Shown: positions 1 through 64,000 of the stretch, one piece after another
How positions within the stretch are numbered: the stretch's first letter is position 1
Layout of the letters: each line of letters starts with the position of its first letter
Program-made: the position numbers and the translations under genes
Notes under the pieces: generated by a model
The model's database searches: none
What the model was told of the DNA's origin: nothing
The model's input: the letters and a program-made list of their open reading frames with translations, nothing else
Origin: an uncultured Poribacteria bacterium
Lineage (GTDB): Bacteria > Poribacteria > WGA-4E > WGA-3G
Direction of reading: 5' to 3'
Length of the DNA: 64,000 nucleotides
NCBI GenBank assembly: GCA_951828515.1
Contig: OX639992.1
Span: 2,768,217 to 2,832,216, forward strand

Positions 1-627
1 GCTGTCCGGTTGAAATTAACAAGATAACGTTTCGCTAAATATGCTATCGAAAGTGGATATCCTACTTTACTCTAAGTTGAAAGGGCTCATTCTTGACCTC
101 CTCCGGAATTATTTGTTGTAGTCCTGGCAGTCTCAGTCTTAACACTGTCCTGCCAGCCTCAAAAACTCATGTTTCGTCTATAAGGTAAACTTGGTTTGTA
201 GTTGTGTAATTCATTGTATCTTCAAGACACGCGATAAATCACACAACTGCCAACCCACTCTAAAATTCAAAGTGGATAAGACCACTGTCACGTAGTCATT
301 CTTAAAGTTGTCGAAATCTCAATTAGCAGATAGAACTATAACTTAAAATTGTTTTGAGGTCAGATACCAAATAAAAAGTGAAATCTTTATTTTTTAGCAT
401 GGTTTACTGTCCTCCTATACCATAAAAACGGTTCATTGACGTTATCTGATAAGTTTCCATGAAAAGTTTGTAACGGTTTGCCAAGACTGGTTTGTGATAC
501 CATTTTCAATACTTCGGGTCTGTCTATTCGGAATAAGTATGTCGCTTCAGGATAATACCACCACACATTTACGTGCTAAAGTGCTACTCCCATCGAAATA
601 GTAGTAACTTCTACTGATATTATCATG

Positions 628-868
628 AAATAAAGTAGGTCTAAATGCCTGCCATAATTTTCACCACCTCCAATTAATAGAATCGGGTCTCTCACCGTAT
701 CTATAGATCGAATCCTGGGATTTTTACATTCGGGTATCCCTGCGTAAACCCTTACATAAGTTGCTTAATCTTTTTTATCCCTTGGGGGACTATTATCATC
801 GGAACTTCTGCAAATAAAGTAGGTCTAAATGCCTGCCATAATTTTCACCACCTCCAATTAATAGAATC
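628..868. repeat. 57-bp exact direct repeat, two copies
   Basis: Positions 628-684 and 812-868 are identical over 57 bases, starting AAATAAAGTAGGTC and ending TTAATAGAATC. They are 184 bp apart, start to start. No hairpin is evident inside the unit and no coding sequence overlaps it. With only two copies this is not a CRISPR array. A segmental duplication or the scar of a mobile element is possible. Confidence 0.9.
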
Positions 869-1072
869 ATATTTATGGTGTTTGCTGACGTTCGTTTTTT
901 ATGGTATATAGGTTTTCTACATCCACACCGCCTCGCACAAAAGAGAAGCGAGAACAATGGACTGAGGATGTCCAAAGTTGCAAGTTTAGACGTGTGAAAT
1001 CAAGAAAAGTTTAATACAAAAATAAGACAGTCCCTACATTCCCATGTTAAACCATGGTCTAATCCATCAGGG

Positions 1073-1113
1073 CGAGACTGTATCTCCCGAATTCATTCGG
1101 GAGTTTAGTCTCG
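1073..1113. mobile_element. Solitary IS200/IS605-type end (nested hairpin)
   Basis: An outer 7-bp stem (CGAGACT 1073-1079 with AGTCTCG 1107-1113) encloses a perfect 9-bp inner stem (1084-1092 with 1095-1103) built on the core CCCGAATTCATTCGGG. The same core and two-level architecture occur at the left end of the intact TnpB element (26934-26974), and the core alone occurs at that element's right end (28361-28380). No transposase gene accompanies it. It sits 33 bp beyond the stop codon of the Hsp70 gene. Probably a truncated relative of the TnpB element. Confidence 0.65.
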
Positions 1114-1145
1114 GAGTCTTTGATAAACTTAAACTTGAAACCGTA

Positions 1146-3998
1146 TTAGTTTTCTGCTCGGATTGCCAGCAAACTCTCTGCTTGCTCCTTGGAGAGTTGA
1201 ATGCCCCGAATCATATGAATGGATATATCTGCGATTTTTTTAATCGCGTGTATCCGTTGCATATTCGCCAAATCTGCCAGGCTGCCATCTGTACGAGAGC
1301 GCAAGAAAGGCTCAATTGATTGAATGACCTCCTTGCTCCTTTCGGCATCAATGCTATCCTTAGCACAATCGCGTCGGTCGCATATCTCACCAAGGGCGTA
1401 GATGCCATTCCGCGTTATGTCGTTGTCAGGTTCAGTTTGCAACTGGTCGATGAGAATAGAAATGACCGACTCCAATTCTCGAATTGAGAGTGGCGTCTCA
1501 TGCTCACGACTTCCCATTTTTCCAAATGCCCAATTGATAGCAACGCGATCTGTGTCCTCTCCATATTCAATCAAACGTTTCAGGTGTTCAAGCGCGTTAA
1601 CACTGTGACAGCACTTTCCAATAGAATACACCGCAATCGGACGGACTGTAATCGGAATTTCTCGCGTAATGAGGTTAATAAGGTGTGATTCCGCACTCGA
1701 GAGTCGCGTTTTCCCAATTGTTTTAATGGCGTTTGCAACAACATTTTCAATAACTAAATGGTGCATGGACTTAATCTTTTCGGGATGACTCAACGCGGCA
1801 GCGGTATCATAAATATCGTAAAGGAGATCAGTATCCGAGCACCTGTCCGCTAAATTACCCAGTAAGACTATTATTTTTCCTTTCCCATAGTTATTAACGT
1901 AATCAATATTGTCAAGCAATGGACTGATAAATTCGTCGGCATTCCTTGCGTCGACAATTCTGGTATGCTGCCGAGTAACTTGGCTGTCAATTATCTTTTT
2001 GCGATTGAAATCATCTGTGTTCATGTAATGTGAGATGTTTTTCTTCATCTCCATTAGTTCAGGGTGCACCTCCAAGATACTGCCTTGTAATGCAGATACC
2101 GCTTGAGATCCGGACGGAACGAATAGTTGTTCCGTTCCAGGAGCAGATTGCCCTTCTTCTCGCGTATCATCTGTGTGTGAGTTGGACTCTGATCGGTTAA
2201 GTTCGCCCAGATGACGGGACATCCCATTGGAGGTTTCATTTGCTGCAGCAGGTTGGTTGGAATCTATACTTACGGTAAATTTCTGATCCGGGTCCGCCTC
2301 AGGCCAACCTTCTACGCTCATAATACCGCGTTCATCCACCTGTACCTGTATAAAGACAGGTTCGCCTTTCAAAAGTTGGCGTTGAAACTGGACAGTGCGC
2401 TCAAGAATAGGACGATTAGGGGGTTGTGTGTCTTTACGGCTGCCGAGGTAGAAAGGAAGTCTTAGAAAGAGTGCCCCCTCGCTGGCTGTTAAATTAGGAA
2501 TCGGTTTGGGCTGTGGCAACGGAAGTATTGTACCCGCTTCAACAAGTGGTTTAACCTTGCCACCATCAATTTCAAGACCGATAGTATCGTTGACGATGCG
2601 CGCGGGTTTAATACCGCGGTGCAGATCATAGTGATAGACAACTGCACCGCGTGCCACTGCTTTATCTGGATCACCGGCTGTAATCGGCGGAAAACCAAAG
2701 AGTGTTTCCAAGCGTTTTTGGATAGTATGAAATTTTGTCATCCCGCCATTCAGCAGTACTGCATCAACACTCGGCATGTCTCCAATTTTTTGCTCAGCTT
2801 TTCGTAACACATCAAGAATTGGATAGATAATATTATCACAGTCGGACAATGTATCTAGTTGATTCACAGTATCTAACGTGAGACGTGGCGCAAGGAGAGA
2901 TTCAACGATCTCCTCATATTCAGAAAGGGTCAGATCGTATTCAAACACCTGATTTTCAAAGGGGGTCTTGATTATTTCGGTTTCGACTAGCGCAGGATCA
3001 AATGACTCAGGATCAAGATACCCCATTAACGCACCATTCTCAATTTCACTGCTTAAGTCAACTTTTGCTTGCTCAGCATATTCTCGGAATTCGCTTTTGA
3101 GCATATTCATCTGAGAATCGTCAAAGTCATTCGGCAATCTGTCCGCATACACCTCCAAAAAGTGGTCTGCAAGTTTCTGATCGAAATCATCTCCACCAAT
3201 TTGCGTATAGCGCGATATTGCCAAATCCTCAATGTTCAATGTGTGTTGCTCTTGCTGGTAGGAAACGTTATGTAAAGAGACATCCAGTGTTCCACCCCCT
3301 AAATCAAAAACCAGAACAGCCTGGGGTTCGTGGAAACTAATGCGTGTCTCTGGAATCTCGCCCTTGTTTTGTCTGTTAACGAAGTCATACAGCGCAGCAC
3401 GGGGTTCATCCAGTAGAATATCCCGCGGGCTTCCATCATCCTCTTGTGTCCGAAATCCTGCAAGTTTTGCTGCTTCAATCGTGGCTTCCCGCATGTCAGA
3501 ATCAAAGGAGGCTGGAACGGTGATAACAACATCATCAGGTACAAAACCGAATAGAGATTCTGCACTGGAAGCGAGATGCGTAAGAATTTGTGATGAAATT
3601 ACTGCCGGATTGTAGGTGTTACCATCGAAATCAAACTCTGTCTGTGTCCCTATCTCACTCTTAATAGATTTCACAACTCGATTTGTCCTACCGATCATCG
3701 TTTTGGCGTACTCACCAACAATTGGCGGACCTCCCTCCTTGAAATAGACACACGACGGTAACAGTTCTTTTTTCCCTGTTCCACCGCGTTCTATCATCAT
3801 TCTAACCTCCACGATTTTCGTTTCCAACTGATTTGTTTGTGGGTTAAGAGAACCCCATGCCATTACCGAATTGGTAGTTCCTAAGTCAATCCCAATATAA
3901 TAGTTTCGCCGGTCAGACTGACGATTTAACTTTTGTAAGTCACTGTTGTTTTTTTTTGCTGACTCAAGGTTAGTTATAGGTTTGATATTAGATTTCAT
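1146..3998 (-). CDS. Hsp70/DnaK-family chaperone with long C-terminal helical tail
   Basis: The 950-residue product has a clear Hsp70 ATPase domain: phosphate-1 motif GIDLGTTNS (36-44), DEPRAAL (197-203), phosphate-2 motif FDLGGGTLDV (231-240), and the adenosine-region motif LLNGGMTKF (415-423). A short substrate-binding-like segment follows at about 470-620. The last 250 residues look like HEAT/ARM-type helical repeats and are absent from housekeeping DnaK, which is about 640 residues. Roughly 30 extra residues precede the ATPase domain. Its ATG overlaps the stop of the upstream GrpE-like gene by 4 bp (ATGA), so the two are translationally coupled. No DnaJ gene is nearby. It is probably a specialised chaperone acting on a client of this operon rather than the general DnaK. 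Confidence 0.88.
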   Translation of the reverse strand: MKSNIKPITNLESAKKNNSDLQKLNRQSDRRNYYIGIDLGTTNSVMAWGSLNPQTNQLETKIVEVRMMIERGGTGKKELLPSCVYFKEGGPPIVGEYAKTMIGRTNRVVKSIKSEIGTQTEFDFDGNTYNPAVISSQILTHLASSAESLFGFVPDDVVITVPASFDSDMREATIEAAKLAGFRTQEDDGSPRDILLDEPRAALYDFVNRQNKGEIPETRISFHEPQAVLVFDLGGGTLDVSLHNVSYQQEQHTLNIEDLAISRYTQIGGDDFDQKLADHFLEVYADRLPNDFDDSQMNMLKSEFREYAEQAKVDLSSEIENGALMGYLDPESFDPALVETEIIKTPFENQVFEYDLTLSEYEEIVESLLAPRLTLDTVNQLDTLSDCDNIIYPILDVLRKAEQKIGDMPSVDAVLLNGGMTKFHTIQKRLETLFGFPPITAGDPDKAVARGAVVYHYDLHRGIKPARIVNDTIGLEIDGGKVKPLVEAGTILPLPQPKPIPNLTASEGALFLRLPFYLGSRKDTQPPNRPILERTVQFQRQLLKGEPVFIQVQVDERGIMSVEGWPEADPDQKFTVSIDSNQPAAANETSNGMSRHLGELNRSESNSHTDDTREEGQSAPGTEQLFVPSGSQAVSALQGSILEVHPELMEMKKNISHYMNTDDFNRKKIIDSQVTRQHTRIVDARNADEFISPLLDNIDYVNNYGKGKIIVLLGNLADRCSDTDLLYDIYDTAAALSHPEKIKSMHHLVIENVVANAIKTIGKTRLSSAESHLINLITREIPITVRPIAVYSIGKCCHSVNALEHLKRLIEYGEDTDRVAINWAFGKMGSREHETPLSIRELESVISILIDQLQTEPDNDITRNGIYALGEICDRRDCAKDSIDAERSKEVIQSIEPFLRSRTDGSLADLANMQRIHAIKKIADISIHMIRGIQLSKEQAESLLAIRAEN

Positions 3999-5140
3999 GA
4001 TGTGACCTCCTTGACTTTAGGTTTAGAAATAAGTGTGTTGCCGTAGATCCAACCTGCCGATTGGATTTCAACCATTTTGCGTTCGTCCGGGTCTTCCCAA
4101 CTGGACCCGGTGTACTCATATTCATCAGATTCACTGAGTGTTATCACTTTCTGCTCACCCACAATTGCCTTAGGGCGGATTCCCTGCGTCTTGACAAAAC
4201 GGGTAAACATACGGATCAAACTCGGAATTAACGCAATTTCTTGTGGGATTTCAGATCCTTGTTGTCTTAACTGTTTTACTAACGATTCTGCTTTCAGGAA
4301 CTGGTCTAACAAATTACTGTGCTGTCCTGAATTCATCTCTTGGAAAAACGTAATGACAGTTTCCTGTTTTGCTTCATCTCGGATGTGTTCTATCTCCTCC
4401 TGAAGTGCCTCCAGTTGGTGCTGTGCTATCTCCGCAGCGGCACGTAGGTCGTCGTTCTCATGAGTAATCCGCTCATATTCTGAAGCGGACATCGCGTTAC
4501 CAGCACGATCCGTTGATCCAGTTTCACGGCTTAAGGATTGATTGATGAGTGCTTGAGTTCCAGCGATGTCTCCTATAAGCCGCTCGCTTACTGACTTTTT
4601 CCGCTCCAGCCCTCTTTCAATAGCAAGGAGATCCACTAGATCTTGCAACAGACCTTTTGATTGTGCGAAATTTGCCAGTTTTGTCGCTTCTTGCAGAGCA
4701 GATTTATAACTAACAGTATCAGGCAATTCGGTGTAAAAAACGAAGAGAATTGCTTTGGGTTCTAGGAGGGGCACCCTTTTCTTGACAAAAACCACCCGTC
4801 TAAGATTCTCGTGCAGTGCCTTATAATCATAGGTTTCTGTGCTACCGATTGCGAAATCGCACAGTTCCTGCCCTGCTTGCGTAACGAGTTCCGCCCATCT
4901 GAGACGTTTTTCGGGCCTATTCAGTTGATTGCGTCCAAGTTGGCGTGCTACATGAAATGGCAGTTTGTTAACGCCCATCTGTTCTTCGAGTTTGACGACT
5001 AGCTGCCTTGGCTGATATTCAGGTGTATCCAGGACAGCCCGTGCTAGTTCATAGTCATAAACCGGATTATACTTGGCTTGATCTTTCGATTGACTCCTTG
5101 CTTTATGCCTATATTTCTCGATCAACTGGTTAATTTCCAC
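3995..5140 (-). CDS. GrpE-like nucleotide exchange factor, divergent
   Basis: 381 residues, with a GTG start placed 8 nt after a perfect AGGAGG site. The N-terminal 200 residues are not recognised. Residues about 230-260 form a coiled coil, and the C-terminal 100 residues resemble the GrpE head: a helical stretch, then a TQGIRPKAIVGE segment and a final VEIQSAGWIYGNTLISKPKV beta segment like GrpE's GY..D.VIRPA.V region. The 4-bp overlap with the Hsp70 gene downstream strongly supports a role as its exchange factor or adaptor. The family call rests on pattern and context rather than on a diagnostic residue set. Confidence 0.6.
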   Translation of the reverse strand: MEINQLIEKYRHKARSQSKDQAKYNPVYDYELARAVLDTPEYQPRQLVVKLEEQMGVNKLPFHVARQLGRNQLNRPEKRLRWAELVTQAGQELCDFAIGSTETYDYKALHENLRRVVFVKKRVPLLEPKAILFVFYTELPDTVSYKSALQEATKLANFAQSKGLLQDLVDLLAIERGLERKKSVSERLIGDIAGTQALINQSLSRETGSTDRAGNAMSASEYERITHENDDLRAAAEIAQHQLEALQEEIEHIRDEAKQETVITFFQEMNSGQHSNLLDQFLKAESLVKQLRQQGSEIPQEIALIPSLIRMFTRFVKTQGIRPKAIVGEQKVITLSESDEYEYTGSSWEDPDERKMVEIQSAGWIYGNTLISKPKVKEVTS

Positions 5141-5238
5141 TGCTTATACCTCCTAAATTTCCTTGCATGACTGGCTCCTAAAACTACTCAATAACGTTAC
5201 TACCTTAGAAACCGTCATTATTGCACTGTATAAAAAAA

Positions 5239-6606
5239 TTAAAAATAAATGGGCATCCCATTATTCGCTTGATACACTTCTATTCGATTTTGAAACCGCC
5301 GGCATGTTTCTCTATGGATGTTAACAGCGGTTTTATATTGTGGATAACCGTGAACGAAAATAACCTTTTTCGGGGTTACCCGTTCGATCAGTGAGAGGAT
5401 CCCTTCACTACCTGTATGTGCGGAGAGGCGATACGTATCCACGTCCGCATGAACAGGAACATCCCTTTCATTGATTCGGAAACGTTGTCCCTTGCTCTCA
5501 CGCAGTCGTTCCAACTTTCGACCTGGGCTTTCCTCGTCGAGGTAACCACTGAAAAAAATAGCATTTCTCGGATCCGGCAACAGTTCTTCTGCATACCTTG
5601 CTGACATACTGTTATCAAGCAACATTCCGGAACTCGCAATAATGACACCATTAAAAGCATCTAAGGCATCAATAAAATCTTGGGGGGCTTTCCCGAGTTC
5701 ATGTCCAAACAGTTGTACGCCGTTATCTTGGTAAATATCGCACGCAACCTGTGCTAGCCCATCAATACAAATCGTGAAAGGTTTCAACCGTCCGTTACGT
5801 ATCAGATTTCGCAAGATCAAAGCGACCTCTTGACTTCTTCCAATCGCAAACGCCGGAATCAAAACTATCCCACCCCTATCTAAACAGCGATCAATTTTCT
5901 GAGCAAAGTGTTCTCGTTCCTCATCAATATCCGCCACATAAGGGCTTTCTTGATACCCGTATGTTGACTCAGTAATCAGTAAATCAACATCCAAATCGTC
6001 AGGAAGCTGATACTGAGGGACTGTGAGTTGGTCAAACGGGGTAAAGTCACCTGTAAATAGAATATTGCCTGCATCGGATTCTATGTAAACCATGGAGGCT
6101 CCAAGGATATGACCAGCAGGGAAAAAAGTGATTTGACACGTTTCACACGTAATCGGGGAATACCATTCTATTGGCGTAATGTTTTCAATTGCGCGTTGAA
6201 CCCTAAGTGCATTAAACTCTTTAACTCTCGGGAAATCAACTAATTCCGCATGTTTAAAAGTCGGGGAGGTTAAAGATTGGTTCAGTTGTAGACCTACAAT
6301 CTCTCGCGTCGGTAAAGTTGCATAAATTGGGACATCTTGTGCTTCCTCAACAACAAACGGTAACGAACCGATATGATCAATATGTCCATGGGAAAGTAGG
6401 ATTCCGTCCAACTCCCATAAACCATCAAGGAGATTTTCAACATAAAGCGAATGGAAGCGTGGATATATAGAATCAGTGTGCAAACGAATGCCTGCATCTA
6501 AAAGGAACTTCGTCCCATTTAACTGAACAAAATAACAACTCGCGCCGATTTCGTTACCGCCACCGACTGAAAAAAAAAGGTTACGCATATCTCTAATATT
6601 TACCAT
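5239..6606 (-). CDS. Beta-CASP metallo-beta-lactamase ribonuclease
   Basis: 455 residues. The metallo-beta-lactamase signature HGHIDH lies at 73-78, followed by the H of FFPAGHILGAS and the D of GDFTPFD. The beta-CASP block follows with motif A ESTYG, motif B SAHTGSEG and motif C FVHGYP, as in RNases of the CPSF73/YSH1/RNase J group that cut or trim RNA using two zinc ions. Length fits the bacterial and archaeal 430-470-residue class. Start uncertain: ATG at 6606 has only a weak GAG nearby, and an ATG at 6588 is possible. It lies between the GrpE-like gene and the small winged-helix-like gene in the same orientation, suggesting a shared transcript and a role in RNA turnover tied to the cassette. 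Confidence 0.85.
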   Translation of the reverse strand: MVNIRDMRNLFFSVGGGNEIGASCYFVQLNGTKFLLDAGIRLHTDSIYPRFHSLYVENLLDGLWELDGILLSHGHIDHIGSLPFVVEEAQDVPIYATLPTREIVGLQLNQSLTSPTFKHAELVDFPRVKEFNALRVQRAIENITPIEWYSPITCETCQITFFPAGHILGASMVYIESDAGNILFTGDFTPFDQLTVPQYQLPDDLDVDLLITESTYGYQESPYVADIDEEREHFAQKIDRCLDRGGIVLIPAFAIGRSQEVALILRNLIRNGRLKPFTICIDGLAQVACDIYQDNGVQLFGHELGKAPQDFIDALDAFNGVIIASSGMLLDNSMSARYAEELLPDPRNAIFFSGYLDEESPGRKLERLRESKGQRFRINERDVPVHADVDTYRLSAHTGSEGILSLIERVTPKKVIFVHGYPQYKTAVNIHRETCRRFQNRIEVYQANNGMPIYF

Positions 6607-6802
6607 TGATACTCAAATATGGTAATCTCCTGTTTTAACTTTCACTTAAATCAGCGGACAGGATTGAAGAACAATTTTCAACCTGGACGTTTTCAATGTT
6701 AACCGTGTCGCGCCTTCAGATTTACGCAAAAAAATCGGCATGTTTTGATCCAGACTTCGGTATCGCCTCTGTCTCGGTGAAGGGACCGAAAGTTCCTCAT
6801 CT

Positions 6803-7201
6803 TCACTCGTATTCGCTAAGAATTGCATCCAGCACCTCTTTTCGCTTGTTAAGAGTTTCTATCATCCCATCAAGACGTTCCCGTTCCTGCCGAATAACCC
6901 TAACCAACCTTTCAACCGGATCAGGTGTTCCTGGCGGAACTCTAAAATAACGCTCACCCGCTTCCTTATAACTCTCAAGAATTTCGTGTCTCACCAGTTC
7001 ACGTAGTACACCATAGACAGCTGCATGAGGATTCACAAGTTCGGTGGGTGCCCCTCCGTTTTCCTGATGGTATTGATTGATACTTTCTTCAAAATCGTTG
7101 GTAGACCACCACTCCACAGGTAACTGTAGTCTGTTGCGGAGAATAAATCTGACAATGGGGATGTTAAGAGGGACTCCCACATATTCATATCTTTCAGTCA
7201 T
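6803..7201 (-). CDS. Small winged-helix-like protein with C-terminal coiled coil
   Basis: 132 residues from the ATG at 7201, chosen because AGAGG lies 8 nt upstream; a GTG at 7210 overlaps that site. Residues about 45-90 (N-P-H-A-A-V-Y-G-V-L-R-E-L-V-R-H-E-I-L then a YFRVPPG wing) look like a winged-helix DNA-binding fold. Residues 95-130 are charged and predicted coiled coil, suited to dimerisation. The family is not recognised. It is encoded between the ParB-type genes and the RNase gene and may regulate the cassette; this is inference. Confidence 0.6.
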   Translation of the reverse strand: MTERYEYVGVPLNIPIVRFILRNRLQLPVEWWSTNDFEESINQYHQENGGAPTELVNPHAAVYGVLRELVRHEILESYKEAGERYFRVPPGTPDPVERLVRVIRQERERLDGMIETLNKRKEVLDAILSEYE

Positions 7202-7276
7202 CAGTATCACCTCTTACGTTTCAAATAATGGTGTCCGTTTAAGGACCCGGCTCATAGAATCTTCCTATCTCACCTC

Positions 7277-7936
7277 TCAAAGCCCCTGAATTTCGAGTTG
7301 ATTCCGAGATTCATCCTGTTCAGTTTCATCACTTTCCTCTTCAGTTTCACCAGCTTTATGTAAATCCGAAGCGAGCTTCTCGAGTCGAGAGGCGACTTCC
7401 TTGATGTCTACATCTATACCTTGAAGGATGAGTTGATAAATAAGATCTTCCCATTCTTGGCATCGCGCCCACGCGCGTTTACAGATTGCTAGCCGAATGT
7501 CAAATCCAAGAGGCAGTAACAAAGGTTGGATTTTATCAAAACGGATACCGGCGGAAACGCCCAAGGCTTCTCTAATGGACTTCTCCTCCTTCAGAACAAG
7601 ATTGACCACATTTTGGCATTCCTTTGCAGTTAGGTTCTGAGTCTCTGTAATAGTGAAAGCTAATAACCATTGTTCTTCTTCGTTCTTCAACTTGGATATT
7701 TCAATGCCTTGCTCCGTACTTATTTGCCCCTCATCAATTTTCCATCGAATCCCCGCCGGAAGTTGAAAAAGGCGATGTCGGGTACTCCAGAATTTATCCG
7801 AACGCCCAAATTCTTCTGCGATTGCTTTATAGGTTCCGAATCCGGGATATAAAACATCCACGGCATTCCCAATTTCAGAAGGTTTTTTCCCCGCATAGGA
7901 ACCGAGAATCACTCTTGCTGTTTCTGTATCCATCAC
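7277..7936 (-). CDS. ParB-type helix-turn-helix protein without nuclease domain
   Basis: About 219 residues. The stretch YKAIAEEFGRSDKFWSTRHR, then LPAGIRWKIDEGQISTEQG, resembles the central helix-turn-helix of ParB/KorB proteins (EIAERLGKS.....LRLLKLP.....I..G.LS). There is no N-terminal ParB catalytic/CTP-binding box. The C-terminus is acidic (TEEESDETEQDE). The start is set at GTG 7936, 8 nt after AGGAGG; the ATG at 7933 is nearly as good. The Shine-Dalgarno lies inside the last codons of the upstream ParB-like gene, so translation is coupled. It may pair with that protein as a split or duplicated ParB. Confidence 0.6.
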   Translation of the reverse strand: MMDTETARVILGSYAGKKPSEIGNAVDVLYPGFGTYKAIAEEFGRSDKFWSTRHRLFQLPAGIRWKIDEGQISTEQGIEISKLKNEEEQWLLAFTITETQNLTAKECQNVVNLVLKEEKSIREALGVSAGIRFDKIQPLLLPLGFDIRLAICKRAWARCQEWEDLIYQLILQGIDVDIKEVASRLEKLASDLHKAGETEEESDETEQDESRNQLEIQGL

Positions 7937-7941
7937 CGTGT

Positions 7942-8790
7942 TCACCTCCTAAGTGACTCCCCTACCATGCGACCTATAATTTCCGATTCATCCTCTAATC
8001 CTCTTTCCTGCCCCCATTCCAGCAAATCGTCATACAACTCCATGGGGATCGCATATTGCACAACGCGCCTCGAATCCTTACTTCTTCGTACAACCTCGGC
8101 AGTTAGATCAGCAATAGAAGCTTTACGACCTAACCTTTGTAATGCCTTAATCGCATGTTCTCGGTTATCTCTATCAAGATTAAGTATCCATGACGCACGT
8201 TCCTCCATCTTTCGTTGGGACTCTTTAAAACGATACCGGTCATAGGTATTTAGCACAATCGCATTTGCCAACTTTTGCGTGAGGATACCTTTGTCTACCA
8301 TCTCCTTAACACTTTCAGGTAAACTGACCAAACGATAATAGCCGATAACGGTTGGAACGCCTACGCCAAGATACTTCGCAGCCATCTCAATCGCTTCATT
8401 TGCCGTATATCCTGATCCGTTGAAACGCTTGTAGATTTTTTCTGTCCAATACGCTTTATCACTTAGTGCAAGATCACCGCGTATCTCGTTTTCGAGCCAT
8501 GACCGCTGAATCGCCTCATCGTCATTTAACTTAAGTATAAAAGCAGGAATTTCTTCCAAACCGAGGGCTAAACACGCCTTTAACCTACATTGCCCCGTAA
8601 CATTCTGATAGTCGTATGTAGAATTAGAATTAGGGTGAGGTCGAACGATAATGGGTTGATCTGGCCAATATCCATGTTGTTGGATAGATGCTTTCACTTT
8701 CTCAACATTTTCTTCTACACCATGTCGACGCACATTGATTGTGCTGTCTGGATCAATGACAGCTACATCAATCATCTGAACTGTACTCAT
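7942..8790 (-). CDS. ParB-like nuclease/CTPase-fold protein
   Basis: 282 residues. The N-terminal ParB/Srx domain carries GQCRLKACLALGLEEIPA (66-83), the equivalent of ParB's GERRWRA...G...IP box, and LENEIRGDLALSDKA (99-113), matching the ENIQREDL segment. A helix-turn-helix region (about 125-165, GYTANEAIEMAAKYLGVGVP) follows, and the C-terminus (VVQYAIPMELYDDLLEWGQE) resembles a ribbon-helix-helix tail. GAAAGGAG precedes the ATG. There is no ParA gene next to it, so a plasmid-style partition role is unsupported; a regulatory or DNA-targeting role in the cassette is more likely. Confidence 0.75.
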   Translation of the reverse strand: MSTVQMIDVAVIDPDSTINVRRHGVEENVEKVKASIQQHGYWPDQPIIVRPHPNSNSTYDYQNVTGQCRLKACLALGLEEIPAFILKLNDDEAIQRSWLENEIRGDLALSDKAYWTEKIYKRFNGSGYTANEAIEMAAKYLGVGVPTVIGYYRLVSLPESVKEMVDKGILTQKLANAIVLNTYDRYRFKESQRKMEERASWILNLDRDNREHAIKALQRLGRKASIADLTAEVVRRSKDSRRVVQYAIPMELYDDLLEWGQERGLEDESEIIGRMVGESLRR

Positions 8791-8888
8791 TGTATTCTCC
8801 TTTCATAGTTAGTTTATCAAGCGCGCATCTGAAAAGCAGAGCGTTTTCCTGAGTCCTCGCACACCCCGCAAAGCGAGAGTTGGTTGAT

Positions 8889-9056
8889 TCACAATTTATT
8901 TGCCTTTTGAAGATGATTTACCCCTGCTGGGGTTGCCTGAGTATTATTGCTTCTACCCCTACCAGATTTGCCGCCTGTTTTTGCGGGTTTGTTTACGGGG
9001 TAACTCGGACGCGAATCACTGCGACTCTTGCCACCATCCCCTTTGCTTTTTGCCAT
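8889..9056 (-). CDS. Small basic Lys/Gly/Ser-rich protein
   Basis: A 55-codon frame reads MAKSKGDGGKSRSDSRPSYP then continues with a K/G/S/N-rich tail ending KANKL. It is polar, positively charged and lacks membrane segments, like small nucleic-acid-associated or disordered proteins. A weak AAAGG lies 11 nt before the ATG. It sits between the RmuC and ParB-like genes in the same orientation. The composition is unlike random intergenic translation, but no family is recognised. Confidence 0.45.
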   Translation of the reverse strand: MAKSKGDGGKSRSDSRPSYPVNKPAKTGGKSGRGRSNNTQATPAGVNHLQKANKL

Positions 9057-9158
9057 GTTTAACATTACCTTTCCATTGACATATTGAATTTCGTCTCCAT
9101 CCTCTTAAAGCTGATTGTTAGGCAGACTGCCATCATCTGCTATAAAACCGGTTGTTCC

Positions 9159-10898
9159 TTAGTCCTCTCCACCGTTTTGTTGAATCGTAGGTAGCCCGTC
9201 CGGAAGTCCAAGCTGGACAGATGCTTCTTCCACAGGCAGTTCTTCAACTGTCCGCAACTTTCGTTCCATTGCTCGGGTGCGTACATCTGTGGCATCAACA
9301 GTTTTCACGGCTGTGTTCAATTGACGTTTCAACTTAGCCATAACCCCGCCAAACTTACCAAACTCGGACTTGACAGCCCCCAGAACCTCCCATACCTCAC
9401 TGGAATGCTTTTCAATTGCCAACGTTCGGAACCCCATGCGAAGGCTGTTTAGAATAGCGGCAAGGGTTGTCGGACCGGCTACGACAATTCGGTACCTTTG
9501 CAAAAATTCCGTAATGAGTCCTGGCACCCGAAGCACCTCTGCATAAAGCCCTTCGGTCGGCAGAAACATAATCGCGAAATCTGTTGTCTTTGGCGGCGCG
9601 ATGTATTTCTCTTGAATCTTTTTCGCCTCCGCTCGCACGACTCGGGTTAAAGCTTGAACCGCTTTGCTCTCAGCTACGGCATCCGTGGCAGCGACTAACC
9701 TCTCATAATCCGCCAGCGGTAACTTAGAATCAATAGGCAACCATACACACGAATCCGGTCCATCATCAGCACCTGGGAGACGAATGGCGTACTCAACTTC
9801 CTCATGCGAACTCTCGTGAAGTTTCACATTGGTACTATACTGATCTGGCGTGAGAATGTCTTCAAGCAGGGTCCCAAGTTGTACTTCGCCCCAGGCACCT
9901 CTCGTTTTGACATTTGTCAGAACCCGCTTAAGATCGCCTACACCTGTAGCAAGGCTCTGCATCTCTCCGAGACCGCGTTGCACATCTTCAAGACGCTTAC
10001 TCACAATGTTGAAAGATTCGCCGAGCCGTTTCTCTAATGTCGAGTGGAGCTGTTCATCAACTGTCTTCCGCATTTCGTCAAGCTTGCTTTCATTACTGGT
10101 CTGCATATCTTGAAGGCGTTTGTCAACCATTGTGCGCACATCGTCAATATTCGTCTTATTGGATTGTGTCAGTTCATTGATTGCCTGCGTGCTATTCGCG
10201 AGTTGGTCCATCTGGGCTTTACCGAGTTCACCAACCGTGTTCACAAGCGTATCAGAGGTGCTTTGGAGATGCTCCGTGAGGGTCTGCCGTATCTGTTCCA
10301 AACTACTTGCGTTGCTCGTCTGTAAACCCTGGATACGACCATCTATTGATTTGCGGATGTTCTCAATACCTGTTTGATTAGATTGCGTCAAATCATTGAT
10401 GGACCGCGTTACACCTTCTAACCTCTGGGACTGCGTATCCCCCAGTTCACCGACAGTCGCCACAAGCGTATCCGTAGCGGTTTTCTGGGCTTTACCGAGT
10501 TCACCAACCGTGTTCACAAGCGTATCAGAAGTCGTTCGGAGCTGTTTTGTGACTGTCCGGTCTACCTGTTCCAATTTACTGTCATTGCTCTGTTGTAACT
10601 TCTGAAATCTATCATCAATTGTATTTCGTGTTCCCTCAAGTTGAGCTGTTAGCGTTTTACTCAATTCAGCGACACTCGTCACAAGCATATCGGTGATGGC
10701 TTTTTGACTCGTTCTGACTTCAGATCGAACCTCTTGCTCTGACCGAGATGCCTCCTGACGAAGGGCACGTAATTCGTCTTGTTCGCTGCCTCCTTCCTCG
10801 TCCTTGCTTATAGAAGCGAAACGCTTAAGCACTAAAACCAATAATGTGAGATTAACCAACGATAGGATGACAGCACTCGCTATTCCAATTTGAACCAT
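9159..10898 (-). CDS. rmuC: DNA recombination protein RmuC homolog
   Basis: 579 residues. One N-terminal membrane helix (about 4-25) is followed by a long coiled coil to about residue 330 and then the RmuC nuclease-like domain: TRGAWGEVQLGTLLEDIL, SCVWLPIDSKLPLADYERL, TDFAIMFLPTEGLYAEV, and VVAGPTTLAAILNSL near the end. RmuC limits certain DNA rearrangements, and its domain is related to restriction-endonuclease folds. The coiled coil contains near-duplicate blocks, with DTLVNTVGELGKAQ occurring twice and a third variant, so it has expanded by internal duplication. A clear GGAG precedes the ATG. It is first in the minus-strand cassette. Confidence 0.9.
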   Translation of the reverse strand: MVQIGIASAVILSLVNLTLLVLVLKRFASISKDEEGGSEQDELRALRQEASRSEQEVRSEVRTSQKAITDMLVTSVAELSKTLTAQLEGTRNTIDDRFQKLQQSNDSKLEQVDRTVTKQLRTTSDTLVNTVGELGKAQKTATDTLVATVGELGDTQSQRLEGVTRSINDLTQSNQTGIENIRKSIDGRIQGLQTSNASSLEQIRQTLTEHLQSTSDTLVNTVGELGKAQMDQLANSTQAINELTQSNKTNIDDVRTMVDKRLQDMQTSNESKLDEMRKTVDEQLHSTLEKRLGESFNIVSKRLEDVQRGLGEMQSLATGVGDLKRVLTNVKTRGAWGEVQLGTLLEDILTPDQYSTNVKLHESSHEEVEYAIRLPGADDGPDSCVWLPIDSKLPLADYERLVAATDAVAESKAVQALTRVVRAEAKKIQEKYIAPPKTTDFAIMFLPTEGLYAEVLRVPGLITEFLQRYRIVVAGPTTLAAILNSLRMGFRTLAIEKHSSEVWEVLGAVKSEFGKFGGVMAKLKRQLNTAVKTVDATDVRTRAMERKLRTVEELPVEEASVQLGLPDGLPTIQQNGGED

Positions 10899-11032
10899 TG
10901 TTCTCCTTTTTCATTTTCAGTTAATAAAATCCGAGAGATTGCCTTACTAACAGCATCGCTTAATTTTACAATTGAGCACCTCGTCTGCAGCGGTTCTTTT
11001 AACACCACGTTACCACGTTCTGGGCATCGCGC

Positions 11033-11496
11033 TCAAATCAACGAATACAGTTCCTGTATAATTTCAAGGGTGTCCGACGCGTCGGTGAAGTAACAGGGAC
11101 CGCGTGTTCCTGAATCGCGTCCGGAATACCGTGCATCGCCTCGGTAATGGCACCTGCGATAGCAGAAAGGGTATCCGCGTCGCCACCGAGCAAGATAGCA
11201 TTCCGCACAGCATCCTCAAAACTGTCCGACTCCAAAGCACAAGTGATCGCCTCCGGCACTGTGCGTTGACACGACTCATTGAAATCGTAATCCAGACGGA
11301 TAGTGTCCACCGTCCGTGACAGGTCGTAATCGTATACAGCGGCAATCTCCTGACGGATGGTTTCCGGACGCTCACCTTGAGTAGGATCCCTTATCTTTTT
11401 CTTCGCTTCCCAGAGAGGGATAGGTTTGCGTTGCTTCTGACATATCCGTTTCCCTACTGAAATGGGGTAGTAGGCATGGGATTTGCCGAGTTTCAC
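11033..11496 (-). pseudogene. ADP-ribosylglycohydrolase (DraG family) remnant, frameshifted
   Basis: The segment YDLSRTVDTIRLDYDF, then SVPEAI-like RTVPEAITCALES and GGDADTLSAIAGAITEA, is the conserved C-terminal third of DraG-type ADP-ribosylglycohydrolases, including the GGDxDT metal-binding motif. The N-terminal half is missing. Near 11095 the reading frame shifts: the long frame ends in unrelated residues at 11038, while the -1 frame continues with the expected helix YFTDASDTLEIIQELYSLI and stops at 11033. Both lesions argue for a dead gene. Confidence 0.8.
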
Positions 11497-11655
11497 AATG
11501 TCTGCCTACTTGATGGACTATGGTACCTGATAGTTGGGAAAAAGTCAAGTCCTTATGTAACGAGAATCGGAATCCTTCAGTTTTCTGTAAGAATGAAGTC
11601 TAATAAAATGTTTGGGTAATTCTATAAAGGATAGTTTCAATCAAGAAGGCTTCAT

Positions 11656-11803
11656 AATCCTGTAAATCCTCTAATCCTGTAAATCCTGATTCAGACAATA
11701 AACAAGGAAACTCAATACACCACAAAGGATGCTGGATACACAGAAGTCCCCAAAAATCCGCGAAATCTGTAAAATCCGCGAGAATCCGTGATTCAGACAA
11801 TAT
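11656..11803. repeat. AATCCTGTAA-type degenerate repeats, two clusters
   Basis: Two blocks (11656-11700 and 11755-11803) each consist of degenerate iterations of AATCCTGTAA or AATCCGCGA, and both end in TGATTCAGACAAT. They lie in the non-coding stretch between the DraG remnant and the metal-resistance operon. No open frame of interest is present. The shared terminal motif shows the two blocks are related copies, most likely one of the dispersed repeat families of this genome. Confidence 0.6.
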
Positions 11804-11906
11804 GGACATGACATCACCTCAACAAGGACATTGAGAAAATGTTACACTTTCCGCCTAAATTATTTTTTCCCATAACGACGAGATGCAGAAAACTATCTGC
11901 TTTTTT

Positions 11907-11936
11907 TTGCAACTTTTTTGGTTTTTGGTGTATAAT
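11907..11936 (+). promoter_or_regulatory. Sigma-70-type promoter of the metal-efflux operon
   Basis: TTGCAA (11907-11912) and a consensus TATAAT (11931-11936) are separated by 18 bp in an AT-rich stretch about 60 bp before the first gene of the operon. No obvious dyad operator for a MerR- or CsoR-type regulator was seen between the elements, although the 18-bp spacing is slightly long. Confidence 0.6.
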
Positions 11937-11996
11937 ATCATAAAGTATTTTATTCGGCTTCCACTTTCTGACGAAAACAGCGGAGTTATTTGAACA

Positions 11997-12437
11997 GTGC
12001 TAACAAAACATCGTCAAATTCTCATTCTACTTGTCGGACTCTTGTACGTGTATTCAGTATGCCCATTTCTTTGTGCAACTTTAGAACAGAAGTCCTGTCA
12101 TAGCGTCCCTCAAAAAGTCTTGAGCGGAGATACCGAAACCCGATCAACCTGCTGTCAAGTCACTAAAACGGGCACAGCGGGTAATGCCGATGCTCCATCA
12201 GAAAGCGATAATCCGTGTTGTTCAAAAGACTTAGAACTTGTTCTTCCAGACGATAGATACAACACGCACGAAGCCCGTGAGTTGATTGAGCAGTCTCTCG
12301 TTTCAGTGCTTCCTATCTCAGCAACTTTACCTATTACACCGTGGGAATCGCTCGAGAATTCCCTGACACCGCTAACCTCCACGTTTTTCCTCGACCATTC
12401 TCTATCCCGTAGAGGCCCCCCATTTACCCAGTGCTAA
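11997..12437 (+). CDS. Cys-rich secreted protein at head of metal-efflux operon
   Basis: 146 residues from a GTG start with GGAG about 10 nt upstream. An N-terminal hydrophobic segment (8-26) acts as a signal peptide. The mature part is short and Cys-rich (CPFLC, SCHS, STCCQV, NPCCSKD), which suits periplasmic metal binding. Its C-terminal half is low-complexity Ser/Leu/Pro. No family is recognised. Placement directly after the promoter and before a Cus-type system suggests a metal-binding or sensing accessory. Confidence 0.65.
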   Translation: MLTKHRQILILLVGLLYVYSVCPFLCATLEQKSCHSVPQKVLSGDTETRSTCCQVTKTGTAGNADAPSESDNPCCSKDLELVLPDDRYNTHEARELIEQSLVSVLPISATLPITPWESLENSLTPLTSTFFLDHSLSRRGPPFTQC

Positions 12438-12571
12438 GTGAGTTCCACTCGGAATTTTTCAAGCACTCACCCATTCCTTAATTTCACTGTTTTTTTCGTA
12501 ACGTTTTCCCGAACTTTCTTTTAATCAGGACTTATCCAAAATTGGATCATTACGCCTATTCACCAGTGATC

Positions 12572-12728
12572 GGTGCGGTTAGGGGATTTAGTCTGCGGAT
12601 AGACTAAATCCATTCCTCGTATTACATTCCGCACCTACCGGGGAACTGCGTAAGTCCTATTCGTGAAGGTTTGCCGAGGGAACTGTAATAAACCTGTAGC
12701 GCGAGATTTCGTGTCTCGCTGTGCTACA
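12572..12728. repeat. Nested-hairpin intergenic repeats
   Basis: A perfect 11-bp stem (12584-12594 with 12601-12611, loop GCGGAT) is nested within an outer 7-bp stem GGTGCGG/CCGCACC (12572-12578 with 12629-12635). A second hairpin follows: TGTAGC/GCTACA (12695-12700 with 12723-12728) around GCGAGA/TCTCGC. These lie in the 300-bp gap between the first two genes of the metal operon. They are typical of dispersed palindromic repeats and have no T-run, so a terminator is unlikely. Confidence 0.65.
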
Positions 12729-12739
12729 CTACTTTTCAA

Positions 12740-13807
12740 ATGAGAAAAATCACAATTATGAAAATCCGTTTGTTTTTATGCGCGATGTTGTTCAATTGGA
12801 TGTTTATCTCTTTCGGGTTCACACAAGAAAGTTGTCCTGCCTGAAGTAATCCCGTCTTACCGCCCAGCGGTCTGATGAATGAAGTCAGTTTGGCTTCACA
12901 AGAGATAGATCAGTTTCGAGTAAATATCAATATGTTAGTGTCCCCAGATGCACAAGGTGGGCATCTTGAATCAAGAGGGCTTTCACCAACGGGTGAAATT
13001 ATCGACGCGCCTTTACATAGACACCATGTGGCGTTGAGCACTTACCGGATTGATGTTGGATTGCAATACTTGCTGAACGACCAGTGGACACTGCAGGCAA
13101 ACGTTCCGTATGCAGTCAGAAACCAGGACGCAAGTATTGAATGGATTGATCCGGTGAGTCCTGAAGACAAGCAAGCTATTCTGCGGAGTCGGGATATCCA
13201 TCATCGAGATGAAACCTATACCGGACTTTCGGATCTGGATCTGTTCTTAGGCTATAAAATGCATGGATTCTTTAAAACGGATGACCTCCTGTTTGTTCGA
13301 TTGGGTTCAACAATCCCAACTGGCAAAACCGAGGAAAATCCGTGGATGCTCGGAGATGCAGGCATTGAACACCTCCATATCCAGTTCGGGACCGGCACCT
13401 TTAACCCAACTGCCAATTTGCAGTACAACCTACCTCTCTACCAAGGTCTGAATCTCACCGCTTCCGCACGTGGAACGTTTCCGTTCTATGAGAACAGCAA
13501 GACCTATCAAGGTTCAACGGAATTAACTTACACAGCTGGCTTTAGGTACCGCTTTTCCGATTGGCTTTCATTTAACGGAAACTATCTCGGATTTTATCAA
13601 ACTTCTGCCTCTTGGGCTGGAGAGCGTGATATCAACACAGGGATGCGTTACAGTATGGCGGCACTGGGCATGTCCTTGGCGGCACTGGACGGTATTTTTG
13701 TGTCTGTCAACGTCATGTTCCCGTTGACGCAAGAAACCCTTTACGATGAAAGTGACGCGATTGAATTTGGCAATTTGGTCTCTTTGACCACAACCTATTC
13801 ATTTTAA
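12740..13807 (+). CDS. Outer-membrane beta-barrel protein of metal operon, with in-frame TGA
   Basis: The barrel part is clear: residues downstream of 12875 alternate like porin strands (SWLSFNGNYLGFYQ, VSVNVMFPLTQETLY) and end in a C-terminal aromatic (TTTYSF), typical of outer-membrane insertion. An ATG at 12875 would give 310 residues without a signal peptide. Upstream in the same frame, from ATG 12740 (or 12758), lies a textbook signal peptide ending in FTQESCPA. It is separated from SNPVLPPSGLMNEV only by a TGA at 12842-12844. The resulting CPA-TGA-SNP resembles the CxxC start of mature proteins of this type, so the TGA may be selenocysteine, a mutation of a cysteine codon or a sequencing error. 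The full frame would be 355 residues. It is the second gene of the Cus-type operon. Confidence 0.7.
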
Positions 13808-13823
13808 TTTAAAGGAGAAAAAA

Positions 13824-14456
13824 ATGAAAATGAAAATGACGCGACGCATCGTCGCCTCTTTCTTAGCAGTCTTGGCTGTGCTACTGTTTTCGATCTTTTC
13901 GCTTAGGGCAGAGGATACACACAAAGCGCATAAAGCCGGGTCCCACGGTGATCACATGATGGGCGATGGCGAAAAAGTGCGGTGTGCAATTGATGGCATG
14001 ATGATGAAGCCTTCGGCGATGGTCAAAGTCGAACAGGACGGAAAAGCCTATTATTTCTGCAACGACATGCAGGCGGAGATGTTCAAGGCGAATCCGGACA
14101 AGTACCTCCAGACAATTTCAGTGGGAAATTTGACATTCGATCTCAACGTGATAACGACAGAGGCGTACAAGATGATGATGTCTCACATGGGAATGGGAGG
14201 CATGATAAAAGCCGACGAGATTAAGGGAAAAACGCACTATTTCAGTATATACCCGACGCAAGAGCATGGAGAGATTGCGTTAGGTGATGTTAAACTCGCC
14301 ATTCAGGTTACCAATACTGAAGGGGAAACGAAGATGGCATTACTGAAATATAGCAAGATGACGCGTACCTACCAAGGCTTTATTACTATGCCAACAGGTA
14401 CAGAACATGAGGTTCGCGTTCGCGTGACAAGCCCAGCTGTCAAGATTTCACTTTAA
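13824..14456 (+). CDS. Periplasmic YHS-like metal-binding protein
   Basis: 210 residues with a strong AAAGGAG site and a signal peptide (about 1-30, after MKMKMTRR). A His/Met-rich linker (HKAHKAGSHGDHMMGDG) leads to a YHS-type module: CAIDGMMMKPSAMVKVEQDG then KAYYFCNDMQAEMFKANPDKYL, with the paired Cys and aromatic spacing of YHS/TRASH metal sensors. A second Met-rich stretch (MMMSHMGMGGM) follows. The C-terminal 80 residues are a beta-rich domain of unknown function. Position between the barrel protein and TolC genes and the Met/His/Cys content suggest a copper or silver chaperone. Confidence 0.8.
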   Translation: MKMKMTRRIVASFLAVLAVLLFSIFSLRAEDTHKAHKAGSHGDHMMGDGEKVRCAIDGMMMKPSAMVKVEQDGKAYYFCNDMQAEMFKANPDKYLQTISVGNLTFDLNVITTEAYKMMMSHMGMGGMIKADEIKGKTHYFSIYPTQEHGEIALGDVKLAIQVTNTEGETKMALLKYSKMTRTYQGFITMPTGTEHEVRVRVTSPAVKISL

Positions 14457-14457
14457 G

Positions 14458-14550
14458 GGTTGTCAGTTGTCGGTTATCAGTTATCGGTTCAAGAGGGGGT
14501 TGGTTTAACTAAACCCTCTCTTAACTGACGACTGATAACTATTAACAAGG
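14458..14550. repeat. GTTATCAGTTGTCGG-family palindromic repeat
   Basis: The gap between the YHS-like gene and the first TolC gene is filled by an imperfect palindrome. Its left arm has GTTATCAGTTATCGG, its right arm ACTGACGACTGATAACT, and a G-rich/C-rich stem around GAGGGGG...CCCTCTC. The same words recur at 15919-15943, 19592-19705 and 62444-62470, marking a dispersed repeat family. Confidence 0.75.
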
Positions 14551-14567
14551 ATAACAAGGAGACAATA

Positions 14568-15920
14568 ATGCGTACAGTCAGTTTACGCCATCAAACGACA
14601 GCAATTGTTATCGGCGGTATGCTGCTATTGAGCATTCTGGTGCAAACGGAAGCATACGGGATGACTCAGACAGCAGCAATCCCGGAGCAAATTGATGTGT
14701 CAACTCTATTTGCGGACACCCTTGAACTACCGAGTTTAATTCGGGTTGCTGTTGATCGGAATCCTAAAGTTAAAGCGGCAAAGGCACGGTGGCAGGCGAC
14801 AATTGAACAATACCCGCAAGTGACAGCATTGCCTGATCCGATGTTCATGTACGGCTACTTCTTGCGAAACGTGGAGACGCGGGTCGGACCCCAACGCCAT
14901 CGGGTGAGTTTTTCACAGGCATTTCCCTACCCGGGGACCCTTGATGCGGCTGGAGAAGTCGTCAAAAAAGCGATTGAGATTGAGCGTGTGAAGCATGAGC
15001 AGGTAATACGTGATCTCATTGTTGATCTGAAACTGAGTTACCATGAATTGGCGTATCTTCAGCGGGCGGTCGAGTTGACGCAGCAAAATCATGAACTGGT
15101 AGCCTCTATTCTCACGATTGCCACTGCACGTTATGCGGAAGGAAAGGCGACGCTTAATGATATGTTGAAGGCACAGAGTCAACTGGCGCAGTTGGAATAC
15201 GATTTTGTTCTCTTAGAGGAATTACAGCGCGTTGAACATGCAAACATCAAGGGAATTCTGTCTGTTCCTTCAACAACGCCGCTTGGGGCGACGGTGCCTG
15301 TTGCTTACGAGCCGCTTGATGTAGAATTGGCTGATATAGAGAAACAGGCATTATCAAAGCGACAGGAGTTGCGAATTGCGGAGTTAAGCGTTAAAAAAGC
15401 TGCCCAACGGATTGCGCTTGCCGAACTCCAAACCAAGCCCATGCTTAAGTTTGACTTAATGACAATAGAAACGGGTGAAGCCTTGATGTTAGACGCACCC
15501 GGCAGTGGTAAAAACCCGTTTAGTATCGGTTTTGGGGTGACAATTCCGTGGTCAAGCTTGAAGAATAGTAGCAAAATTCGCGAGGCACAGCAAAATCATG
15601 AGGTCGTCACAGCGAACGAGCGCGCTTTGGAGGATCAAACAAAGGTTGCCCTCCGGAAAGTTTACTTTCGGCTTGAGAATGCGCGACGGCTTGTCGAACT
15701 CTATGAAACTACACTCATTCCGCAAGCAGGTGCTGCTGTTGAGGTCGCTGAGACGTGGCATCAGGAAGGTCCCAAAAGTATTGCAGGATTTCTTGAGACA
15801 CAGAGTGTTTGGTTGAATTTTAATCTCGCTCGGCTGCGTGCCATTGCAGACTATCAACAGAACGTAGCACGGTTAGAGAAACTCGTTGGGGGAAAGATTG
15901 ATGATTCGCACATTGAATAG
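14568..15920 (+). CDS. TolC-family outer-membrane efflux protein (CusC-like)
   Basis: 450 residues, AAGGAG upstream, and an N-terminal signal sequence (about 12-35). The body is the TolC two-repeat pattern of long amphipathic helices: LIRVAVDRNPKVKAAKARWQ opens repeat one and DIEKQALSKRQELRIAELSV opens repeat two. In tripartite RND systems this protein forms the outer-membrane exit duct docking onto the adaptor. Its stop overlaps the start of a second TolC gene by 20 bp, which is unusual; tripartite operons normally carry one. Confidence 0.9.
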   Translation: MRTVSLRHQTTAIVIGGMLLLSILVQTEAYGMTQTAAIPEQIDVSTLFADTLELPSLIRVAVDRNPKVKAAKARWQATIEQYPQVTALPDPMFMYGYFLRNVETRVGPQRHRVSFSQAFPYPGTLDAAGEVVKKAIEIERVKHEQVIRDLIVDLKLSYHELAYLQRAVELTQQNHELVASILTIATARYAEGKATLNDMLKAQSQLAQLEYDFVLLEELQRVEHANIKGILSVPSTTPLGATVPVAYEPLDVELADIEKQALSKRQELRIAELSVKKAAQRIALAELQTKPMLKFDLMTIETGEALMLDAPGSGKNPFSIGFGVTIPWSSLKNSSKIREAQQNHEVVTANERALEDQTKVALRKVYFRLENARRLVELYETTLIPQAGAAVEVAETWHQEGPKSIAGFLETQSVWLNFNLARLRAIADYQQNVARLEKLVGGKIDDSHIE

Positions 15921-17490
15921 TTATCGGTTATCAGTTTTCAGTAAAATCGGTCTCATAATGCTCACTGTTTTGGTAGGTGGGTGTGCCAGCCATCGACTGG
16001 AGACCTACCAAGAGTTGCGTAGTGCTGAGATACAACAACCCCCATATTACTATACAGAAGTCGAAAAAAAGGTGCCCGAAACTGAAATTGATCCAATCGT
16101 GGAATCAGACCAATTTCTCAGCGAAATTGAAGCGAAGGTGTTGAAGTACCAGAAACAGTGGAAAGCTCAATTGGAAAGCGAAACACCGATGCCAAATCTG
16201 TTTTACGATCTTTCGACAGACGCCATGAAGGCACATCGGGAATTGGCAGCCTCACCTGAAGAAGCAAGAGCCCGACTTGCGCAACCTATTGCATTAGAAC
16301 TCCTTGTGGCACTTGGATACGAATGGAGTCCGGGGTTAAAATCTGCCCGTGAAAAAATTCGGGCAGTGCTGGAGCAATATCCGCAAGCCGTCTACTTAGA
16401 GAATGTGTTACGTCAGTATAACGCTTTCACGAAACAACTTGATACGAAAGTGGGACCGATGCGCCATAAAGAAATGATGGCAATGGAGTTTCCGTTTCCA
16501 GATACCTTAGCGTTGAAAGGGCAGATTATTACTGAAGATGTGCTAATTGCCCAAAAAGAATTTGAAATTGCCCTGCGAGATCTGGTGACCGAAATCAAGT
16601 TAGCTTACTACGATTATCTTTTTCTCGTTGAGGCGACCCGTATTAACGAAGAAAATCAGAAATTACTGCAGCAGATGATTGCTATTGCCCAGGCGAAGTT
16701 TCGCGTCGGACAAGGAAAATATTCGAACGTCATTATGGCACAGGTGGAGTTATCAAAGTTAGCAAACGTGATTATTACGCTTGAACAACAGCGGGAAACT
16801 ATCATTGCGCGTCTTAATACGTTATTGAACGCTTCAGCAGATGTGCCGTTAGGAATGCCTGTGCCACTTGAAGAGGAACGTGTTGTATCTACTTTGCCTG
16901 AGTTGTATGCGTTAGCAGCGCAGAAACGTCAAGAAATCCAAAAACAGAAGTTGGTAATTAGTAAAATGGGCTTGGCTGTGGAAATGGCAAAACAGATGAC
17001 CTACCCTGACCCGACCCTCGGTGCAAGTTATTTTGAAAACCGGAGCATGCCAGACTTAAAACACACACAAAAAATGCCGATGACTTTTATGACGCAACGC
17101 ACATTAAATCCGACAAATACAGCATGGTTCGGCCACCGAAATTCGTATGTCCATGAAATGAATGTAAAAATTGAAGCGATGGAGCATCGGATCGAAGAAC
17201 TTGAAAGCAAAATCCATTTTGTAGTAAAAAAACATCATTTTGGAATGGAAACGGCAAATCGGAGTATTCGCCTTTACCGCCAGACGCTCCTTCCGCAAGC
17301 ACAGCAAGCGTTGGATGCTGCGAATACAGCCTATCAAGCGGCGCAAATTGACTTTTTGAGTTTTCTTGATGTCCAACGCACGCTATTAAATTTGAGAATT
17401 GAAGAGCAGCGAGCGTTGCGTGATTATCACCAACATCTCGCACAGTTGGAACAGGCAGTTGGCATGATATTGCCCAAACAACCTCTATAG
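15901..17490 (+). CDS. Second TolC-family outer-membrane lipoprotein
   Basis: 529 residues from the ATG at 15901, chosen because GGGGGAAAG lies just upstream; a TTG at 15886 is also in frame. A lipobox (LTVLVGGC) near residue 27 shows a lipoprotein, as in CusC. An extra 100-residue charged region precedes the TolC repeats (LELLVALGYEWSPGLKSARE; YALAAQKRQEIQKQKL). The segment FWxRTL-like MTFMTQRTLNPTNTAWFGHR is an insertion rich in Met. The first 15 residues (TLNSYRLSVFSK) are translated from a copy of the genome's dispersed GTTATCGGTTATCAG repeat, so the start appears to have been recruited from repeat DNA. Paired with the preceding TolC it may serve a second adaptor or form a hetero-duct. 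Confidence 0.85.
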   Translation: MIRTLNSYRLSVFSKIGLIMLTVLVGGCASHRLETYQELRSAEIQQPPYYYTEVEKKVPETEIDPIVESDQFLSEIEAKVLKYQKQWKAQLESETPMPNLFYDLSTDAMKAHRELAASPEEARARLAQPIALELLVALGYEWSPGLKSAREKIRAVLEQYPQAVYLENVLRQYNAFTKQLDTKVGPMRHKEMMAMEFPFPDTLALKGQIITEDVLIAQKEFEIALRDLVTEIKLAYYDYLFLVEATRINEENQKLLQQMIAIAQAKFRVGQGKYSNVIMAQVELSKLANVIITLEQQRETIIARLNTLLNASADVPLGMPVPLEEERVVSTLPELYALAAQKRQEIQKQKLVISKMGLAVEMAKQMTYPDPTLGASYFENRSMPDLKHTQKMPMTFMTQRTLNPTNTAWFGHRNSYVHEMNVKIEAMEHRIEELESKIHFVVKKHHFGMETANRSIRLYRQTLLPQAQQALDAANTAYQAAQIDFLSFLDVQRTLLNLRIEEQRALRDYHQHLAQLEQAVGMILPKQPL

Positions 17491-17551
17491 ACATTTCACC
17501 GCTACGGGGTTCAGGCTCCGTTGGGATTCACCAGAAACCGCCATGAAATGT
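17491..17551. repeat. Inverted repeat in TolC-CusB gap
   Basis: ACATTTCA (17491-17498) pairs with TGAAATGT (17544-17551) right after the second TolC stop. There is no T-run, so it is more likely a palindromic repeat than an intrinsic terminator. The rest of the 128-bp gap contains nothing recognised besides the AAAAAAGGAG site of the next gene. Confidence 0.45.
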
Positions 17552-17618
17552 AATGGTGCCCAGATGCCCATAACTAAAAAAATGCCCAGGGCAATCATTT
17601 AAAAAAGGAGTTCACAAA

Positions 17619-19589
17619 ATGTCTAAAAATTTCTGCCTCGCAACGACACTGATGATTACTTTGCTTTTTATATTCGGCTGTAATCAGCAAGAGAAAGTTG
17701 AAACGGAGCGTCATGTCAGTGAAAAACGTGAAACAATACCAGAGGATACATTAGGCATGGATGAACACGCCGATCATGCACCAGCTGAAAAACTTGAAAC
17801 AACATCGGAGGAGAACACCCGAGGCATGGATGAACACGCGGGTCATCCAGAAATGGCGATGTCTACTGACGATGGAAAACAGATTCGTTTCTGGACTTGT
17901 GTTATGCATCCGACGGTCAAAATGTCGGAACCTGGCAGTTGTCCAGTTTGTAAGATGGATCTGATTCCTATTTACGAAGGGTCAGGACTGGAATTAACTG
18001 AGCAGCAGAAAGCACTGATTCCAGTGCGTACTGAACCTGTTGTCTTCCGCGAAGTTGAACGTGAAATCCGAACTGTCGGGGTTCTTGATTATAACGAGAC
18101 GCGTATGGCTTATGCTTCAACACGAATTTCAGGATGGATTGAGGACTTACACATTGATTTTACTGGGATCAAAGTGCGTAAAGGTGATGAACTTTTGTCT
18201 ATCTACAGCCCGGAATTAGTCACAGCACAAGAAGAGTATTTGACTGCACTTAAAAGTATTGAGGAACTTCGAAACACGGAATACGCCGAACTGCGTAGAT
18301 CGGTTGAACAGACCCTTGCCGCTGCGAAATCCAAACTTGAATTGTATGGATTGACCTTAAATCAGATTGAAGATATTCGCAACCGAGGAGAAGTCAGTAC
18401 GACCTTACCGCTCTTCGCACCGAGGGCTGGGACTGTGGTTCACATGAATGTCACGCAAGGTCAACACGTGAACAAGGGTATGAATCTTTACCACATTGCC
18501 GACCTTGATAGTTTATGGATTATGGCGGACGTTTACGAGTATGAACTGCCGTGGATTTACATGGGACAGGCGGTTGAAATTACGACGCAATCCATGCCAG
18601 GGTTAGCGTTTTCTGGCAAAGTCACCTATATTTATCCGTTCTTTGACACACAAACGCGGACGCAGAAGGTCCAAATAGAAGTCCCCAATCCGACCGGACG
18701 ACTCCGTCCAGGAATGTATGTGACCCTTAAAATAAAACCGACACTTGCAGAAATCTATACCCAAGGTGCCATCTCAAAAGCCCCGTATGCGTGTCCAATG
18801 CATCCATGGATTACGTCTGAACATCCCACTGAATGTGAGATATGTGGCATGGATCTGGAACCGACACATCCCGATGTCACTGCGTCTGAAGCGGAGCGGA
18901 AATGGGTCTGTCCGATGCATCCAGAGGAGCAGTCTGATGAGTTCGGTGAATGCTCTATCTGTGGTATGGATCTCGTTGAAAGAGCAGAGATGTCTACACC
19001 CACAGAGACGGCAGCATCTACTATGTGGGTCTGTCCGATGCATCCGGAAGAACAGTCTGATGAGTTTGGTGAGTGTTCCATCTGTGGTATGGATCTCGTT
19101 GAAAAACAGTCAACAACGGGTGCACATTCTCACGCACATCATTCCATGACCGCACCTACCCTTCGTGCAGATCAGCCCCCACTGATTTTCAAGTATGAGT
19201 GCCCTGACCATCTGGATGAATATGTGACCGTCCCAGGACTATGCCCACGTGATGGGAAGCCACTTATGATGACAGGTGAGGTCTTAACTGTCCCCAAGAG
19301 TGCGGTCATTGATACCGGTTTACGGAAGATCGTCTTCGTGGATCGCGGTGAATCCGGTTATGAACAAATTGAGGTTGAGGTGGGGCCCGAAGCTTGGGGA
19401 ACATCGGAAGACTCAGAAACCAAACGCCGATATTATCCTATTGTGAGTGGACTTACCCTTGGTGATATGGTTGTCACCCATGGCAACTTCCTAATAGATT
19501 CGCAGACCCAATTAACAGGCTCCGCGTCAGGTGCCTATGGTGGGGCGCTCGGTGATGAAGAATCAACCGCGCCTGTCCATCAACATTAA
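17619..19589 (+). CDS. CusB-like RND periplasmic adaptor with five heavy-metal-binding modules
   Basis: 656 residues, with AAAAGGAG upstream and a lipoprotein signal (FIFGC, Cys21). The adaptor core is at about 135-380: barrel-sandwich halves (STRISGWIEDLHIDFTGIKV; LFAPRAGTVVHMNVTQGQHV) and a beta-barrel with LRPGMYVTLKI. Family-typical HMBD motifs CPMHP...CxxCGMDL occur at about 92-117 (CVMHP...CPVCKMDL), 389-415, 429-454 and 470-495. A variant CPDHL...CPRDGKPL lies at 525-551. Modules two to five interrupt the usual junction between the barrel and the C-terminal membrane-proximal domain (about 555-630). Modules three and four are near-identical tandem duplicates. Likely hands Cu+/Ag+ to the CusA-like pump encoded next. 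Confidence 0.92.
   Translation: MSKNFCLATTLMITLLFIFGCNQQEKVETERHVSEKRETIPEDTLGMDEHADHAPAEKLETTSEENTRGMDEHAGHPEMAMSTDDGKQIRFWTCVMHPTVKMSEPGSCPVCKMDLIPIYEGSGLELTEQQKALIPVRTEPVVFREVEREIRTVGVLDYNETRMAYASTRISGWIEDLHIDFTGIKVRKGDELLSIYSPELVTAQEEYLTALKSIEELRNTEYAELRRSVEQTLAAAKSKLELYGLTLNQIEDIRNRGEVSTTLPLFAPRAGTVVHMNVTQGQHVNKGMNLYHIADLDSLWIMADVYEYELPWIYMGQAVEITTQSMPGLAFSGKVTYIYPFFDTQTRTQKVQIEVPNPTGRLRPGMYVTLKIKPTLAEIYTQGAISKAPYACPMHPWITSEHPTECEICGMDLEPTHPDVTASEAERKWVCPMHPEEQSDEFGECSICGMDLVERAEMSTPTETAASTMWVCPMHPEEQSDEFGECSICGMDLVEKQSTTGAHSHAHHSMTAPTLRADQPPLIFKYECPDHLDEYVTVPGLCPRDGKPLMMTGEVLTVPKSAVIDTGLRKIVFVDRGESGYEQIEVEVGPEAWGTSEDSETKRRYYPIVSGLTLGDMVVTHGNFLIDSQTQLTGSASGAYGGALGDEESTAPVHQH
18903..19106 (+). 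repeat. Tandem duplication of a metal-binding module inside cusB-like gene
   Basis: Two 81-bp coding blocks, 18903-18983 and 19026-19106, encode the same 27 residues starting WVCPMHPEEQSDEFGECSIC, with only synonymous-type differences. They are 123 bp apart start to start, an exact multiple of three. This is a recent in-frame duplication that raises the number of Cys/His metal ligands in the adaptor. Confidence 0.9.
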
Positions 19590-19591
19590 GG

Positions 19592-19705
19592 AGTCGTCAG
19601 TTGTCAGTACGGATTTTTTCAAAATCCTTTCAGTCATCAGATAAGAGACGTTGTCAAACGAAAATCTCTTAACCGATAACTGATAACCGACAACCGATAA
19701 CCACT
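19592..19705. repeat. GTTATCAGTTGTCGG-family repeat before cusA-like gene
   Basis: The adaptor-pump gap is almost entirely repeat: GTCGTCAGTTGTCAG on the left, and TTAACCGATAACTGATAACC followed by GACAACCGATAACC on the right, forming an imperfect long inverted repeat. It belongs to the same family as 14458-14550 and 62444-62470. The pump start codon lies 5 bp beyond it, with no clear Shine-Dalgarno sequence. Confidence 0.75.
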
Positions 19706-19709
19706 AAAA

Positions 19710-22700
19710 ATGATTAACCGAATTATTGAAATCTGTATGAAGAATCGCCTATTGGTATTAGTTATCTTTGTTTTTGTCACAATGGCGGGATGGTGGGCAT
19801 TGAACCAGACGCCAATTGATGCTATGCCGGACATCGGCGAAAACCAGGTTATTGTCTTCGCAGATTGGCCCGGACGAAGCCCTCGAGACATTGAAGATCA
19901 AGTTATCTATCCTTTGAGCATTACCATGCTCGGGATTCCCGATGTCAAAGATGTTCGCTCAACTTCAATGTTTAGTTTCGGCTACATTAATATAATCTTC
20001 GAGGATGATGTCGATTTCTATTGGGCTCGCACCCGTGTACTGGAGCGTATGAATCTTGCACAAAAAGATATGCCAGAAGGAGTTGTGCCGGTCCTCGGTC
20101 CCGATGCAACGGGTGTCGGACAGGTGTTTTGGTATACCGTTGAGAATGGGTATTATTGCCCCAATCATCCAACAGAACGCTATGCCGAGCCGGGCACCTG
20201 TCCCGAAGATGGAGAGACGCTTATTGCCTCCAATTTGGAGCTTCATGAGCTTCGGACGCTTCAAGACTGGACGGTTCGTTACTATCTCGCCTCTGCTGAT
20301 GGCGTTTCTGAAGTCGCTTCGGTCGGCGGATATGTTAAACAGTATCAGATTGACATCGATCCAAATACCTTATTAGCGTATAACGTGCCGTTATCAATGG
20401 TTTACAACGCTGTCCGAGGGAGCAATCTTGATGTTGGCGCGAAGGTTATTGAGGAAGGCGGGATGGAGTTTCTAATTCGGGGTTTGGGGTTTATCAAAAG
20501 CATCTCGGATATAGAAAATATTGTTGTCAAGGCACATAACGGTGTACCCATCTATGTCAAAAACCTTGGAACAGTCAGCGAAGGTCCCGATTTTCGGCGC
20601 GGTGCGTTAGACAAAGCAGGTATCCCGGCAACCGGCGGGGTCGTGCTAATGCGATACGGTGACAATCCGTTACGTGTGATTGAGAACGTCAAGGCGAAAA
20701 TAGCGGAGCTCGCGCCTGGGCTTCCACCGGGAGTTCGAATCGTCTCGTTCTATGATCGGAGCCATCTCATTCACCGCGCAACGGACACACTGAAGGAAAC
20801 GCTGACGGAGGAAATCATCGTCGCGGCGGTCATTATCCTGCTTTTCTTGGGTCAAGTTTCAAGTAGCCTGATAATAGCACTTGTCTTACCGATGGGGGTT
20901 CTGCTTTCGTTTGTGGGCATGCGGATTATTGGTTTACCGTCGAACATCATGTCGATGGGCGGCATCGCCATCGCGATTGGGGTGATGGTGGATGCCGGTA
21001 TTGTCATGACAGAAAATATCACGCGACATTTACAGGAACCGCATCCAGGTGAAAGCAAACTTCAGGTTGTAACCCGTGCCGCTAAAGAGGTGGGACCCCC
21101 TATCTTCTTTGCAATGCTCATCGTTATCGTCGCCTTCATACCTGTCTTTTCTCTCACCGGTCAAGCAGGTAAACTCTTCAAACCGCTTGCCTATACAAAA
21201 ACTTTCGCTATGCTTGGTGCAGCCCTCATAGCGATTAGTCTGGTGCCAGTTTTAGCGTCATTTCTACTTGCAGACCCAACCCGTACCCGAACGGGTATGG
21301 TTTCCAAACGAATAGCACAATTCTTCGCGCTACTCAGCTTGCCTCTAAGAAAATTAGCCGATGGGATTACATGGGTACTCAAAACCGGTTATCGTCCGAT
21401 TATTCGGTTGGCTGTCAAAAATATTTGGACGAAGCTCGCTGTTGTTTTCTTGGCGATGCTTATTTTTATCGCAAGCATACCGCTGACCCCTTTCTATAAG
21501 AATATTGGGCAGGAATTCATGCCGCCACTTAACGAAGGGGCACTACTGTTTATGCCGGTGCTGCTTCCGGGTGCCTCAATTACGCAAGCAAAAGATGTGA
21601 TGGCGAAGCAAGATTTGATTATGAATCGATTTCCAGAGGTTTCACTTGTCGTAGGAAAATTGGGACGAGCGACAACAGCCACCGATCCTGCCCCAATTGG
21701 TATGTTTGAAACTATTGTCAATATAGTTGACCCAGTGGAGTGGCCCCGACGAGCGGTTAAACGCAATTCAACGGAGGAGCTTGTGTCCGATCTCGTCCAA
21801 CGCTTAAAACGCGCAGGGCTGATAAGCGAGGAACATGCAAGCCATATCAATACCGATTTTCTGGCGGACATCGTCGCAGCGACCATAAAACGGTTTGATA
21901 CCTTAGCAACAACATATCACAATTCTTATTTGTCAGTTGACGAGCGCGAACAATTGTATCGCATCTGGTTATTACGAATCCTTTTAGAAGAACTCCTCGC
22001 TGAAAAGCGGATGGGCGGGATGGGATTGGAACACGTTAAAATAGGTGAATCTGAGACTGAGGCGAAACTTCATCAGATCGCCGAAGAGATTGAGCCTATC
22101 CTCAAGCATAAGACTTATTTCCGGACCAAGAACCGCAGCGAACTCATTGCCGAACTGACGGAGGCTACCCGAATGCCGGGGGTTTCACCAATTATGACGC
22201 AGCCCATACGTAATCGCGTTGATATGCTCGCAACTGGTATACAAACCCCAATCGGAATTAAGGTGTTCGGTAAAGACCTTGCCAAAATTGAGGAGATTGC
22301 GGTCCGCATTGAGCAGGAACTCCTCAAACTTGAGGGCGCACGGGGTCCCTATGCCGAGCGCATTGGAAATAAGCCGTATCTTGAATTTCACATCGATCGA
22401 GAGGAAGCCGCTCGCTACGGCATCCAAATCCGGGCGGTGCAGCAAATTATCATGACTGCGATCGGTGGTATGAATTTGACGCATACTGTTGAAGGGCGGG
22501 AGCGATTTCCGATTCGTATCCGTTACATGAGAGAATTGCGGGATAATATTGAAGCACTTAAGCGGGTCCTCGTGCCGTCACCAAAAGGACTACATATTCC
22601 ACTTGAGCAACTCGTAAAAATCGAAAGGCGGCCCGGTCCCGCGAAGATCGCAAGCGAAAATACACTCCTTTTTTCCCGAGTTTTTTGTGATGTGGATGTT

Positions 22701-23378
22701 GATACTATTGGATTGGTTGACTTTGTCACATTCGCCCAAAAAACGCTTGACGAGAAAATTAAGCCAACCTTGCCGCAAGGCTATTTCTACGCTTTTAGTG
22801 GGCAGTACGAGGCTGAGCTTGAAGCTCGAGATCGGTTAGCAATCGTCGTACCAGTGTGTATCGCCCTCATCTTCATGTTGCTATACCTCCAGTTCAAGTC
22901 GCCTTCTGCGATGTTTTCAATTTTCCTTGCGATTCCTTTTGCATTCATCGGAGGCATGTGGATGCAGTGGTTGATGGCGTACGTGCCAGAGGCACTCGGC
23001 GGCGGTTACGCCATTAAATACAGTACAGCGGTGTGGGTGGGATATATAGCCTTATTTGGCATAGCTGTCGAAGATGGAATCGTCTTAATTGAATACTTAC
23101 TGGAACGCGTCCGGGGTGGCGAGCCTATTGACGAAGCGGTGATTAATGCTGGCTTGTTGCGCGTCCGACCTATTATCATGACCACAGCAACCACAATCTT
23201 GGCGTTATTACCAATCATGTTAGCAGAAATCAGTACTACGACTGGCGCGGAATTGATGAAACCTATCGCGGTCCCTACCTTCGGCGGAATGGTCTCGGCA
23301 ACGGTGGCTAACCTTATTTTGGCACCTGTGTTATTTTCCCTCTTCTATCCTATTGAGCATTGGATTCGCCAACGGTAG
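19710..23378 (+). CDS. CusA/CzcA-family heavy-metal RND efflux pump
   Basis: 1222 residues, slightly longer than the usual 1020-1060. A typical start (MINRIIEICMKNRLLVLVIF) leads into twelve predicted membrane helices in two halves. Heavy-metal RND signatures are the TM4 motif GGIAIAIGVMVDAGIVMTEN (about 415) and the late GIAVEDGIVLIEYLLERVR. In the first porter domain, where relatives run directly from GQVFWYTVE to LRTLQDW, about 30 extra residues (147-178) carry YYCPNHP...AEPGTCPEDGETL, an HMBD-like zinc-ribbon word resembling the fifth module of the adaptor. Additional length lies in the second periplasmic half (about 690-800). It exports Cu+/Ag+ or a similar cation using the proton gradient through the TolC duct. 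Confidence 0.93.
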   Translation: MINRIIEICMKNRLLVLVIFVFVTMAGWWALNQTPIDAMPDIGENQVIVFADWPGRSPRDIEDQVIYPLSITMLGIPDVKDVRSTSMFSFGYINIIFEDDVDFYWARTRVLERMNLAQKDMPEGVVPVLGPDATGVGQVFWYTVENGYYCPNHPTERYAEPGTCPEDGETLIASNLELHELRTLQDWTVRYYLASADGVSEVASVGGYVKQYQIDIDPNTLLAYNVPLSMVYNAVRGSNLDVGAKVIEEGGMEFLIRGLGFIKSISDIENIVVKAHNGVPIYVKNLGTVSEGPDFRRGALDKAGIPATGGVVLMRYGDNPLRVIENVKAKIAELAPGLPPGVRIVSFYDRSHLIHRATDTLKETLTEEIIVAAVIILLFLGQVSSSLIIALVLPMGVLLSFVGMRIIGLPSNIMSMGGIAIAIGVMVDAGIVMTENITRHLQEPHPGESKLQVVTRAAKEVGPPIFFAMLIVIVAFIPVFSLTGQAGKLFKPLAYTKTFAMLGAALIAISLVPVLASFLLADPTRTRTGMVSKRIAQFFALLSLPLRKLADGITWVLKTGYRPIIRLAVKNIWTKLAVVFLAMLIFIASIPLTPFYKNIGQEFMPPLNEGALLFMPVLLPGASITQAKDVMAKQDLIMNRFPEVSLVVGKLGRATTATDPAPIGMFETIVNIVDPVEWPRRAVKRNSTEELVSDLVQRLKRAGLISEEHASHINTDFLADIVAATIKRFDTLATTYHNSYLSVDEREQLYRIWLLRILLEELLAEKRMGGMGLEHVKIGESETEAKLHQIAEEIEPILKHKTYFRTKNRSELIAELTEATRMPGVSPIMTQPIRNRVDMLATGIQTPIGIKVFGKDLAKIEEIAVRIEQELLKLEGARGPYAERIGNKPYLEFHIDREEAARYGIQIRAVQQIIMTAIGGMNLTHTVEGRERFPIRIRYMRELRDNIEALKRVLVPSPKGLHIPLEQLVKIERRPGPAKIASENTLLFSRVFCDVDVDTIGLVDFVTFAQKTLDEKIKPTLPQGYFYAFSGQYEAELEARDRLAIVVPVCIALIFMLLYLQFKSPSAMFSIFLAIPFAFIGGMWMQWLMAYVPEALGGGYAIKYSTAVWVGYIALFGIAVEDGIVLIEYLLERVRGGEPIDEAVINAGLLRVRPIIMTTATTILALLPIMLAEISTTTGAELMKPIAVPTFGGMVSATVANLILAPVLFSLFYPIEHWIRQR

Positions 23379-23420
23379 AGGAGATACATAAGCAATATTA
23401 AGAAATCAATATCAGGTTTT

Positions 23421-23503
23421 GAGGAAGGGTGGAAGCAGTGGAAGGCTGGAAGAAACCGCGTATCCGCTATTTTCCAAACTTCCATGCTTCCAAACTTCCA
23501 ACC
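23421..23503. repeat. GGAAGG/CCTTCC inverted repeat
   Basis: A purine-rich left arm (GGAAGGGTGGAAGCAGTGGAAGG) and a pyrimidine-rich right arm (TTCCAAACTTCCATGC, then TTCCAAACTTCCAACC) form a long imperfect palindrome. Similar elements occur at 29456-29518 and 60913-61016. A reading frame runs through it, but it joins the next gene's frame only by chance. Confidence 0.7.
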
Positions 23504-23577
23504 AATTTTGGAATCAAAAACACAATTTCAATATTGAAACTTGCTTAAGGATTATTTTTTTCAGCATTGGAGGTATC

Positions 23578-24192
23578 ATGAAACTTCTGACTACATTCAG
23601 CATCTACATATTTGTCGGTCTTATGGGGTTACCAACTGTCGGTACTGCACTTGAACTTGAAAAATACTTACATGTTGCCAAAGGGGCGGTCGTAAGCACG
23701 GGGCGTGGATTGGCGTTCACTGATGATGAACTGGAGACCGCACGTACTGAAGAATTCTCAATAGGATATCAGTTGACATCCGCACTTCAGTTCTCAGTCC
23801 CATTCAGTAGTTACGTCGTGGATACTCGCGGCGGCAACGCGGATGTCTTACCCTTCGGGACGTTGGGTGTTGAAACTGTTGGTATGATGTTGACGCTCGG
23901 TGGACGTGGGAAATGGGCACCCTTTATTGGACTCGGATCAAATTTCTATGCCTTTACTGAACAGTTCTCCGCACCAGCGAATATTCAGAATACTTTTGGT
24001 GCGGAAGCGTCTACTGGACTCAACATAAGACTGATTGACAGTATCTTTGGAGTGGCGCAATTGAACGGATCACTCGGCTATCAGTTCAGTTTTTTGAGAC
24101 CGAAAGTGAGTGTTCCTACCAGACCAGACGTTGAAGTGTTGTGGTTAAACCGCCATAGCGTCACTTTTCGTTTAGAAGTCTTAGGGTTGTAG
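23578..24192 (+). CDS. Secreted outer-membrane beta-barrel-like protein
   Basis: 204 residues from ATG 23578, with TTGGAGG 6 nt upstream; a longer in-frame start at 23419 would translate repeat DNA. Signal peptide 1-23 ends at TALELEKY. The mature protein alternates short strands (LGGRGKWAPFIGLGSNFYAF; GYQFSFLRPKVSV) and ends VTFRLEVLGL, similar to small OmpA/OmpW-like 8-stranded barrels. It follows the CusA-like pump by 200 bp and could be part of the metal-stress response, but there is no direct sign of this. Confidence 0.65.
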   Translation: MKLLTTFSIYIFVGLMGLPTVGTALELEKYLHVAKGAVVSTGRGLAFTDDELETARTEEFSIGYQLTSALQFSVPFSSYVVDTRGGNADVLPFGTLGVETVGMMLTLGGRGKWAPFIGLGSNFYAFTEQFSAPANIQNTFGAEASTGLNIRLIDSIFGVAQLNGSLGYQFSFLRPKVSVPTRPDVEVLWLNRHSVTFRLEVLGL

Positions 24193-24438
24193 ACGAGCGG
24201 ATCAGGTTGTCCGCAAGCTGTTTTGAATGCGGAGTCACAGTAAAAGTCTTTATAAAAAAAACGATTTCTGATAAACTTACGGCGTAAATAAAAACTCGTA
24301 AAAAAACGTTCAAACCCCGGCGTTGGAATTAACCAAACATCGTTGTGGAACGAAATTAGGTTTCCTTAAATGGCATAATTTGTCTTTGCTTTACATTTGG
24401 AACAATACCCTGATTCCCATAGTTAAAGGAGATTATAG

Positions 24439-25419
24439 ATGTTTTTCAAAATCCATCGCTACCCTCGAACAGGTATTCTGTTGGCACTTGTTCTTTTGAT
24501 ACTGAGCACATCGTTACTCAGCAACGCTCGTGAAACAGAGTCATCCGATCAAAAATTGGCGGAAACCATCTTCCCAAAAGCCAAAAAATTTGTTCAACGA
24601 AATCCTGTCCTCGCGCCAAATAAGATAGTTTCTATTGAGAAGGAACTCGGTGTTAGGCTTCGAGCGGAAGACCTGAAACCGACTTTCCACATTCCGATTA
24701 GCGATGGAAAGAAGCCGATGGGTTTGGTGTTGTTTACTGATGCAGAGGGACCGCACGGCGTTATTAAAGGTGCCGTTGGACTGGATATGAGAGGGAAGGT
24801 CATAATAGTGGAAATCTATGAACATGAGGCGTCAGACGCTATTGCAGCGGAAGGATTTCTCAAGCAGTTCATCGGTATGGGCAGAGACGATGCTTTCAAG
24901 GTGGGAGTGGATATCGAAGTTATCAACGGGCATGAAGATGCTGCAAACGCGGTCGCTCTGATTCCAAAGAAGACGTTGGTTATGAGTTATGCTCTCTTTC
25001 TGAAACAAGAATCGAAGCCTGATGCCGAAAAAGCACCGGAGCCTGATATTCCAGAGGAAGATATGCCTGAAGTTGACGATCTCAAAGCACTTATGGCATT
25101 GATGATAGATGACTATTTTGTTGTCGTTGACTACTTTGATGATAAAGAGAGCAAAGAGAAAGCCATTGAGGCGGTGAAACGACTCGTTAGATATGCCGAG
25201 AGCATCTCAAGCTTCGAGCCACCCAAGAACACAGATCAGACTGAGGAGTATGTCTACTTGCAAGACAAGTTTAGCGGTACCCTCCTTGAATTTGCTGAGG
25301 CACTTGAAAGGGAAGGTATTTCTGACGGAACGCGCGAGCAGTGGGACGGTATTGTTGAATTAGTCAATCAAGCACACCTCCGGTTTAGCGAGGAAGAAAT
25401 TGACTTGGACACATATTAG
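24439..25419 (+). CDS. Secreted FMN-binding-domain-like protein
   Basis: 326 residues with AAAGGAG upstream and a signal/anchor segment (about 12-29). Residues 60-185 resemble the FMN_bind fold of RnfG/NqrC (GVIKGAVGLDMRGKVIIVEI, then an E..GFLKQF helix). The S/T-G-A-T flavinylation signature expected near EVINGHEDAANAV is absent, so covalent FMN is doubtful. A Pro/Glu-rich linker (about 198-213) leads to a C-terminal four-helix segment of about 100 residues with no haem ligands apparent. The gene precedes a double-VWA protein in the same orientation. Confidence 0.55.
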   Translation: MFFKIHRYPRTGILLALVLLILSTSLLSNARETESSDQKLAETIFPKAKKFVQRNPVLAPNKIVSIEKELGVRLRAEDLKPTFHIPISDGKKPMGLVLFTDAEGPHGVIKGAVGLDMRGKVIIVEIYEHEASDAIAAEGFLKQFIGMGRDDAFKVGVDIEVINGHEDAANAVALIPKKTLVMSYALFLKQESKPDAEKAPEPDIPEEDMPEVDDLKALMALMIDDYFVVVDYFDDKESKEKAIEAVKRLVRYAESISSFEPPKNTDQTEEYVYLQDKFSGTLLEFAEALEREGISDGTREQWDGIVELVNQAHLRFSEEEIDLDTY

Positions 25420-25464
25420 CTGCGAGTGCCGCAGCATCTAATTGAATTTTAATTCGGAGATGAT

Positions 25465-26892
25465 ATGGCTTTTGTTAAGCAAGGTTTAGTTTGCAAGTCG
25501 GGCCAAAAGCGTTGGATATACTGTTTACTCGCAATAGGCATATTGGCATCCACATTGCAAGCATCAGCACAGGTGCGTCCGCCTCGACGGAAACACAGGA
25601 TCATGGTAGATCCGAGGGCGAAGAAGGAAAAACCTCTCAAAGCGGATATTGGCGCAAGCCTCAAGGACATCGCAAAACGCGCAACACAACATGCTCAGAA
25701 TCCAAAGGTAGATGTAGTATTCGTCGTGGACGGTAGCAGACAGATGGCACGACATATCGCCGACCTTGAAAATAGGCTCATTGACATGCTCACCGTTATG
25801 GAGGCGAAAACGATGGACTACAGATTTGCATTGGTGAGCTTTCATTCGGTATACGGAGAACCACGCGTCAATTTCCATCAATGGACATTTGACTACCTCA
25901 GCATTGAAAGTGCTTTCGAGGATATGCGAGTCGAATCCGGAAACAACGTTGAATCTGGATATGGACTCGACGCTGTGGTAAAAGGCTTGAACGAGTTGGA
26001 ATTCCGAGAAGACGCAATAACACAGTTCGTTGTGGTAGCCAACTCTCGGATGCGCACTTCATGGACAGAAGCACAGGCAAAAAGTAAAATTAGCGGACAG
26101 ATTATCGACCTTTGTCGAAGAAACGACGTGCAACTCAACTTTGTCGGTATTAGCGAAAAGATTCAAGCGGAACTGACGGATGAAACGAACGGTATGTGGT
26201 ACCCAATCGATTCAAACCAGCGACGGATGGATGGGCAACGTATTCGGAGCGGTGGAACGATTGTCGACAAAGCACTCCTCAGGATTGATGGCTTGTTTAA
26301 ACGCATTGCCGAGAATCTGGTTGCGAGTAACCCCGGTAAAGTAGACGTTGTGTTCGTCTTTGATTACAGTTTGAGTATGCAAACCAAGACGGATCCCGCA
26401 TGCGACGGTTTGGATCTCATGGTCTCTGTTTTCAACGCGGCCGGATTAGATTACCGATTTGGGATGATCCGGTTTTGGGCGGCAGTCGGCGGCGGCGAGA
26501 GTACTGTTGTTATAACCAAGCCCCCATTGGAAGCAGAGCAGGTGAAGTCGCTATTTCGCCTCCCAAAAAACGGCGATGAGCATCTATTGGATGCCATCAT
26601 TGAAGGAGTGCCAAAACTCCGCACCGAAGAAGGACGCAATCTTGTCCTCATCATCGTCACAGATGAACCAACGAGCAAACGATCAGAAAAAGGGTATACC
26701 GCGGGCAAAGCAATTTCAGTATGTCGAGGTGCGTTTGCTCAGGTTTACGTCATCGGCGGGGTTACCTCCATGCGAAGCAACTCCATCGGAGATAATTTTC
26801 AACGGCAGGTCGCTCAGGTAACCAAAGGTGAACACTATATTATGCCGGGGGCATTGGCAAGGCAGGGCATTGGAGCTGATGAACGGCGGTAG
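25465..26892 (+). CDS. Secreted protein with two von Willebrand factor A domains
   Basis: 475 residues with a signal peptide (about 12-35). The first VWA domain begins VDVVFVVDGSRQM (about 88), where the MIDAS DxSxS is degenerate. The second begins VDVVFVFDYSLSM (about 294) with an intact DxSxS. Each has a mid-domain hydrophobic strand (FVVVANSRMRTSW; LVLIIVTDEPTSK). Duplicated VWA proteins mediate metal-dependent protein contacts at the cell surface or periplasm. The two genes upstream, also secreted, may form a set. The TnpB element is inserted about 40 bp after its stop. Confidence 0.85.
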   Translation: MAFVKQGLVCKSGQKRWIYCLLAIGILASTLQASAQVRPPRRKHRIMVDPRAKKEKPLKADIGASLKDIAKRATQHAQNPKVDVVFVVDGSRQMARHIADLENRLIDMLTVMEAKTMDYRFALVSFHSVYGEPRVNFHQWTFDYLSIESAFEDMRVESGNNVESGYGLDAVVKGLNELEFREDAITQFVVVANSRMRTSWTEAQAKSKISGQIIDLCRRNDVQLNFVGISEKIQAELTDETNGMWYPIDSNQRRMDGQRIRSGGTIVDKALLRIDGLFKRIAENLVASNPGKVDVVFVFDYSLSMQTKTDPACDGLDLMVSVFNAAGLDYRFGMIRFWAAVGGGESTVVITKPPLEAEQVKSLFRLPKNGDEHLLDAIIEGVPKLRTEEGRNLVLIIVTDEPTSKRSEKGYTAGKAISVCRGAFAQVYVIGGVTSMRSNSIGDNFQRQVAQVTKGEHYIMPGALARQGIGADERR

Positions 26893-27010
26893 TACCGTTT
26901 CTCTTTGTCCTCAGATTTTGCTTATCGTATTTCGGTGTCAAAACCCCTGAATTCATTCGGGGGATGTAGACACCGCCCTCTTGGAAAGGACCAAACCGTT
27001 GATTTTTTCC

Positions 27011-27040
27011 TTGACGTTTGGTCCAAAATTGTGGTATAAT
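27011..27040 (+). promoter_or_regulatory. Promoter of tnpB
   Basis: TTGACG (27011-27016) and consensus TATAAT (27035-27040) with 18-bp spacing, 97 bp before the tnpB ATG and inside the element's left end. It is one of the strongest promoter matches in the window. Confidence 0.75.
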
Positions 27041-27044
27041 TAAA

Positions 27045-27126
27045 GTATCAGGTTGGCAGACATATCAAGGCTTGCTTCTCGGCAAGTTGTCTGCCTCCCA
27101 CTTGATAGGGGATAAACACCTGATAC
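27045..27126 (+). promoter_or_regulatory. Structured tnpB leader with possible pseudoknot
   Basis: Immediately after the promoter, GTATCAGGT (27045-27053) pairs perfectly with ACCTGATAC (27118-27126). Inside, GGCAGACA (27055-27062) pairs with TGTCTGCC (27088-27095), with a further CTTGC/GCAAG stem (27071-27075, 27082-27086). ATCAAG (27064-27069) can pair with CTTGAT (27101-27106), crossing the second stem as an H-type pseudoknot. The structure ends 10 nt before the start codon, which has no clear Shine-Dalgarno. A translation-control element or cis-acting transposon RNA is plausible. Confidence 0.6.
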
Positions 27127-27136
27127 CTGACAGTCC

Positions 27137-28348
27137 ATGCGAAACACAAAACACAAACTTTTCAAAGATAAGAGATTGCGTCACTTGCACGACGAGTTGA
27201 ATATCATTGGTGTTGTGCGAAACCACTTCCTTGCCGTGTGTATGCGATATTACCGTCGGTATGGGAAAGGCGTATCGTATCGGAAAATGTCTTTCCATTT
27301 GACGAAGCTCAAGAAACTTGAGAAGTATCAACATTGGAATATCCCTTACGCATGGGCTTTGCAAAATATGCTGAAACGCTTGGCACAAAGTTTTCGTGAA
27401 ATGAAAACACTCGGTAGAGGTCACCCGCAGTTCAAGCCATGTAAAAAACATAAAGGTATGACGTTTGACAGCACACAAGCACCCCTCGAAAAAGTGTTGG
27501 ATAAACAAAAGCATAAAAGAAATCACCCGACGTATAAAATCCGATTAAATGGACGCTGGTATCGCTTTGCCTTACACCGTCGCATAGAAGGCGAAATCAC
27601 ACAAGTTCAGGTTACACGGGACGCCCTCGGAGACGTGTATATCACGCTCACTGAAGATTACTCGGAAGTCAAATATGAACCCAAGACAGGTAAAGCTGAA
27701 GGGTTCGACTTTGGGATCAAAGACTTCCTGACTGGCAGTGACGGTGAACGATATGGATCTCCAATGTTCTACACACAGAACGCTGATAAGTTGGCGAAAG
27801 CACAAAAGGCACATTCTCGGAAAGTCAAAGGTTCTCATAACAGAGAACGCGAACGCAAGAACGTTGCCCGTATCCATAAGAAAACTGCCAATCAAAGAGC
27901 AGACCACCATTGGAAACTTGCGATAGACTTGTGCCGTCAGTTCGATATTCTGTTCTTTGAAGACCTTAACCTTAACGGTATGAAACACTTGTGGGGTAAA
28001 CACGTCTCCGATCTTGCTTTTGGTGAGTTCCTTGAGAAACTCAAACACCAAGCCAGAAAACGGATACGTTCTGTACTAAAAATCAACCGCTGGTCTCCGA
28101 CAAGTAAGTGCTGTTCTGTGTGTCAACATAAAAATGAAATCTTAACCTTAGCAGTCCGTCAATGGCAGTGTCCGAAGTGTCATACACACCTCGACCGCGA
28201 CCAGAACGCTGCTATGAATATTCTCAAGGAAGGGATAGCTTCCTTTGGATTAGGCGTTGTAAGACCTATTGTTTTGTTCAATCAAATCGTAGGCGTCACC
28301 GTTGAAGCGAACAGTCCGCTTCTGAATTCCACAAATGCTTCTGCTTAA
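27137..28348 (+). CDS. tnpB: RNA-guided endonuclease TnpB
   Basis: 403 residues, the usual TnpB length. The RuvC-like triad is complete: Asp191 in GFDFGIKDF, Glu275 in LFFEDLNLNGM, and Asp355 in HLDRDQNAAMNIL. The zinc ribbon C-S-V-C ... C-P-K-C is intact (Cys326/329 and Cys345/348, with an extra Cys325). The N-terminal half has the helical/WED-like region (FRKMSFHLTKLKKL-like pattern, WYRFALHRRI). TnpB cuts DNA guided by an RNA derived from the element's 3' end and acts to retain the transposon. Nothing suggests inactivation. The neighbouring sequence just beyond 28380 would serve as the guide. Confidence 0.93.
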   Translation: MRNTKHKLFKDKRLRHLHDELNIIGVVRNHFLAVCMRYYRRYGKGVSYRKMSFHLTKLKKLEKYQHWNIPYAWALQNMLKRLAQSFREMKTLGRGHPQFKPCKKHKGMTFDSTQAPLEKVLDKQKHKRNHPTYKIRLNGRWYRFALHRRIEGEITQVQVTRDALGDVYITLTEDYSEVKYEPKTGKAEGFDFGIKDFLTGSDGERYGSPMFYTQNADKLAKAQKAHSRKVKGSHNRERERKNVARIHKKTANQRADHHWKLAIDLCRQFDILFFEDLNLNGMKHLWGKHVSDLAFGEFLEKLKHQARKRIRSVLKINRWSPTSKCCSVCQHKNEILTLAVRQWQCPKCHTHLDRDQNAAMNILKEGIASFGLGVVRPIVLFNQIVGVTVEANSPLLNSTNASA

Positions 28349-28380
28349 CTTTTGCAGAAGCCCCCGAATTCATTCGGGGG
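28337..28380 (+). ncRNA. Predicted 3' scaffold of TnpB omega RNA / element right end
   Basis: Two adjacent stems (8-bp GCTTCTGC/GCAGAAGC and 9-bp CCCCCGAAT/ATTCGGGGG) overlap the end of tnpB and mark the right end. In characterised TnpB systems the guide RNA scaffold is transcribed from this region and the guide lies immediately outside the right end, here from about 28381. The RNA's 5' boundary cannot be set by inspection. Confidence 0.55.
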
Positions 28381-28384
28381 TCTA

Positions 28385-29419
28385 TCACTGTTCTACAGCG
28401 AGTTCATCCGGCGTTTTGGCATGGATAGCGATAAGGACAAAACAGGTGGACTGTAAATTCGCAATCGGTTCCGACAGTTCAATCGGTGTATTGCTGATGA
28501 AACTGCCATCTTCCTGCCGTATGTTTGTTAAATAATTGATAGCAATCCGGCGGGTATTGAGTGGATCATTTCCGGCAGCGAGTGCCATAACTGCAATCGC
28601 TGTGATTTCTGGATCGCTTGGACTCCCCTTATATCTCCCGAATCCACCATCATCATTCTGAAACTGCTTTAGCCATGCAATTTGAACATCAATATCGTAA
28701 ACAGTCTCCAAGCCTTGGACCACCCAAGATGTTATGAAAACGTCAGATCTGCCACCACGTTCTAATGCCCAGCCCCCATCAAAATTAATGCCTTCAGCCA
28801 GCCAATCTGCACCTTTAGATATCGGTTCAAAGTTTTGTTTGAAGCCGAGCCGCCTGAATCCAGCTAATACAGCAGCAGTGTAAAGAACGTTGTCAGGACT
28901 CCGTTCTTTTTTCCCCCATCCGCCACTACGATTCTGTGCTTTTTTTACCCAACGGAGCCCTTTAAAACGGACTTCGGGATCGGTCTCCGCGGTCGCTAAG
29001 GCAACAAGAGCGAAAGTCGTGTGTGCGGTGTTGTTGTTCCAACTCCCGTTATCCCACTGCATATTTCTGAGGTATTGAACCCCCATTCGGACTACCTGTG
29101 ATCCAGTGCCCCACCCGGCATCGATCAATGCCCAAACCGCGAAAGCGGTGCCCTCTACATTGCTATCTCCACCCGGGATTAGGGGCCAACCGCCATCTTT
29201 GTTCTGGTGTTGCACAATGTAAGTTTTCGCGCCTTCTATGGTTTTGAAGAGCGGTGGTCCCTCTATTGGCACTTCGTCGGAAAGGGGACCCTCGCTATCT
29301 GCGGTAATTCCGGCTTTAATGCCTATAAAGAAACTCAACAGCAGATAGCAACATATCAAATTTTTAATTATACCTTGCGGAGGAACAACGTGAGTTTGGA
29401 TTTTTGGCGCGCGTTTCAT
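28385..29419 (-). CDS. Secreted prenyltransferase/squalene-cyclase-fold repeat protein
   Basis: 344 residues. An N-terminal hydrophobic segment (about 18-38) indicates export. The rest consists of alpha/alpha-barrel repeats with QW-like signatures: HQNKDGGWPLI, WDNGSWNNN, NRSGGWGKK, INFDGGWAL, NDDGGFGRY and RQEDGSF. Such domains form the toroid of squalene-hopene cyclase and prenyltransferases. The catalytic DXDD of hopene cyclases is not seen and the protein is half their size, so a binding role is more likely. The TnpB element's right end abuts its stop codon without disrupting it. Confidence 0.75.
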   Translation of the reverse strand: MKRAPKIQTHVVPPQGIIKNLICCYLLLSFFIGIKAGITADSEGPLSDEVPIEGPPLFKTIEGAKTYIVQHQNKDGGWPLIPGGDSNVEGTAFAVWALIDAGWGTGSQVVRMGVQYLRNMQWDNGSWNNNTAHTTFALVALATAETDPEVRFKGLRWVKKAQNRSGGWGKKERSPDNVLYTAAVLAGFRRLGFKQNFEPISKGADWLAEGINFDGGWALERGGRSDVFITSWVVQGLETVYDIDVQIAWLKQFQNDDGGFGRYKGSPSDPEITAIAVMALAAGNDPLNTRRIAINYLTNIRQEDGSFISNTPIELSEPIANLQSTCFVLIAIHAKTPDELAVEQ

Positions 29420-29455
29420 CTATCCGCCCTCCATTTCATTACGGGCTACCGGTTT

Positions 29456-29518
29456 GAATGGAAGGGTGGAATCAGGATGTCCCCATTCTTCCGTCTATCT
29501 TCTTCCAACCTTCCAAGT
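29456..29518. repeat. GGAAGG/CCTTCC inverted repeat
   Basis: GAATGGAAGGGTGGAATC and its counterpart TTCTTCCAACCTTCCAAG flank about 30 bp. Same family as 23421-23503. It lies in the shared upstream region of the repeat-protein gene, within 40 bp of its start. Confidence 0.55.
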
Positions 29519-29563
29519 AAGAACTCATCACTTGATTTAATGCTTTAGGAATCATTAAAAAAT

Positions 29564-30682
29564 TTACGGTTCAATCACAACTTTGTAAACGCCTTCTTGT
29601 CCAAGCATATCAATGCCTTTTTCCAATTGGTGCAACGGTAGGTGATGTGTTATCAATTCATGCAACGGGGCGCGCGTTATCTGAAGGAAATCCAACGCTG
29701 TTTGAAACTGGATCTGCGGATATGCCCATACACCGCAAACATCTAAGTCTTTATTGCAAATCTGGTGAGGTCGGACTCGAATATCTCCAGAATCGGTGTA
29801 ATGTCCAACTTCAATGACCTTACCGCCGCGTCTCACTACGTCCAATGCTTCGGAGAAAACCGCTGGTATGCCTGCACATTCAATGGCGATGTCCACGCCG
29901 ACACCGTTTGTAAGTTCCTGAATCTGCTCAACCCGTTCTTCAGGTGTTGTATCCCCAACATTGATGACTACATCTGCTCCCATCTGCTTCGCCATCTCTA
30001 ATCGACTGTCAACAAGGTCAGTGGCGATGATAGTACCAGCACCGCTATCTCGTAAGACAGCGACGACGAGGAGACCAATCGGTCCACATCCGAGGACTGC
30101 CACGCTGCTTCCGATACTGTAACCATCTCCGACTTGTGGTAGACCGGGGGCACACGCGCGTTCAACAGCGCGGGTCGCGACCGCTACTGGCTCCGTCAAT
30201 ACGCGAATCTCCTCTCGGACGCTTTCCGGCATCTTATAGACCCAAGAGTTGCCGTGAATATAGGTATACTCAGCGAATTCACCATTCAGGTAGGGAGGCG
30301 TTTCGCTGTTACTGAACCCGTAGATAGTTCGTCCAGAACATAAGGTCGGGCGACCCGGTACGTGCAAACAATAATAGCATCTGCCACAGTTCTTTGAACC
30401 GGGCACTACGGTCACACGGTCCCCGGCTTTGATGGGACCTCCCATCACATTCATAACCTGATTCGCATTTTTACCGATTTCAGCAACCGTGCCAACGACT
30501 TCATGTCCTGGGATGACCGGAAATTTTAGGGCAGTATGCCCGAGATACATGTGTTTATCACTTCCACAGATGCCGACGCTGTCCACATGTAAGAGGAGTG
30601 CGTCATCTGCGGGAGACGGTTTCTCAAATTCGCGGATCTCTATTTGCCCCGGTTGGAGCATCACCGCCGCCTGAACTTGCAT
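29564..30682 (-). CDS. Zinc-dependent alcohol/sorbitol dehydrogenase (MDR family)
   Basis: 372 residues. The catalytic-zinc region reads VGICGSDKHMYLG then FPVIPGHEVVGTV, and the structural-zinc loop has the four-cysteine run CGRCYYC...C. The NAD(P)-binding Rossmann motif is LGCGPIGLLVVAVL, about residue 195. A conserved IECAGIPAVFSEAL segment follows. Overall it resembles threonine, sorbitol or other polyol dehydrogenases; the substrate cannot be named. Context with sugar oxidoreductases elsewhere in the window is compatible with polyol use. No neighbour in the operon clarifies the role. Confidence 0.85.
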   Translation of the reverse strand: MQVQAAVMLQPGQIEIREFEKPSPADDALLLHVDSVGICGSDKHMYLGHTALKFPVIPGHEVVGTVAEIGKNANQVMNVMGGPIKAGDRVTVVPGSKNCGRCYYCLHVPGRPTLCSGRTIYGFSNSETPPYLNGEFAEYTYIHGNSWVYKMPESVREEIRVLTEPVAVATRAVERACAPGLPQVGDGYSIGSSVAVLGCGPIGLLVVAVLRDSGAGTIIATDLVDSRLEMAKQMGADVVINVGDTTPEERVEQIQELTNGVGVDIAIECAGIPAVFSEALDVVRRGGKVIEVGHYTDSGDIRVRPHQICNKDLDVCGVWAYPQIQFQTALDFLQITRAPLHELITHHLPLHQLEKGIDMLGQEGVYKVVIEP

Positions 30683-30726
30683 AGTTAAAGTTCCTTATCT
30701 TATTTTTTAGGGTTTATAGACACCAT

Positions 30727-31893
30727 TCATCGTGCCCAGAGCGGAATTAATATCTTTGTCAATTGTGCCAAACTCTCCAAATTGTGTGCAGGAAGGAAAT
30801 AGTCCACATAAGGCAAAGCCGTGCGGATACCTCGACAAATCGGCTGATAACCGTCGCTACCGAGCAACGGATTGAGCCAAATCAACCGATGCGCATGCCG
30901 ATGCAACATCTCCATAGAACGGCGCAATACGTCTACATCGCCTCGATCCCAGCCATCACTGATGAGGATAACGACTGAACGATATGCCGAGAGAGATGGA
31001 GCAAACTGTCGATAGAATTCCAGGAGACTTTCGCCTATTTTCGTCCCGCCCGACCAGTCTGGCACGACATTCGCGACCTCATTCAAACCTTCCGCCAACC
31101 CTTTCCGTCGGAGGAGTCCTGTAATGTTTGTCAGGTGTGTGCTGAAGACTGCGACCTCTACTTCTCTCAACTCCTGCTGCATACCATAGATGAATTGGAT
31201 GAGAAATTTGGCGTAACAATCCATTGAACCACTCACATCACAGAGAAGCAGAATCTTGGTTTTCTTGATTTTCTGCTGTTTCCGAATTAATTCAAGAGGT
31301 TCGCCACCGTGCATAAGACTTTGCCGCCAACTTCGTCGGAAATCTATAGTTTTTCCCTTTTTGCCAACAATCTTTCGTCGACTGAGTTTTGTCGCCAATA
31401 TTGCCGCCAACTTCGCGACGATCTCCCTCGCTTTCTCCATATCCTCTTTTGTGAACTCGCTGAAATCCTTCCGAGTTAAGAGGTCCTCAGCACTATAAGC
31501 GACCGGATCATCCTCCTGTCCCTCCTCACTATCCTCCGTTTCAGTATCCAACCACTGATCCACGATGTCCTGCTCATCGCTTGCATCGGAGAGTTCCTGG
31601 AGACTGGACGGTTCTGATGTCTCCTCCTCCGTCTCCACAGTTTGGAATTCGGGACGTGGGTATCGCCAAAACAGATTGAAAGCGGCATCAAATGTCTCCC
31701 GATCGGCTTCTCCAGCGATGAGATTCGTGCGTGCCGTATGATAAAACGCCTCCCGCTCACCGATGTCGATCAGTTGAACGCTTTCACACCAGCTCAACTG
31801 GTTGGTTGTCGTCACATTGATACCCATCTGTCGGAGCAGACGGCAGAAATCTGTAATTTGTTGAAGAAGGGTCTGTTCAGTCATTTTCTTCAT
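30727..31893 (-). CDS. CoxE-like VWA-domain protein
   Basis: 388 residues. The N-terminal half is a helical CoxE-type domain (FCRLLRQMGINVTTTNQL; FNLFWRYPRPEF), with an acidic linker (EDSEEGQEDD). The C-terminal VWA domain has an intact MIDAS: LLCDVSGSMD (DxSxS), T of GGTKIGESL, and D of ILISDGWDRGD. Such proteins usually work with a MoxR AAA+ ATPase in cofactor insertion, but no MoxR gene is present here. The start overlaps the end of the upstream nucleotidyltransferase gene by 17 bp (ATG 31893; a second ATG at 31884), implying coupling to that family rather than to MoxR. Confidence 0.85.
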   Translation of the reverse strand: MKKMTEQTLLQQITDFCRLLRQMGINVTTTNQLSWCESVQLIDIGEREAFYHTARTNLIAGEADRETFDAAFNLFWRYPRPEFQTVETEEETSEPSSLQELSDASDEQDIVDQWLDTETEDSEEGQEDDPVAYSAEDLLTRKDFSEFTKEDMEKAREIVAKLAAILATKLSRRKIVGKKGKTIDFRRSWRQSLMHGGEPLELIRKQQKIKKTKILLLCDVSGSMDCYAKFLIQFIYGMQQELREVEVAVFSTHLTNITGLLRRKGLAEGLNEVANVVPDWSGGTKIGESLLEFYRQFAPSLSAYRSVVILISDGWDRGDVDVLRRSMEMLHRHAHRLIWLNPLLGSDGYQPICRGIRTALPYVDYFLPAHNLESLAQLTKILIPLWAR

Positions 31894-32833
31894 TCTCCAG
31901 GTAGGTAATGAAGGCGTTCAGTTCTTTGGAGACGCTTGGGAATACCTTGTTCACTCGCTCGGCATTTTTGAGCATTTGTTCATAGTCCAATTTAGCACCG
32001 TAGATATAGACAAAAACGTGACGAAATCCTAAAAGATCCTGTAGTTCCGCACAGGTTTCTTGGGACAGTACAGATACCCGTGTCGGTTTTGGTTCCGCCA
32101 TTTGCTGTAAGAGTGCTTTATGCCACTCTTCCCCGGCAGGTAATGATCGGTCAACCTCGCGTGCGATTCGCACGAAAATGTTTTCCAATTGCTTATAGAA
32201 ATCGTAGAGGTACCTGGCGATCTCAAGTTCTATACTCCGTCTGTACCGCGCCGGGGCATCTTCAATATTTTCCAAAGCTTCCCCGATGCGTCGAACTGCA
32301 TCTTCTACGTTTGTATATCCATCGGAAATGCGCTGTATTAGTTCCGCCTGATTCACTGCGTTAGTTTCCTCTTTTCTTATAAGCGTTCTTTGGCGATCCT
32401 GTGCAGTAGTTGTGTCAAAGCAGATTCCGTTTTTTTGAATGGGCACGGCTTGATTCTGAATACGTTCGCGAAACTGCCCTTTACAATTGTCAAAATTGAC
32501 TAAATCTATTCTGAATTCTTGGCTAAACCCGATGGTTTGTGCGACAGCGCGAAAATATAAATCAGATGGCATCCCCCAGACGGCAATATCAATATCTGAC
32601 CCTTTTGAGAACCATTTCTGTCCGGCGAGTGATCCAAAGACAGCAACCTGTGTTGCCCCAAAGTCTTCATAAAGCATGGTGGCTACTTGATGTGCTGTTT
32701 GCCAGGCGCGCTGCAGTAACGCTTCATCTACCTTCCGGTTCTGCAAGTGTTGATTGAGCTGTCGGCGGTATACTGCTAACTCCTCAGGCGATAAATCTTT
32801 CGCTGTGCGATGGGGGTCTGTCGGTTGATACAT
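31877..32833 (-). CDS. Nucleotidyltransferase-HepT-like fusion protein, paralog A
   Basis: 318 residues. After a helical leader (TAKDLSPEELAVYRRQL) comes a minimal nucleotidyltransferase domain with GS (67-68) and, ten residues on, SDIDIAVWG, giving the two metal-binding Asp residues (80, 82). The C-terminal half (about 165-318) is helical and resembles HepT/HEPN ribonuclease toxins. The catalytic Rx4HxY appears as R-HVFV-Y-I-Y, with His replaced by Tyr. In normal pairs MntA AMPylates HepT; here both are fused and the RNase His is lost. It overlaps the CoxE-like gene by 17 bp and starts 1 bp after the stop of paralog B. Confidence 0.75.
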   Translation of the reverse strand: MYQPTDPHRTAKDLSPEELAVYRRQLNQHLQNRKVDEALLQRAWQTAHQVATMLYEDFGATQVAVFGSLAGQKWFSKGSDIDIAVWGMPSDLYFRAVAQTIGFSQEFRIDLVNFDNCKGQFRERIQNQAVPIQKNGICFDTTTAQDRQRTLIRKEETNAVNQAELIQRISDGYTNVEDAVRRIGEALENIEDAPARYRRSIELEIARYLYDFYKQLENIFVRIAREVDRSLPAGEEWHKALLQQMAEPKPTRVSVLSQETCAELQDLLGFRHVFVYIYGAKLDYEQMLKNAERVNKVFPSVSKELNAFITYLENEEND

Positions 32834-32834
32834 A

Positions 32835-33737
32835 TCACGATCTCCTTAACGACTCGTCCGCCTCCTGCCTCTTTAACCATGCTATAAACACGTCCAATTC
32901 TTTAGAAAGCCTGTCAAATAACTGGCGAATCTGATTTGCATTTCTTTCCGTTTGTTCGTAAACCAGTTCCTCTCCATAGATGTTATTGAAAACGTGGCGA
33001 AACTCTAAAAGTTCCTCCAAAATCGCGAATGTTTCTTGGGAAATCACAGATTGCCGTTCCGCTTGTGGTTCTGTCATTTGCGTTAGTAGTTCTTTATGCC
33101 ATCTACTTCCGTCAGGTATACGTAAATCAACGTCAAGGGCAATCCGCCTAAAGATATTCTCCATTCCTCTATAACAGTCAACGAGATTTTTGGCAATCGT
33201 CGTTTCTATTTCTTCTCTGTATTCAACAGGAGCCGTTTTAATTTTTTCTAACCTTTCCGCGATTTTTCCTATAGTCCCCTCTATTTTATTTCGTTCATCA
33301 GAGATACGCTGGATGAGCGCGCTTCTGTCCACTTTATAGATTACTCCTTTTTCGATAGGAATCAATTGTCTCTGAATTCTCTCACGAAATAACCCTTTAC
33401 ATTTCTTAAAATCAACCAGGTCTACCTTAAACAATCCACTGATGTCCGATACCGCTGATACCGCATAGAAGTACTTCTCAGGTGGAATGCCCCAGATGGC
33501 GATGTCGATATCTGACCATTTTGAGAACCAGTTTTGCTCAGTGAGTGAGCCGAATACAGCGACTTGTGTTGCATCAAAATCTTCATAGAGCATCGCCGCT
33601 ATCCGGTGGGCGGTATCCCATGCGCGTTGCAGCAACGCCTCATCCACCTTCCGGTTTTGCAACTGCTGATCGAGTCGCTGGCGGTATTGCGCTAATTCTT
33701 CTGGCGATAGATCTTTCGCTGTGCGATGGGTGTTCAT
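32835..33737 (-). CDS. Nucleotidyltransferase-HepT-like fusion protein, paralog B
   Basis: 300 residues. It shares the leader (TAKDLSPEELAQYRQRL), the nucleotidyltransferase motif GSLTEQNWFSKWSDIDIAIWG and the HepT-like half with paralog A. The RNase motif reads R-HVFN-N-I-Y, with Asn in place of His. Ends in a charged Arg/Ser tail. The gene starts with ATG and is followed 1 bp later by paralog A, so the two are tandem duplicates in one transcript. Divergence is strongest around 120-150, between the two domains. Confidence 0.75.
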   Translation of the reverse strand: MNTHRTAKDLSPEELAQYRQRLDQQLQNRKVDEALLQRAWDTAHRIAAMLYEDFDATQVAVFGSLTEQNWFSKWSDIDIAIWGIPPEKYFYAVSAVSDISGLFKVDLVDFKKCKGLFRERIQRQLIPIEKGVIYKVDRSALIQRISDERNKIEGTIGKIAERLEKIKTAPVEYREEIETTIAKNLVDCYRGMENIFRRIALDVDLRIPDGSRWHKELLTQMTEPQAERQSVISQETFAILEELLEFRHVFNNIYGEELVYEQTERNANQIRQLFDRLSKELDVFIAWLKRQEADESLRRS

Positions 33738-33790
33738 ACTCCTATCTCCTTAGAGAATAGAATAGCACGAAACGGTTTGGCGCGCAACAA

Positions 33791-33823
33791 AAAACGGGAA
33801 GACCTCTTCGGTTTTCCCGTTTT
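33791..33823 (-). terminator. Intrinsic terminator after the small SH3-like gene
   Basis: AAAACGGGAA (33791-33800) pairs with TTCCCGTTTT (33814-33823). Read on the minus strand the stem is followed by a T-run, 20 bp after the stop of the 33843-34088 gene. A shorter T-run makes it possibly active on the plus strand as well. Confidence 0.8.
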
Positions 33824-33842
33824 AATTACAGCAAAATAGAAT

Positions 33843-34088
33843 CTATCTCGGTGACGCGGCCAACAGTACCTTTTCGACAGCACTGGGTAGTTGGATGAGA
33901 TGAAAACGGTTAGTTGTATAGGCATAGTCTTCGCCACTTTCATCTATGACGCGGATGTAACCGTGAGATGCTGCTTCGTCATCCTGAATGATGCGATATA
34001 CTTTCCCTACCTCAAGAGAAGCGGCATATCCTGCGTTATTAAGACATAGGACGAATCGCTTAAATTGGTTCGCTTGTCTTTTCATCAT
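33843..34088 (-). CDS. Small SH3-like beta-barrel protein
   Basis: 81 residues. The central part (AGYAASLEVGKVYRIIQDDE, then GYIRVIDESGEDYAYTTNRF) has the strand and Asp/Glu-Ser-Gly pattern of a small widespread family of uncharacterised beta-barrel proteins found in cyanobacteria and candidate phyla. ATG at 34088 or 34085; no clear Shine-Dalgarno. It ends 20 bp before a strong terminator. No function is known. Confidence 0.7.
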   Translation of the reverse strand: MMKRQANQFKRFVLCLNNAGYAASLEVGKVYRIIQDDEAASHGYIRVIDESGEDYAYTTNRFHLIQLPSAVEKVLLAASPR

Positions 34089-34168
34089 TAATGAGAATTC
34101 GATCTTCGCTTATGATGGGAGGTGCTAATCCAATATTTCAAAATTCTGTAGTTTAGACTTTTGCACAG

Positions 34169-34891
34169 TCATCGACGTGCTTTCAAGCGTTCTAACTCCT
34201 CTTGAAGTCGAGCAACTTCGGCTTCTGCTTTATGTCGGGCAGTGGCTTCCTGATTGGCGCGTTCTTCTGCGTCCTCGGCGCGTTCTCCTGCATCTTCAGC
34301 TGCAGTGTTGACCCATTCTTGTGCCTCTGGATCGTAGATATCGAAACTATCATCAAGCAGGTGGAATTCTAAGCCGAGTGTCGCAGCCGGAATGCCACCA
34401 GTGGCGAGTGCCGGTATTTCGACATACTCGTCTCCGATGAGCCGGAACCCCATCAGAGGGGTTGGTAAATAACGCCTATCAACATCGTAGAGGAAGTATT
34501 CAGGAATGCCGATCTCTGCGTAGAGCCGCACCTTTCCAGTCAAGTCATTGCGATAAGTGCCTTTGCTTGAGAACTCTAAGACGAAGTCGGGCGGTTTTCC
34601 CTCCTCCCATATTTTATAGATCCGGCGTTCCTTCTTACCGATGCCGAAAGCAACGAAAATGTCAGGCGAGATAGATTTACGGGGATTCCCCTCTTCGTAA
34701 TACATCATCATATCCCCAAGGACATAGACATCAGGGATGTGCGCAAAATGGTTTTCGAGGCGATTAAAATTCTTTAGGAGTTCTCTAAAGTGGCGTTCCG
34801 TTTCAGCCATAGGTTTTCCATCCGATTCGGGATATAGGTCCGCTATTTCTGTCGGTGCGGAAGGAAATGGGAGAGTATTTGGAGGTCCCAT
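34169..34891 (-). CDS. Uma2-family PD-(D/E)XK nuclease-like protein
   Basis: 240 residues from ATG 34891, chosen because AAGGAGA lies 8 nt upstream; a frame to 34930 is less likely. The Uma2/DUF820 core is clear: DMMMYYEEGNPRKSISPDIFV carries the first acidic position, PPDFVLEFSSKGTYRNDLTGK the ExxSxxT..D..K element, and YAEIGIPEYFLYDVD the closing strands. The C-terminal 40 residues form an Ala/Glu-rich coiled coil (ERANQEATARHKAEAEVARL). The family is abundant in cyanobacteria and candidate phyla, with no settled role. Confidence 0.88.
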   Translation of the reverse strand: MGPPNTLPFPSAPTEIADLYPESDGKPMAETERHFRELLKNFNRLENHFAHIPDVYVLGDMMMYYEEGNPRKSISPDIFVAFGIGKKERRIYKIWEEGKPPDFVLEFSSKGTYRNDLTGKVRLYAEIGIPEYFLYDVDRRYLPTPLMGFRLIGDEYVEIPALATGGIPAATLGLEFHLLDDSFDIYDPEAQEWVNTAAEDAGERAEDAEERANQEATARHKAEAEVARLQEELERLKARR

Positions 34892-35006
34892 AAGTTTATC
34901 TCCTTTTCCGTAGATTTTTTTTCGGGTCATAGAGTGCTAACATTATCAAATTGTAGCATATCTTCAACAGTTTCTCAAATTAAGTAAAAGAAAAACATGC
35001 TTTCGC

Positions 35007-36947
35007 CTATGGCCAGAAATTATACATCGGTTGTTGCGTCACCACACTCACAAGACTCCAGATACCCCCGACAGTGAAATCACCTAACATCAATCCAATC
35101 GCGAACATTACCAACTGCTGCGATGCCCGCGGTCCACTGATCTTCAAGATCGCCCACTTGATAATCGAACTCACCAGCATACAACTCCACAAATACCGCA
35201 TGCCCCAATCACTGGAGACGACAAATCCGATCGGATGAAATGGCCACCAGAAGAAACGCGCCCGCATAAACATCAAGAGCGTCGAAAAGAGTAAGCCAAA
35301 CGCGATACCGCCAGTCGCATAGAGATTCGGTTCAGTAGGGTAATAGATCCAACGCTGGAGCCCGTTGAAAACGCGTCCACCGAACCCTGTTGACCAACCG
35401 CTGCCACCGCCCATGTTCAAAGCACCATAGGTATAGAAGATATAAAGGATAACGCCGAACACCATCACGGCAGCGAACGCCGAAACCCCTAACAGCGCGA
35501 AGAACAACCGTCCCGGTGCAATTCCAGAGCGTTCCGAGAGTTTAAAACCCTCTAATTGGTGCGGCATCGGATTGCTCGTGTAACTCCGATTAAACCAACG
35601 GTAGAGCGTTAGAGCAACGAGGTTGTTTGTACCCAACATCCGCGTGCCGAAACCGTCGACGAGGATATGATGGTTCGGCATGTTTTCCATCGCATGCACA
35701 GGGAATCCCTGCTCTGCGCGCATCCGTGTGAGCACTAAGACGATGATAAAATAGATTGCAAAAAACAACGGAATTAACCAGAGAGACATACCGATGCGCT
35801 TGGAGAAAATAAAAAGTATTGCGAGTCCGATAACGATACCCCAGAGTGCTAACCTGTAGGAAATCGGTTCGTTGGCATCCTCACCCGTGTGGTGACGTGC
35901 AATACGGAGGACACCGCGAAAGTGACGTAGGTTCAGGACTACAACAGAAATGAAAATCCCGATGGCAGCACCGAAGCATTGCCTATCAATATATGGGAAT
36001 CCCGGTAGACTGGACAAGCCAGCGGCACTTGCTAAGACTAATTGTGCCTTGTAGAAAATAAAGAAGAACCAACTGGAGAACGATAAGTCAAGTGGCATCA
36101 GTAATCCAAGACCGATAACGAATGGATAATAAGACATACTAATACCACCGATAGCGTTCCACGGCTTTTCTGTGAACAGGTGCCCAAACCCGCGCCAGCC
36201 ACCGATCCGCTTAATCGGTAAGGTCGGAAGTGTCGGGTACAGAAAACTCAACCCGTTAAGAATCGCTATAGATGCCGCGATTCCGAATCCGAGCCATGTA
36301 ATACGGTGCGAAAACAGTGATTTTGTGTTGTGGGTGACATGAAACGCAATCTGCGTGATCGGATAGGCAAGCCGTTCGCGTTCCACCCACTGTTTCCGCA
36401 AGATAACGTTGATACACAACATCACAAGGACCAGGACTGTCATGAACCCTGCCCAAGATAAGATTGGCACTATCCATACACCGATTATATCTACAATAGA
36501 GAGACTTGATTCTCCTGTATAGTAACCCGTCAGTGCCTTTGAATCGTCGACAAGAAGCCATCTCGGAAGGTAATCATAGAAGAGTTGTTTCCATTCGTTT
36601 TCGGGGGTTGCGAAATAGAAGGCGTGTCCGACGGTCGTGACGAGAATCGTCATCAGCGTAATGGAGGGGAAAGCGCAAGCCGTGCTGAGCAGGATGTATA
36701 TCGTGAGGAGCTCCGCATCGGTGAATAAGCGGCGACGGACCGAAAGATTGAGAAGTGTGAACGCAAACACGACGAAGACGACATTGTAAAACGGCACGGC
36801 GTAGGTATTCAGCGCATAACCGACAAGCCCGACTTCACCCGCAATGATCCAATAAAAATTAAACGGAATCAGCACGAGCGTAATGGCAATAGACTTCCAT
36901 GTAACACCGTGCGATTTCGGGCGTTCATCGTTTCTCATCTGATTCAC
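35007..36947 (-). CDS. Large multi-pass membrane protein, DUF6785-like
   Basis: 646 residues with about 14-16 predicted membrane segments, such as IAITLVLIPFNFYWIIAGEV (about 20-39) and LLTIYILLSTACAFPSITLM (about 80-99). The sequence pattern (VERERLAYPITQIAFHV; RAEQGFPVHAMENMPNHHIL) matches a family common in Planctomycetes and Poribacteria, resembling OPT-type transporters, usually catalogued as DUF6784/DUF6785. Substrate unknown. GTG 36947 (or ATG 36938) overlaps the stop of the upstream nucleotidyltransferase gene by 4 bp, a coupling that is hard to explain functionally. Confidence 0.75.
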   Translation of the reverse strand: MNQMRNDERPKSHGVTWKSIAITLVLIPFNFYWIIAGEVGLVGYALNTYAVPFYNVVFVVFAFTLLNLSVRRRLFTDAELLTIYILLSTACAFPSITLMTILVTTVGHAFYFATPENEWKQLFYDYLPRWLLVDDSKALTGYYTGESSLSIVDIIGVWIVPILSWAGFMTVLVLVMLCINVILRKQWVERERLAYPITQIAFHVTHNTKSLFSHRITWLGFGIAASIAILNGLSFLYPTLPTLPIKRIGGWRGFGHLFTEKPWNAIGGISMSYYPFVIGLGLLMPLDLSFSSWFFFIFYKAQLVLASAAGLSSLPGFPYIDRQCFGAAIGIFISVVVLNLRHFRGVLRIARHHTGEDANEPISYRLALWGIVIGLAILFIFSKRIGMSLWLIPLFFAIYFIIVLVLTRMRAEQGFPVHAMENMPNHHILVDGFGTRMLGTNNLVALTLYRWFNRSYTSNPMPHQLEGFKLSERSGIAPGRLFFALLGVSAFAAVMVFGVILYIFYTYGALNMGGGSGWSTGFGGRVFNGLQRWIYYPTEPNLYATGGIAFGLLFSTLLMFMRARFFWWPFHPIGFVVSSDWGMRYLWSCMLVSSIIKWAILKISGPRASQQLVMFAIGLMLGDFTVGGIWSLVSVVTQQPMYNFWP

Positions 36948-37870
36948 GGGGTTTCGGTTAGAAAAGCGATGAATGTATCTAACTCTTCAGAAACGGTTGC
37001 AAATAGTTCCCCAATCGGTTTTGCCTGTTCCTCGGCTTTTTCGTAAATCAGCTCGTCGCCATAAATGTTATTGACTTTGTGTCGGTAATCTAAAAGTTCT
37101 TTTAATCTCGGCAAGGTTTTCTCGGAAATCACGGGAGGGCGCTCTGGTCGTCGTTCCGCCATTTGTTCAAGTAGATCATTATGCCAGCGACTCCCTCTCG
37201 GAATTTTCATATCTATCTCACGGGCAATTCGCTCGAAAATTCTCTCAATGCCGCTGTAAACTTCAGCGAGATCAGAAGCAATTGTTTTTTCTACATATTT
37301 TTTGTGGTTAGCGGCAATGATTTCAATATCTTGTAAGGCATTCGCGATGCCTCGGACAGTTCGTTCTATTTTTGTGCGTTCATCAGAGATACGTTGAATA
37401 AGTTCGTCGCGATTCACTGTGTAAGTTTCTCCATTTTCTGTACCCGATGTGTTCATCAATGTGAGAATGTCCGTTCCTGCTTTATCAATAGGGATAGCTT
37501 GGCTTAGAACCCGCTCACGGAATAAACTGTTAATGGATTTAAAATTGATAATATCTATTTTAAACTCAGGATCCAAGCCTTTTGTCTCCCAGAGCGCGTC
37601 CAGGCATTTGTTATATGAGACCCCCCAAACAACGATATCAATATCTGAGTTTTGGGTGAACCGTTTCGGTTCAGTGACGGAGCCGAAGACGGCAACTTTC
37701 GTTGCACCAAAGTCTCGATAAAGGACAGTGGCGAGACGACGCGCTGTCTCCCATGCGCGTTGAAGCAGCTCTTCGTCAACTTGACGATTTTCCCATTGGC
37801 GTTTGAGGTTTTCTCTGCATTCCGCCAGTTCTGAGGGAGACATCTCTCTTGTCGTAGGTGCGCTACGCAT
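36944..37870 (-). CDS. Nucleotidyltransferase-HepT-like fusion protein, paralog C
   Basis: 308 residues. Same architecture as the two paralogs at 31877-33737: leader (TREMSPSELAECRENL), nucleotidyltransferase motif GSVTEPKRFTQNSDIDIVVWG, HepT-like helical half, and the RNase motif altered to R-HKVN-N-I-Y. It is more diverged than A and B, which resemble each other. Separated from them by a Uma2 gene, the SH3-like gene and the DUF6785-like gene, to which its stop is fused by a 4-bp overlap. Confidence 0.75.
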   Translation of the reverse strand: MRSAPTTREMSPSELAECRENLKRQWENRQVDEELLQRAWETARRLATVLYRDFGATKVAVFGSVTEPKRFTQNSDIDIVVWGVSYNKCLDALWETKGLDPEFKIDIINFKSINSLFRERVLSQAIPIDKAGTDILTLMNTSGTENGETYTVNRDELIQRISDERTKIERTVRGIANALQDIEIIAANHKKYVEKTIASDLAEVYSGIERIFERIAREIDMKIPRGSRWHNDLLEQMAERRPERPPVISEKTLPRLKELLDYRHKVNNIYGDELIYEKAEEQAKPIGELFATVSEELDTFIAFLTETP

Positions 37871-37949
37871 GTTTAGAACCTCCTACCATCTGTCCGTTTT
37901 GAGACCAGGCGAAGTTGCGAGTGTGAACCTAATTAGAGTCTCTATTGTA

Positions 37950-38936
37950 TCACGGCTGAATAGAACCGGCATACAGATCGTTCAAAGCGTCTTCTGGAAG
38001 TGGCTCCGGACTATTCTTGGCGAACTCAAGAGCCTCCTCAAGTTCGTTCGCGAGTTCGGTCTCAAGTGCCGAGAGTTCGTCTTGGCTCATCCCCTCTTCC
38101 TCGATTAGGACCTCAGCGAGTCTCCGAATAGGATCGCGTTGCCGTTCCTGTTCTTGAACTTCCTCGCGGTCTCGGTAAGATGTTCCCGGATCACCGATGT
38201 GATGCCCGCGGAATCTGTAAGTATCGCAGTTGAGGAGCGTCGGTCCACCGCCTTCACGTGCACGTATGACGGCTTCGTCCGCTGCAGCGTAAACCTTAAG
38301 GACATCGTTTCCATCAACGGTAATTCCCGGCATGTCATAGGCAGGAGCACGGACAGCCGCAATATCTACTACCCGCTGATGCTCTCGTTGTGGCGTTCCC
38401 ATCCCGAATCGGTTATTTTCACACACAAAGATAACAGGTAATGCCCATACGGCAGCGAGGTTGAGCGTTTCATGGAACACACCTTGGTTCGTCGCGCCAT
38501 CACCAAAGAATGATACTGCGACTTGCTGTGTCCCACGGAGTTTAGCAGACAGCCCCGCACCCGCCGCGAGCGGAATTCCAGCCCCAACAACGCCGTTGGC
38601 ACCCAGAATACCGGTCTCTTTATCGGCGATATGCATCGAACCGCCTTTGCCTTTACAATAACCGGTCGTACGTGCGAACAACTCCGCCATCATCCGATCG
38701 CGTTTGCCACCTTTCGCAATGAGATGACCGTGACCACGATGTGTACTCGTGATGTAATCATCGTTTTGCAGGTGGGCACATACCCCTACTGCTGTGGCTT
38801 CTTCGCCGATATAAAGGTGTAAGAAACCCGGAAGTTGACCGCTCTGATAAAGCGTTCCAGCGGCTTCTTCAAATTGACGAATCTCTAACATCTTACGATA
38901 CATGTAAAGCATCTGATCTTTACTCGGTTTTGACAT
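37950..38936 (-). CDS. Thiamine-diphosphate-dependent dehydrogenase E1 alpha subunit
   Basis: 328 residues from ATG 38936, preceded by AAGGAAAGGAA. The thiamine-diphosphate motif GDGATNQGVFHETLNLAA...ENN is complete, as are RGHGHLIAKGG, KGKGGSMHI and the phosphorylation-loop-like YRFRGHHIGDPG. Closest to pyruvate, acetoin or branched-chain 2-oxoacid dehydrogenase alpha subunits. The beta subunit and E2 are normally adjacent, but the neighbours here are unrelated (HMCES and a nucleotidyltransferase), so it is an orphan alpha subunit that must pair in trans. Confidence 0.9.
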   Translation of the reverse strand: MSKPSKDQMLYMYRKMLEIRQFEEAAGTLYQSGQLPGFLHLYIGEEATAVGVCAHLQNDDYITSTHRGHGHLIAKGGKRDRMMAELFARTTGYCKGKGGSMHIADKETGILGANGVVGAGIPLAAGAGLSAKLRGTQQVAVSFFGDGATNQGVFHETLNLAAVWALPVIFVCENNRFGMGTPQREHQRVVDIAAVRAPAYDMPGITVDGNDVLKVYAAADEAVIRAREGGGPTLLNCDTYRFRGHHIGDPGTSYRDREEVQEQERQRDPIRRLAEVLIEEEGMSQDELSALETELANELEEALEFAKNSPEPLPEDALNDLYAGSIQP

Positions 38937-39048
38937 AATTCCTTTCCTTCTTTTTTTCGAGTGTCTGTAGTCCGTAATGAAATGGAGGACGGATGTACGG
39001 GAACGTCCTGCTTTATCTAAACACACCTAATTGAACCGCAAGGAAAAA

Positions 39049-39747
39049 TTAAAAATAGGGCACGATACATTCCAGTGAATCGTTCGTAGGACGGTTGACA
39101 AATCTTGACACCGGGTACGCCTCCATCTCCTCATCGGTATACGGAACAAGGAGCGGTTGGAGGGTGTCTGCCGATTCTTGGTTCGGGACAAGCCACTCCG
39201 CATAAGCGTCTTGTGGTAGAATTACAGGCATTCTATGATGAATTTCCTCTAACAGCGTATTCGGTGGACACGTAATAATAGTGCAGGAGTGAAGCGGTTC
39301 ATCCATCCCATCCGCCTGCCATACCTCCCATAGCCCTGCGAGTGCAAACGGCTTCTGCGATTTCAGACGAATGTACACGGGTTGTTTGAGCTTGTCACCC
39401 GGTATTTTTCTCCATTCGTAATAGCCATCTGCCAAGATAAGACAGCGCCTGCGTTTGTAAGCGTTTCGGAAGGAGGGTTTTTCTGAGAGAGTTTCCGAAC
39501 GTGCATTAATCATCCGGCTTCCGATTTTCGGGTCTTTCGCCCAAGACGGAATGAGTCCCCAATGAAAGGATTCCACCTGTCCGATTTCTGGATGTTCGCC
39601 TGTATCGGGCGACGTATTTACAATAACAGCCACATCTTGTGTCGGTGAGATATTGTAGCGCGGAGACAAGTTCATTGGTCCCGCAAAGTTGAAGAACGTT
39701 TGATTTAACGCTTCAGCATCGCTTGCGAGTGTAAAGCGTCCACACAT
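39049..39747 (-). CDS. SOS response-associated peptidase, HMCES/YedK family
   Basis: 232 residues. All key elements are present: Cys2 after Met removal (MCGRF), which forms the thiazolidine crosslink to abasic DNA; N of RMINARSETLSEKPSF; E of DGYYEWRK; and H of EEIHHRMPVIL. It shields abasic sites in single-stranded DNA. Family length is about 220-230. No SOS box was searched for in detail, and it is not obviously in an operon with neighbours. Confidence 0.93.
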   Translation of the reverse strand: MCGRFTLASDAEALNQTFFNFAGPMNLSPRYNISPTQDVAVIVNTSPDTGEHPEIGQVESFHWGLIPSWAKDPKIGSRMINARSETLSEKPSFRNAYKRRRCLILADGYYEWRKIPGDKLKQPVYIRLKSQKPFALAGLWEVWQADGMDEPLHSCTIITCPPNTLLEEIHHRMPVILPQDAYAEWLVPNQESADTLQPLLVPYTDEEMEAYPVSRFVNRPTNDSLECIVPYF

Positions 39748-39807
39748 TTTTTAATCTCCTAAAATGGAGCGGACACCGATGTCTACTCCTATCAAACGGG
39801 GATTGTC

Positions 39808-40647
39808 CTACACACCCTTTTTCGGTTGTGGGACAAGAATATCATCTCTCCAACGAAGACGGAAAGAGGGCCGCACGAGTGCCTCTGGAGACTGAAGCGT
39901 CAACCCACCATCGGCAGTCAAGACAATTCCAGTAACGAAATCCGCCTCATCAGATGCCAAGAAAAGTGCCGCATTCGCAATGTCTTCGGGTTTTCCATAG
40001 CGACCAATCGGATAACAATCACGAGAGGCTTGTTCTTCGAGGGCATCTTCAGCGAGAGAGACTTCACCTCTTTCGCCGACAATCTGTCCCGGGGCAATAG
40101 CATTCGCACGGATACCTTCCCTACCGTAATCAAGCGCAATACTTCGCGTTAGGGCGTTCAAACCACCCTTTCCGGCACCGTAAAGCCCAAACCCTGGATT
40201 TGTAATTGTAGCGTTGACCGTGGAGATGAACACCAAGGTGCCGCCACCATTACGGATCATTTCAGGGATACAATACTTCGCACCGAGCCACGGTCCACCG
40301 AGTGTTACACCGAGGCTTTCGTGCCATTCCTCGGTCGTAAATTCAATTGCTTTTTTGGTATAGGAATGTGCAGCGTTATGAACAAGAGTTGTTATTTTTC
40401 CATAGTTCGACAAGGCGGTTTCAACGAGTGCCTGCCAAGTCTTTTCATCGGCGACATCGCCCATGACGGAGACTGCGTGTCCCCCGGCATCTTGAATGCG
40501 ATGGACAGTTTCATCAAGTTTTTCCTTGCGGCGGCGCGTATTGACAACCACTTTCGCACCTTCGCAAGCAAATCTATAAGCAGTCGCCGCCCCAATACCG
40601 CCCCAGGCGGCACCCGCGACAACCGCAACTTTTCCTTCCAGTCTCAT
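39808..40647 (-). CDS. Short-chain dehydrogenase/reductase
   Basis: 279 residues from the ATG at 40647 (MRLEGKVAVVAG). The longer frame to 40704 translates the end of the IscB relic. Rossmann GxxxGxG-like AGAAWGGIGAATA, NAAH (NNAG-equivalent), catalytic Ser in FISTVN, YGAGKGG with the Tyr-Lys pair, and a C-terminal DFVTGIVLTADGG, so a classical SDR. The C-terminus is extended by about 30 residues. The substrate is unknown. The IscB relic's terminal hairpin is 21 bp upstream of its start codon, so its native promoter may have been displaced. Confidence 0.9.
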   Translation of the reverse strand: MRLEGKVAVVAGAAWGGIGAATAYRFACEGAKVVVNTRRRKEKLDETVHRIQDAGGHAVSVMGDVADEKTWQALVETALSNYGKITTLVHNAAHSYTKKAIEFTTEEWHESLGVTLGGPWLGAKYCIPEMIRNGGGTLVFISTVNATITNPGFGLYGAGKGGLNALTRSIALDYGREGIRANAIAPGQIVGERGEVSLAEDALEEQASRDCYPIGRYGKPEDIANAALFLASDEADFVTGIVLTADGGLTLQSPEALVRPSFRLRWRDDILVPQPKKGV

Positions 40648-40676
40648 CAAAATCTTCGGTGTGGAAACCTCGTGCT

Positions 40677-41289
40677 TTAGCACGGGGAGGAAACACCGCT
40701 CCAATAGTTAAAATTAAGGTGTGTGAGGACCTTAAAATCTTGTGTTTTTGCCCTTTGTGTCAGACGTTTTCCGTCTAAAGAATACAGGGAAATACCCGCT
40801 TTACCAAATCCGCTGATACGAACTAAGCCGTGTTTGATATGTTTGACGAGTGTGTTCTTTACGAGTCCCTTCCAAGTTGTTCCTCCATATCGTAGACGTT
40901 TCCCGCCTTTCTGTGGGTTCTGTCTATGGAGTTCGCGTCTCCTGATAGGTATCGGTGATATACAGAAGATTGAAGTATTGTCCACAATTGCAGTGCCTCC
41001 GAGTGTATGATATGCCAGACACCAACTATCTACGCAATGTGTCTCAAACGTCTCTGCTAACTTCTTCGACGACTTCTTGAGACCCAATTTATCCCGTATC
41101 TCTTTCGTCTCGTAGCCTTGGAGCGTCAACAACTCCCACCGTTTTTGAATCTCAGTGTAGAACCATTTCTTACCCACTTCCAAAGGACTAAAAGAGGTAT
41201 TCCACGCCTGATTTTATCCACTTCCCCGCGCGCTGAGGCGTTGTCGGCATGAGTGGATTTTGGTTTTTATCAACAACAGGAACAAACAT
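40677..41289 (-). pseudogene. iscB: IscB RNA-guided nuclease remnant, core deleted
   Basis: The ATG at 41287-41289 opens MFVPVVDKNQNPLMPTTPQR, then a stop after residue 33; this is the IscB PLMP motif (FVxDxNxxPLMPT..RA). A second frame ending at 40677 continues KKWFYTEIQKRWELL, ETKEIRDKLGLKKS and RRRELHRQNPQKGGKRLRYG, the C-terminal part typical of IscB. Missing between them are the bridge helix, RuvC-I/II and the HNH domain, so nuclease activity is lost. The junction is also out of frame. Its 3' terminal hairpin lies right before the SDR gene. Confidence 0.75.
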
Positions 41290-41489
41290 CGTTTGTAATC
41301 TCCCTTACGGGTTGTATATTTCCCCATCCAGATCACAGTATCCAAGAAGAATCGGACTTGGGGAGCATCCGAAACATCGCTTTGGCTACCACGCCAAGAT
41401 ACCGCGATAGTTTACTGTAGTCAATGGTTTAACTTGTGGAGTGGACGTTTGGCGGACGCTTCGCACAAGCCTCGCCCTTTAGAGCGGGG
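41290..41489 (-). ncRNA. Putative IscB omega RNA region
   Basis: The 200 nt upstream of the IscB start, read on the minus strand, fold into several local stems: CTTGTG/CACAAG (41433-41438 with 41464-41469, plus-strand coordinates), a segment GCCAAAGCGATG-TTTCGG, and the terminal hairpin at 41470-41489. In known IscB loci the omega RNA lies exactly here, with its guide at the 5' edge, which would put the guide at about 41490-41506. With the nuclease lost, the RNA could be vestigial. Boundaries are approximate. Confidence 0.5.
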
Positions 41490-41731
41490 TCACTGACAAT
41501 AAATCCTTTCGTTAATGACTCTACAACTTCTCAGGGCTATTCAGTTTTAAGGATTTTACCCAATTTATCGGAAAAGTCGGGAATCGGAGTTCCCTCCTAC
41601 AGCGGATCCGCGGGGACCGAAAACCCAAAATTTCAGAGAACTAAATAGTCCTGACAACTTCTCAACTATTATAACATATTTTTCACTTTTATGCTACAAT
41701 GATAATAACCGTAACGAAGGGAGAAATTCGT

Positions 41732-42091
41732 GTGAAACCAGCGATAAAAGAATGGCTCGACACTTGTATCGAAAAACTTAAGACAGGCGAGTTAATGGAG
41801 AATGATCTGCGCCGTGTAACTACCGTGCTGCATTCTGAGAAACAACTAATCCTTTATCTCTATTCTAAATCAACAAATCTACGCTCACCGCTTGGTGGAT
41901 GGGCATTGTACGACGCAACCGCACCCGAGGAACCGATCCTTCCCTCGCAGGATGCCCCTTATACGTCAGTACTCGACGCTGTTCGTGATGGGTGGCGGAT
42001 CGTCCAATTTCCGCGTCCTGAACTCTACAACTTTTCGGATGTTGACAACGCCTACCTCGCTTTTGAGTTCATTTTGGAAAAATTCGTGTAA
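41732..42091 (+). CDS. Uncharacterised small soluble protein
   Basis: 119 residues. The GTG at 41732 is preferred because GGGAG lies 8 nt upstream; an upstream ATG at 41699 has none. No membrane segments or known motif. Contains LDTCIEKLKTGELMENDLRRV, LYSKSTNLRSPLGGWALYDAT and a final LAFEFILEKFV helix. Precedes the phytanoyl-CoA dioxygenase gene by 11 bp, so probably co-transcribed with it. Confidence 0.6.
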   Translation: MKPAIKEWLDTCIEKLKTGELMENDLRRVTTVLHSEKQLILYLYSKSTNLRSPLGGWALYDATAPEEPILPSQDAPYTSVLDAVRDGWRIVQFPRPELYNFSDVDNAYLAFEFILEKFV

Positions 42092-42102
42092 AGGAAAACG
42101 CA

Positions 42103-42897
42103 ATGATTGACGTTAAACCGACACTGAATGACAATCAAGTCATGCAGTTCATCCACAACGGTTATATCACATTAGAGAGCATTATTGATGCCGACTTTAA
42201 CCGGGAATGTGAATCTGTGGACGGCGGACATCTCAGGGATTTCGTTCTTACAGACGAATTTCGCCGTAACGTCCTACTACATCCCGAAGTCGCTGGTGTC
42301 GTCCGTTCACTGTTAGGCGAAAATTTCCTCGTGCCGACAAGCGCGCACCATCATCTCTTTGAAGCCCCGCATCTCGGTCAGACGTGGCACTCCGATGGCA
42401 TCACGGAATGCGGATACGGTATCACGCATCTTCAGTGCTACTATTACCCGAAAGAGGTAAAAATCGAGGATGGACCGACGATGATATTGCCCGGCTCCCA
42501 CCATCGACTTGTCGACAGAGAAGCAATCGCACATTACGGCGACATCCTCGGACAACTCTCCCTCACCGTTCCAGCAGGCACCGTCGCTATGACACGCTAC
42601 GGTATCTGGCATAAGGCGGGTCCAAAACTCAATGCCGATAGACGTGGGATGATTAAGTTCTCCTATTTCCGGATGGCAATGCCCAAACGGGATTGGGCGC
42701 AGGACTCTGATGAGATGCCACCCTATCAACACGCTGGCAGGCATCCTTACGTGACCGAGGTAGAATCCTACCGCGATCGGCGGAGAGGCGAACTCACATG
42801 GCTTTGGTTATGTGGACTGACAGAAGTGGAGGAGGAAATTCCGCCAATACAGATGTTTAACAGCGGAATCCCTTTATCAGAAGTCCAACTTCAGTAG
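42103..42897 (+). CDS. Phytanoyl-CoA dioxygenase-family oxygenase
   Basis: 264 residues. Fe(II)/2-oxoglutarate oxygenase facial triad: HSD of TWHSDGITECGYG (His and Asp) and the distal His of RYGIWHKAGPKLNADRRG, with Arg nearby for 2-oxoglutarate. Also LPGSHHRLVDREA, typical of the PhyH family. Family members hydroxylate lipids, secondary metabolites and amino-acid derivatives; the substrate here is not predictable. The family is greatly expanded in Poribacteria. AAAGGAAAACGC precedes the start. Confidence 0.9.
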   Translation: MIDVKPTLNDNQVMQFIHNGYITLESIIDADFNRECESVDGGHLRDFVLTDEFRRNVLLHPEVAGVVRSLLGENFLVPTSAHHHLFEAPHLGQTWHSDGITECGYGITHLQCYYYPKEVKIEDGPTMILPGSHHRLVDREAIAHYGDILGQLSLTVPAGTVAMTRYGIWHKAGPKLNADRRGMIKFSYFRMAMPKRDWAQDSDEMPPYQHAGRHPYVTEVESYRDRRRGELTWLWLCGLTEVEEEIPPIQMFNSGIPLSEVQLQ

Positions 42898-42932
42898 GAA
42901 GATGGCTCGGTTCTTACTGCTGTCCGAACGCA

Positions 42933-43577
42933 CTATTTAAATTGGCGTAGCAAGTTTTCAATATTGCCTTCCAGTTTTACATTGCCCGCTTGTTTTGCGA
43001 GTTCTAAGGCGGTTTGAAAATCCTGTTTTGCCTCCAAAGTCTTGTTAAGAGCTCTCTTTGCCGATCCTCGACTAAGGTAGGCTTTGGTATACTCAGGGTT
43101 GAACTGAATCGCGGCATCATAGTCCGTGATTGCAGCATCGTATTGATCGAGTTCTGCCTTTGCGATCCCCCGGTTGTAATAGGCATTCACGTAATCCGGC
43201 CTCAGGCGTATGGCGGCATCATAATCAGTAATTGCTGCCTCGTATTCACCGAGCTTTTTCCTTATGATCCCACGATTGTTGTAAGGTGTCCCCAAACTGG
43301 AGTCCAAGCGGATGGCAGTGTCATAATCAGCGATTGCTGCCTCGAATCTGCCGAGCCTTTTCTTTGCCACTCCCCGATTGTTGTAGGCTTCTGCGTAATC
43401 CGGATCCAGGAGAACAGCAGCACTATACATCTCAATAGCCTCTTTATATTCACCGCTCTTTGCCTTTGCCAGCCCACGCCTATTGTAGTCCGAGGCTTTC
43501 TCCGAAGTTTTCTCCGATCCACAGCCAAAGCAAACGAGGCATACCAGAAGCACAGTCAACAGTCTCTTATCTTTCAT
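42933..43577 (-). CDS. TPR-repeat lipoprotein
   Basis: 214 residues. Signal peptide with lipobox VCFGC (Cys19), then five tetratricopeptide repeats of 34 residues (YNRRGLAKAKSGEYKEAIEM, YNNRGVAKKRLGRFEAAIAD and relatives), and a partial sixth. The repeats are unusually regular, so the array has expanded by duplication. Forms a superhelical scaffold for protein-protein contacts. It faces the phytanoyl-CoA dioxygenase gene convergently. No partner is evident. Confidence 0.9.
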   Translation of the reverse strand: MKDKRLLTVLLVCLVCFGCGSEKTSEKASDYNRRGLAKAKSGEYKEAIEMYSAAVLLDPDYAEAYNNRGVAKKRLGRFEAAIADYDTAIRLDSSLGTPYNNRGIIRKKLGEYEAAITDYDAAIRLRPDYVNAYYNRGIAKAELDQYDAAITDYDAAIQFNPEYTKAYLSRGSAKRALNKTLEAKQDFQTALELAKQAGNVKLEGNIENLLRQFK

Positions 43578-43662
43578 CGCGCTTCTCCTCCGTTTTATTT
43601 TAGATGGCGTAAGGCATGTTCACAAGTAGACAGGCTATTAACCTGCTAACTGAAGTCATAAA

Positions 43663-44460
43663 TCAGCGCGCACCACACGCTTGCAAACATGCCTGCATGT
43701 GCCCGCGCGATTCTGCCGCAATTGTGCAGCACTGCGCTAAACTATATTCTTTCGCACCGATGACTTCAAGGCTCAACGGACCCGTATAGCCGTTTTCATG
43801 CAAGACCCGGATATAGCCGACGAGGTCGATGTCCCCGCGTCCGTTTGCCTGCAATTCAGGATCGCCAGGACCGCGTTGTGTGCCTTTGCAGTCTCGAATA
43901 TGTACATGTTTCACACGCGAGATCACCGCTGCGATCGCCTCCACAGGGTTCTCATCCGCACGATGGATGTGGGACGGATCCATATCAATTCCAAACGCCG
44001 GTGATGAAATCGCTTCCATGATGCGAAGCGTCGTCGGTGTGTTATAGATACTTGCACCCACGTGTGCCTTGACGCAGAGTGTCACGCCGTAGTGTTCCGC
44101 ACGTTCGGAGAGACTTCCCAATGAATCGACAACTTCGGGCCAGGCAGATTCATCGTCCGACGCACCACCGGGACCGCAGTTGATAATGGGGACACCGATC
44201 TCAGCCGCGGCTTGGAATGCCGACTCCATTCGTTCTGGATCGCGCGAGGGTTGTTCCATTGCCAAGAGGTCGATTTCGTATTCTTTCGCGAATCGCTTGA
44301 TGTCGTCAGCAAGTTCCTGCCAGTTCGCGAGCACGAGATGCTGACTCATCCCGTCGATCGCTGAAAGTTCGATGCCATCATAGCCAGCCATCGCGATGTG
44401 TTTAAAGGCGGTTTCCATATCGTAACCGCCGAACAGTACTGAATTTGCTCCTAATTTCAA
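43663..44460 (-). CDS. Sugar phosphate isomerase/epimerase (AP2Ec/xylose isomerase-like)
   Basis: 265 residues. TIM-barrel sequence with MAGYDGIELSA at the start and conserved acidic and His positions: MEQPSRDPE, CVKAHVG (His), FGIDMDPSHIHR (Asp-His pair), HVHIRDCKG (Asp), and PLSLEVIGA (Glu). These are the metal-binding residues of the xylose-isomerase-like superfamily. Lies 54 bp downstream of a Gfo/Idh/MocA gene on the same strand, so the two likely belong to one sugar or inositol pathway. Confidence 0.88.
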   Translation of the reverse strand: MKLGANSVLFGGYDMETAFKHIAMAGYDGIELSAIDGMSQHLVLANWQELADDIKRFAKEYEIDLLAMEQPSRDPERMESAFQAAAEIGVPIINCGPGGASDDESAWPEVVDSLGSLSERAEHYGVTLCVKAHVGASIYNTPTTLRIMEAISSPAFGIDMDPSHIHRADENPVEAIAAVISRVKHVHIRDCKGTQRGPGDPELQANGRGDIDLVGYIRVLHENGYTGPLSLEVIGAKEYSLAQCCTIAAESRGHMQACLQACGAR

Positions 44461-44513
44461 GTGTAATGCTCCTTACTATACGGACAGACATAGTACCGCC
44501 CGATCTACAACAA

Positions 44514-45593
44514 TTATCCGTTCAATGTCGGAAGTGGATGTGGACGCACCAAGATACCGCCCTGCTCATAGGACTCTATTGCCGCCCAAGTATACTCAAG
44601 TGCCGCGAGCGCATCTCTGCCGGAGGCGCGTAGTTGCTCTCTCGGTACGCCGTTCGTGATGTCCTCTAAAAAGGCGTGAATCCTTAAGGGAAAGGTCTCA
44701 CCGAAATCGCTGATGCCGGATTCCGTGACAATAGGCTCGTCAGAGAAGTCAGGCGCACCCGGGGAGGGCCAATAGGTCACCTTCTCGATACAGTTTTCAA
44801 TGCAAAAGGTACCACGTGTGCCTGCGAGTTCAACACTCCACCAACCGCCGAGACCGAATGTCGCATCACCACGTTGGCTCAATAGGTAGCCGATACACCC
44901 GTTTTCAAAACGGAGGTGTATGCTGTTAATGGAGACCATCACATCTCCGGAACCCCGTCTAAAATGAGGGCGATCCATGAAGGCTTGGACGTGCGTCACA
45001 TCGCCGCAGAAATGGCGCATCACACTGAACGGATGCGATAAGAAGGCTTTCACATGAAAATAGGGAAATCCATCTGACCGAGGGGCTTTCGAGTGACTAT
45101 AACCGAACTCACCGCCAGCGAATCCCATTTTGTGAAGACAGTAGACCATCTCCCCGATGTGTCCATCGTCAATATATTTCTTCGCTTGCTCCGCAGGCGG
45201 TGTAAAATAGTGATTCAGATTACAACCGAGATAGAGGTTTTCTTCTGTGGCTTTCGCTACCATGTCTCGTGCCTGTCCGATATCGTTAGAGATCGGTTTC
45301 TCAACGAGCACATGCTTTCCCTTCTCAAGAGCCTCCATTGTTGGTTCATAGTGCCAGCTGCCGTTTTCATTTCCACCGGTGCCGACATCAACGATGTCCA
45401 AGTCGGGTTCGCCATCAATCATATCAGCTAAGCTGTAGTATGCCTTTACACCGAGACGTTCCGCTGCGTTGTCTGCACGCTCTTTCATAATGTCACACAC
45501 TGCAACCAGTTCCGCTAAGTCGTCATTCGCGTGGCAATTCGCATGGTTATTACCAATCCCACTCATGCCGACAACGCCAACTTTTAATGCCAT
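44514..45593 (-). CDS. Gfo/Idh/MocA-family oxidoreductase
   Basis: 359 residues. N-terminal Rossmann motif VGVVGMSGIGNNHANCH (GxGxxG-like), then VEKPIS, the classic EKP motif of the family, and a C-terminal alpha/beta domain with FLSHPFSVMRHFCGDVTHV. NAD(P)-dependent oxidation or reduction of a cyclic sugar or polyol. Probable operon with the isomerase downstream; divergent from another family member at 45846. Confidence 0.9.
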   Translation of the reverse strand: MALKVGVVGMSGIGNNHANCHANDDLAELVAVCDIMKERADNAAERLGVKAYYSLADMIDGEPDLDIVDVGTGGNENGSWHYEPTMEALEKGKHVLVEKPISNDIGQARDMVAKATEENLYLGCNLNHYFTPPAEQAKKYIDDGHIGEMVYCLHKMGFAGGEFGYSHSKAPRSDGFPYFHVKAFLSHPFSVMRHFCGDVTHVQAFMDRPHFRRGSGDVMVSINSIHLRFENGCIGYLLSQRGDATFGLGGWWSVELAGTRGTFCIENCIEKVTYWPSPGAPDFSDEPIVTESGISDFGETFPLRIHAFLEDITNGVPREQLRASGRDALAALEYTWAAIESYEQGGILVRPHPLPTLNG

Positions 45594-45750
45594 TTGTTGT
45601 TGATTCCTTCCAAAGATGAAGTTTGATTTCGCCTATAGGGTAGACGTGCAATTTAAATTTGCGTTTGCTCGTAACATCCTACAGGGACTTTACATCTCAT
45701 CTATTATAAGGCTGTTCACGGTTTTGTCAACAAATATCTGCAAAATGCCC

Positions 45751-45779
45751 TTGACAGCAATTCCCTTACGTGCTATTTT
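45751..45779 (+). promoter_or_regulatory. Promoter of the plus-strand oxidoreductase
   Basis: TTGACA (45751-45756) with TATTTT (45774-45779), 17-bp spacing, 66 bp before the ATG at 45846 in a divergent intergenic region. Confidence 0.6.
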
Positions 45780-45845
45780 CTCATAGGAGAATCAATGCAC
45801 CTCAATCTCCGTAGGAACACACTATCACGCGAAGGAGGAACACAG

Positions 45846-46940
45846 ATGAGTATCAGTGTCGGGATGGTAGGTTTGGGGATGTTCGGACCGGCGTTTATCC
45901 AATCGTATCAGTCGCATCCAGATGTACATCGTCTGGCACTCTGCGATTTGCGCGAAGACCGGTTGGCAAAATATGCAAAGCAGTTTGAGATTACTGAGAC
46001 CTACTCAAGCCTTGACGACATCTGCAAATCGGATTTAGACGCGCTCGTTATCATTACCCAACATTGGATGCACGCACCGCAGGCGGTTCAAGCGATGGAA
46101 TCAGGAAAGCACGTCTATACTGCTGTCCCTGCCGCGGCATCCTTAGATGAATGTGAGGCTCTTGTCAGGACGGTCGAACGAACCGGAATGATTTACATGA
46201 ACGGTGAGACGAGTTATTTCCGCCCAGAAACCGCCTTCTGTCGCCAGAAAGCAGCGGAGGGTGCATTCGGGGAGTTCGTCCATTGCCGTGCCGAGTATTT
46301 TCATGACATGAGCCACGGACTCTACGATGTGGCGAAAAATCGGTGGGGCGCGCAGTGGGGGCGCGATAAGATGGGCGGTATACCGATGTATTATCCAACC
46401 CATTCAACCTGTTTCCCGATCTCCGTAATGAAGGCGTACGCAACATCGGTCTCCGCACAAGGGTACGTCTATCCAAACGACGATTGGTTTCGGACGGACA
46501 CTATTCACAAAAATCCGTTCTCAAATGAAGTCGGGCTTTTCACGATGAGCAACGGCTCGACAATGCAAATCTGTGAGTTCCGAAGGATCGGGCACCCCGG
46601 ATCCGAACGTGTCAGTGGTATTTATGGGACAGAGGGCAGTTACGAACAGAGTCTCGCAGGGAGCGTTTGGGCAGGCAAACACGGGAGGGAAATCGTTGAG
46701 CCTTCAAGATCACACGAAGACCTCCCAGAGGCACTCACCGCGGATCTCGGCGGGCATGGCGGTTCACACGCCTATCTCGTACACGAATTCGTGGATGCCG
46801 TCAATCGTCAACGATTGCCACGCGTCAACGTTTGGGAAGCGGTTCGGTATTGCGCACCCGGATTTGTCGCACATGAATCTGCACTACGAGATGGAGAATT
46901 GCTCCCAATTCCAGATTGGGGAGACGCACCAGAAACGTAA
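45846..46940 (+). CDS. Gfo/Idh/MocA-family oxidoreductase
   Basis: 364 residues from ATG 45846, after AAGGAGGAACACAG; a frame to 45795 is less likely. Rossmann segment VGMVGLGMFGPAFIQSY; the usual EKP position reads VYTAVPAAAS, so the catalytic Lys is replaced. The C-terminal half includes MGGIPMYYPTHSTCFPISV, with family-typical His. A related branch of these oxidoreductases has lost the Lys, so activity may differ from its neighbour at 44514. Divergent transcription from that gene suggests related roles. Confidence 0.85.
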   Translation: MSISVGMVGLGMFGPAFIQSYQSHPDVHRLALCDLREDRLAKYAKQFEITETYSSLDDICKSDLDALVIITQHWMHAPQAVQAMESGKHVYTAVPAAASLDECEALVRTVERTGMIYMNGETSYFRPETAFCRQKAAEGAFGEFVHCRAEYFHDMSHGLYDVAKNRWGAQWGRDKMGGIPMYYPTHSTCFPISVMKAYATSVSAQGYVYPNDDWFRTDTIHKNPFSNEVGLFTMSNGSTMQICEFRRIGHPGSERVSGIYGTEGSYEQSLAGSVWAGKHGREIVEPSRSHEDLPEALTADLGGHGGSHAYLVHEFVDAVNRQRLPRVNVWEAVRYCAPGFVAHESALRDGELLPIPDWGDAPET

Positions 46941-46955
46941 AACAGAAGATTGTCC

Positions 46956-46984
46956 TTGATTTTTATCGCATTTTACGGTATACT
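46956..46984 (+). promoter_or_regulatory. Promoter of sulfite reductase gene
   Basis: TTGATT (46956-46961) with TATACT (46979-46984), 17-bp spacing, 128 bp before the ATG at 47112. Confidence 0.6.
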
Positions 46985-47005
46985 ATACAATTTAAAGGAT
47001 TTCTA

Positions 47006-47047
47006 ATGGCTGGATACCATGCAAATCGGCACGCAACCTTCGGCTAA
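47006..47047 (+). CDS. Possible leader peptide upstream of sulfite reductase
   Basis: A 13-codon frame reading MAGYHANRHATFG, with AAAGGA 6 nt before its ATG, lies between the promoter and the reductase gene. Its signal is as good as that of many genes here. It has no cysteine or methionine run, so classical sulfur-amino-acid attenuation is not evident. No terminator follows it. It may be a chance frame. Confidence 0.35.
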   Translation: MAGYHANRHATFG

Positions 47048-47111
47048 ATAGAAAACCATCGGACATTAATCAACGCACACTACGAATCCGAGGTTAATTA
47101 AGGAGTATAGC

Positions 47112-49556
47112 ATGGCTATTGAATACGCGGGTCCCTTTGATACATCGGCGATTCTACCAGATGTTGCCCGCGAAATTGAAATTTATGAGATACAACTTGG
47201 TCGGGTCCAAGCGGGCCAAGTGGAAGAGACGCTGTTTACCGAATTTAGACTCCGGCATGGGGTTTACGGGCAGCGCGATGATAGATCGCAGATGATCCGT
47301 GTTAAAATCCCGTTCGGCGGACTCACAGCAGTACAACTTGAAATGCTGGCGGATGTTGCCGAAGAATTTTCGGATAATATCATCCACATCACCACCCGCC
47401 AAGATGTACAATATCACTACGTAGACATCACCAACACGCCGGAACTCATGCGTCGCCTCGCAAGCGTAGACATTACCACCAAAGAAGCGTGTGGTAATGT
47501 CGTGCGAAATGTTACGGCATGTCCTCTCAGCGGTGTGTGCCAAGATGAGACATTTGATGTAACACCCTATTCTCAGGCATTGTCAGCGTTCCTCTTAGGA
47601 CACCCGGACGCGCAGGATTTTGGTCGTAAGTTCAAAATTGCGTTTTCTGGATGTGAAGAACACGCTTGCGGTTTAGCGAATATGCACGACATCGGTGCAG
47701 TCGCTGCCGTTAAAGAGGTAGATGGTGAAGTCAAACGCGGTTTTAAACTTTATGTCGGTGGTGGACTCGGCGCAGTCCCGCATCAGGCGAAAGTGTTTGA
47801 TGATTTCGTCTCCGCAGAGGAACTCCTGCCGATTTCACAATCAATTTGCAGAGTTTTCACCCGTTTAGGTGAACGCCGGAATCGGAATAAGGCGCGTTTA
47901 AAATTTGTGATCGCCAAATACGGCATTGAAGAATTTCGTAGACAGGTACTTGAAGATCGGGCTACGCTACGCCACGATCCGGAATGGACTGCGTATCTGG
48001 ACAATCTTGACGCTTACAACGAAAGTCCTCTCAAGGCACCGACACAGCTTAATGGTGCTTCAAAACCTGAAGGGTTTGAAGAGTGGTATCAATCGAATGT
48101 GCAGTTACAGAGTCAACCCGGTTATGCTTTCGTGACGATTACATTGCCGCTTGGTGATATTACTGCAGATCAGACGCGTGTTTTGGCAGATATTTCGCGG
48201 AAATATGTGAAAGACACCATCCGTGCTACAGTCGAACAGAACATCGTTCTCCGCTGGGTAACAATGACGGATCTCCCCGCACTTTATCGCGAACTGAGGG
48301 TGATCGGTCTCGGTGACCCGGGGGCAGAATCTATGGTTGATATTACCGCTTGCCCGGGGACTGATTCCTGTAAACTCGGTGTTTCTTCTTCTCGCGGTCT
48401 GGCAGCGCACCTGCGAAACTATTTCATTGAAACCGGTGTGCAGAATGAAATCAAAGACTTTCGGATTAAGATTAGTGGTTGCCCCAATTCTTGCGGACAG
48501 CACCACATCGCGAATATTGGTTTCTTCGGCTCCTCACGTCGGATGGGTGAACATATCGCGCCTTACTATCAGGTGCTACTCGGTGGACACATGGCCGAGA
48601 ACGCCAGTTCTTACGGACTTGCCAATGGAAAAATCCACGGCAAATATATTCCGGCGTTCATTGAGGAATTAACCGGTAAGTACACGGCGGAACGCAATGA
48701 GGAAGAGTCCTTCACTGATTACGTCGCACGGCTCGGTAAGGCGGAAATCAAGCAGATCTTATCCAAATACGATAAGATCCCGTCTTATGAGGAAGCACCA
48801 GAGTTCTATGTGGACACCGGCGACACGAAAGATTACCAACTCAAGACAGGTGTCGGTGAATGTGCAGGAGAGGTCGTAGCACTCGTTTCTATGAAATTGG
48901 AAGAGGCAGATCGGCTTATCTATGAATCCGGTTTGAACTTGGAAAAGGGTGAATATCAGGATTCCGCGGAGTTGGCTTTTGATGCAATGATCAGAGCCGC
49001 AGACGGACTTCAGACAACGGTAGGTTTGCAATATATTGACGACGCGACCACCGTCAACGAATTCCGCACGCATTTCTTTGAACCCGGTAACTTCTTCCCC
49101 GGTTACGGTGCGCACATCTTCAAAGCAACAGAGGAAGATGCTTCTACGTTTGACCACGAGTTGGCACACCGTCGCGTTGAAGAAGCGACCCTCTTCGTTG
49201 AAGAATCGCATAACGTCTATGGACGCATGCGGATTAAGCAGGAGGAAGAGGAAGAGAGCCGTCGCAAAAAACGTCGCTCACGACCGGCGCGGAAACCACG
49301 GGTTGTCAAGAAAACGAAGCCCGTTGAAGAAATCGTGGATAGCCTCGATCTTAAAGGAGTCGCCTGCCCGTTCAACTATGTCCAAGCAAAGATTCGGTTG
49401 GAAACGATGGATCTCGGTCAACTTCTCGAAGTCACCATCGACGATGGCGAACCCATTGAGAACGTACCGAAGAGCCTCACCAACGATGGACATGAGATCG
49501 TTGACACCAAGAAGGTCGGACAGCACTACCGACTCACCGTCCGGAAGGGTGAGTAG
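47112..49556 (+). CDS. Nitrite/sulfite reductase fused to HEPN-like and TusA domains
   Basis: 814 residues with AAGGAG upstream. Residues 1-530 are the two-fold siroheme reductase body: half one has ACPLSGVC and GCEEHAC, half two has ACPGTDSC (Cx5C) and SGCPNSCGQHH (Cx3C), the canonical [4Fe-4S]-siroheme ligands. Reduction of sulfite to sulfide or nitrite to ammonia is thus likely. Residues about 600-700 are a helical HEPN-like module seen in some reductases of this type, followed by a Lys/Arg-rich linker. Residues 746-814 are a TusA/SirA-type sulfur carrier, with Cys752 in GVACPFNY (CPxP altered to CPFN). The fusion points to direct handling of the sulfur product. Confidence 0.9.
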   Translation: MAIEYAGPFDTSAILPDVAREIEIYEIQLGRVQAGQVEETLFTEFRLRHGVYGQRDDRSQMIRVKIPFGGLTAVQLEMLADVAEEFSDNIIHITTRQDVQYHYVDITNTPELMRRLASVDITTKEACGNVVRNVTACPLSGVCQDETFDVTPYSQALSAFLLGHPDAQDFGRKFKIAFSGCEEHACGLANMHDIGAVAAVKEVDGEVKRGFKLYVGGGLGAVPHQAKVFDDFVSAEELLPISQSICRVFTRLGERRNRNKARLKFVIAKYGIEEFRRQVLEDRATLRHDPEWTAYLDNLDAYNESPLKAPTQLNGASKPEGFEEWYQSNVQLQSQPGYAFVTITLPLGDITADQTRVLADISRKYVKDTIRATVEQNIVLRWVTMTDLPALYRELRVIGLGDPGAESMVDITACPGTDSCKLGVSSSRGLAAHLRNYFIETGVQNEIKDFRIKISGCPNSCGQHHIANIGFFGSSRRMGEHIAPYYQVLLGGHMAENASSYGLANGKIHGKYIPAFIEELTGKYTAERNEEESFTDYVARLGKAEIKQILSKYDKIPSYEEAPEFYVDTGDTKDYQLKTGVGECAGEVVALVSMKLEEADRLIYESGLNLEKGEYQDSAELAFDAMIRAADGLQTTVGLQYIDDATTVNEFRTHFFEPGNFFPGYGAHIFKATEEDASTFDHELAHRRVEEATLFVEESHNVYGRMRIKQEEEEESRRKKRRSRPARKPRVVKKTKPVEEIVDSLDLKGVACPFNYVQAKIRLETMDLGQLLEVTIDDGEPIENVPKSLTNDGHEIVDTKKVGQHYRLTVRKGE

Positions 49557-49653
49557 ATTTTAAGATCGCTGTTCATCGTAGGACGCATCTCGTGGATGTC
49601 TGTTATTGAACTTTACATCACTGGCGATTGTCGTTTGCACCTAAAATAGGTAT

Positions 49654-49673
49654 AGGCGACCAATCGCCTTTTT
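49654..49673 (+). terminator. Intrinsic terminator after sulfite reductase gene
   Basis: AGGCGA (49654-49659) pairs with TCGCCT (49664-49669), loop CCAA, followed by a T-run. It lies 21 bp before the antitoxin start, so the toxin-antitoxin pair must have its own promoter or rely on read-through. Confidence 0.75.
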
Positions 49674-49693
49674 ACAATGGGGAGTTCTACATC

Positions 49694-49930
49694 ATGGATG
49701 CCGAACAGATTTATGAAATTCTGAACCGCGTGCGAACCTGGGATGCCAAGATGCGGATAGATCTCGCTCGTCAAATTTTGGAAACTGTCGTGCCGTCACA
49801 ACCCTCTCTTCCTGCCCAGACCATGACGTTGGAAGAAGTCCAGGCGATTATGAAAACAGATAAGCGTCCCCCTACTGACGAGGAATGCGAAAAGATCCTT
49901 GAAGAGGAACGCCTGAAAAAATACGGATGA
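49694..49930 (+). CDS. Antitoxin-like small protein of a PIN-type module
   Basis: 78 residues from ATG 49694 with GGAG 9 nt upstream; a longer frame to 49628 would run through the terminator. Sequence is helical and acidic (MDAEQIYEILNRVRTWDAKM; EECEKILEEERLKKYG). No standard ribbon-helix-helix motif is obvious, but its size and its 4-bp overlap (ATGA) with a PIN-domain gene are typical of VapB-type antitoxins. Confidence 0.7.
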   Translation: MDAEQIYEILNRVRTWDAKMRIDLARQILETVVPSQPSLPAQTMTLEEVQAIMKTDKRPPTDEECEKILEEERLKKYG

Positions 49931-50355
49931 TTCACGCTTTATTGGATACAAACGTAGTTCTGGATGCACTGCTTGATCGAACCCCTTGGAACATTCAGGC
50001 AAATGCTATCTGGCAAGCGCAATTAGACAAGCAGTTTGTTGCTTATGTCACAGCAACGGCGCTAACCGACATTTTTTATATAAGTCGCCGCTATGGAGGG
50101 CTTGAGAAAGCCTGGCGACTCGTTCATGCTGTATTGAATCAATTATCCGTTATCTCAGTCGGTCCCCGCGAACTACAGTTGGCAACAAGATTAGCAGGAA
50201 GCGACTTTGAAGATAATCTGCAAATCGCCTGTGCAATGCTCATGCAACTTGATGTAATAGTTACCCGAAATCTTTCAGGATTTTCGGTTGATAATGTCCA
50301 AATTCTCACGCCACAACAGTTGCTTTTGGAGTTGAGAGAGTTAAGTCGTGTTTAA
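49927..50355 (+). CDS. PIN-domain toxin (VapC-like)
   Basis: 142 residues. PIN nuclease signature: LLDTNVVLDALLDR (Asp7, and Asp12 of the same run), conserved TALTDIFYISRR (Asp), and SDFEDNLQIACAM (Asp/Glu pair) with TRNLSGF near the C-terminus. These form the Mg2+ site for RNA cleavage. Translation is coupled to the upstream antitoxin-like gene. The three acidic positions look intact, so probably active. Confidence 0.85.
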   Translation: MIHALLDTNVVLDALLDRTPWNIQANAIWQAQLDKQFVAYVTATALTDIFYISRRYGGLEKAWRLVHAVLNQLSVISVGPRELQLATRLAGSDFEDNLQIACAMLMQLDVIVTRNLSGFSVDNVQILTPQQLLLELRELSRV

Positions 50356-50451
50356 TGCCATTTAAGCCTTTAGAATACGGAAACTCTAATCTTGAAACCG
50401 ATGCTGGACAAAGAGCACATGTAGTGGAAAACCCTACCTCGTTACAATAAA

Positions 50452-50480
50452 TTGACTTTCCTACCAAATTGCGGTATAAT
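50452..50480 (+). promoter_or_regulatory. Strong promoter of the 192-residue gene and moeB-like gene
   Basis: TTGACT (50452-50457) and consensus TATAAT (50475-50480), 17-bp spacing. The start codon is 158 bp downstream, leaving an unusually long leader. Confidence 0.8.
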
Positions 50481-50637
50481 AAAGGCAGTAGATTGTAATG
50501 GATCCAGCAGTTACAGATACAGTAGAAAGAGTGTGCTGGTAATTCTAAAACGATGGGACAAAAATATCGCGGGTGAAGCCTGCTCTTACAAGAAAAGCCC
50601 ATCAGGGCGTTATGTTTATAGGAAATTTTTTAGCAGA
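50481..50637 (+). promoter_or_regulatory. Long structured leader, no known riboswitch recognised
   Basis: GATGGG (50552-50557) pairs with CCCATC (50598-50603), enclosing a smaller stem GCGGG/CCTGC (50569-50584 region). The leader does not match TPP, SAM, Moco or cobalamin riboswitch consensus by eye. The downstream genes lie in a sulfur context, so sulfur or cofactor sensing is possible but unproven. Confidence 0.35.
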
Positions 50638-51216
50638 ATGGATCTACAACAAATTAACATTAAGGTTTTCGCAACCGAAGATAGCAACATCAACTATACC
50701 AACTTCATCAAGGTCTTCAATCGTTGGATGGAGGAAGCGGATTCAGAAGATTACTTGAACTACGCTGACTATTCACACGTCGATGCAGGACCGGGTGTGC
50801 TGTTGATTTTGAAGCAAGCGAACTATAGCATTGACAATGCTTACCATAAGCACGGGTTTCTCTACAATCGGAAACATGCAGTCGAAGGCGACAATGCTGG
50901 CAGGATTCGCCAAGCACTCACAGAAGTGCTCTCCAAATGTGAGCAGCTTGAAGCAGCAGCGGAGTTGGAAAACGCAGTGCATTTCAACGGCGCAAAGCTC
51001 CTGTTTATGATAAACAACCGGCATATCGCACCGAATACATCGGAAATCGCGGCATCCGTTCAGGCAGAGCTAACACCTGTCCTACAACAGATGTATGACG
51101 GTGACGATTTCACGGTGGAACGCACCTCCGAAGACGCACGCGAACGGTTCGCTTTGCAAATCTCAGCGAACTCGGATAAACCGATTTCAGAACTCCTCTC
51201 CAATTTGGGAGCCTAA
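50638..51216 (+). CDS. Conserved uncharacterised protein upstream of moeB-like gene
   Basis: 192 residues from ATG 50638, with AGGAAA upstream; the longer frame from 50452 would begin inside the promoter. Sequence such as FIKVFNRWMEEADSEDYLNY, ADYSHVDAGPGVLLILKQAN and NNRHIAPNTSEIAASVQAEL matches a family seen in other bacteria, with no known function. Only 1 bp separates its stop from the moeB-like start. Lacks membrane segments and metal motifs. Possibly works with the E1-like enzyme in sulfur activation. Confidence 0.7.
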   Translation: MDLQQINIKVFATEDSNINYTNFIKVFNRWMEEADSEDYLNYADYSHVDAGPGVLLILKQANYSIDNAYHKHGFLYNRKHAVEGDNAGRIRQALTEVLSKCEQLEAAAELENAVHFNGAKLLFMINNRHIAPNTSEIAASVQAELTPVLQQMYDGDDFTVERTSEDARERFALQISANSDKPISELLSNLGA

Positions 51217-51217
51217 G

Positions 51218-52024
51218 ATGTTTAACTTCAGCAACGAACAGATTGAACGCTACAGCCGACATATTATCCTCAAAGAGGTCGGCGGGATGGGGCAGACGCG
51301 GTTGCTTGAATCGAAAGTGCTACTCATCGGTGCGGGCGGACTCGGATCCCCCATTGGGATGTACCTCGCAGCTGCAGGAGTCGGCACGCTCGGTATCATT
51401 GACGACGATGTCGTCGATCTCAGTAATTTGCAACGCCAAATCTTGCACGGCATCAGCGATGTCGGCGTTTCGAAGACAAAATCCGCAGAAGCCACTATCG
51501 CAGAGATGAACCCAGATGTCAAGGTGATTCCCCACAACGAACGTATCAATTCGGAAAACGCTTTTGGGATATTAGAGCAGTATGATCTGATTGTGGATGG
51601 GTGCGACAACTTTCCGACCCGCTATCTGCTCAACGACGCATCTGTTATGCTTGGCAAGCCAATCGTGCACGGCAGTATTTCCCAGTTTGAAGGGCAGGTC
51701 ACCGTCCTTTACCCGGGCAAAGGACCGTGTTATCGATGTATCTTTTCCGAACCGCCACCCCAAGGTATGGCACCGAGTTGCCAGGAGGCTGGTGTCTTAG
51801 GTGTGTTGCCCGGCATTATCGGCACAATTCAAGCCGTTGAAGCGATTAAAGTCCTACTGGACATCGGCGATCCGTTAATCGGGAGCCTTCTGCTTTTCGA
51901 CGCGTTATCGATGGAATTCAACAGGCTCAAACTCCGCCAAAATAGCGATTGCCCGATGTGTGGTGAAAATCCTACTATCCATGAATTGATTGATTACGAG
52001 GAATTCTGTGAGGTGCGTTGGTAG
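51218..52024 (+). CDS. MoeB/ThiF-type adenylyltransferase
   Basis: 268 residues from ATG 51218. ATP-binding loop IGAGGLGSPIGMYLAAAGVG, DDDVVDLSNLQRQILH, catalytic DGCDNFPTRYLLND, and two zinc CxxC pairs (CYRC and CPMC). The family activates the C-terminal Gly-Gly of ubiquitin-like sulfur carriers (MoaD, ThiS, CysO). No rhodanese domain is fused and no carrier gene is adjacent, but the reductase-TusA fusion lies just upstream, so a sulfur relay role is likely. Confidence 0.93.
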   Translation: MFNFSNEQIERYSRHIILKEVGGMGQTRLLESKVLLIGAGGLGSPIGMYLAAAGVGTLGIIDDDVVDLSNLQRQILHGISDVGVSKTKSAEATIAEMNPDVKVIPHNERINSENAFGILEQYDLIVDGCDNFPTRYLLNDASVMLGKPIVHGSISQFEGQVTVLYPGKGPCYRCIFSEPPPQGMAPSCQEAGVLGVLPGIIGTIQAVEAIKVLLDIGDPLIGSLLLFDALSMEFNRLKLRQNSDCPMCGENPTIHELIDYEEFCEVRW

Positions 52025-52065
52025 TCCGACGTATTTTACTATAGGGCGGGGTCTGTGTGCCTCGC

Positions 52066-52506
52066 CTATGCCAAAAATCCCTGCCGAATTGGCGAATCAA
52101 GGCACCCACCGCCACGCGCTTCTAAAATTGGAACAAGCCGACGCACGGGATTGAACAGCGTTTGCAGATTGTTTTGTAAGGCACTGTCCCAATATGCTGG
52201 GTCCATCTCGGTAATATCGTGTTCCGTTGAGAAGAACCCACCTGCAGCGTGAATAAAACAATCAACGCCGCCAAACTTCGCCACTGTAGTTTCAAGAAGC
52301 GCGTCTACCTGTGCCGCATCCGTCAAATCGGTTTGATGCGTTAGCACGTCCGCACCGTTAGCACGAATGCGTTTTGCGGTCTCTTCCATTGTTTCTGTCG
52401 TGCGGGCAGCAAGTACGATCTTCGCGCCCTCTTGCGCGAAAAGTAGGGCACTCGCACGGCTCATGTTTGAACCGGCCCCACCGAACAACGCAACCTTATC
52501 CTTCAA
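52066..52506 (-). pseudogene. Truncated short-chain dehydrogenase
   Basis: 146 residues with an N-terminal SDR Rossmann region (KVALFGGAGSNMSRASALLF; DLTDAAQVDALLETTV; HAAGGFFS for the NNAG motif). It ends abruptly after VRRLVPILEARGGG, before the catalytic Ser, YxxxK and the C-terminal half, and the last residues come from unrelated sequence. Full SDRs are about 250 residues. The start is a poor TTG. Convergent with the moeB-like gene 42 bp away. Confidence 0.8.
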
Positions 52507-52562
52507 TCGCGTTTTTCAATTTCCTTTTTCGGAACGCGCCTTGTAAACGCGCCTATCGGAGA

Positions 52563-53900
52563 TTACGAATTTTCGTGGTTATAGGCTATCGCGGATTTCA
52601 TCTGTTTCAACGCCTCATGAATCTGAGGGAGTTCCTCAAATCCGTAGGATATACGGAACTGCCGCTTCCCAACCCCGACCATTTCGCCAGCTGGATGGAC
52701 ACAGTGTTCACCGGGAATGTAAACCACTTTCGGATGCTGGGAACCCGGCGGTCCATCGACCTTTTCCTGTCCAGTCGTTCGCGTCAAAAACTTGAAAAAA
52801 TCAGAAGTCGTATCCGTTGTGGCATTCGCCAGCGTCAAATAGTAGTAGAATCCAGCACTCCCACCCCGGCACTCCTGAACATTGTCCCCCAGTAATTCTG
52901 CTATCCACGGTTTGACCTGTTTCGCCTTCTGATGATACCCATTATTAACCTTTTGGATTTGGGCTTCTATACCGTGGTCAAGCAAGTAACTTGCGATTTC
53001 TTGATTGATTAACGGGGCACTGAAGCCGATGTCGCTTGTGCGTTGGATAACGCTGTCGAGAAACCGACCTTTCGGACCGATGAGGTAACCGATACGTAAC
53101 CCAGGGGCGAGGATCTTTGACAATGTGCCAATTTCATAGACAATGCCGAGTGTATCGTAGCAGAGTGCAGACGCCAAAGGTTCAACGTCAGTGTCATGCA
53201 CGAGGTCGCGATAGGCGTTGTCGAAAAAAATCGGGATTTTCCGTCCGACTTCGTATGAAAGTCGGGTAACAATATCAACGAGTTCTCTCTTACGATTATT
53301 GGATAGAATTGTACAGGTCGGATTGTTAACCGTTACGACGTAGAAGAAACGGATAGCCTCTTTTTCGTTGCCAAGCGTCCTGAGTTTCATCCGCAAACGT
53401 TCAGCATTAAGTCCTTCGTCATCTTCAGGTATCGCGATAACGCTGAAACCTTTCCTGCCTAAATCGTTGCAGTAGATATAATACATCGGATCCGCTGTCA
53501 GCACAATACCGGCAGGAAGTAGGTGGGTGATGCTCTCTAACAGACTCGTCGCGCCGTTCGCGCCGATAACAATGTCTCGGTTGTTCAAGGTCTGTTCAGT
53601 GATTCCACCAATCCGATTCTCAATGTGGAATCTCCTGAGCGACGCAATCAGGTTCGGCGAACCTTGTGCGCCGCCGTAATTGAGGGAAGCGCGGTATTTT
53701 TTAGGGTGCGCGAGAACCGCTTCGCAGGCGTGTTGAATCTGCTGATGCGGAATCGTCTGCTCATTGACGTATCCGACACCGAGGTTGATGTCGCGTCCGT
53801 CTCGAAAACCGACAGCAAAATCGGTCATCAGCTGATTAACAGGGGAGGGTATACTTGAGGCTTTTCCGTAATCAGAAAGCAGAACGTCTCGGATTTTCAT
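52563..53900 (-). CDS. PLP-dependent aminotransferase class I/II
   Basis: 445 residues from ATG 53900; a longer frame to 53978 overlaps the previous gene, with no Shine-Dalgarno support. Fold-type I features: SLNYGGAQGSPNLIASLRRF, VNNPTCTILSN, IFFDNAYRDLVHD (Asp/Tyr of the PLP site) and the Schiff-base lysine in GTLSKILAPGLRIGYL, with Arg in FRISYGF at the end. Amino-acid specificity cannot be assigned. It is next to the epimerase and HAD genes in one orientation. Confidence 0.9.
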   Translation of the reverse strand: MKIRDVLLSDYGKASSIPSPVNQLMTDFAVGFRDGRDINLGVGYVNEQTIPHQQIQHACEAVLAHPKKYRASLNYGGAQGSPNLIASLRRFHIENRIGGITEQTLNNRDIVIGANGATSLLESITHLLPAGIVLTADPMYYIYCNDLGRKGFSVIAIPEDDEGLNAERLRMKLRTLGNEKEAIRFFYVVTVNNPTCTILSNNRKRELVDIVTRLSYEVGRKIPIFFDNAYRDLVHDTDVEPLASALCYDTLGIVYEIGTLSKILAPGLRIGYLIGPKGRFLDSVIQRTSDIGFSAPLINQEIASYLLDHGIEAQIQKVNNGYHQKAKQVKPWIAELLGDNVQECRGGSAGFYYYLTLANATTDTTSDFFKFLTRTTGQEKVDGPPGSQHPKVVYIPGEHCVHPAGEMVGVGKRQFRISYGFEELPQIHEALKQMKSAIAYNHENS

Positions 53901-53922
53901 ATTTCGTTGGAATTCTGCGCGT

Positions 53923-54831
53923 CTATAGTAGGTCTCCCAAAGCGGATTCAAGCGTCCGGTGACGGAATTCGTAGCCACTTACTTCCGTTTTCTCTGGAAG
54001 TACGTTCTGACTCAGCACAACGAAATCCGCAAATTCGCCCATCATCAACCGCAAGCCGAACGTCGGGACAGGAAGCAGAGTTGGTCGCCGTAGCACACTG
54101 CCGAGAGTCTTCGTGAACTCTACATTTCTGATAGGGACGGGTGCCGTTGCGTTCAGAGGACCCCGAATCTCTTCATTCTCTAAAGCGTGTATCACAATAC
54201 CAACGACATCGTCGACATGAATCCAAGACATCCACTGCCGACCGCTACCAAGTATGCCACCGACTCCCATTTTAAAGGGTGGAAGCACCTGTGTTAACAA
54301 CCCACCGCCTAACCCAAGCACAAGCCCAATACGGACCATAACGACCCGAATCCCAAGCGCATCCGCTTTTTCGGCTTCTGTTTCCCATTCTTGACAGACT
54401 TTGGCGAGAAAGTCGGTTCCAGCAGGCGACACCTCCGTAAAGTGTTCATCGCCACTATCGCCATAGTATCCGATTGCGGAGGCACAGACAATCACCTCGG
54501 GTTTTGTGGACAGCCCGGCAAACGACGCAACAAGATTTCGTGTCGAGAGAATTCGGCTATCCCGAATCCGCCGTTTTTTTTCGGAATTCCATCTACCTGA
54601 GATGGTTTCACCCGCCAGATGAACAACAGCTTTCACGTCTGATGTGGCTTCTGAAGGCAGTTTTTCGGTTTCAGGGTTCCAACTGTAGACCGCTCTTGCG
54701 GATTTCAATTGCGTTTGTGCGCGTGTCGGGTTACGAGATAATACATGTACGGTATCGCCTTGTTCGTGGAGGGCAGTGCAGACTCGACTGCCAATGAACC
54801 CAGTTCCACCGGAGACCAAGACATTTGCCAT
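53923..54831 (-). CDS. TIGR01777-family epimerase/SDR (YfcH-like)
   Basis: 302 residues. MANVLVSGGTGFIGSRVCTAL is the extended-SDR nucleotide loop. VHLAGETISGRWNSEKKRRI, SAIGYYGDSGDEHFTE and MSWIHVDDVVGIV are diagnostic of the TIGR01777 family. Substrate unknown; related proteins are linked to cell-division or photosynthesis genes in other phyla. It ends 22 bp upstream of the aminotransferase start. Confidence 0.92.
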   Translation of the reverse strand: MANVLVSGGTGFIGSRVCTALHEQGDTVHVLSRNPTRAQTQLKSARAVYSWNPETEKLPSEATSDVKAVVHLAGETISGRWNSEKKRRIRDSRILSTRNLVASFAGLSTKPEVIVCASAIGYYGDSGDEHFTEVSPAGTDFLAKVCQEWETEAEKADALGIRVVMVRIGLVLGLGGGLLTQVLPPFKMGVGGILGSGRQWMSWIHVDDVVGIVIHALENEEIRGPLNATAPVPIRNVEFTKTLGSVLRRPTLLPVPTFGLRLMMGEFADFVVLSQNVLPEKTEVSGYEFRHRTLESALGDLL

Positions 54832-54849
54832 TTTTTCTCCTTGCGTTCT

Positions 54850-55578
54850 CTATTTTGACAACTCAGTGATAACGGTCTCTAACTTCTGATAGTCGTCAAC
54901 AACAGCATCACTCAGTGTGTCGTCTCCTTCTCCTTTATTGAAGCCTGCAAAACGAATCGCTTTCATCCCCGCATTTTTCGCGCCGACAATATCCGTTCGG
55001 AAAATATCGCCGACGTGCACCGCTTCCGCGGGTTCAGCGTTCAATTGTGCTAAAGTCGAATGAAATTGCACCACTTGAGGTTTTGTATGATCCGTTTCGT
55101 CGGAGAATGTGAAAGCCGTAAAGTATTGTAAGATACCGTCACGCGCCATTAGTTTTCGAGCGAAACTGCCGGGCGTTAGTGCCGAGTCTGAGATAATTCC
55201 AAGTGGATAACTTTCACTCAACCGAGAAATGACCGGTTTGACGTATGGCATCATAATTGGCGGTGCTTCCAAGAAAGCCGCACCCAGGCACTCAATTAAC
55301 TGATCGAGATCTTCTTCTATAAGCCCGAGGTGAAGCACTTCAGCGAATCGCTGCATGCACCGTTTCACTGAGATCCCTTGGTGTTGATGCCATAGAGAGG
55401 ATACCAAGTTGTACGCCTCTTCAAGTCCGAATCTTACATCATCCAATGTGCAAGCATAGTCGCGACTGTCGAGGTACGTATGGCATAGTTGAATACGTAT
55501 CGCCTGACGCTTTTGCCAGTTGCTGTCAGAATCGGCATAAAGGGTTTGCCAATAATCGAATGTAATAGCTTTAAGCAT
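54850..55578 (-). CDS. HAD-superfamily hydrolase
   Basis: 242 residues from ATG 55578 (frame extends to 55644 without a better signal). Motif I reads FDYWQTLYAD, with Asp nucleophile; the second Asp is replaced by Trp, as in a subset of HAD hydrolases. Motif II GIISDSALTPG, motif III Lys in KPQVVQF and motif IV HVGDIFRTDIVGAKNAGM are present. Likely a phosphatase or dehalogenase-like enzyme for a small metabolite. Precedes the TIGR01777 gene by 19 bp. Confidence 0.88.
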   Translation of the reverse strand: MLKAITFDYWQTLYADSDSNWQKRQAIRIQLCHTYLDSRDYACTLDDVRFGLEEAYNLVSSLWHQHQGISVKRCMQRFAEVLHLGLIEEDLDQLIECLGAAFLEAPPIMMPYVKPVISRLSESYPLGIISDSALTPGSFARKLMARDGILQYFTAFTFSDETDHTKPQVVQFHSTLAQLNAEPAEAVHVGDIFRTDIVGAKNAGMKAIRFAGFNKGEGDDTLSDAVVDDYQKLETVITELSK

Positions 55579-55876
55579 CAAAATTTTTCCATTTCTAATG
55601 TGCGTTCCTATTTCACTATAAAGGCGGCTCATGTTAAAGAGCACAATTCCATTTTACCCGATTTATCCGAAAAAATCAAGCGATATGTGGTTTTATCGCG
55701 GATGTTCAGTTTTCGTTGTTCTGTGAGTTTCGCTTTCCCCGAAAAAGAACAGACTCGCCGGAAAAATCAGCACAAGACGTTCGTGAATCAAAATAGACTT
55801 GCAATTTCCTTTTAAAAGTGATACCATTAATAGTAAGATGTAGGCAATCAATAGGCAAACATGTTGCGTCCGATGT

Positions 55877-57385
55877 GTGCGGAGGAATACGAAGTTGCGG
55901 TTGAATCGTCGAATTATCCCTGGGTATACGACCACCCGTTTAATACTCGTTTACTTCATCGTCGGATTGGGCACGCTCGTATTTGGGTTCTTCCATTATA
56001 TCCAGCAGATTTCTCGACTGAACGCGGATATAGAATCCCAGATAGACCTTTTCGCCGATCTGGCAGCGGAAATCCCCGGCGTGGAAAACCGAGGATTGCA
56101 ACAGAAGTTAATTATGATCGTCAGAAAGTCATTCGCTGAAGACAGATCACGTACGTTCTCGTTTATCATCACGGATGCACGCGGAAACGTCTTAATTACG
56201 CGAGGGGTTGACCCACAATTAGACGCGAAGATCGACAATTTGGATATCAATGTCAACGAAAATGAGAGTATATCGTTAACACAAAATGAGCACGCTTTGT
56301 TACAATCAACATTAGCGCGCATGAAAAAGAAACATCTGCCTCGTGAAATACACATACTCCTTGAAAACAGGCAGTTGAAGGGGTATATTTACTATGGTGA
56401 TGCCGCACCGAGTGAAATGGCACACCTGCCTCTTGTAATAACTGATACCACGGGTACACCTCAGAAATGGCAGATTTGGGGTGACGTTATTACTGCAGAT
56501 CAGGCAACTGCGGAGGAACAGGAACGAGCGAAAATTTTCATTCAGAACGCACCAGCGTCCTCTGTGATTGAAACAACACCGAAATGGCACAAAGGCTACT
56601 TCTATTATGAAAGTAAGCCGTACTATGGGTTAGTAGTGCCTCTTATAGCCCCGGTGGTCCTATTAGTATTTGGAACTGTCTGCTTCCTTGTCTATCAACG
56701 GATAAAGTCTTATGAACACTCGGCAATCTGGGGAGGCTTAGCCAAAGAGACTGCGCATCAACTCGGAACACCTACCTCGTCGCTGTTGGCATGGACAGAA
56801 CTGCTGCATGAACGAAGTAAAGAAAAAAATGATGACGCACTCGCTGAACTCTCCGAAAGTATGAGAAACGATCTGGAGCGTCTACAGAAAACAACGGCGC
56901 GCTTCGGTATGATTGGCACGCAGCCTCCACTTACCGAAGTCAACATGAATGAAGTGTTTGAGGAAGTCCGAGCATATTTTGAAAAACGGCTGCCGCATAT
57001 TGGTCGACGCGTCGAAATCCGATTGAGACTGCATGAAACACCCCCTATACTCGCAAACGCGCAATTGTTGCACTGGGTGTTTGAAAACCTAATTCGTAAT
57101 TCGTTGGATGCAATGGATAAAGCGGACGGATGGATCCAGATTGAACCAACGTATGACAAACGATACAGCGATGTTGTTATCCAGTATGCCGACAATGGAA
57201 GCGGGATCACCCGCGAAAATCAACGAAAGATCTTTGAACCGGGGATGTCTACAAAGGCACACGGGTGGGGACTCGGATTGACTGTCATACAGCGGATCAT
57301 CCGTGAATACCATCACGGAAGCATCCGTATGATTAAAACGAGTCCTGACGGAACAACTTTTGAAATTCGACTGCCAGTCGCATAG
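55877..57385 (+). CDS. Sensor histidine kinase, PorY-like
   Basis: 502 residues. Two membrane helices (about 21-40 and 252-273) flank a periplasmic sensor of some 210 residues. Then the H-box ETAHQLGTPTSSLLAW (His294), N-box NLIRNSLDAM, G1 DNGSGI and G2 GWGLGL. The HxLGTP H-box is the type seen in kinases partnering PorX-like regulators. A GTG start at 55877 is used; a TTG at 55895, 9 nt after GGAGG, is also possible. Followed by a receiver-PglZ gene, its likely substrate. Confidence 0.85.
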   Translation: MRRNTKLRLNRRIIPGYTTTRLILVYFIVGLGTLVFGFFHYIQQISRLNADIESQIDLFADLAAEIPGVENRGLQQKLIMIVRKSFAEDRSRTFSFIITDARGNVLITRGVDPQLDAKIDNLDINVNENESISLTQNEHALLQSTLARMKKKHLPREIHILLENRQLKGYIYYGDAAPSEMAHLPLVITDTTGTPQKWQIWGDVITADQATAEEQERAKIFIQNAPASSVIETTPKWHKGYFYYESKPYYGLVVPLIAPVVLLVFGTVCFLVYQRIKSYEHSAIWGGLAKETAHQLGTPTSSLLAWTELLHERSKEKNDDALAELSESMRNDLERLQKTTARFGMIGTQPPLTEVNMNEVFEEVRAYFEKRLPHIGRRVEIRLRLHETPPILANAQLLHWVFENLIRNSLDAMDKADGWIQIEPTYDKRYSDVVIQYADNGSGITRENQRKIFEPGMSTKAHGWGLGLTVIQRIIREYHHGSIRMIKTSPDGTTFEIRLPVA

Positions 57386-57513
57386 TCCATATTAACAGCC
57401 GTTGTGGGCAAAATAATTGCCTGGGCATTTTTCCTACTTCCGCTGAGGAGAGAACTTTCACTCGCGTTAATTGGGCACGATGTCGCACCTGAGCAGCTTT
57501 TGAAAACTTACGT

Positions 57514-59082
57514 ATGTCACAGACACACCAAATCTTATGGATTGATGATGAAATAGAAGCGTTGCAACCGCATATTCTTGTGCTACGCGACCGAGGGTAC
57601 GCGGTCACACCCGTGACAAATGGTGAAGACGGCATCGCGCTTCTCACGCGCGGTGATACGCAGTACAGTGCTATCCTACTTGACCAGGTTATGCCCGGTA
57701 AAGATGGAATGGCAACGCTTGATGCAATCCGTACCATCAATGCGCAAATCCCAGTCATCCTCGTTACCCAATCCAGTGATGAACAATTTGTTGAGGTTGC
57801 TCTCGGCAAGCAGGTAACCGATTTCTTAGTGAAGCCGATCGGTGTAGCCCAGATCGTTTCAACACTAAAGCGTATCCTTGATCAGCCGCAGATCGTCGTA
57901 AATCAGATTCCGAATCGGTACACGACAGATTTTAACGCTATCCGCGCCATGAAGGACTCGTCACCGAGTTGGCAAGACTGGGTCAATATCTATGTGAAAC
58001 TATTACAATGGGATCTGGTATCTGAAAAGTTAGCCGAGGGTGGGTTAGAAGAAACACATCTCGCACAGAAGAAAGAGTGCAATACCGAATTTTCTGACTT
58101 TGTCGCGACGCATTATCCTGATTGGGTCGCAGGTAGCTCAGACGCACCACCCTTGTCGGTCAACGTCCTCGACCAGCATGTTATCCCTCAACTTCAAGAT
58201 GGAAAATCTGTTTATTTTATTGTGGTTGACTGCTTCCGATTAGATCATTGGTTGGCAGTGGAATCACTCTTGTACCCTTATTTCTCTATCGAACGTCAAT
58301 ATAGTTTTTCAATCCTACCGAGTGCGACGATGTACGCACGAAATGCCCTTTTCAGCGGCTTGTTCCCAATAGAGATCGCCGAACGCTATCCACAGTACTG
58401 GCAGGAAGAATCTGATGGGGACACGAGTACAAATCGGTACGAACGCCAATTCCTCGAAGAACATCTGAAGCGCAGGGGTATCAAGCTGAAGCCCGGAATC
58501 CAGTACTTCAAGATTTTTGACGCTCGGGGTGGCAACACCTACAAAAAACGGGTCGCCGCGAACACACGCGTGAGTCTCTCGGCACTGGTTATCAATTTCA
58601 TTGACATCTTGACCCACCAGCGCTCACAATCCGATGTTCTGCAGCAGCTTGCCCCTGATGAATCCGCTTTCCGAGCGTTGGCACGCTCATGGTTCTCGCA
58701 TTCGGTACTGTTCGATATTTTACGCATTATTGCGGCACAAAACGCAACTGTAGTCCTCACGAGCGATCATGGCTCTGTCTTTTGTAACCGAGCAACCCGC
58801 GCTTACGGTAATCGTGAAACGACCACCAGCCTTCGGTTTAAAATCGGTGCTAACTTGGGATGCGAAGAAGGTGAAGCGGTATATCTCCGAAACCCAAAGG
58901 AATATCGGCTACCGGCGGAAAACACAAGCAAGGACTACATTCTCGCGAAAGACGATTATTATTTCGTCTATCCGAACGATTTTTATAAATATAAACGGCA
59001 GTTTCAAGGAGGGTTCCAGCACGGTGGTATCTCGATGGGTGAACTCATAACGCCTGTCGTAACGCTAACGCCGCGGCTGTAA
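57514..59082 (+). CDS. porX: Response regulator with PglZ phosphodiesterase domain, PorX-like
   Basis: 522 residues. Receiver domain 1-125: ILWIDDEIEALQPHI with acidic Asp11/Asp12, phosphoacceptor Asp57 in LLDQVMPG, Thr in LVTQSSDE and Lys in FLVKPIG. A linker helix leads to an alkaline-phosphatase-superfamily PglZ domain (about 205-522), with FIVVDCFRLDHW, ILPSATMYARNALFSGLFP, TSDHGS and FQHGGISMGEL metal-binding positions. This receiver-PglZ architecture defines PorX, which in Bacteroidetes controls the type IX secretion system and cleaves cyclic oligonucleotides. Gene name used for architecture only; no T9SS gene is in the window. Confidence 0.88.
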   Translation: MSQTHQILWIDDEIEALQPHILVLRDRGYAVTPVTNGEDGIALLTRGDTQYSAILLDQVMPGKDGMATLDAIRTINAQIPVILVTQSSDEQFVEVALGKQVTDFLVKPIGVAQIVSTLKRILDQPQIVVNQIPNRYTTDFNAIRAMKDSSPSWQDWVNIYVKLLQWDLVSEKLAEGGLEETHLAQKKECNTEFSDFVATHYPDWVAGSSDAPPLSVNVLDQHVIPQLQDGKSVYFIVVDCFRLDHWLAVESLLYPYFSIERQYSFSILPSATMYARNALFSGLFPIEIAERYPQYWQEESDGDTSTNRYERQFLEEHLKRRGIKLKPGIQYFKIFDARGGNTYKKRVAANTRVSLSALVINFIDILTHQRSQSDVLQQLAPDESAFRALARSWFSHSVLFDILRIIAAQNATVVLTSDHGSVFCNRATRAYGNRETTTSLRFKIGANLGCEEGEAVYLRNPKEYRLPAENTSKDYILAKDDYYFVYPNDFYKYKRQFQGGFQHGGISMGELITPVVTLTPRL

Positions 59083-59214
59083 GGCGCAGCTCGCAAGCCC
59101 AGATGAAATAGAGAGTAGTATACCTTTTTCAGCTTTACGCTCCGCAGACTGCGGACAACCTTATACACAACTGCTGTGTGATCGAACTTCTCTAAGAATA
59201 TTATAGCATACACC

Positions 59215-59263
59215 AATAAATATATGCTATAAAAACAAAAAGGAGGCGGAAACCTTCCGCTCC
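59215..59263. repeat. Intergenic hairpin repeat before rng
   Basis: GGAGGCGGAA (59242-59251) pairs with TTCCGCTCC (59255-59263), with one bulged base. The remainder of the 218-bp gap holds small dyads such as ATAGCAT...ATGCTAT, and no promoter match. Similar to a GGAGCGG...CCGCTC element at about 62343-62372. Confidence 0.5.
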
Positions 59264-59300
59264 TGCCTAAAGATGGGGGCTCAGGTTTCTCGAATATTTA

Positions 59301-60881
59301 ATGGAAAAGGAGATACTTATTTCTGATGATGAGTATGAAACACGCTGTGCGGTACTTGACGAGGGGGTGCTGAATGAAATTTACATTGAACGGAAAGCAG
59401 CAGCGCAAACATTGGGGAATCTCTACAAAGGACGCGTTGAGAACGTACTACCCGGAATGCAGGTAGCATTCGTTGACATCGGATTGGACCGGCATGCCTT
59501 TTTACATATTTCCGATCTCAAATATGAGCACGCTGACGAAGATGAGGATGAAAATGGGAAGCAGAACGGAGACCGAAGGTCCAACAAAAATGCGGCTGTA
59601 TTGGACCTGAAAGGAAAGCAGTCCAAGCAAACACGCGGTGGACGCGGGTTCCCATTTCTCATAAGTGACCTCATTTCAAAGAAGCAGGAACTCCTCGTTC
59701 AGGTTGGCAAGGAACCTATCGGGACAAAGGGAGCACGGGTTACCAGTAACATCACACTTCCCGGACGTTATGTCGTCTACATGCCCAATTCCTCGAATAT
59801 TGGCGTATCACGACGCATTGAGTCTGCCACTGAAAGAGACAGACTACGGAACATGGCAAAGGCAGTCAAAGCCGACGTTGAAGGTGGATTTATCATTCGT
59901 ACTGCCGCTGAAGGGTTGAACGAAACCGAGTTCACAGCCGAAATCCGGTATCTTATCGATCAATGGAAACAGGTACGCAAACGCGCAGACAGAAAATCCG
60001 CACCGAGTCTCGTGAGCAGAGACCTCAGTTTCACCAATAGAATCGTCCGGGATATGCTCACGAAGGAGGTCACGCAACTGTTTATCGATTCAGAGACGGG
60101 TTACAAAGAGACGATGGAATATGTTTCCTCTGTCATGCCCGATCTGCAATCTCGGGTCTCCTTCTATCGGGAGGATCCAACTCTCTTCGATGCTTACGGT
60201 GTTGAACGCGCACTCAAGGAGGCGCTCAGTGAGAAAATTTGGCTCAAATGTGGAGGACATATTATCATCCAACAGACTGAAGCCATGGTCTCGATTGATG
60301 TCAACACTGGACGATTCGTTGGAAAATCTGATCCAGATAACACGATTCTCAGTGCTAACCTTGAGGCTGTTGAGGAGGTTGTCCGCCAAATTCAATTACG
60401 GGATTTGGGCGGGATTATCGTCGTTGATTTTATTGATATGGAAGAGGCGTCGCACCGGAAACGGGTCTTTAAAATGCTACAGGAAGCACTCCGGAAGGAC
60501 CGTGCCCGCACAAATATCCTGCATTTTTCGGATTTAGGACTCGTCGAAATGACACGCCAACGTACCCGTCCGAGCCTCTCTACCCTGCTGATGGAGGAGT
60601 GTCCGTACTGCGATGGACATGGCACTGTTCTATCCGTCGAAACCGTCGTCATTCAGTTGTTGCGTGCGATAAAGATGGCGCATAAACAGACGCGTCAGTC
60701 CCAATTACGTGTTATCGCTAATGATTATGTCGTTTCGCATATAAAGTCGCAGATGTCGAGTAAATTGCGGGAACTTAAGAAGTTATTAAAATTAGATCTT
60801 ATTCTGGAACCGGATGCCGACTTGCACCTCGAAGATTATCGAATCTTCGTTGGAAAAGGTGAAGAATTATTTCTTGATTAA
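59301..60881 (+). CDS. rng: Ribonuclease G/E family protein
   Basis: 526 residues, the length of RNase G with a small N-terminal insertion. The S1 domain (YKGRVENVLPGMQVAFVDIG; HAFLHISDL) is interrupted by a charged insert (about 77-118, EDEDENGKQNGDRR and KQSKQTRGGRG). The catalytic part has SIDVNTGRFVG, GIIVVDFIDME (Mg2+ Asp) and the Zn-link cysteines CPYC. Cleaves single-stranded RNA 5'-end dependently in rRNA and mRNA processing. Followed by rplU-rpmA, an order common in bacteria. Confidence 0.95.
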   Translation: MEKEILISDDEYETRCAVLDEGVLNEIYIERKAAAQTLGNLYKGRVENVLPGMQVAFVDIGLDRHAFLHISDLKYEHADEDEDENGKQNGDRRSNKNAAVLDLKGKQSKQTRGGRGFPFLISDLISKKQELLVQVGKEPIGTKGARVTSNITLPGRYVVYMPNSSNIGVSRRIESATERDRLRNMAKAVKADVEGGFIIRTAAEGLNETEFTAEIRYLIDQWKQVRKRADRKSAPSLVSRDLSFTNRIVRDMLTKEVTQLFIDSETGYKETMEYVSSVMPDLQSRVSFYREDPTLFDAYGVERALKEALSEKIWLKCGGHIIIQQTEAMVSIDVNTGRFVGKSDPDNTILSANLEAVEEVVRQIQLRDLGGIIVVDFIDMEEASHRKRVFKMLQEALRKDRARTNILHFSDLGLVEMTRQRTRPSLSTLLMEECPYCDGHGTVLSVETVVIQLLRAIKMAHKQTRQSQLRVIANDYVVSHIKSQMSSKLRELKKLLKLDLILEPDADLHLEDYRIFVGKGEELFLD

Positions 60882-60912
60882 CAGGGCTTACGCTGAAAGC
60901 GAATATTATGAG

Positions 60913-61016
60913 GAAAGGCTGGAAGGCAGGGAAGAAGGAGCGAAGGATGGGCACCCAATCTTCCACCCTTCCTGTCTTCCTATCTTCCTTGTCTTCCGAT
61001 TCTGATAGGAAGGGAA
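60913..61016. repeat. GGAAGG/CCTTCC inverted repeat
   Basis: Purine-rich arm (GGCTGGAAGGCAGGGAAGAAGG) and pyrimidine-rich arm (CTTCCACCCTTCCTGTC, then CTTCCTTGTCTTCC) in the gap between rng and the rplU promoter. Third member of the family seen at 23421 and 29456. Confidence 0.7.
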
Positions 61017-61044
61017 GGGATTTTGCGTAAATCCTATTGATTAA

Positions 61045-61073
61045 TTGACATCGGCGCGTTTTTAGGGTATAAT
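61045..61073 (+). promoter_or_regulatory. Consensus promoter of rplU-rpmA
   Basis: TTGACA (61045-61050) and TATAAT (61068-61073), both perfect, separated by 17 bp, 27 bp before the rplU ATG. Confidence 0.9.
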
Positions 61074-61099
61074 TTAAGTAGAAAGGAGTGATATGTAAA

Positions 61100-61438
61100 A
61101 TGTATGCAGTCTTTGCGAGCGGCGGAAAGCAGCATCGGGTAGAAATAGGAAATCTGATCGATGTTGAAAAACTCGAGGCAGAGGTCGGTGACAGTGTCAC
61201 ATTCTCATCCGTTTTGGCTGTCGCTGACGATGATGGTCAGTTGCAAGCCGGCTCGCCCTATCTTGACAATACTTCAGTTACAGCCGAGGTGGTTCAACAG
61301 GCACGCGGAAAAAAGATGGTTGTGTTCAAATCGAAACGCCGTAAAGGTTATAAACGTAAGTTAGGGCACCGTCAATCATTTACACGCGTGAAAATTACCG
61401 CTATTGGCGCGGTGGAGGAACAATCTGATGGCTCATAA
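61100..61438 (+). CDS. rplU: 50S ribosomal protein L21
   Basis: 112 residues from ATG 61100, with AAAGGAG about 11 nt upstream. [18 protein letters not shown] start, [20 protein letters not shown] basic core and FTRVKITAI end are characteristic of L21. Follows the consensus promoter and overlaps rpmA by 11 bp, so the two are translated together. Confidence 0.97.
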
Positions 61439-61694
61439 GAAAGGCGGCGGAAGCACCCGAAACGGACGCGACAGTATCGGAAAACGACTCGGTGTCAAAA
61501 GATTTTCCGGAAATTATGTCACCGCAGGGAGCATTCTCACTCGACAGCGTGGAACGCACATCCACCCCGGAAACAACGTTGGGGTCGGAAGAGACTATAC
61601 ACTCTTCTCGAAAATTGATGGATATGTATGGTTTGAGCGAAAAGACAAATATCGTCGGAAGGTGAGTGTCTATACAGAGCGTCCTGAATTTTAG
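61428..61694 (+). CDS. rpmA: 50S ribosomal protein L27
   Basis: 88 residues from ATG 61428. [20 protein letters not shown] is the L27 hallmark, and [20 protein letters not shown] confirms it. No N-terminal extension of the type cleaved in Firmicutes is present. The C-terminus ([11 protein letters not shown]) is slightly longer than some. Standard rplU-rpmA order, followed by hairpins. Confidence 0.97.
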
Positions 61695-61766
61695 CGGAAA
61701 AAGGAAAGCAAAATGGAAAATCTCGGATTTTCCATCTTCATTCCCGTCTCAGGAATCTACGACCAG

Positions 61767-61818
61767 AAGCCTCGCCTTAGGGTGTTGCAGCCCGCACCAC
61801 CCCAAGCGAGGCTTTTTT
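61767..61818 (+). terminator. Intrinsic terminator after rpmA
   Basis: AAGCCTCGC ... GCGAGGCTT arms with internal TAGGGTG/CACCCC pairing make a long stem, followed by TTTTTT. A smaller hairpin ATGGAAAATC/GATTTTCCAT at 61713-61735 lies between it and rpmA. Confidence 0.85.
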
Positions 61819-61853
61819 ACTCCAAAAATCCGACAGATTCGCACGCGTTGTAG

Positions 61854-61874
61854 GGGCAGGTCTCGTGCCTGCCC
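61854..61874. repeat. GGGCAGG/CCTGCCC hairpin
   Basis: GGGCAGG (61854-61860) and CCTGCCC (61868-61874) with a 7-nt loop, in a TAGGGGCAGGTCTCGTGCC context. This type of short perfect palindrome is commonly dispersed in genomes of large environmental bacteria. Confidence 0.6.
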
Positions 61875-61907
61875 AACCGACTCGAAACAGGCAGGAAAAA
61901 TTAAAAA

Positions 61908-62312
61908 ATGAAATGGACAATATCCGTCATAACGCTGACCGTGGTGTTGGGGTGTGGCGGACAGATACGGCAACTCGCCATGGAAACCATGGAGAATGCT
62001 CAGGTAGCCCTCACTTCTGCCAACGCGATGGGGGCACAGGAGGCTGCCGATATCCCGCTACGCACCGCTCAAGAGATGCTTGTCACGGCTGAAAACGCAA
62101 TGAATGCTGGGGATGTAGAGCAGGCATATCGACTCGCACTCCGCGCGTATCTTCACGCACGAATCGCAACTGAAATCGCCATCGCAATTCGTGAGGAAGC
62201 AAACGCTCAAGAGGTACAGGCGCAGCTCACACTCGCCGAGCAGAATGTTGACGAAGTGCTCCAGAGACTTGAGACGATGAAAACTGAACTTGAGGCGTTA
62301 CAGAAATTCTGA
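61908..62312 (+). CDS. DUF4398-like lipoprotein
   Basis: 134 residues. Signal with lipobox VVLGC (Cys16). The mature part is Ala/Glu-rich helical (AQVALTSANAMGAQEAADIP, AQEMLVTAENAMNAGDVEQA, then YRLALRAYLHARIATEIA), characteristic of DUF4398 proteins that often precede OmpA-family proteins. A coiled coil ends the protein. Likely a periplasmic structural partner of the protein encoded next. Confidence 0.75.
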   Translation: MKWTISVITLTVVLGCGGQIRQLAMETMENAQVALTSANAMGAQEAADIPLRTAQEMLVTAENAMNAGDVEQAYRLALRAYLHARIATEIAIAIREEANAQEVQAQLTLAEQNVDEVLQRLETMKTELEALQKF

Positions 62313-62443
62313 GGAAAGCAAGTGCTATAACCGTAGACCCAGACCCGGTAGGAGCGGTTTCCTAACCGCTCTGGAGAGGCTGTGTAACAATTCACGCAAT
62401 CTTGGAATATACATTGAACGCGGTCAATTGTCACCGAGAACCC

Positions 62444-62470
62444 TCTTAACCGATAACCGACAACTATAAA
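62444..62470. repeat. GTTATCGG-family repeat fragment
   Basis: CTTAACCGATAACCGACAAC matches words of the 19592-19705 repeat right before the next lipoprotein gene's start. A GGAGCGG...CCGCTC hairpin at about 62343-62372 precedes it. No promoter match was found in this 160-bp gap. Confidence 0.6.
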
Positions 62471-62471
62471 C

Positions 62472-64000
62472 ATGAAATATTACGGATTTCTACTTTTAGT
62501 TACATGCTTTATCGCATCCGGATGCACCGTACCAGAGATTGATGAAGTCATGCTCGCGACACAACTCCAAGACGCGCAGCAGGCGATCAATAATGCGGCG
62601 GCGTTGGATGCTGAACCTGTGGTACCGGAAGAATACGGGCGTGCAGTGAAACTTCTGAATTTCGCTCGGAACTCGCAAGAAAAAGGGGATATCCCCCAAA
62701 GTGCTGAATTCGCATATCAGGCGGAATTAGTCGCACAGATCGCCGGCGCAAAAGCCCGGCAGCACCACGCTCGGCAAAATGCTGTTACCGTCCGGGAACA
62801 GATATACCAACAAATTATAAAGGCACATGAACACGAACTCGAAATCGCGCGTATCCGTGAGGCAATCCTTGAGGAGCGGCTCGCCCGTGCGATGAGCTCT
62901 CGCGACAAGGGACAACAGCAGACAGAACAACTTTCAACAGAAATCACACATTTAAAAACATCGTTGCGTCAAGCAGAACTTCGCCTCTCACTCACAGGTG
63001 TAGAATCGCTCGTTAACATTTCAAAATATACCTATCCAACGATCGAAGCAACTGCGGACTATGAACGCGCCCAAGCATCAATCGCTTCAATAACTAACCT
63101 CATTGAACAAGAGGCATTCGTCGAAGCGGAGACTGCTATCTCGAAAGCACAGAGGTTGGTTGACAACCTTTACCAATTGGCGCAGAGAAACCAGAAGGCG
63201 GAGGCAGAAGCCAGAACCATCGCACACATCTCTATTGCGAAAGCAGAAGTAATCATCCAGCGTGCACAGCACCTCAACGCCAGCCAGCACGCACCGCAGC
63301 AGTTTCAAGAGGCAACTGGACAGTTGAAACGTGCAAGACAGGAGTTAGCCACCAATCGCTACGAACAAGCACAACAATTTGCGCAGCGAGCACAACATAC
63401 CGCCGACGAGGCAGTCATGATGGCAGAAGCGGCAGAATTTAGACAACGCGCACAGAGAGAATTAGATCGGCAGGAAGCGGAAGCACAACAAGCGGTTGAT
63501 ACCTTAAACAGGAAACTCACGGCACAAGCAAAGACACAAGTTCCGCAGTTAGAGGCGCGGCTCTATGAACTTGCCACTGCGGCTTATGCAAAGGCAAAAA
63601 CCGCATTCGTAAACAAGGAATATGAGGTGGCTGTCAAAACTTCCGCTGAGGGCAGCGATTATCTGGAACGCGCCATTGCAAACGCACAACAGATAACGTC
63701 GGCGAAGTCAGATTTACTAAAAGCAGCAAGGCAAATCCCTAAAGCCTCCGTTATAGAGCTGGAGAATAGTGTCCTCATCCGGATCAGAGGTAACGCGTTT
63801 GCCTATGGCAGCACGCAACTTCAAAAAGTATTTTCCCCGACGTTTGAGCAGCTCGCAAGGGTCTTACGTAGAGATGGTTTCAGTCGTTACCCTGTCCGAA
63901 TTGAGGTACACACGAGTGCCTTGGGAAATGCGAACGTCAATCGAAATGTAAGTATGGGGCGAGCAGACACAATCAAGAGATCCCTTGTTGAAGAACGTGT
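62472..64000 (+). CDS. DUF4398/OmpA-like lipoprotein, cut by window end
   Basis: Starts MKYYGFLLLVTCFIASGC, a lipoprotein signal with Cys18, and continues for at least 509 codons beyond the window edge. DUF4398-like helices at about 30-110 (LDAEPVVPEEYGRAVKLLNF, SAEFAYQAELVAQIAGAKAR) lead into long Ala/Gln/Glu-rich coiled coils (about 115-430). The final part resembles the OmpA C-terminal peptidoglycan-binding fold: VLIRIRGNAFAYGSTQLQKV, IEVHTSALGNANVNRNVSMG and RADTIKRSL. Anchors the outer membrane to the cell wall. Too short a tail remains to confirm the domain's end. Confidence 0.8.
   Translation, partial: MKYYGFLLLVTCFIASGCTVPEIDEVMLATQLQDAQQAINNAAALDAEPVVPEEYGRAVKLLNFARNSQEKGDIPQSAEFAYQAELVAQIAGAKARQHHARQNAVTVREQIYQQIIKAHEHELEIARIREAILEERLARAMSSRDKGQQQTEQLSTEITHLKTSLRQAELRLSLTGVESLVNISKYTYPTIEATADYERAQASIASITNLIEQEAFVEAETAISKAQRLVDNLYQLAQRNQKAEAEARTIAHISIAKAEVIIQRAQHLNASQHAPQQFQEATGQLKRARQELATNRYEQAQQFAQRAQHTADEAVMMAEAAEFRQRAQRELDRQEAEAQQAVDTLNRKLTAQAKTQVPQLEARLYELATAAYAKAKTAFVNKEYEVAVKTSAEGSDYLERAIANAQQITSAKSDLLKAARQIPKASVIELENSVLIRIRGNAFAYGSTQLQKVFSPTFEQLARVLRRDGFSRYPVRIEVHTSALGNANVNRNVSMGRADTIKRSLVEER

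Follow-up and report, generated by a model that had tools for sequence, protein, structure and literature searches.

A PorX-type response regulator with an adjacent PorY-like kinase in Candidatus Poribacteria, and its possible relation to a T9SS-like gene set

Organization of the PorX Locus

The window analyzed here is a stretch of 64,000 nucleotides of contig OX639992.1 (positions 2,768,217 to 2,832,216, forward strand; assembly GCA_951828515.1), and the assembly consists of this one contig of 5.85 Mb, which is 95% complete. The initial annotation had suggested Poribacteria or relatives as the host. In agreement with this, the best PorX matches are dozens of loci that all carry the name Poribacteria in their titles, with identities from 98% to 62%, and we assign the organism to Ca. 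Poribacteria on these matches. Beyond this phylum, PorX identity amounts to 41–45% to sequences from Cloacimonadota, Ignavibacteria, LCP-89, and two bins labeled Armatimonadota. Two open reading frames were confirmed on the forward strand, one at 55877–57385 (502 aa from GTG) and one at 57514–59082 (522 aa from ATG). They had been read as a PorY/PorX-like two-component pair, comprising a kinase with an HxLGTP box and a regulator with receiver and PglZ domains whose phosphorylation and metal-binding residues look intact, and each part of this description held up when the kinase gene and the PorX gene following it were compared with other genomes and with solved structures. The features of the locus are as follows:

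55877–57385, + strand: gene of the PorY-like sensor histidine kinase, probable start TTG 55895 (open reading frame, HATPase_c match, conserved GGAGG, orthologues outside the phylum in genomes that carry PorX)
55928–56704, + strand: two hydrophobic segments and the predicted extracytoplasmic sensor region between them (hydropathy, AlphaFold2 model)
56756–56758, + strand: codon of His294, the predicted phosphoacceptor, in the H-box HQLGTP (orthologue conservation)
57059–57379, + strand: HATPase_c domain, residues 395–501 (domain match; N, G1, and G2 boxes intact)
57514–59082, + strand: porX gene, encoding PorX1 (NF052313, 588 bits; solved PorX structures, E ~1e-117)
57514–57879, + strand: PorX1 receiver domain with D12, E13, phospho-D57, T85, F104, and K107 (Pfam; residue mapping to Flavobacterium johnsoniae PorX)
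57880–58134, + strand: three-helix-bundle linker domain (full-length alignment to solved PorX; domain limits from PMC10951265)
58135–59076, + strand: PglZ phosphodiesterase domain (Pfam; residue mapping)
59301–60881, + strand: RNase E/G family gene, neighbor of porX (TIGR00757, 508 bits; synteny)
61088–61438, + strand: ribosomal protein L21 gene (rplU), neighbor (domain match; synteny)

Translation of the kinase probably starts at the TTG at position 55895, giving a protein of 496 aa, because a GGAGG motif at 55881–55885 is conserved in close orthologues and because several orthologues have solely a TTG in frame. Hydropathy places its hydrophobic segments at residues ~18–42 and ~247–276, and the extracytoplasmic region of ~200 aa is predicted to adopt an alpha/beta fold (AlphaFold2, mean pLDDT 74); a fold search with the kinase matched generic kinase cores alone and no named sensor fold. 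The H-box reads ETAHQLGTP and includes H294. Its core HQ(L/F)GTP is kept in 14 of 15 kinase orthologues, including those of Ignavibacteria and Cloacimonadota, the match from LCP-89 having HDMGTP. When 11 PorX-bearing genomes of other phyla were queried with the kinase, a single orthologue was recovered at 161–196 bits in 10 of them, the next-best kinase in each scoring about 48–69 bits; the exception is LCP-89, where the best match reaches 93 bits. Such single best orthologues were seen in PorX-bearing Ignavibacteria, Armatimonadota-labeled, and Cloacimonadota genomes. We use the name PorY tentatively, on the strength of the orthologues in Ignavibacteria and Cloacimonadota genomes that carry PorX.

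The regulator, here termed PorX1, scores 588 bits against the curated model NF052313 (T9SS_RR_PorX), whose cut-off is 300, and aligns end to end with PorX of F. johnsoniae (8ted/8p6f, E ~1e-117) and of Porphyromonas gingivalis (7pv7). Its Pfam spans are Response_reg at residues 7–118 and PglZ at residues 232–426. Mapping to the F. johnsoniae PorX residues given in PMC10951265 shows that the receiver residues D12, E13, D57, T85, and K107 are kept, that none of the seven zinc ligands and nucleophile positions is missing (D239, T272, D364, H368, D418, H419, and H503), and that the substrate-cleft residues R276, K333, and N361 are likewise present. In the PorX phylogeny, the protein groups with PorX of other phyla and not with unrelated PglZ proteins. 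By its model score, its alignment to solved structures, and its residues, the regulator is identified as a genuine PorX.

Of the 85 Poribacteria genomes, 82 contain PorX, as do all 56 of good quality. A kinase gene lies immediately upstream of porX at all Poribacteria loci of the contig set searched, and it also adjoins porX in most of the basal lineages examined, with the exception of G011. Judged by these genomes, the kinase–PorX pair is a phylum-wide trait of the Poribacteria. The porX locus contains no T9SS genes; its conserved downstream neighbor, as synteny shows for the majority of Poribacteria loci, is the RNase E/G gene. G008 departs from this order, RNase E/G not following porX there, and in G001, G002, and G011 the gene cannot be seen next to porX. 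Bacteria commonly keep RNase E/G and rplU side by side in a housekeeping neighborhood.

A Second PorX Copy

The genome encodes a second PorX of 551 aa at contig position ~4.48 Mb. These PorX2 copies form a single clade inside the Poribacteria with a support of 100/100, and PorX2 is, by this tree, the product of a duplication within the phylum. In the family to which the window belongs, 53 of 59 genomes carry it; in families f2, f3, and f8 together, 11 of 12 do. Its locus is conserved between the DsbD gene and an oxidase gene that we take to be GlcE-like, and in two families a Nudix hydrolase gene precedes it.

The two halves of PorX2 have fared differently in sequence. Among the full-length copies, none of the seven residues of the zinc site varies. 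Within the receiver, the phospho-Asp is replaced by Asn or Ser in most members and the Lys by Met, Thr, Ile, or Arg in family f1, and in the substrate cleft the Asn is replaced by Asp or Gly. Intermediate states exist, as f3 has lost the phospho-Asp only, and f2 keeps the phospho-Asp and has a changed metal-binding Asp. Omega, the ratio of replacement to silent change, is ~0.07 in the PglZ domain of PorX2, which points to strong purifying selection on its catalytic part, versus 0.20 in the receiver; for PorX1 it is ~0.04–0.05 in both domains, with few PorX1 pairs having usable silent distances. The AlphaFold2 model of PorX2 is of low confidence (pLDDT 59) and was not relied on, although its nearest folds are those of PorX. 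One copy (L211, in genome G012) contains an internal TGA.

The D54A variant of F. johnsoniae PorX retains phosphodiesterase activity and zinc dimerization (PMC11320123), and PorX2 is therefore plausibly an active enzyme that is independent of phosphorylation. In our reading, PorX2 probably is a phosphodiesterase gated by zinc or by a partner protein. It can be regarded as a naturally occurring equivalent of the engineered D54A protein and may help to separate the role of PorX phosphorylation from its enzymatic role.

T9SS-like Genes in the Same Genome

The initial annotation placed the pair outside an evident Bacteroidetes context and proposed a search of the genome for T9SS genes. The idea that the pair stands outside a T9SS context was not borne out, as the search recovered SprA/Sov-, PorV-, and PorU-like proteins together with sorting domains. 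The SprA/Sov-like protein of 2287 aa gives a collinear match of 141.6 bits (E 1.7e-41), which is below the curated cut-off of 200 bits; relatives of it were found in 84 of 85 Poribacteria genomes, and 14 control genomes were silent. Neither single-sequence nor profile comparison of this protein with solved structures (PDB) gave a match, so that the TIGR04189 model is the one basis of its identification. No T9SS genes are clustered with the SprA-like gene. Seven PorV-family proteins score above the cut-off, one of which matches PorV of the SprA complex (PDB 6h3i) at 4e-11. The PorU-like protein, 2112 aa long and encoded beside a PorV, reaches 395 bits versus a cut-off of 420; its best PDB match is PorU (6za2, 4e-37), and the GHG...C dyad is kept. 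The genome further contains 72 sorting domains above the cut-off, located at the extreme C-terminus in all 15 proteins inspected.

The GldL, GldM, and GldN models, which represent the PorL, PorM, and PorN types, found no match in the genome at E <= 1 in a search that had no positive control. The GldL model likewise found nothing in Cloacimonadota and Ignavibacteria genomes that carry PorX, and gave one weak match below the cut-off in the Poribacteria genome G002. Because of the missing positive control and the silence of GldL in these other phyla, an absence of the motor is possible, but not established.

Published descriptions restrict the T9SS to Bacteroidota and a small number of related FCB phyla (PMC11285876; PMC4793230). 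In sponge Poribacteria, proteins with sorting domains were reported by Kamke et al. (2014; PMC3909097), who detected no Por structural genes and did not settle how these proteins are exported. Among the open-access papers searched, we found none that reports a T9SS in Poribacteria. PorXY and the SprA-, PorV-, and PorU-like genes provide concrete candidates with which this export question can be tested. PorX1 itself is classified as a member of a known family in a new phylum, to which the T9SS-like context and the pseudo-receiver of PorX2 are added here, and PorX emerges as an old and widespread regulator.

Proposed Function and Alternative Explanations

In the mechanism that we propose, an envelope signal would induce autophosphorylation of the kinase at H294, and the phosphate would be passed on to D57 of PorX1. 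Once phosphorylated, PorX1 would dimerize and its zinc-containing PglZ site would hydrolyze a nucleotide diester; the phospho-dimer would then adjust the expression or activity of the T9SS-like pathway by which sorting-domain proteins would reach the cell surface of the sponge symbiont. Taken as a whole, the explanation that the PorY–PorX pair adjusts T9SS-like export and that PorX2 is a duplicated, phosphorylation-independent phosphodiesterase is the one towards which we lean, with moderate confidence and from comparative sequence data. We argue for a link between PorXY and export from the known function of PorXY and from the T9SS genes held in common; the co-occurrence of PorX and SprA within the phylum proves no such link, because both are nearly universal there. 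Speaking against this explanation, PorL, PorM, and PorN were not detected, and so the known direct target of PorX in the motor is missing or unrecognizable; the lack of T9SS genes at the porX locus, with RNase E/G as its conserved neighbor, also speaks against it. We are more doubtful about a further-reaching version, in which SprA/PorV/PorU-type export of dozens of surface cargo proteins operates without a canonical PorL/M motor and is governed by a phospho-switched PorX1–PorY system plus the pseudo-receiver protein PorX2; this we put forward tentatively.

Several other explanations were weighed against the regulation of export. Signaling through nucleotide hydrolysis, which the initial annotation had suggested for this lineage, is conceivable, and PorX of P. 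gingivalis hydrolyzes cyclic as well as linear oligoadenylates in vitro (PMC11320123). Instead of acting on secretion, PorXY might have been rewired to RNA or oligonucleotide turnover, PorX1 removing short linear or cyclic oligonucleotides alongside RNase E/G. Besides the P. gingivalis substrates, the order kinase–PorX–RNase E/G, kept over most of the phylum, and the Nudix hydrolase gene beside PorX2 in two families would fit this rewiring, as would the failure to find PorL and PorM. The neighborhood of RNase E/G and rplU is of a housekeeping type in which PorX may be a bystander, though, the gene order is broken or not visible in the four genomes named above, and a T9SS-like gene set is present; we regard this rewiring as unlikely. 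The same substrates seen in vitro (PMC11320123) could also make PorX a regulator or off-switch of CBASS-like cyclic-oligonucleotide signaling, and CD-NTase domains of the SMODS type do occur in 35 of 85 Poribacteria genomes. Yet PorX is found in 82 of these 85, and the search for cyclic oligonucleotide synthases that the initial annotation had called for detected no SMODS-type CD-NTase in the window's genome. CD-NTase synthases are therefore not a general source of substrate, and a CBASS-like role has very little probability.

The two remaining alternatives concern the identity of the proteins. PorX2 could be seen as a decaying pseudogene given its degenerate receiver and the TGA within L211, but such decay is hard to reconcile with its presence in nearly all genomes of its own family and of f2, f3, and f8, with the low omega of the PglZ domain, with the invariance of the zinc site in full-length copies, and with its conserved neighbors, and it appears extremely improbable. 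Even less can be said for the regulator PorX1 being an unrelated PglZ protein, for instance of the BREX type, that resembles PorX: the BREX-3 PglZ model does give a weak score of 95 bits, but this is far below its cut-off of 250 and compares with 588 bits for the PorX model and a full-length match to PorX structures. This identity was rejected, and its probability is close to nil.

Comparison with Known Systems

Export regulated by PorXY, as we favor it here, can be set beside the T9SS and its known regulators. Like the T9SS, the gene set of this one genome combines SprA-, PorV-, and PorU-like proteins with sorting domains. It differs in that the SprA-like and PorU-like proteins score below the curated cut-offs, that PorL, PorM, and PorN are undetected, and that the SprA-like gene is not clustered with T9SS genes. 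The kinase resembles PorY of P. gingivalis (PMC4800418) in having two membrane segments in front of the C-terminal kinase domains, and it likewise is the presumed partner of PorX. PorX of P. gingivalis is an orphan (PMC4800418), whereas PorX of Poribacteria is encoded next to its kinase.

With the PglZ proteins of BREX systems, PorX1 shares the domain of the PglZ/alkaline-phosphatase superfamily, but it falls well short of the BREX model (95 versus 250 bits) and carries a receiver in front of its PglZ domain. From the known PorX proteins, those of the Poribacteria differ in belonging to a phylum outside those with a described T9SS, and in having no recognizable PorL partner in the genome. Their switch aromatic is Phe104 instead of the Tyr of known PorX, and L113 of the dimer interface is mostly replaced by Ser. 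In the following features, PorX1 corresponds to the enzymes of P. gingivalis and F. johnsoniae: the order of receiver, three-helix bundle, and PglZ domain is the same, and so are the phospho-Asp, the two-zinc site with its catalytic Thr, and the Arg, Lys, and Asn of the cleft.

Second PorX and type IX secretion-like components

The genome encodes a second PorX (PorX2) besides the PorX1 of the window, as well as proteins resembling two parts of the type IX secretion system (T9SS). On its single contig (G000:C1) these are located as follows:

about 4480303-4481958 (locus L119:10304-11959), PorX2
2369869-2376732, minus strand (L117:11870-18733), SprA/Sov-like protein, 2287 aa, TIGR04189 at 141.6 bits
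2324393-2330731, minus strand (L124:10394-16732), PorU-like C25 sortase, 2112 aa, adjoining a PorV-family gene

PorX2 combines a degenerate receiver with an intact PglZ site and is kept across most of the family. The copy in genome G012 (L211:1306-2922) is interrupted by an internal TGA. A Nudix hydrolase gene immediately precedes PorX2 in the Poribacteria families f2 and f3 (L206-L209) and is missing from the PorX2 locus in family f1.

The SprA/Sov-like protein has relatives in 84 of the 85 Poribacteria genomes. One SprA (L162; genome G006, contig C30) scores 508 bits and is much nearer to the Bacteroidota model than every other Poribacteria copy; because G006 is a metagenome-assembled genome of only 64% completeness, transfer or mis-binning is possible. 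PorX from two bins labelled Armatimonadota (L081, L082) nests within the Cloacimonadota PorX clade, reflecting either transfer or mislabelled bins.

Other genes in the window

36944-37870, minus strand, a single polypeptide carrying first a Polbeta-type nucleotidyltransferase domain and then a HepT-like one
47112-49556, plus strand, 814-aa sulfite/nitrite reductase that has a TusA sulfurtransferase domain at its C-terminus
27137-28348, plus strand, TnpB/IS605 OrfB-type gene (Cas12f1-like TNB domain)
14568-23378, plus strand, metal efflux operon

The efflux operon contains two outer-membrane efflux genes in succession, an AcrB-type pump, and a CusB-like adaptor that carries four heavy-metal-binding domains.
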